Source: Candidatus Undinarchaeales archaeon (GTDB lineage: Archaea > SpSt-1190 > JASMDC01). Taken from it: DNA of 19,400 nucleotides. Shown in pieces: positions 1 through 19,400 of the stretch (the first letter of the stretch is position 1; every line of letters starts with the position of its first letter). The position numbers and the translations under genes are program-made. The DNA is taken from positions 1 through 19,400 of the forward strand of contig JASMDC010000056.1 in the NCBI GenBank assembly GCA_030753015.1, written 5' to 3'. The notes beneath the pieces are model-generated. The model was not told the origin of the DNA. It searched no databases and saw only the letters and a list, made by a program, of their open reading frames with translations.

Positions 1-44
1 CCGCTCCGGGGAGGGAAGTCCTCGCACAGGAACAGCACCCTCAT
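1..44 (-). CDS. GT4-like glycosyltransferase, N-terminus only (cut by window edge)
   Basis: Only the first 14 codons and part of the fifteenth are present. They read MRVLFLCEDFPPRS and then probably Gly, which is the usual first strand and loop of a GT-B fold GT4 glycosyltransferase (hydrophobic strand, then a pro/gly-rich loop before helix 1). The ATG at 44-42 overlaps the TGA stop of the preceding GT4 gene in an ATGA arrangement, and a GAGGGG stretch lies about nine bases upstream, so translation is probably coupled. The family call rests on a very short segment plus the neighbouring genes. The rest of the gene lies outside the window. Confidence 0.6.
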   Translation of the reverse strand, partial: MRVLFLCEDFPPRS

Positions 45-1171
45 CCCGTCAGCCCCTCGTACACCGCCAGGTATCGTTTGACGGCCTCGTCCCAGGTGAA
101 GCGCGCCGTGTACTCGACGCCGGCGGATCCCATCCGTCCCGCAAGGGCTCGATCGTCCAAGAGCCGGTTGACGGCCTCCGCGATGGCCCGCGGATCTCTC
201 GGTTCGACGAGGATGCCCGTGACGCCGTCCTTGACGACCTCCGGGAGCGATCCCGCCCGTGATGCGACAACGGGCCGCCCCAGTGCCGACGCCTCCGCGG
301 CGCAGAACCCGAACCCCTCGGAGATCGAGGGGACGACGACGACGTCCCCGAGTGAGACGTAATCCGGCACGTCCTCCCTGGGCTGGCTGGGTATGAGGCG
401 GATCCGGTCGCCCAGGTCGAGCTCCCGGATCATGCGCACGCTCCGCTCGTACTCGTCCCGTGGCTTCTTCGTCATCATGAAGACGAAGGTGGCGTCGTCG
501 TTTATGTGGGGGAGCGCCCGGATGAGGTGCTCGGTTCCCTTGGTGACGCCCGGCCGGCCGAAGTAGAGCACCGTGGGGCCGTCCAGCCCGAGCTCGCTCC
601 TCAGTCCCGAGACGTCACGGGGCGTGAACGCGTCCTCCAGGCCGTTGTATACCACCGTCACCCGGTCGGCCGGGATCCCCGCGCGCACCAGCCGGTCCTT
701 GGTGTACTGGCTGACACTGATGATGTGGTCGTAAGGAAGGGAGATGATGCACTTCTCAGCCAGCCGGTGAGCGGTGGCGCTCGCCGCGCCCATCCCGAGG
801 TCGTGCCAGAGCTCGTCGAAGACCTCGTGGATAGTCGTGACGAGGGGCTTGCCATGGAACATCTTGGCCTTGAAGGCCGGGAGGCACGATGTGAATATCG
901 ACGTGTGGACCACGTCCGCGTTGCGAGCTGCCCTCACCGCCGCGGGGATACCGGACAGGGCGAACAGGTAGCGGTCGAAGCGGGACTCGATCCAGGGACG
1001 GTACACGGCGACACCGTTGACAACTTCGTGCTTCGAGGTCCCTGTGACACGACTGGTGATGACCGTCACCTCGTGGCCCTGATCGACTAAGCGTTCGGCT
1101 ACATTCTGGAACACGATCTCGCCACCACCGATATTAGGGTGGTAGTAATCGATCACATAGAGGATGTTCAT
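41..1171 (-). CDS. GT4 family glycosyltransferase
   Basis: This 376-residue protein has the size and layout of a GT-B glycosyltransferase of family GT4. The N-terminal domain opens with MNILYVIDYYHPNIGGGE, giving the Gly-rich acceptor-side loop. The C-terminal nucleotide-sugar domain starts near residue 197 with VLYFGRPGVTKG, whose Arg206 and Lys211 match the usual phosphate-binding pair. The EX7E motif is present as E285-GFGFCAA-E293, followed by the common GRPVVAS and LPEVV segments. No membrane segment is seen, so it should act on the cytosolic face, adding a sugar to a lipid-linked or soluble acceptor; donor and acceptor cannot be read from sequence. Its ATG overlaps the DUF2304 stop by four bases (ATGA), and its own stop overlaps the next GT4 start, so three genes are translationally coupled. 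Confidence 0.93.
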   Translation of the reverse strand: MNILYVIDYYHPNIGGGEIVFQNVAERLVDQGHEVTVITSRVTGTSKHEVVNGVAVYRPWIESRFDRYLFALSGIPAAVRAARNADVVHTSIFTSCLPAFKAKMFHGKPLVTTIHEVFDELWHDLGMGAASATAHRLAEKCIISLPYDHIISVSQYTKDRLVRAGIPADRVTVVYNGLEDAFTPRDVSGLRSELGLDGPTVLYFGRPGVTKGTEHLIRALPHINDDATFVFMMTKKPRDEYERSVRMIRELDLGDRIRLIPSQPREDVPDYVSLGDVVVVPSISEGFGFCAAEASALGRPVVASRAGSLPEVVKDGVTGILVEPRDPRAIAEAVNRLLDDRALAGRMGSAGVEYTARFTWDEAVKRYLAVYEGLTG

Positions 1172-1527
1172 TTGCTGGACCCGGTCTCATCTAGCTTTTC
1201 GTTGAAGATAGCGATCTCCCGCGTCATCTGGGTGATGTCACGTCGCTGCTGTTCGAAGAGCCCGAAAATTAGGTTGAGGCCCGTGAAGGCGACGAGGAGG
1301 GAGAGTGCGAACAGAGCGTCGAGAGGCCGCTGGAACATGAAGACCGCTGCTGTGTACTGCTGAAGGAGGTCGGGGAACAGAGCGAACACAATCACAATCG
1401 ACCAGAGCGCCCCCCAGGTCCAGACCTCCCACCTACGGAAGATGCGAAGACGGTACTTCTCGTAGCTCTTCAGTATCATGAAGGCCGCGATGAACACAAC
1501 CACGAGCTGGAACGGGTGGATCGCCAT
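1168..1527 (-). CDS. DUF2304 family small membrane protein
   Basis: This is a 119-residue protein with three predicted membrane segments (about residues 5-20, 36-52 and 69-90) and a charged, probably helical tail (91-119, FEQQRRDITQMTREIAIFNE) that should face the cytosol. The order of segments, the Trp-rich stretch before helix 2 and the RPLDALF motif before helix 3 fit DUF2304, a family of unproven function usually coded next to dolichyl-phosphate-sugar-synthase-like GT2 enzymes, as here. A paralogue with the same RPLDA motif lies at 12592-12918 beside a second such GT2. By analogy with the small membrane subunits of eukaryotic DPM synthase it may tether the soluble GT2, but that is inference. 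The start is supported by a TATA-like box about 26 bases upstream. Confidence 0.85.
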   Translation of the reverse strand: MAIHPFQLVVVFIAAFMILKSYEKYRLRIFRRWEVWTWGALWSIVIVFALFPDLLQQYTAAVFMFQRPLDALFALSLLVAFTGLNLIFGLFEQQRRDITQMTREIAIFNEKLDETGSSK

Positions 1528-1548
1528 GGGGCCCGGGAAGCCGGGTAT

Positions 1549-1557
1549 CTATAAAAG
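1549..1557 (-). promoter_or_regulatory. TATA-like box for the DUF2304-GT4-GT4 unit
   Basis: The minus strand reads cttttatag, centred about 26 bases from the ATG at 1527, in the 31-base gap after the GT2 gene. The spacing implies a leaderless transcript, so the DUF2304 gene has its own promoter despite being just downstream of the GT2. Confidence 0.6.
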
Positions 1558-1558
1558 A

Positions 1559-2245
1559 CTAGCGCTTGAGGTCCCGAAAGAAGGCGCGAACCATCTTGGT
1601 AGCGATGCTCGTCCCGTGCCATACCTGGGTTCCTCGCTCGACGTGGTAGTCCTCGTAGAGGGTGGCGATGGGCACCTCCTCGATGGTGAGGTGGTTCTGT
1701 GCTGCGATCTTGATGATCTCGGAGGAGACGGCATAGTCATCGTAGTAGATGTCCATCACCTCGATGGCCCGTCTGTTCATGGCACGCAGCCCCGACTGTG
1801 AATCGGTTACACGGCTCCCGAACAGCATGTTGGTAAGCGTCGTGAGGAACGAGTTGCCGAGCGTCTTCACCTGCGGCATCTCGCCGTCGCGCTCGATGAA
1901 GCGGGATCCGATGACTATATCTGCGGTGCCCTCGATGACGGGAGCCACCACGCGCTCGAGGTCGTCCGCCGTGTGTTGGCCATCGGCATCGCACGTCGCC
2001 GCGTACTCGAAGCCCTCCATCCTGGCGATGGCGAACCCGGTCCCCAAGGCGCCGCCGAGACCGCGGTTCAGGGGATGGCTCACGATCCTAGCGCCATGGC
2101 GGTGGACCACCTCGCGCGTGTCGTCCTCGCTGCAGTCATCGACGACCAGGATGTTCGGGAACACATCGCCCAGTGCATCCAGCACCGCGCCGATGCGGGT
2201 GGCCTCGTTGTAGGCCGGAACGATGACCAACACATCCTCGTGCAT
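1559..2245 (-). CDS. DPM1-like GT2 glycosyltransferase (polyprenyl-phosphate sugar synthase type)
   Basis: This GT-A fold enzyme has 228 residues from the chosen start. It shows the N-terminal VLVIVPAYNEA strand and loop, LVVDDCSEDDT at the uracil/ribose site, the metal-binding CDADGQH (DxD), GSRF, and TDSQSGLRAMNR. These are typical of the dolichyl-phosphate mannose/glucose synthase branch of GT2, which transfers a sugar from a nucleotide donor to a polyprenyl phosphate on the cytosolic side. It lacks the C-terminal membrane helices of some relatives, so it probably relies on the downstream DUF2304 protein for membrane contact (inference). An ATG at 2251 would add two residues, but the TATA-like box is centred about 26 bases from the ATG at 2245, so I chose 2245. 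A paralogue lies at 12915-13586. Confidence 0.9.
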   Translation of the reverse strand: MHEDVLVIVPAYNEATRIGAVLDALGDVFPNILVVDDCSEDDTREVVHRHGARIVSHPLNRGLGGALGTGFAIARMEGFEYAATCDADGQHTADDLERVVAPVIEGTADIVIGSRFIERDGEMPQVKTLGNSFLTTLTNMLFGSRVTDSQSGLRAMNRRAIEVMDIYYDDYAVSSEIIKIAAQNHLTIEEVPIATLYEDYHVERGTQVWHGTSIATKMVRAFFRDLKR

Positions 2246-2267
2246 GTACATCGTATCCCGGGGGTGG

Positions 2268-2274
2268 TTTAAAT
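2268..2274 (-). promoter_or_regulatory. TATA-like box for the DPM1-like GT2 gene
   Basis: The sequence tttaaat, embedded in atttaaacc on the minus strand, is centred about 26 bases from the ATG at 2245 and only about 20 from the ATG at 2251. This favours the downstream start if the mRNA is leaderless. Confidence 0.5.
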
Positions 2275-2327
2275 GGGTTTCGCAGAGGTTGGTAGGTTAA
2301 TCGCGGGCAGTGACGATCGTCGACAGC

Positions 2328-3872
2328 TCACCGCCCGTCCCCGGGGGGGGGCCTCAGTGGCTTGAACAGGGCCATCCTACCACTGCTGTACACGCGGTCG
2401 GCGGCAACCACATCGGTCCAGTACGGGACGTGCGTCCTGTTCTGAACGAGCATATACGCCCCGGGCGGAGGCGCCGCCCCACTCTCTACGATCGCTCGTG
2501 ACGCGAGTGAGGGCACGGGCGAGCGGCGGAACGCCCCAAGATAGTCAGAAGAGGACACGATGTCCGCGTCAGGTAGATACTGGTTCGTCCAGCGAAAGGT
2601 CGGGAGCATCCATGCCCACGGGTTGGTGCCGTACACCACATCGTCCACATGGAGCGTCTGCACGAGCACGAAGGCGAGGAGCACTGCCGCGATCCGCCCG
2701 TGACGTCTTATACGGACGACGCCCGCCGCCACTGCAAGGATCAGAAACGGGAACCAGTACTCCAGCCCCCTCCCCACGACACTGCCCTGGGCCTTGCCGA
2801 GCATGAAGTTGATGACGAGGACCAGGAGCGGTGTCAGGAGACGGATGTCGTTGGACGACGACAGGTAAAGTACCACAATCGCAGAGAGGACCAGGTTCCG
2901 CCGTGCGGAACCGGATACGCCCGCGAGCCCCGAGGAGAACGCAGGGACAATCAACGACTGGACAATGAGCAGCAGCGCCAACGCTCGGGTGAGCGAGAAT
3001 GGGATTTCTAGGCCAGGACGCGAGGGGCCCTGCGAAAGCGACCGGTGGACCACGTTCAGGGCCATGAACCCGAGAAGCGCGAGGAAGACCGTCCCCGGGC
3101 CGGTGGCCGGTGCGAGGTACGTGCTCAGGGGATAGGTGTAGAACGCTATGAAGTCGCCTACCGAGAACTGCCCCCACCACGGCCCGGCCAGCACCCACGG
3201 GTACACGATGAGCGACAGTCCGTCCATAGCCCTGGCGTCCGCACGCCCCCTGACGAGGAGGCCCATGAGGAGCGAATGGACGAGGATGACGCCCGCCGCG
3301 TAGGAGTAGGTCGCGTGGTGGATCACGAAGGCCGCGCTCAGCAGGATACCGCACAGGTGATAGGCCCGCGCGGAGCCCCTCGCCTGATGCTCGTGAAGCT
3401 GATAGAGGATCAGGGCGAAAAGTCCACAGAAACCGAAGAGGTTCCCCGATAGGCCAAAGAGCGGCCGATAGATGCACGCAAGAAGGAGGGCCGCCCGGGC
3501 GGTCGCCAGTGAACGGGTGAGCCCCTTTGTTATCAGATATACGATCCCGAGAGCCCAAAGGTTCACACTGAGGAGGAGGAGGTCGGTCGCGGCCTGAGGA
3601 TCGACGCCGGTCATCCTGATGATGTTCGTTACCAGAATATGGAGGCCCGGCGGATATGCCACATGGTTGAATGAGAGCTCGGTGTCCTGGAGCGGGATCA
3701 TGCCCGTACCGAGCATGGTCTGGACGATGCGGAGGTGACGCGGGCCGTCGTACCAGGGATGGACGAACCCTTCGGCGGCAACGGCCCGATACCATCGCGC
3801 GAGGAGGATGAACAGGACAACGAGCACCAGCATGCGCCATTGTGCGCTCGAGCGCCCCCGCGCCCTTATCAT
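2328..3872 (-). CDS. GT-C-like polytopic membrane glycosyltransferase (putative)
   Basis: A 514-residue protein with about 10-11 hydrophobic segments. After the first helix (about 14-32) comes a likely outer loop, HPWYDGPRHL, with Asp42 in the place where GT-C enzymes carry their catalytic acid. It is followed by the AYPPGLHIL segment that often precedes helix 2 in PMT/ArnT-like proteins. Residues from about 406 onward form a soluble C-terminal part ending in DRVYSSGRMALFKP, resembling the terminal domain of such enzymes. It would use a lipid-phosphate sugar on the outer face; substrate unknown. The frame stays open up to an ATG at 3908, but that start would overlap the upstream gene by 40 bases. 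I chose 3872, where ATG and the upstream TGA form ATGA, preceded by a GGGGGGTG stretch. A nine-G tract lies in the last codons. Confidence 0.7.
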   Translation of the reverse strand: MIRARGRSSAQWRMLVLVVLFILLARWYRAVAAEGFVHPWYDGPRHLRIVQTMLGTGMIPLQDTELSFNHVAYPPGLHILVTNIIRMTGVDPQAATDLLLLSVNLWALGIVYLITKGLTRSLATARAALLLACIYRPLFGLSGNLFGFCGLFALILYQLHEHQARGSARAYHLCGILLSAAFVIHHATYSYAAGVILVHSLLMGLLVRGRADARAMDGLSLIVYPWVLAGPWWGQFSVGDFIAFYTYPLSTYLAPATGPGTVFLALLGFMALNVVHRSLSQGPSRPGLEIPFSLTRALALLLIVQSLIVPAFSSGLAGVSGSARRNLVLSAIVVLYLSSSNDIRLLTPLLVLVINFMLGKAQGSVVGRGLEYWFPFLILAVAAGVVRIRRHGRIAAVLLAFVLVQTLHVDDVVYGTNPWAWMLPTFRWTNQYLPDADIVSSSDYLGAFRRSPVPSLASRAIVESGAAPPPGAYMLVQNRTHVPYWTDVVAADRVYSSGRMALFKPLRPPPGDGR

Positions 3873-4573
3873 CGGGCGACACCCCCCAGTCTCAGGTCGA
3901 TCATGCATGAGCGGTCGTGCTCCGGCGACACCCGCATCCAGAACGAGATGATGTCATCGACATAGGCGTCGCGGGAGCGGACCGAGACATCGAGTTGGTA
4001 CCATCCAGTTATCTCAGGAGCGCGGAAGGTGCTCGTGACGGTCAAGCTCGCGCGCGCGTCGATGGTGTACGTCGAACGCTCGAGCACCGACGCGTTCAAT
4101 CCGACAACCGCGTCATAGACCAGTTCACTCGGTCCCGGATTACGGATAATATACCGGAACGATAAAGGGGTTCCGGGGTATGCACAGCGGGGGAACGAGG
4201 AGAGCACGGCCGACCGATCCGTCGCAGAGAGCACGGTGAGGTGACCGCCGTCATGCACCACCGTCCGCGACAGCGTCGAGCCACCCGCCACCATGTACAG
4301 CCATTCACCATCGTCCACACTGCCGTCATGGTCCATGTCCGCGAACACGATGCTTGCGTTCTGCCCGTCCCCGCCGGTCCGGGAAAGGGCTACAGGGCCA
4401 CGGGAGACGCCGAAAGGGACTTCCCAGGTCTGCAGGAAGAGTTGGGGCGCTTGGGACGTACCGCCGACGTGCCTTGTCATGAGGGCCACGTAGATTACAG
4501 TGATGATGATAAGGCCCATGTAGAAGGTCTGGACCGAGCGCTCGTCCAAGGACAGGAACGAGATGGATCCCAC
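3869..4573 (-). CDS. Membrane-anchored ectodomain protein with EF-hand-like calcium loop; function unknown
   Basis: I do not recognise this 234-residue protein as a named family. One membrane helix at about residues 17-33 leaves a short cytosolic tail and about 200 residues outside. The outer part contains a textbook EF-hand/dockerin-type loop at 79-90 (D79, D81, D83, G84, V86, E90 in DMDHDGSVDDGE), which suggests bound calcium. A beta-rich C-terminal region at about 130-215 looks like an Ig/CARDB-type fold. Sequons occur at N72 and N160. Its stop overlaps the start of the GT-C-like gene (ATGA), so the two are probably made together, and it may be a partner or substrate-presenting subunit (inference). 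The start is uncertain. The only conventional codon is GTG at 4573, with no clear ribosome binding site; the TATA-like box at 4645-4653 predicts a start near 4621, where an in-frame ATC lies. Confidence 0.75.
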   Translation of the reverse strand: MGSISFLSLDERSVQTFYMGLIIITVIYVALMTRHVGGTSQAPQLFLQTWEVPFGVSRGPVALSRTGGDGQNASIVFADMDHDGSVDDGEWLYMVAGGSTLSRTVVHDGGHLTVLSATDRSAVLSSFPRCAYPGTPLSFRYIIRNPGPSELVYDAVVGLNASVLERSTYTIDARASLTVTSTFRAPEITGWYQLDVSVRSRDAYVDDIISFWMRVSPEHDRSCMIDLRLGGVAR

Positions 4574-4644
4574 TCTGGCGGGGGCGTCCTCGCTCGTTCG
4601 TCTCTCATTGCCTTCTCCGATGTCTGGGATTCAGGAATCGCGGA

Positions 4645-4653
4645 CATATAAAA
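4645..4653 (-). promoter_or_regulatory. TATA-like box upstream of the ectodomain/GT-C unit
   Basis: The minus strand reads ttttatatg, a strong match to archaeal boxes. It is centred about 76 bases from the GTG at 4573, so either this transcript has a leader of about 50 bases or translation begins further upstream than GTG. Confidence 0.6.
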
Positions 4654-4727
4654 CAACGCATCGCAACCGAGCCTGGCCGCGGGACGGGGGCCAGCGAACA
4701 CGCACGTACGGCGGCGAAAGGTACAAC

Positions 4728-4735
4728 CTATTTGA
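4728..4735 (+). promoter_or_regulatory. Weak TATA-like box for the WecB-type epimerase
   Basis: The sequence ctatttga lies about 29 bases before the ATG at 4760 and only about 11 before the ATG at 4742, so the latter could not be on a transcript from this box. The box is weaker than the others in the window. Confidence 0.4.
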
Positions 4736-4759
4736 ATCCTGATGGACATCTATCGTCTC

Positions 4760-5851
4760 ATGATGCCCTGTCTCGTCCTAGGGACGCGGCCCGAGATCAT
4801 CAAGATGGCGCCCGTGATCAGGGAGCTGGGTGCGCGGGAAATCCCCTTCCGGCTCGTCCACACCGGCCAACACTACTCCCCGGACCTAGACGGAGTGTTC
4901 TTCGACGACCTCGGGCTACCGCCACCCGACATCAACCTCGGCGTGGGCTCGGGAACCCATGCAGAGGAGACCGCAGGTATCATGGTGGGAGTGGAGAGGG
5001 CGCTCCTGAAGGGCGGCGCCGACATCACGCTCGTCCTGGGGGACACCAACTCCACGCTTGGCGGGGCGCTCGCTGCTGCCAAGCTCCACGTCCCCCTCGG
5101 CCACATAGAGGCTGGGCTCCGGAGCCATGACCGTCGTATGCCCGAGGAGATCAACCGCGTGCTCACCGACCACTGCTCGGACTTCCTGTTCCCCCCCACA
5201 CCGAACGCGGAGCACGGGCTCCTAGCGGAGGGCATCGACGCCGAGAAGATGCGCACCACCGGAAACACCATCGTCGACGCAGTCGAGCAGAGCATCGCCA
5301 TCGCCAGGGAGCGCTCCACCATCCTGGAGGAGCTCCGCCTCGAACCAAGCAGCTACCTGCTGGCCACCGCGCATCGGCATGAGAACGTGGACGACAGGAC
5401 TAAGCTGGCCGTCATCATGGAGGGGTTGGGCAGGGTTGCTGCGCGCCTAGATCTGCCCATCGTCTGTCCACTGCATCCCCGGACGAAGAACCGGCTCGGA
5501 GAGTTCGGGCTCTCCGTCCCGCAGGGGGTCATGGTAACGGAGCCGCTGGGGTACCTCGATTTCCTCCACCTGGAGGCGCACGCCCGCATCGTCCTGACCG
5601 ACTCCGGCGGCATCCAGGAGGAAGCATGCATCCTGGGCGTCCCCTGCGTCACGTTCCGGGACAACACGGAGCGGCCCGAGACCCTAGAGGTCGGCTCTAA
5701 CGTGCTCGCGGGGACCGACCCGGAGCGCATGGTGGAGTGTGCCAGGAACATGCTAAAGGCGGCAGGCGGCTGGACGAACCCGTTCGGCGACGGCAAGGCC
5801 GCAGGACGCATCGTGGACTCCCTCTTCGACGGATCATGGCTCCACAAGTGA
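4760..5851 (+). CDS. wecB: UDP-N-acetylglucosamine 2-epimerase, non-hydrolysing (WecB type)
   Basis: A 363-residue cytosolic GT-B fold enzyme that interconverts UDP-GlcNAc and UDP-ManNAc. It opens with the family signature LVLGTRPEIIKMAPVI and has VHTGQHYS, GDTNST, HIEAGLRS, PEEINR, TAHRHENVD and TDSGGIQEEA. Counted from the ATG at 4760, Asp95 (GDTNST) and Glu117 (IEAGLR) fall at the same numbers as catalytic Asp95 and Glu117 of E. coli WecB as I remember them. The PEEINR glutamates and the His of TAHRHEN supply the other known active-site positions. An upstream ATG at 4742 would add six residues that the family lacks and does not fit the promoter spacing; a further ATG at 4763 is possible. 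No UDP-ManNAc dehydrogenase (WecC) is in the window, so the fate of UDP-ManNAc is open. Confidence 0.95.
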   Translation: MMPCLVLGTRPEIIKMAPVIRELGAREIPFRLVHTGQHYSPDLDGVFFDDLGLPPPDINLGVGSGTHAEETAGIMVGVERALLKGGADITLVLGDTNSTLGGALAAAKLHVPLGHIEAGLRSHDRRMPEEINRVLTDHCSDFLFPPTPNAEHGLLAEGIDAEKMRTTGNTIVDAVEQSIAIARERSTILEELRLEPSSYLLATAHRHENVDDRTKLAVIMEGLGRVAARLDLPIVCPLHPRTKNRLGEFGLSVPQGVMVTEPLGYLDFLHLEAHARIVLTDSGGIQEEACILGVPCVTFRDNTERPETLEVGSNVLAGTDPERMVECARNMLKAAGGWTNPFGDGKAAGRIVDSLFDGSWLHK

Positions 5852-5962
5852 CCTCCCGCCAACTTCAGGCCGAGAGCGGACGCATCTATGTAGAGAACGG
5901 GCCGAGAAAACACCTTCACACGATGACGTGGCGAGCGGCGACGGTCCCCCGCTAGCGATTGA

Positions 5963-5970
5963 TTTATATA
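5963..5970 (+). promoter_or_regulatory. TATA box for the NAD-dependent epimerase
   Basis: A perfect tttatata box is centred about 28 bases from the ATG at 5995. Just upstream, at 5950-5957, lies the 8-base palindrome cgctagcg. Apart from these, the 143-base gap after the WecB-type gene shows nothing I can name. Confidence 0.75.
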
Positions 5971-5994
5971 TCACCGCGACATGACCGTGCCACG

Positions 5995-6945
5995 ATGCCC
6001 TCGCGTGCCTTCCTCATCACGGGCGGTGCGGGATTCATCGGCTCGCACCTGGCGGGAAGACTCCTCGAGAGCGGATCCGTGCGCGTGCTGGACAACCTCT
6101 CGCCCTATTACACCGGGAAAGGGGCCAACCTCTCTCACCTGGATGGGAAGGAGGGCTTCGAGTTCGTCGAGGGAGATGTCCTCGACGGTCCCACGCTTCG
6201 CCGTGCGTTGGACGGAGTCGACGTCGTCTTCCACCTCGCGGCCCAGCCGGGGGTTCGGGCCTCCGTGCAGGATCCCGCCACGACGCACCGGGCCAACGTC
6301 GAGGGTACACGGGCTGTGCTCGAGGCATGCAGGGACGTGGACATCACTATGCTCGTGAACGTGTCATCCTCATCAGTGTACGGAAGGGCGGACCAGCTCC
6401 CCCTGACTGAGGACATGCCCCTGTTCCCGATGTCGCCCTACGGTGCATCAAAGGCCGCCGCAGAGGCCTACTGCTCCGCGTACCATGCAGTCTACGATAT
6501 CCCCGTAGTCTCGCTGCGCTACTTCACGGTCTACGGCCCGCGCCAGCGGCCGGACATGGCCATCCACGGATTCACGAGGACCATCCTTGCAGGAGGGCGG
6601 CCCACGGTCTTCGGGGACGGACGGCAGACGCGCGACTACACGTATATCGATGACATCGTCGCCGGCACCATCGCCGCGAGCACGGGGGGTCGCCCCGGGG
6701 AGGCGTACAATCTGGGCGGGGGCCACCGTATCGACGTGATCGAACTCGTCCGTCTCATCGGCAAGGCCTGCGGCCGAACCGTGGAACCGTCGTTTGTTCC
6801 ATGGCAGACCGGGGACGTGCAGGACACGCTGGCCGACGTCTCCAAGGCCACCGACCACTTCGGGTACCGTCCGAGGACCGCTGTCGAGGAGGGCGTCCGC
6901 CGGTTCGTCGCGTGGTACCGTGAGCGAAGTCCCGCACGTACATGA
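5995..6945 (+). CDS. NAD-dependent nucleotide-sugar epimerase/dehydratase (extended SDR)
   Basis: A 316-residue extended short-chain dehydrogenase/reductase. The NAD-binding GxxGxxG motif is TGGAGFIGSH (G10, G13, G16). The active site has the serines of VSSSSVYG near 125 and the YxxxK pair Y149/K153 in SPYGASK. The later RYFTVYGPRQRPDMA, GDGRQTRDYTYIDD and YNLGGG segments are typical of the UDP-glucose/UDP-glucuronate/UDP-GlcNAc 4-epimerase group; I favour a 4-epimerase but cannot assign the sugar. It acts in the cytosol, making a sugar donor for the glycosyltransferases around it. The open frame extends back to an ATG at 5959, but that lies upstream of the TATA box. The ATG at 5995 gives MPSRAFLITGG, the usual family start, and sits at leaderless spacing. 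Confidence 0.93.
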   Translation: MPSRAFLITGGAGFIGSHLAGRLLESGSVRVLDNLSPYYTGKGANLSHLDGKEGFEFVEGDVLDGPTLRRALDGVDVVFHLAAQPGVRASVQDPATTHRANVEGTRAVLEACRDVDITMLVNVSSSSVYGRADQLPLTEDMPLFPMSPYGASKAAAEAYCSAYHAVYDIPVVSLRYFTVYGPRQRPDMAIHGFTRTILAGGRPTVFGDGRQTRDYTYIDDIVAGTIAASTGGRPGEAYNLGGGHRIDVIELVRLIGKACGRTVEPSFVPWQTGDVQDTLADVSKATDHFGYRPRTAVEEGVRRFVAWYRERSPART

Positions 6946-6997
6946 AGGACCGTCCCTGCGGTGGTCATGGAAATAAATCCGGTCCATTGGAGAACTG

Positions 6998-7010
6998 CTA
7001 ACGGCGTTAG
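6998..7010. promoter_or_regulatory. Near-perfect palindrome upstream of gene A promoter
   Basis: The sequence ctaacggcgttag has a six-base arm on each side of one central base. It ends 16 bases before the TATA box of gene A, a position where archaeal activators and repressors can bind. Its role is unproven. Confidence 0.3.
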
Positions 7011-7026
7011 GGCGCGATGTGTAACG

Positions 7027-7034
7027 TTTATATG
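7027..7034 (+). promoter_or_regulatory. TATA box for gene A
   Basis: The sequence tttatatg is centred about 27 bases from the ATG at 7058, which fits a leaderless transcript. Confidence 0.7.
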
Positions 7035-7057
7035 TCATCCGGCCCGAGCCCGTATCG

Positions 7058-8116
7058 ATGGTCCGGCACCGGCTCGCAGCGTCAGTTATCGTCCTGATGC
7101 TCATTATACCCGGTGCCCTCGGCGGTTGTATCGAGATCCTCGATACCGCCGTCGCGCGTCAGGAGTCCTATGTCTACCAGCTCAACACGCTCAGCTACTC
7201 GATCAACAACACGTGCAACGGAACGCGAGAGCTGGAGGTGTACATCAGCGCCATCAACGACGTTAGTTTCCTGGAGAACGCGACCCGGCGACTGGAGCTC
7301 GAGAACCTCACATCGTTCAGCATGCCATTCTATCCGATAAATGCTACGGAGGGCCCGTCATTCATCAATGTCGTTGTGACGGACCGGACAGAGGCCAAGT
7401 ATACCCTGACCGGCGGCCAGGCAACGCTCATCGTTTCCAATCCGCTCACAAGCGTTGCGTCCTGGTCCGTCGCCTTCGCGGTCCTGCTGGCGTTCATCCT
7501 CCGCAAACGACTGCACCAGCTCATAAAAAACGCTCCAGTGCTCACACTCATCGGTCTCTATCTCATCTACTGCAGCTACACGCTCGTCACCCAGGATGTG
7601 GTCCGGACGGCGGTGTTCGAGAAAGGCGTCCTCACGTCCGAGGTCGTCCTCTATGTCGAACTGGCAGTCGTCGGGATAGTCCTCGTCCTGTTCAATCGGA
7701 GCCTAGCGGCCCTGTTCCACCGTGATCCAATCGCCGCTATAGTCGCGCTCCTTGCCTTCGCGTATGTATTCCCCCCAACCCTCTACCTTGGCGAGGACGC
7801 GCTGGAGGCGATCACATCATGGTCGCTTGAACCTCTGAACGACGAGCTAATCTTCGTGTTCGGGCTGCCGCTCTTCGTGCTCAAGGAGCTGACACGGGTG
7901 TACTTCCTCGCTCCGGTGGGGATGCCGCTCATCATCATACTAGGTGTTCCTCTGACCATATTCTACTGGTCAGTCCTGCTCAAGTTCGTCGAGCGGGTGT
8001 TGACATCTCTTCGGAGCGACCTTGCGGCGTTGCGGGCCCGGCTCCCGGTCGAGGTCAAGGTGGTCGTTGAGACGAACTGCAAGAAGAAAGAGGATGACGA
8101 CGAGACCTCGAAATGA
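7058..8116 (+). CDS. Protein A: signal peptide, Cys-pair ectodomain and multi-pass membrane domain; unrecognised family
   Basis: I do not recognise this 352-residue protein. A signal peptide or first helix covers about residues 7-23. An outer domain runs from about 24 to 130 with Cys24 and Cys53, a VVVTDRT motif at 105-111 and five N-glycosylation sequons (N50, N54, N74, N83, N95). About five to six membrane helices follow (roughly 133-147, 158-177, 195-212, 224-240, 263-280, 286-305), and the last 45 residues are charged (CKKKEDDDET). It is a clear paralogue of protein B at 13670-14638: the two ectodomains align without gaps over about 107 residues, with cysteine spacing, VVVTDRT and NPL all conserved. 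By position it belongs with surface-glycan genes, but no enzymatic motif is visible. It has its own promoter and the next gene has another, so it is probably monocistronic. Confidence 0.85.
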   Translation: MVRHRLAASVIVLMLIIPGALGGCIEILDTAVARQESYVYQLNTLSYSINNTCNGTRELEVYISAINDVSFLENATRRLELENLTSFSMPFYPINATEGPSFINVVVTDRTEAKYTLTGGQATLIVSNPLTSVASWSVAFAVLLAFILRKRLHQLIKNAPVLTLIGLYLIYCSYTLVTQDVVRTAVFEKGVLTSEVVLYVELAVVGIVLVLFNRSLAALFHRDPIAAIVALLAFAYVFPPTLYLGEDALEAITSWSLEPLNDELIFVFGLPLFVLKELTRVYFLAPVGMPLIIILGVPLTIFYWSVLLKFVERVLTSLRSDLAALRARLPVEVKVVVETNCKKKEDDDETSK

Positions 8117-8137
8117 GCAGGGAATGCATACCGGGCC

Positions 8138-8154
8138 ATGACCTCAGGGGTCAT
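8138..8154. promoter_or_regulatory. Inverted repeat between gene A and the next promoter
   Basis: The sequence atgacc-tcagg-ggtcat has a perfect six-base stem and a five-base loop. It lies 22 bases after the gene A stop and 21 bases before the next TATA-like box. It could be an operator or a weak hairpin, and there is no T-tract to make it a convincing terminator. Confidence 0.3.
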
Positions 8155-8174
8155 CGCCCACGAGCGACATCACA

Positions 8175-8182
8175 TTAATATA
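8175..8182 (+). promoter_or_regulatory. TATA-like box before the 8206/8244 genes
   Basis: The sequence ttaatata is centred about 27 bases from a GTG at 8206, which begins a 15-codon frame, and about 65 from the GTG used by the large membrane protein. This is the only plus-strand promoter in the window that does not point directly at its main gene. Confidence 0.6.
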
Positions 8183-8205
8183 TTCCAATCCACCCCTCTC
8201 CGCCC

Positions 8206-8253
8206 GTGAGGGGAAAGGGTGCTCACGGCGATACCGACGGGAGGTGGGGCTGA
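8206..8253 (+). CDS. Possible 15-codon leader ORF
   Basis: A GTG placed at exactly leaderless distance from the TATA-like box opens a frame MRGKGAHGDTDGRWG that ends in TGA at 8251-8253. The frame overlaps the GTG start of the next gene and contains its GGAGGTG stretch. It could be a leader peptide coupling translation to the downstream gene. It could equally be chance, or the true N-terminus of that gene separated by a one-base indel in a G-rich stretch. I see no similarity to anything. Confidence 0.25.
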   Translation: MRGKGAHGDTDGRWG

Positions 8254-9449
8254 CGGCAAGGTCCCGCAAGCGTACGAAGCACCGGAAGAAGGAAGAGCCC
8301 GATGTCTGGAAGCGGCCCCTCATCGTCGGGCCGGCCCGGGAGGCGTGGAAGCGCCGGCTCCACCTCGCTGCCGCTGTCGTCATCACGACATTCTTTCTCT
8401 TCCAGCTCTACGGTTTCAACCTTCTATACAACGAGTTCAAGTGGGAAGCCGTGGGCAGGCCCGCGGCGCTCGACAGGCACCCCGAGTTCGCCGACGCCCC
8501 CCGGGCCGTGCAGCTGATGTACAAGCCCGACTCGTTCATCTACTACAACAGCATGCTCTCCATGCGCGGAGACCGCGAGTTCGAGCACCGGTACCGCTAC
8601 TTAAGGGCGGGCTACACGATCATGGGCGTGGCGGTATCCCGCGTCCTCCCCATGGACCCCGTCGAGGCGCTCCCCGTCGTCAGCTTCGTACTGATGGGCG
8701 CCGTGCTGTTCCTCACCTACCTCATCTCCGGGAGCGTGCTCGCTCCCGCGCTCTGCTACCTCTGGGGAAACCTCTGGGGGGAGTGGGGCTTTCTCGTGCT
8801 CCCTGACACGGCCGGCGTGCTCTTCCTGCTGCTGGCGCTGTGGTTCAGGTTCCGGCGCCGGTTCGTGCTCTCGCTGGCCACGTTCGCCGTGGGCCTCCTG
8901 ATGCGCGAGATCATCGTGTTCGCGCTGCCCCTCCTCCTGACGGACCGGCGGCTTGACCGGCGCGCTCTGGTCATCGCCGCCATCGGCATCGCGGCCTTCG
9001 TCGTCCTACAGCTGTCCCAGGTGCAGGAGATCGCCGCACGGATGTCGGGGACGATCGGTGGGCGCCTTGCCGAACCGGGAAAGATTCTCGCCGATCTGGT
9101 GCTCGTCTTCCAGGTTGCGTTCGGGCCCTTCGCCTACAAACTCGTGCTCCTGATCCTGGCGTACATCCTGTGCGAGGGGTACGTTCTTCCCGCCGTGATG
9201 GTGGACGCCGAGCGCCGCATGCGCGACCTCCATCTCATCGCAGTGCTGCCCCTCAACCTCGTTATGCTCTTCCTGTTCGCGGAGGACTTCACTGCACGCT
9301 ACATCCTATTCTCCGTGCCGTCCGTCGCCGTGCTCTCCGTCTCGATGATCTGGTCGGCAGGTGCCCTGTTCAGGGCCGCCCTGCAGCAGGAGGCGGCCGG
9401 TGCGGAGCGGACCGGAAAGACGACGGGAAAGAAGGGAAGGGGGGCGTGA
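8244..9449 (+). CDS. Polytopic membrane protein, GT-C-like (putative glycosyltransferase)
   Basis: A 401-residue protein with a very basic N-terminal tail (RSRKRTKHRKK), a first helix at about 40-60 and then a long outer loop of about 60 residues containing KPDSFIYYNSML (Asp96) and RYRYLRAGY. About eight further helices follow. The acidic residue after helix 1, the LMRE segment (219-222) and the late FTARYILFSVPS segment resemble GT-C/PMT-like or EpsG-like membrane enzymes, so a role in polymerising or decorating an exported glycan is possible; I cannot name a family. The GTG at 8244 is the only usual start codon ahead of the basic tail, but it sits inside a GGAGGTG stretch rather than downstream of it. 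A CTG at 8250 or an upstream start joined by an indel are alternatives. Its stop overlaps the methyltransferase start (GTGA). Confidence 0.75.
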   Translation: MGLTARSRKRTKHRKKEEPDVWKRPLIVGPAREAWKRRLHLAAAVVITTFFLFQLYGFNLLYNEFKWEAVGRPAALDRHPEFADAPRAVQLMYKPDSFIYYNSMLSMRGDREFEHRYRYLRAGYTIMGVAVSRVLPMDPVEALPVVSFVLMGAVLFLTYLISGSVLAPALCYLWGNLWGEWGFLVLPDTAGVLFLLLALWFRFRRRFVLSLATFAVGLLMREIIVFALPLLLTDRRLDRRALVIAAIGIAAFVVLQLSQVQEIAARMSGTIGGRLAEPGKILADLVLVFQVAFGPFAYKLVLLILAYILCEGYVLPAVMVDAERRMRDLHLIAVLPLNLVMLFLFAEDFTARYILFSVPSVAVLSVSMIWSAGALFRAALQQEAAGAERTGKTTGKKGRGA

Positions 9450-10126
9450 GGGCCAACACCATGGGCGACTGGGACGACGTGTGGCGCCGGGTATCACCCG
9501 GTCGGAGCTGGGCCAAGCGCCGCATCGTCGACGTACTCGCCCGACTCGACTGGGAGAAGGACGGTGACGTGATGGACCTGGGGTGTGGGAGCGGAGCGCT
9601 CTCTGCCATGATGGGTGAGTCCTTCCCAGAAGCACGGCTGTGGTTGGTGGACAGCTCCGAGAGGGCAATCGAACTGGCACGAGAGAACGTTGCTCCCGAG
9701 CGTGGCGCGCGGTTCGTTCAAATATCCTTTGAGGACATGGGATCGGGATCGGCCCCCGAACTCGACAAGATGATGGGGCGGTTCTCGCTGGTATACACCG
9801 ACGGACTGCTAGAGCACTTCCCCCGCGCTGAACAGGGCCACATCATCACCGTCTGTCGAAGACTGCTTGCCGACGGCGGGCTCCAGGTCCACGTCGTGCC
9901 CAACCGCTACCATCCCTGGCAGCTGGTGCGGCCTTTCGTCATCCGCGGCATCCCCGAGTCGCCCTTCACCCGGCACGACCACCGGGCGGCAGTCGCGGCA
10001 GCGGGGCTGTCGGAGGAGCTGGAGGGCCACGGTGGCATCTCTGTATTACCGACCGGGTACAGCCCCGAGGGGCTCGGTGAGTATGTTGGAATGCTCCGGT
10101 GGTTCGCATTGCGCCGTCGCGGCTAG
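9446..10126 (+). CDS. Class I SAM-dependent methyltransferase
   Basis: A 226-residue Rossmann-fold methyltransferase. Motif I is DLGCGSG at about 44-50. The acidic end of strand 2 is Asp69 in LWLVDSS, and FSLVYTDGLLEHF followed by LLADGGLQVHVVPN matches the later strands of the UbiE/COQ5-like methyltransferase_11 type. The substrate is unknown; position in this locus suggests a sugar, lipid carrier or glycan end group. I chose GTG at 9446 because it overlaps the upstream TGA (GTGA) and follows a purine-rich AAGGGGGG stretch; ATG at 9461, five codons later, is a fair alternative. It is co-transcribed with the preceding membrane protein. Its TAG stop shares a CTAG palindrome with the stop of the convergent radical SAM gene. 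Confidence 0.88.
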   Translation: MRANTMGDWDDVWRRVSPGRSWAKRRIVDVLARLDWEKDGDVMDLGCGSGALSAMMGESFPEARLWLVDSSERAIELARENVAPERGARFVQISFEDMGSGSAPELDKMMGRFSLVYTDGLLEHFPRAEQGHIITVCRRLLADGGLQVHVVPNRYHPWQLVRPFVIRGIPESPFTRHDHRAAVAAAGLSEELEGHGGISVLPTGYSPEGLGEYVGMLRWFALRRRG

Positions 10127-11559
10127 CCGCGAAACCTTGACATGTTGTAGTCGACGAAGCTGCGCAGCCCGAAGAGCTTGCGCTTAAGATCGGCGGGCGT
10201 GGCGATGTCGCGGGCCATGCGCGCCATCTGGCCCGGCCGCAGATAGAACTCCCGCAGCCCCTTGTCGATGAGCTCGTCGATCTCCCCCTTGGAAAGGTCT
10301 GGGTAGTCCAGCAGGGTGACCTGCTCGCCCTCAGGCGACACCCACTCCCGCCAGGAGGTGGGGACCATGTACCCGTGCTCGGCCGCCCAGTCGTACAGCG
10401 CCGTCCCGGGGTAGGTGCAGATGCCCGAGACCTGGATGGTGTCGCAGTGCAGCTCTCGCGAGAACCTCAGCGTCGCCTCGGCGGACTCCCGCGTCTCGCC
10501 CGGTGCGCCGACCATGAAGCATCCGTGGATGGTGAATCCCAGCTCGTGGGCGCGCTCGGCGAACCGCCGCGACTGCTCGAGAGTCACGCCTTTTTTCACA
10601 GCGTCCAGCGCCTCCTGGGTGCCGAACTCGAACCCCGTCATGAGCATGCGGCACCCCGCCTCCCGCATGAGCGGCAGGAGGTCGAGGTCGAGGTCCACCC
10701 GGGCGTTGCACGACCAGGTGACTTCCAGGCCCCGGTCCAGAATCTCCCGGCACACGCCCTCGGTGTGAGCGCGCACGGCGGCGAAGGTGTCGGTCTCGAA
10801 CATGATCTCCTGGAGCTGGGGGAAGGTGTGCAGGTCATGCTCGATCTCGTCCACCACGAGATCGGGGGTGCGCAGGCGCAGGGCGCGGCCCTCGATAACC
10901 TGAGTATCGCGACAGAATGTGCACCGTCCGTGGCACCCGCGGCCGGAGAGCAGGGTGAGGAAGGGGAATAGCTTGCCGCCGTCCCAGTACCACTCGGGCT
11001 CGACGTGGTGCCAGGCCGGGAAGGGAAGGTCGTTGACGTCGATCGGAGGACGTGGTGGTGTGTGACGGTTCTGCGACCCGTCCTTGAACGACACTCCGAG
11101 GACGTCCTTGAGCGGGATGCCACGAGCTATGTCGCGCAGGGTGAGATCGTACTCACCGCGGGCGACGGCGTCCACCGCGTCCCCGCCCCGGGCCAGGGTG
11201 TCGTCCGGGACCGCCGTCACGTGGGGGCCGATGAGCACGGTGGTGCACCCGGTGGCCTCCTTGGCCATGGCGGCGAAGGCGATGTCGCTATCGATGGAGG
11301 GTGTTGTCGTGTGGAGCACGGTCACGTCGGGCGAGAAGCGCTCCAGCTCCCGCCGCACCTCCTCAGCGGCCATATTGAGCGTGGCACCATCGATGAACCG
11401 CACATCATGCCCGTCACCCTCAAGCACGGCGACGGCGATGAGCATCCAGTCGGGGTGACGCTGCACCCGACCCCGGCTCCGGGCGGCCCACCGCGCCGAG
11501 CGGCAGAAGTCGGCCACCTCAGGCCAGGGAGGGTTGAGCACGAACACCTTGGCGCCCAT
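10123..11559 (-). CDS. B12-binding-domain radical SAM protein
   Basis: A 478-residue enzyme of the cobalamin-binding radical SAM group. The N-terminal half (about 1-160) has the Rossmann-like B12-domain layout, starting KVFVLNPPWP, with SPDVTVLHTTTPS and VLIGPHVTAVP, as in BchE/HpnJ-type proteins. After the linker DVNDLPFPAWH comes the radical SAM core with the 4Fe-4S motif C209-HGR-C213-TF-C216 and later GFEFGTQEALD and GAPGETRES segments. Such enzymes use radical chemistry for methylation, rearrangement or C-C bond steps, often on lipids or glycans; the substrate here is not readable. It is transcribed alone toward the methyltransferase from a box about 27 bases upstream, which also fixes the start. 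Confidence 0.9.
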   Translation of the reverse strand: MGAKVFVLNPPWPEVADFCRSARWAARSRGRVQRHPDWMLIAVAVLEGDGHDVRFIDGATLNMAAEEVRRELERFSPDVTVLHTTTPSIDSDIAFAAMAKEATGCTTVLIGPHVTAVPDDTLARGGDAVDAVARGEYDLTLRDIARGIPLKDVLGVSFKDGSQNRHTPPRPPIDVNDLPFPAWHHVEPEWYWDGGKLFPFLTLLSGRGCHGRCTFCRDTQVIEGRALRLRTPDLVVDEIEHDLHTFPQLQEIMFETDTFAAVRAHTEGVCREILDRGLEVTWSCNARVDLDLDLLPLMREAGCRMLMTGFEFGTQEALDAVKKGVTLEQSRRFAERAHELGFTIHGCFMVGAPGETRESAEATLRFSRELHCDTIQVSGICTYPGTALYDWAAEHGYMVPTSWREWVSPEGEQVTLLDYPDLSKGEIDELIDKGLREFYLRPGQMARMARDIATPADLKRKLFGLRSFVDYNMSRFRG

Positions 11560-11581
11560 CGGTCATCGTGGGCACGACAAC

Positions 11582-11589
11582 GGTTAAAC
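11582..11589 (-). promoter_or_regulatory. TATA-like box for the radical SAM gene
   Basis: The minus strand reads gtttaacc, centred about 27 bases from the ATG at 11559, inside the 49-base gap after the GT2 gene. The spacing implies leaderless mRNA. Confidence 0.55.
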
Positions 11590-11608
11590 GTGTTGCGTCG
11601 AAGCGCCG

Positions 11609-12592
11609 TCAGCCGACCCGGCCCAGGAGCCTGTCCACAAGGTGCGCGTACACGCCCGCGCTCCCCGCAAGCGACCTGAGGGACGCCAGCACCGGGGCGA
11701 CGAGCAGCATCGACGGCTCGCTCCTCGCGGCCCAGATGCCCAGGGGGAGGTTTGAGACCAGGAGCAGTCCGAGCCCGAGGGCGGGCGCTGCGGCATGGAC
11801 GGCGGTCGCGGGGAGTGAGAGCACGGCTAGGTTCGCCAGGATGAACTGTGTCTGGGCCTCGTACCCTGTGTAGGAGTCACCGCGGACGAACTTGTCGCGG
11901 TTGCGCAGGTACATGGGCACCCGCCAGTAGCCGCGGTGGTACTGCTGGCGCAAGTAGATGTCAAGAGAGGGCGGATGGTGGTGGCCGACGCGGCCTGCGT
12001 CGGTGAAGAGGAGCCGGCCGCCCTTCTGATGTAGGGTGAACGCCAGGTCGAAGTCCTCACCGCTGGCGGTGCGGAAGTCCGTGCTGAATCCGCCCGCCGC
12101 CAGGAAGGCGTCGCGGCGGTAGGCCGTGGCGTAGGTCGCCAGGACGTCCACCTCCTTTCCCAGGGACCGCTCCTGTCGCCGTGCGATCTCGTGGTCCACG
12201 AACCGCGCCACCAGATGCTCGGGATTGACGGGGAAGTAGCCGCAGGACGCGCCCACCACGTCGTCGTTTAGGGCTCCCGTGAGGGCCGCAAGCCAGTCGG
12301 GGGGCGGGACGCAGTCGGCGTCCAGGAACACGATGATGTCCGCATCGGTCGCCTCAACGCCGCGGTTGCGGGCCGCTGCCGGTCCCTTGTTGTCCTGCTC
12401 GAGCACCGTCACCCGGTGGCGCGAGCGTCCAACGTACTTCCGGGCGATGTCCGGGGAGCGGTCGGTGCTCCCGTCGTCCACGACGATCACGTCGACCGGG
12501 GGATGGTCCTGTGCCTCCAGGGCATCGAGGGTGTCGCCCAGCGTCGCCTCTGCGTTGTACGCGGGGACGATGACGGTGACGTCGGTGTTCAC
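11609..12592 (-). CDS. GT2 glycosyltransferase with C-terminal membrane segments
   Basis: A 327-residue GT-A enzyme. It has TVIVPAYNAE, IVVDDGSTDRS, the metal site FLDADC (D91/D93), the catalytic-base region SGEDFDL (E179/D180) and an RQQYHRGYWR segment at 215-224 like the (Q/R)xxRW element of membrane GT2 enzymes. Hydrophobic stretches at about 249-268, 271-288 and 294-310 anchor it, so it acts at the cytosolic face on a membrane-bound acceptor. The frame stays open to 12802, but the real start is the GTG at 12592, which overlaps the DUF2304 TAG by one base (TAGTG) behind a GGGAGGA site. It is the third gene of a coupled GT2-DUF2304-GT2 operon, in the place the GT4 holds in the left-hand copy of the module. 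Confidence 0.92.
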   Translation of the reverse strand: MNTDVTVIVPAYNAEATLGDTLDALEAQDHPPVDVIVVDDGSTDRSPDIARKYVGRSRHRVTVLEQDNKGPAAARNRGVEATDADIIVFLDADCVPPPDWLAALTGALNDDVVGASCGYFPVNPEHLVARFVDHEIARRQERSLGKEVDVLATYATAYRRDAFLAAGGFSTDFRTASGEDFDLAFTLHQKGGRLLFTDAGRVGHHHPPSLDIYLRQQYHRGYWRVPMYLRNRDKFVRGDSYTGYEAQTQFILANLAVLSLPATAVHAAAPALGLGLLLVSNLPLGIWAARSEPSMLLVAPVLASLRSLAGSAGVYAHLVDRLLGRVG

Positions 12593-12918
12593 TACTCGTC
12601 GTCCTCCCGCAGGGAGAGGTGGCGGACCACCTTCGTGAGGTTGCGATCCATTTCGTTGAGCCGCAGGTACACCCGCAGGCACAGCAGGAGCGAGGTCACC
12701 GACGCCACGGTGAGGAAGGCGTCGAGGGGCCGATTGAACGCCAGCAGCGCAAGCGCCTGGGCGAAGTGCCCGGGGAGCAGGGTGATGTAGAGCAGCGCGC
12801 ACAACGCAAGCGCCAGCAGCAGGGCGCCTGTGTCAGAGCGGTCGCGGCGCAGGCCCGCGAGCACGCGGACGAGGGCAAGAAGGAGGACGATCGTCCCGAT
12901 TATCTGTATCAGCATCAT
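12592..12918 (-). CDS. DUF2304 family small membrane protein (second copy)
   Basis: A 108-residue protein with helices at about 3-22, 31-48 and 66-86 and a charged tail that should form a cytosolic helix (RLNEMDRNLTKVVRHLSLRE). The FNRPLDAFL stretch before helix 3 matches FQRPLDALF of the copy at 1168-1527, which supports the shared DUF2304 assignment even though the rest has diverged. Its ATG overlaps the GT2 stop (ATGA) and follows an AGGAGGTT site at good spacing, so it is made together with that GT2. The probable job, recruiting or orienting the soluble GT2 at the membrane, is inferred from constant pairing and from analogy with DPM2/DPM3. Confidence 0.85.
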   Translation of the reverse strand: MMLIQIIGTIVLLLALVRVLAGLRRDRSDTGALLLALALCALLYITLLPGHFAQALALLAFNRPLDAFLTVASVTSLLLCLRVYLRLNEMDRNLTKVVRHLSLREDDE

Positions 12919-13586
12919 GGTAGGAACCTCCTAAGGAGCAGGTCGAGGGCGATGGCGACGCCGTCGGCGACACTCGTGCCCTTTCGTGTATCCAGGTAGT
13001 GGGAGCGTATGGGTACCTCCACCAACCTCAGACTGTTGCGGGCGGCCTCGCCAACCATCTCGGAGCAGAACCCGTAACGGTCCACCCGCAGCTCGAACAG
13101 TTCTGCGGCGCGTCGGTTGAGGGCGCGGAAGCCGCTCTGGCTGTCGGTGAGTGGCACGCCGTACAGAAGGCGGGTCAGCCAGGTGAGGCTGTGGTTCCCA
13201 ATACGCTTCACCAGCGGCATATCGTCGATGCCGCCCAAGAACCGCGAGCCGATCACCACGTCGGCCTCGTCCTCGAGAACGGGCCTGGTCACGACGGTGA
13301 TGTCCTCGGCCCGGTGCTGGCCATCGGCGTCCACGGTGACGATGATGTCGGCGCCCAGGTCGAGCGCCCGGCGGATGCCCGTGGCGACGGCCGCCCCTGC
13401 GCCGCGGTTCACCAGGTGGCGGACCACGCGAGCACCGTGCTCCCGGGCAATGGACGAGGTGTCATCGGTGGACCCATCATCAACCACCACGACCTCGGCT
13501 TGAGCGCGCACTCCGTCGACCACATCACCTATGCGGGGGCCCTCGTCGTAGGCCGGTATGACGGCGATGACCTTCGATCCGTTCAC
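12915..13586 (-). CDS. DPM1-like GT2 glycosyltransferase (second copy)
   Basis: A 223-residue soluble GT2 of the polyprenyl-phosphate-sugar synthase type. It has VIAVIPAYDEG, VVVVDDGSTDDT, TVDADGQH (D86/D88), GSRFLGG and TDSQSGFRALNRR. It parallels the enzyme at 1559-2245 in length, motifs and DUF2304 partner, so the two probably arose by module duplication; differences around 115-125 and 165-205 may reflect a different donor sugar. The frame is open to 13640, but GTG at 13586, preceded by GGGAGGA about seven bases upstream, gives the usual family N-terminus. Unlike first genes elsewhere in the window, it appears to use a short leader with a ribosome binding site. It heads the operon that ends at 11609. 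Confidence 0.9.
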   Translation of the reverse strand: MNGSKVIAVIPAYDEGPRIGDVVDGVRAQAEVVVVDDGSTDDTSSIAREHGARVVRHLVNRGAGAAVATGIRRALDLGADIIVTVDADGQHRAEDITVVTRPVLEDEADVVIGSRFLGGIDDMPLVKRIGNHSLTWLTRLLYGVPLTDSQSGFRALNRRAAELFELRVDRYGFCSEMVGEAARNSLRLVEVPIRSHYLDTRKGTSVADGVAIALDLLLRRFLP

Positions 13587-13635
13587 ATCCTGTCCTCCCA
13601 CACCGTACGCTCTCCCACAGCAGGGAAGGCACCAC

Positions 13636-13647
13636 CACATTTATGTG
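13636..13647. promoter_or_regulatory. Near-palindromic TATA element between divergent units
   Basis: The sequence cacatttatgtg reads almost the same on both strands. On the plus strand its centre is about 27 bases from the GTG at 13670 (gene B). On the minus strand it would place a start site near 13615, leaving about 30 bases of leader that contains the GGGAGGA of the GT2 gene. It may serve both directions. Confidence 0.5.
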
Positions 13648-13669
13648 TTCTGCTCTCCCTTCCATCCCC

Positions 13670-14638
13670 GTGGATCACGGACGGTGTGCCCGGGGGATCG
13701 CAGCGGTGCTCCTCCTCCTGGTAGTCTCCGCTCTGGGCGCGGACGGCCCGTGCGTGACCATCGCGGACGTGTCGGTCGAACGGACGGACATCTGGGCCTA
13801 CCAGGTGGACATGCTCACCGTCGCTCTCGAGAACGAGTGCGGCGGACAGCGCGAGGTGGAGGTGCTGGCCAATCCCAGCGGACGGTTCACCATTCTGGGC
13901 GAGCATACCGTGCGCCTTGTCCTCGAGGAGCGGCGCGAGCTCGTCTTCACCTTCTATCCCAGGGGCGGTACGGCGGCTCTCACTCATCTCCCGGTGGTCG
14001 TCACGGACCGGACAGGGGGTGATGAGCGCATGGCCGGAGCGAAGGCCGAGCTCTACGTAGCCAATCCTCTGGCCCAGTTGTGGTACACCGCGGCGGTCCT
14101 GTTCCTGGGAGCCGCGTACCTGCGTCGCGGCTGGCTTCGTGAGCAGCTGGAGCTGAGCCCGCTCCCCCTGGCCGTGGGCATCTGGCTCGTTCACCGCGGC
14201 CACCTCTTGGCCACCCGGGGCGCGCTGGCTGGGGCGACCGACGTCACGAACGGGATCGTTGTCGTCGAGCTCGTGGGCCTCGGTCTGCTGCTGGTGGCGT
14301 TCGGCCGCACCGTCTCCCGGACCGCCAGGGCCCACCCGCTCACGCTCGTCATCGCCGTCTACATCCTCGCAAGGACCATCCCTCCGGACGCCTACATCCC
14401 TCCCGACATGGTGCGCGCGTGGGACGCGCGGTCGCTCGTCCCGCTCCGGGAGGAGGCGCTGTTCGTGCTGGCCCTTCCGCTCTACATCCTGGGGGAGGCG
14501 AGCCGACTGCATGTGTTCCACGGGCTCCATCCCGTCGCCGTGCTGGTCGTCGCCGCCCTGCCTACGGTAGTGTACTGGCGAACGCTAGCTCGGGCGTGGC
14601 ATGGTCTGCGACGGGCGGAAGCGGGAACGGTCCTATGA
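13670..14638 (+). CDS. Protein B: paralogue of protein A
   Basis: A 322-residue protein of the same unrecognised family as protein A. It has a signal peptide (about 8-24) and an ectodomain with Cys28 and Cys57, the same 29-residue spacing as Cys24/Cys53 of A. The VVVTDRT motif (109-115) and NPL (132-134) are also conserved, with a constant offset of four residues. Multiple membrane helices follow, with shared segments around PP (238-239) and SLxPLxxE...FVxxLPLxxLxE (255-276). It has none of the usable sequons found in A, and it lacks the long charged tail. An ATG at 13643 is in frame but lies inside the TATA element, so I chose GTG at 13670. It is divergent from the GT2-DUF2304-GT2 operon and overlaps the end of the next gene by six bases. 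Confidence 0.82.
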   Translation: MDHGRCARGIAAVLLLLVVSALGADGPCVTIADVSVERTDIWAYQVDMLTVALENECGGQREVEVLANPSGRFTILGEHTVRLVLEERRELVFTFYPRGGTAALTHLPVVVTDRTGGDERMAGAKAELYVANPLAQLWYTAAVLFLGAAYLRRGWLREQLELSPLPLAVGIWLVHRGHLLATRGALAGATDVTNGIVVVELVGLGLLLVAFGRTVSRTARAHPLTLVIAVYILARTIPPDAYIPPDMVRAWDARSLVPLREEALFVLALPLYILGEASRLHVFHGLHPVAVLVVAALPTVVYWRTLARAWHGLRRAEAGTVL

Positions 14639-16846
14639 GCGGGCGGAGTACACCCGGAAGGTCGGATTTGCATGGACCTCCTCGTAGCAGGTCCCTTCCA
14701 GGTCACGAACGAGAGCCTGGTACCGTTCGCTCTCCCAAAGCCGAAGGAGCCGGTCCACGACCACCAGGGGCGGATCGTGACGCGAACATAGTGCGTTCAA
14801 CCGCGTCCGGTCAAGGAACGATGGGAACCTGAGATTGTCGTCGAGCCGCTTCCCGAGGATGTTCAAGAAGGTCGTCGGGTAGCGATAGATGAGGACCGAG
14901 CCCTCTGGCCTGGCCTCGAGCGCCCGGACGGCATCCCGCACGTCCGTCGGCGGGTGGTGGGGCAATGCGATCTCGGCGCCTAGAAGCGTGCGCGCATGGA
15001 CGGTGATGAACGCCAAACGGTCGATATGGCCCGCAACCAACAGAATCGCGACGGCCAGCAGGAGCGCACGCTTGACGGCCGGTTCCGAGGCCGCGCTCTC
15101 CAAGACGGCGGTGAGCGCCCGGCCCGCCAGCAGCGAGAGGCCCGGCAGGGCCACTAAGAACAGGCGCAGCTCGTGAAAGCCGGATGGACGGTAGCCGACT
15201 ATGGGCAGTGAAGGGAGCCACCATAGAAGGGCGGGTACCGCAAGCAGAAAGGGAAGCTCCAGCGGATCGCTCCGCTGCTCGTAGATGATGAAGGCAGCAA
15301 GCACGAGGAGGAGGAGGGGGGTCCCCCCCAGGGTGGCCGGGCTCATGTAGCCGGACGCGCCGCCCATGACCAGCACGGCCAGCACGATCAAGAGATCCTC
15401 GTATACCGACCCCCTGCGGTGGACAAGAGCCACCGCCAGGACCAGGATGCCCAGGCGCGGTAGTGTCAGTACCGCAAGCCCCTCGTAGCCTCCGGAGCCG
15501 CTGAGAAGCAGCACAATGAGGGCTGCTGCCAGAACGATCACGGGGCGAAGGGCCGTGCGAGGGGCAGGGCCCGCCCTCTCGGCCAGATACCAGCTACCTG
15601 TGGCCACCGCGCCGGCCAGGAAACCGTAGTGGAAGAATACGCGGTCCCCGGTCCCCTCCCACATGAGCGGCAGCAGCGCCGCGACGCACAGGCACGGTCC
15701 CAGCGCCCGGGCGCGTTGCGGCGACGTGAAGAGAAGGTAGAATCCTGTGGAGAGGAGAAGGAGCGACAGGTAGAGGAATCCTGCCGAGTGGGAGAGGCCA
15801 ACGGTGAGGGTGACGAGGAGGAGCAGTGCGTTCCTGCCCAATGTCACGGGGAGTGCCACGGCGGCCGCCACGGCAACGATCGCCAGAGGCAGGCTCAACA
15901 TGGATGCCATCGGCTGGGCGGTTATCCCCACGTTATACGGGTGAATGAGGAGGACGAGGGTGCCGAGGGCGGCGGTCGCGGGCGGGAGGCGGAGGGCGCG
16001 CACGAGTACTATGAAGGCGGCCGGGAAGAGCAGCGCCAAGAGGTAGACGCCCCCCTCTGTCGTCGTGAGCAGCATGAGGGCGGCCAGCAGGTAGTGGAAG
16101 CCGAACAAGTAGCCGGGATCCATCTGCGCCGTGACGGATGGGTAGTGGCCGGTGTCCCGCACCACTGCCGCCTCGTGATGGTTGAAGAAGGCATCGCTCC
16201 CGGGATAGAGCGGCAGGGTCAGGATGGGCCCGCGCGCCCAGGCAGCGAGGATGAGGACCACCAGCCACAGGAGGACGAGTGAGCGGCGCGAGCGCAAGCC
16301 GTGGAGGGCGATGAGCACCAGGAATACCGACATGACGAGAAGGCCGAGCCTCCTCGGTGTCGCGGTGGCCAGATGGACCGCTGCCCGGGAGTTCGTGAAT
16401 GGCCGGTCGAATGTCTCCTCGGCAATGGTGGCATACACGTGCTCGGCGCCCGGCCGGTCGGCCTCCAGGTCCGTGCGCTGGAGCCGGGCGCCGCGGACGA
16501 CGCCCTGGTCGAAGGGCAGCGGGACGCGCACGGCGGTCGGTCCGCCGGGGCACGCGGGACGGTCGAGGCGCACCGAGACGACCTCGTCCCGGGATGCTGT
16601 GCGTCCCCCGTCCACGGGCTCGAGCACATCTACCAGCAGCTGGAGGCGGATGCCGTAGGACACGCTGGAGACGATGCACGCGTCGCCGTCGTTCGCCACC
16701 AGCACCATCGCGTGGCCGGGGAGCGGGCCGTCGGTCAAGGACAGTGTCACGCCGTCGCCGCCCTGCCCGAAAGCGGGCAGGAGAAGGGCCGCGAGGAGGA
16801 ACGCGATACGGGCCTTTTGGGTGGAGAGCGTGCCGGTAGCGCCCAT
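14633..16846 (-). CDS. Large membrane protein with N-terminal ectodomain and GT-C-like core (tandem copy 1)
   Basis: A 737-residue protein. A signal peptide (about 12-28) is followed by an outer domain of about 130 residues with VANDGDACIVSS (Cys57) and RPACPGG (Cys99). About ten or more helices start near 165. After helix 2 comes LYPGSDAFFNHHEA (Asp218, His-His-Glu 223-225) and then DPGYLFGFHYLLAALM, in the position of the acidic first outer loop of GT-C glycosyltransferases. The last 110 residues are soluble (PPLVVVDR ... HANPTFRVYSA). It is a paralogue of the next gene upstream. Family-level function is inferred: transfer of a lipid-linked sugar or glycan outside the membrane. I do not see the WWDYG motif of AglB/STT3 oligosaccharyltransferases. 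The start ATG sits about 28 bases from its TATA-like box. Confidence 0.75.
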   Translation of the reverse strand: MGATGTLSTQKARIAFLLAALLLPAFGQGGDGVTLSLTDGPLPGHAMVLVANDGDACIVSSVSYGIRLQLLVDVLEPVDGGRTASRDEVVSVRLDRPACPGGPTAVRVPLPFDQGVVRGARLQRTDLEADRPGAEHVYATIAEETFDRPFTNSRAAVHLATATPRRLGLLVMSVFLVLIALHGLRSRRSLVLLWLVVLILAAWARGPILTLPLYPGSDAFFNHHEAAVVRDTGHYPSVTAQMDPGYLFGFHYLLAALMLLTTTEGGVYLLALLFPAAFIVLVRALRLPPATAALGTLVLLIHPYNVGITAQPMASMLSLPLAIVAVAAAVALPVTLGRNALLLLVTLTVGLSHSAGFLYLSLLLLSTGFYLLFTSPQRARALGPCLCVAALLPLMWEGTGDRVFFHYGFLAGAVATGSWYLAERAGPAPRTALRPVIVLAAALIVLLLSGSGGYEGLAVLTLPRLGILVLAVALVHRRGSVYEDLLIVLAVLVMGGASGYMSPATLGGTPLLLLVLAAFIIYEQRSDPLELPFLLAVPALLWWLPSLPIVGYRPSGFHELRLFLVALPGLSLLAGRALTAVLESAASEPAVKRALLLAVAILLVAGHIDRLAFITVHARTLLGAEIALPHHPPTDVRDAVRALEARPEGSVLIYRYPTTFLNILGKRLDDNLRFPSFLDRTRLNALCSRHDPPLVVVDRLLRLWESERYQALVRDLEGTCYEEVHANPTFRVYSARS

Positions 16847-16870
16847 CGTACCGGCGGGACGACACCATGA

Positions 16871-16878
16871 AATAAAAA
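16871..16878 (-). promoter_or_regulatory. TATA-like box for tandem copy 1
   Basis: The minus strand reads tttttatt, centred about 28 bases from the ATG at 16846, in the 48-base gap after tandem copy 2. The second copy therefore need not depend on read-through. Confidence 0.55.
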
Positions 16879-16894
16879 GGGCTTCCCTCGACCC

Positions 16895-18919
16895 TCACGG
16901 TGCTGCCGCGAAGGCGCGGAAGGTGGGATTGGCGTAGACCTGGCGGTAACAGGAGCCGTCCAGCGCCATCAGGAGGGCGCGGTGGTCGTCGTCGGTGTAG
17001 AGCGCCATGTACCGGTCGACCACGACCAGCGGCGGCGCGTCGGACGCGCAGAACCGGGATAATTCCTCCGGGGAGAGCGGCGGGATCATGAAGCCCCTGC
17101 GCAGGATGCGCTTGTCGACAGCCTCGTGGAAGTGCTCGCTCGAGTGGTAGACGACCAGCCCCGTCTCCGGCCGGTCCTCGATGAAGCGGACGATGTCGCG
17201 CAGGTCGCCCGGTGGGTGACGCGGCACGGCCCAGTACGCGGGCATCCCCAGACGGAGCTCATCGGCGCCGAGGACGGTTACGCGGTCGAGCTGTGACGCG
17301 ACCAGTCCGACGACGATCAGCCACAGCACGGCGCGCCTGACGCTCGGCTCCTCGGTGATGCGCGCTAGCAGGGTGTCGAGCCCGCTGGCCGCCAGGAAGG
17401 CGATGCCTAGGGCCGACGAGATGAAGATACGCATGCGGAACACAATGCCCATCGCGTACCCGAGGCCGGGGATGGCGGCGAAGGACCAGAGAGCATGGGG
17501 GAGGGCCAGCAGGAAGGGCAGCTCCAGGCCCCCGCCGACGGTCCGGAAGCGGAGGAAGGCGACGAGCGCCAGCAGGCCGAGGGCGGCGCCGCCGATGTTC
17601 CTCGAGCGCCAGTACTCCCCAACCCCGACGTTCAGGGAGAGGAGTAAGAGGACGGCGCCGACGACGAGGCTCAAGCGGAGGAGGCCGTCCGCGGAGCGGG
17701 AGCCGATCCGCGAGGCGAGGAGGATGAGCAGTCCGGCGAGGAGGCCGGGGCGGTAAAGAGGGTGGTCGGCCGTCGCCACGGCAAGGCAAATCAGGGCGGC
17801 CGCGGCCAGGGCAATGCCCGCGGGCGCGAGCCGCTGCCGCTCCCCGAGGAACTGCCAAGCCGCTGTGCAGGAGAGGGCGAGGGTGAGGTACACGAATCCG
17901 CCCGAATGGGACAGGCCGATGGCAAGGGCGACGAGGAGAAGCACGGCAGCGCGGGCGCGCGCCGTCCCGCCGGCAAGGGCGACCACGACGGCGGACCCCA
18001 CCATGGGGAGCGTCATGGTGGTCGGTATAGTGGTGGAGGTCATCACGATGTGGTAGGTCTGTGTCCCCAGAAGGAAGGCGGTCAGCGGGGCCACACGCGG
18101 CGGTAGGCAGGTGCGGCGGACGAGGACGACGAGCACCGGGACGAGGAGGGCCGGGATCAGGAACGTCCCCCACGGCGTCCCTGTGAGGTGCATCAGGGCC
18201 GCTAAGAGATAGTGGAAGCCGAACATGTACCCGTCCCGCAATCGCTCCTCCACCGGCGGATACCGGCCCGTAGCCGTCAATACTGTGGCCTCGTGGAGGT
18301 TGTAGGTGGCGTCCCGGTCGGGGACGGGAAGGAGCGTGAGGATGTGCCAGCGGGCGGCGAGGACGACCACGAGGACCAGCACCCAGAGCAGGAGGCGGTC
18401 GGAGCGCGAACGCCGGGCCCGCCGGGCGGTGACGACCAGGAGGGCGGAGACGAGCGCGATCAGCATGCGCACGGGACCGACGGTGGCCACTGCCCGGACC
18501 ACGGGTCCGTGGGCGAAGGGTATCGACACATCGCGCTCCGCCGTCACCATAACGACGTCCTCCGAGCGCGGCGGGGTGCGCACCACCCGGACGGCGGTGA
18601 CGGTGCCCTTCGCATAGGCTGCCGCAAAGAGCATGGTACGCCGCTCACCGGGGCACAGGGCCCGGTCGATCCGCGCAGAGACGTTGACCGGCTCGACCAC
18701 GCCGTCGCGCTCCACCTCCAGTCCCAGCTGGGCACGCACGTCGTACACGATGCTCGAGGACACGCAGGCATCGCCGACGTTCGCCACCTCGACGCCATAG
18801 ATGCCAGGGAACGGCACGTCCGCCAAGGCCACATCGAGCAGGTCCAGCCCGGCGGCGAAGTGTGCCACGACCAGCAGGACTGCGGCCGCGAGGACGGCTG
18901 TCCGTCGTATGCGGGCCAT
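16895..18919 (-). CDS. Large membrane protein with N-terminal ectodomain and GT-C-like core (tandem copy 2)
   Basis: A 674-residue paralogue of the protein at 14633-16846, in the same order. It has a signal peptide (about 7-24), an ectodomain with VANVGDACVSSS (Cys52) and RALCPGE (Cys89), and membrane helices from about 148. The loop PDRDATYNLHEA (Asp201, Asp203, His209-Glu210) and DGYMFGFHYLLAALM follow. The C-terminal soluble domain contains HPPGDLRDIVRFIE, PPLVVVDR and YANPTFRAFA. Both copies share the cysteine pair, the loop acid, the His-Glu pair and the C-terminal signatures, which points to one conserved activity with different partners. The frame runs open to 19336, but ATG at 18919 begins a proper signal peptide and lies about 30 bases from a TATA-like box; upstream sequence belongs to the divergent flippase gene. 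The GT-C assignment is by architecture, not by a named family match. Confidence 0.75.
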   Translation of the reverse strand: MARIRRTAVLAAAVLLVVAHFAAGLDLLDVALADVPFPGIYGVEVANVGDACVSSSIVYDVRAQLGLEVERDGVVEPVNVSARIDRALCPGERRTMLFAAAYAKGTVTAVRVVRTPPRSEDVVMVTAERDVSIPFAHGPVVRAVATVGPVRMLIALVSALLVVTARRARRSRSDRLLLWVLVLVVVLAARWHILTLLPVPDRDATYNLHEATVLTATGRYPPVEERLRDGYMFGFHYLLAALMHLTGTPWGTFLIPALLVPVLVVLVRRTCLPPRVAPLTAFLLGTQTYHIVMTSTTIPTTMTLPMVGSAVVVALAGGTARARAAVLLLVALAIGLSHSGGFVYLTLALSCTAAWQFLGERQRLAPAGIALAAAALICLAVATADHPLYRPGLLAGLLILLASRIGSRSADGLLRLSLVVGAVLLLLSLNVGVGEYWRSRNIGGAALGLLALVAFLRFRTVGGGLELPFLLALPHALWSFAAIPGLGYAMGIVFRMRIFISSALGIAFLAASGLDTLLARITEEPSVRRAVLWLIVVGLVASQLDRVTVLGADELRLGMPAYWAVPRHPPGDLRDIVRFIEDRPETGLVVYHSSEHFHEAVDKRILRRGFMIPPLSPEELSRFCASDAPPLVVVDRYMALYTDDDHRALLMALDGSCYRQVYANPTFRAFAAAP

Positions 18920-18945
18920 GACGACGGCAGGAAGGCCACCAACGG

Positions 18946-18953
18946 TTAAAAAA
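18946..18953 (-). promoter_or_regulatory. TATA-like box for tandem copy 2
   Basis: The minus strand reads ttttttaa, centred about 30 bases from the ATG at 18919, in the 97-base divergent gap before the flippase gene. Confidence 0.5.
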
Positions 18954-18983
18954 GGCTCTGTCGCGCTGGCAGCCACGCGTGGA

Positions 18984-18991
18984 TTAATGTA
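18984..18991 (+). promoter_or_regulatory. TATA-like box for the flippase gene
   Basis: The sequence ttaatgta is centred about 29 bases from the ATG at 19017. It lies 30 bases from the opposing box of tandem copy 2, so the two promoters are separate but close enough for shared control. Confidence 0.5.
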
Positions 18992-19016
18992 TCTTTGCAC
19001 CAACTGAGCGCGTGCC

Positions 19017-19400
19017 ATGGCGGGAAAGGAACGAGGGAGAGTGCTGTGGCCGGCGGTGCTTACCGCGCTGGGGCTGGTGTGCATCGGCCTCGTCCAGCTG
19101 GGGTTCAACGCCGTCGTCGGCAGGCTCCACGGCCCCGCCGTGCTCGGAGACGTCAACCTCGCCATATCCCTGGCTCTCCTCGTGTCCACCCTGTTCTCGG
19201 CGTCGTTCGTCCCCGCCAACACCAAGTTCGTGGCGGAGTATCGGGGCCGGGAGGACGAGGCCCGGGCGGGAACGGCCTTCAGCATGTCGCTCGCGATCGT
19301 CGCCATCGGCGGGCTCGCGCTCTGGGCGCTCCTCAACGCCCGCCTCGACGACGTGGCGAGGGCGCTGACGCCCCTCCTGCCGAACCTCGCCAGCCGGGTG
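19017..19400 (+). CDS. Wzx/PST-type polysaccharide flippase, N-terminal 128 residues (cut by window edge)
   Basis: The frame starts MAGKERGRVLWPAVLTALGL and is still open at the last base. Three hydrophobic segments are visible (about 9-30, 46-66, 86-107). GFNAVVGRLHGPAVLGDVN followed by NTKFVAEYRGRED matches the helix 1-2 loop and the conserved K-F-V-A-E-Y region of polysaccharide biosynthesis/flippase proteins of the MOP superfamily. Such proteins move lipid-linked oligosaccharides across the membrane, which fits a locus that makes them on one side and uses GT-C-like proteins on the other. The start is supported by the TATA-like box about 29 bases upstream. Most of the protein is outside the window. 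Confidence 0.8.
   Translation, partial: MAGKERGRVLWPAVLTALGLVCIGLVQLGFNAVVGRLHGPAVLGDVNLAISLALLVSTLFSASFVPANTKFVAEYRGREDEARAGTAFSMSLAIVAIGGLALWALLNARLDDVARALTPLLPNLASRV

Follow-up and report, generated by a model that had tools for sequence, protein, structure and literature searches.

The window examined here, a stretch of 19,400 nucleotides, carries a glycan locus in which two open reading frames encode similar multi-pass membrane proteins, A and B, and the question that it raises is what such a pair contributes to surface glycosylation. Both reading frames are intact at the positions that the first-pass annotation had assigned to them, and the features of the two genes are as follows.

7058 to 8116, forward strand: protein A, 352 aa, with signal peptide, Ig-like ectodomain, about six hydrophobic helices and a charged C-terminal tail
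7127 to 7450, forward strand: ectodomain of A (residues 24-131), predicted eight-stranded Ig-like sandwich with C24, C53 and five N-glycosylation sequons
7451 to 7993, forward strand: membrane domain of A (residues 132-312)
13670 to 14638, forward strand: protein B, 322 aa counted from the GTG at 13670, with the architecture of A
13751 to 14074, forward strand: ectodomain of B, with a Cys pair at a spacing of 29 and no sequons
14075 to 14578, forward strand: membrane domain of B
7027 to 7034, forward strand: TATA-like box TTTATATG, 31-24 bp upstream of the A start codon, probably a leaderless-type archaeal promoter
13640 to 13645, forward strand: TATA-like box TTTATG, ~27 bp upstream of the B GTG, in an upstream block that is identical in contig C101 of the same genome

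A and B are real paralogues. BLASTP aligned them over 296 residues at 31% identity (E=3e-40), and comparison with shuffles preserving local composition resulted in Z-scores of 21 for the full-length proteins, 26 for the ectodomains and 13 for the membrane halves. The first-pass annotation had proposed a paralogous pair with a signal peptide, a two-cysteine ectodomain and a multi-pass domain, and this proposal stands. Its estimate of roughly 35-40 identities over about 107 ectodomain residues agrees with the 39 of 107 that we counted without a gap from the first cysteine, and the Cys-Cys spacing of 29 that it had read in both proteins is exact; the distance from the first cysteine to the NP ahead of the first membrane helix is 104 in each. 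The PP element and the SLxPL...FVxxLPL segment that it had noted were both found in the alignment, and the constant four-residue offset between the proteins is correct with B numbered from the GTG at 13670. We prefer this start to the ATG at 13643 because the latter sits within the TATA-like box at 13640-13645. A TATA-like box at a comparable distance also precedes other genes of the locus, as well as B', a copy of B elsewhere in the genome.

The ectodomain of A belongs to the Ig-like fold class, an assignment well supported by structure prediction. The AlphaFold2 model is a beta-sandwich of eight strands with pLDDT mostly 70-80; its best Foldseek match was 2r39 (E=8.6e-6, TM-score by target 0.65), an Ig-like domain related to FixG, and VIA aligned it with many Ig-like domains at Z ~10-11.6, with an rmsd of 2.3 over 99 residues at Z 11.6. 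The comparison with known folds that had been suggested as a check thus gave a match for A, and since the model of the B ectodomain is of very low confidence, the Ig-like fold of the pair rests on the A model. In that model the first hairpin (E25-37/E40-51) has C24 and C53 facing each other at its base, in register (the register sum of the hairpin, 77, equals 24+53), and cysteines so opposed probably form a structural disulfide.

The genome is that of an archaeon: it has aRF1, whose nearest counterparts, in class-mates, are at 52-54%. It contains two further copies, B' on contig C101 and a probable fourth on contig C61. The B' block is syntenic with the B block, and its DPM1-like GT2 is almost wholly deleted. 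The ectodomains of B and B' are 86% identical; a dN/dS of ~0.49 between the two genes implies that the protein is under constraint, so that B' has been kept under purifying selection although the GT2 core beside it is gone, and dS jumps by segment in a recombination-like manner. We counted the persistence of B' beside a deleted GT2 against an accessory role in glycosylation.

The C61 copy forms the C-terminal half of a DsbD/CcdA-like protein encoded outside any glycan locus. It is a probable member of the family, with weak sequence similarity to A and B: BLASTP with composition correction off related it to A at E=8e-7 and shuffles gave Z=6.5 for A and 2.7 for B, whereas a profile of A, B and B' alone reached only E=0.35 and the reverse search missed A and B. 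Of 3307 ORFs with 150 aa or more, only the four copies combine C-x28-C, an NP 104-105 residues past the first cysteine and a multi-pass domain. Matches to a relaxed pattern outside these copies were wrong-frame ORFs and were discarded. That this probable copy is fused to a DsbD-like domain and encoded away from glycan loci was likewise counted against an accessory role.

The N-terminal conduit of the C61 protein matches DsbD_2 (E=1.2e-15), with cysteines in the first and fourth membrane segments at places typical of CcdA (C37 and C157, read from the sequence), and its gene adjoins that of a triple-Rieske lipoprotein (E=8.5e-42), an unusual domain combination in itself. Both the fusion and the Rieske neighbor would fit a redox link for A and B, their Cys pair being a reducible disulfide served by the conduit that is fused to the same domain on C61. 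We consider this improbable; the two cysteines oppose each other in register at a beta-hairpin base and keep a constant spacing of 29, which resembles a staple and not a CxxC-type site, the window contains no redox gene, and the C61 copy is only weakly similar to A and B. Least probable of the readings that we weighed is a broader scheme in which A, B, B' and the DsbD fusion would constitute a new archaeal family whose Ig-like disulfide domain couples extracellular redox state, through the DsbD conduit and the Rieske partner, to how surface glycosylation complexes assemble or act.

Searches for relatives beyond this genome bear upon how general such proteins are. The first-pass annotation recognized no family, and neither A nor B matched any curated or characterized one: sequence searches of Pfam, NCBIfam, PHROGs, PADLOC and the PDB gave no match, no Pfam or NCBIfam family was reached at E 1 (GT2, DUF2304, GtrA/Wzx and GT-C included), and the isolated ectodomains matched no Ig-like family in Pfam at E 10, including the CARDB and NEW3 models. 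It had also proposed a profile search of archaeal genomes and a check of whether relatives lie beside GT2 or DUF2304 genes. No relative was found in ~390 archaeal genomes searched with the A/B profile and with the C61 half, beside 80 DPM1-like GT2 genes of other organisms, or at 20 DUF2304 loci that represent 19 families of archaea. The matches in archaeal genomes were only generic Ig-like or hydrophobic-segment ones, and the best of those from the profile were inspected and rejected. Scans of genome contigs and viral contigs with short peptide patterns, which distant relatives would escape, also gave no relative, and none of 100 GT2/DUF2304 loci screened for unrelated proteins of like architecture had one with the plan of A and B. 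A class-mate, G002, keeps GT2-DUF2304-GT-C without an A/B-type gene, and as such a gene is lacking from G002 and the 19 other DUF2304 loci (18 further archaeal families), the pathway does not need A or B, a further point against an accessory role. The suggestion that they represent a conserved membrane component of this pathway was therefore not borne out.

These observations, together with the fold, would also suit general surface proteins, acting in recognition, adhesion or envelope structure, that happen to reside in a variable glycan island and take no direct part in making the glycan. Consistent with such a role, the weak profile matches were confined to other surface proteins of archaea that bear CARDB/NEW3-like domains, the gene is absent from the GT2-DUF2304 module of relatives, one copy lies outside a glycan locus, the dS jumps between segments of B and B' look like recombination, and the five sequons of A (B, B' and the C61 copy have none) are compatible with a decorated surface protein. 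We nevertheless regard it as rather unlikely in view of the genes around the copies, which in the window are as follows.

1168 to 2251, reverse strand: first DUF2304 and DPM1-like GT2 pair
8244 to 9449, forward strand: small GT-C-like protein, 401 aa, directly downstream of A, with no recognizable ectodomain
11609 to 12598, reverse strand: second GT2 of the B block
12592 to 12918, reverse strand: DUF2304 (GacJ-like) protein, partner of the GT2
12915 to 13640, reverse strand: DPM1-like GT2, divergent from B, likely start near 13586, core deleted in contig C101
14633 to 16846, reverse strand: GT-C-like membrane protein, 737 aa, convergent to B, with its own N-terminal ectodomain and no library match
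16895 to 18973, reverse strand: GT-C-like paralogue, 39% identical to the preceding protein

A and B lie inside a glycan locus with two GT2-DUF2304 pairs, both of which pass the cut-off for PF00535 and PF10066. Three of the four copies share their glycan block with DUF2304, and each of the genome's three DUF2304 genes is on a contig that has a family member. B has GT2 genes on one side and GT-C genes on the other, its stop codon overlapping that of the convergent GT-C-like gene in the window and in C101 alike. The candidate GT-C proteins are several large multi-pass proteins with, by eye, a D..HE loop after an early helix; none exceeds a Pfam or NCBIfam cut-off. The small GT-C-like protein at 8244-9449 has a weak NCBIfam match, below cut-off, to a cell-surface glycopolymer family. 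A Wzx/MATE-like ORF at 19017-19400 runs off the end of the window (Polysacc_synt, E=9e-5, below cut-off). Homology of A and B to the N-terminal ectodomain of the neighboring GT-C proteins was rejected (hhalign probability 0.3%). A single operon of A and the downstream GT-C found no support, as A has its own TATA-like promoter and a TATA-like stretch at 8172-8186 may serve the GT-C, and this too was counted against an accessory role.

The adjacency of a multi-pass domain to GT2-DUF2304 and GT-C genes could also mean that A and B supply the missing third part of GT2-DUF2304-GT-C, as a polyprenyl-phosphate-sugar flippase or other catalytic membrane component, and E263, E277 and R280 (A numbering) are common to A, B and B'. 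These residues are absent from the C61 copy; no charged membrane residue is invariant across all four copies, only G, P, L, A and W being so, which speaks against catalysis. As there is also no GtrA, Wzx, SMR or transporter-family match in Pfam or NCBIfam, the same locus has its own candidate in the Wzx/MATE-like gene starting at 19017, and A and B are missing from the other DUF2304 loci of archaea that were sampled, we consider a catalytic role very improbable. Models of the membrane domain are of low confidence (mean pLDDT 51), and the fold matches of the B model, mostly designed helical repeats, were set aside as uninformative.

The explanation that we favor, tentatively, is that A and B are lineage-restricted, non-catalytic accessory proteins, acceptor-binding or scaffold, at the outer face of a multi-component transmembrane glycosylation locus. 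Their anatomy is well supported, and we infer their function. The signal peptide would export each protein, and one Ig-like beta-sandwich, of CARDB type, would be displayed extracellularly on an anchor of ~6 membrane helices, with a disulfide stapling the point where strand A begins to that where strand B ends. GT2 and DUF2304 would make polyprenyl-phosphate sugars, a flippase would turn these over and the GT-C proteins would use them outside, while A and B, which would not be enzymes, may each bind the acceptor glycan or keep a GT-C protein positioned. A might serve with the small GT-C that has no ectodomain, and B with the GT2/DUF2304 pair and the large GT-Cs. Lipid-linked sugars for a GT-C are the product of GT2-DUF2304 pairs of the GacI-GacJ type (PMC8327497). 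According to a review (PMC8035078), GT-Cs of small size may depend on a partner protein for binding of the acceptor polymer, a proposal with which A beside a 401-aa GT-C is in keeping.

Among known systems, the CARDB/NEW3-type Ig-like domains share with A and B a two-sheet sandwich of ~105 residues and weak profile matches, but A and B match no CARDB or NEW3 model of Pfam even at E 10 and possess a conserved Cys pair at a spacing of 29 and a six-helix membrane domain. E. coli DsbD also combines an Ig-like outer domain with a membrane conduit; in this family a DsbD/CcdA conduit (PF13386, PF02683) is present at the N-terminus of the C61 copy only and absent from A and B, the domain order differs, and the two cysteines lack the close spacing of a redox pair. 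The VARTIG modules of Thermococcales are likewise archaeal islands with Ig-domain proteins, but they center on a large multi-Ig hypervariable protein (PMC8416519), whereas A and B have one Ig domain on a multi-pass anchor, and the B and B' ectodomains are 86% identical. With the multi-component systems GacI-GacJ-GacK-GacL of Streptococcus, EpaI-EpaJ and GtlA-GtcA-GtlB, as described in the sections of PMC8035078 and PMC8327497 consulted, the locus shares pairs of GT2 and DUF2304 (GacJ-like), together with candidate GT-C-like proteins and a putative Wzx-like gene, which would place the surrounding pathway in the class of multi-component transmembrane glycosylation; A and B, by contrast, match none of the named components and have an Ig-like ectodomain, for which those sections describe no counterpart. 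Taken together, these results point to an undescribed membrane-protein family added to archaeal glycosylation loci and not to a partner that every GT2-DUF2304 pair has. Should the accessory role prove right, A would be an example of the separate acceptor-binding subunit for a small GT-C that has been suggested for bacterial systems (PMC8035078).

Both ORFs of the paralogous pair, A (7058-8116) and B (stop at 14638), are intact, and the encoded proteins align with 31% identity over 296 residues (E=3e-40). Against shuffles that keep local composition, A versus B gave Z=21, with Z=26 for the ectodomain and Z=13 for the membrane half. Over the 107 ungapped residues that begin at the first Cys, A and B share 39 identities; the Cys-Cys spacing is 29 in both proteins, and the distance from the first Cys to the NP ahead of the first helix is likewise 104 in both. 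Taken together, the intact ORFs, alignment and shuffles confirm the paralogy, Cys spacing and identities reported in the first-pass annotation, and we hold the anatomy of the family to be well supported. GTG 13670 appears to be the best start codon of B, because the upstream ATG 13643 sits within a TATA-like box (TTTATG) ~27 bp before this GTG; TTTATATG was found 31-24 bp before the ATG of A.

A further copy, B', 72% identical to B as protein, lies on C101, another contig of the same genome that is syntenic with window 11.5-15.5 kb at 72-84% DNA identity. C101 lacks the core of the DPM1-like GT2 through a ~600 bp internal deletion, with both end stubs remaining:

L031 (stretch of C101) 2391-2400 versus window 12955-13559: site of the GT2 deletion

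The block upstream of B is kept in C101 despite the loss of this divergent GT2, which fits a B promoter. Downstream of the deleted gene, one fused ORF of 436 aa (L002:2427-3737) spans DUF2304 and the second GT2. B' is retained under purifying selection (dN/dS about 0.49; neighbours about 0.22-0.27), and the strong differences in dS between segments (ectodomain 0.19, membrane part 0.70, GT-C 1.25) suggest recombination. C101 may represent a second locus or derive from a strain that was co-binned. The assembly comprises 117 contigs (98.9% complete, 5.0% contamination). At 3.85 Mb, the genome is strikingly larger than those of the nine class-mates compared (0.6-1.1 Mb) in a thinly sampled class.

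Contig C61 encodes a 581-aa protein whose C-terminal half is a probable fourth copy. The similarity of this half to A and B is weak by sequence alone, but it agrees with them in Cys spacing (29), NP at +105 and a multi-pass domain thereafter. The pattern C-x28-C-x74,75-NP occurred in no ORF besides the family copies among 3307 checked, a result that is supportive, not blind, as the tolerance was chosen after the C61 copy had been seen. The N-terminal half is DsbD_2 (E=1.2e-15), and 9 bp separate the gene from a lipoprotein-like gene upstream of it:

L030 (stretch of C61) 1960-4923 (+): three tandem Rieske [2Fe-2S] domains (E=8.5e-42), followed by the fusion of DsbD_2 with an Ig-like multi-pass part

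The two genes would form an unusual extracellular redox pair, and the fusion bears on a rival reading of A and B as redox partners of a DsbD-like conduit; the cysteines of A are nonetheless likely to form a structural disulfide, C24-C53, since their sum equals the register sum of 77 of the hairpin modeled from strands 25-37 and 40-51.

AlphaFold2, given two sequences only, returned a mean pLDDT of 51 for A and for B. The A ectodomain (pLDDT about 70-80) was modeled as an eight-stranded sandwich, matching Ig-like 2r39 (E=8.6e-6) and a HAP2 domain (Z=11.6, rmsd 2.3 over 99 residues), while that of B was modeled at pLDDT 30-40, too low for a fair structural comparison. Five N-glycosylation sequons lie in the A ectodomain (window 7127-7450), where shuffles would give 1.9 (P=0.02), and zero in those of B, B' and the C61 copy.

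A profile search of 394 archaeal genomes returned generic Ig-like or hydrophobic matches only. A second rival, on which the fold bears, is a general surface Ig protein. The proposal of an unrecognised family in a glycan locus is supported. No A/B-type neighbour was found beside 80 DPM1-like GT2 genes, nor a relative at 20 archaeal DUF2304 loci (19 families), and in the class-mate G002 GT2-DUF2304-GT-C is present without an A/B-type gene. Given these negatives, the further suggestion of a conserved membrane component of the pathway is not supported.

About six hydrophobic segments can be counted in the membrane domain. None of its charged residues is invariant across the four copies, so that catalysis is unlikely. 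A flippase is the third rival. Our best guess, tentative yet the most probable function, is an accessory protein of the outer face, which would bind acceptor glycan or hold a GT-C. A adjoins a 401-aa GT-C-like protein without an ectodomain, and the 692- and 737-aa GT-C-like proteins have their own; one review raises the possibility that a small GT-C needs a second such protein (PMC8035078).

Besides two GT2-DUF2304 pairs and several GT-C-like proteins, the window encodes WecB, a sugar epimerase, a GT4 and the beginning of a Wzx/MATE-like gene. Among its genes are:

3869-4573 (-): membrane-anchored protein, CARDB-like by eye, with a weak, below-cut-off match to PF05506 (phospholipase C C-terminal domain; E=0.004); its 3' end overlaps the 5' end of a GT-C-like gene, making it a second ectodomain protein adjoining a GT-C
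10123-11559 (-): B12-binding radical SAM protein nearest the hopanoid enzyme HpnJ (NCBIfam TIGR03471, 356 bits; cut-off 578), which may modify lipids or sugars in the manner of calditol synthase
14633-18973 (-): tandem pair of GT-C-like paralogues sharing 39% identity; each has an N-terminal ectodomain, and neither is matched in Pfam or NCBIfam

Each of the genome's three DUF2304 genes is on a contig that also carries an A/B member. Because DUF2304 is the GacJ-type partner of GT2 enzymes making lipid-linked sugars (PMC8327497), the locus resembles the multi-component transmembrane glycosylation systems outlined in PMC8035078.
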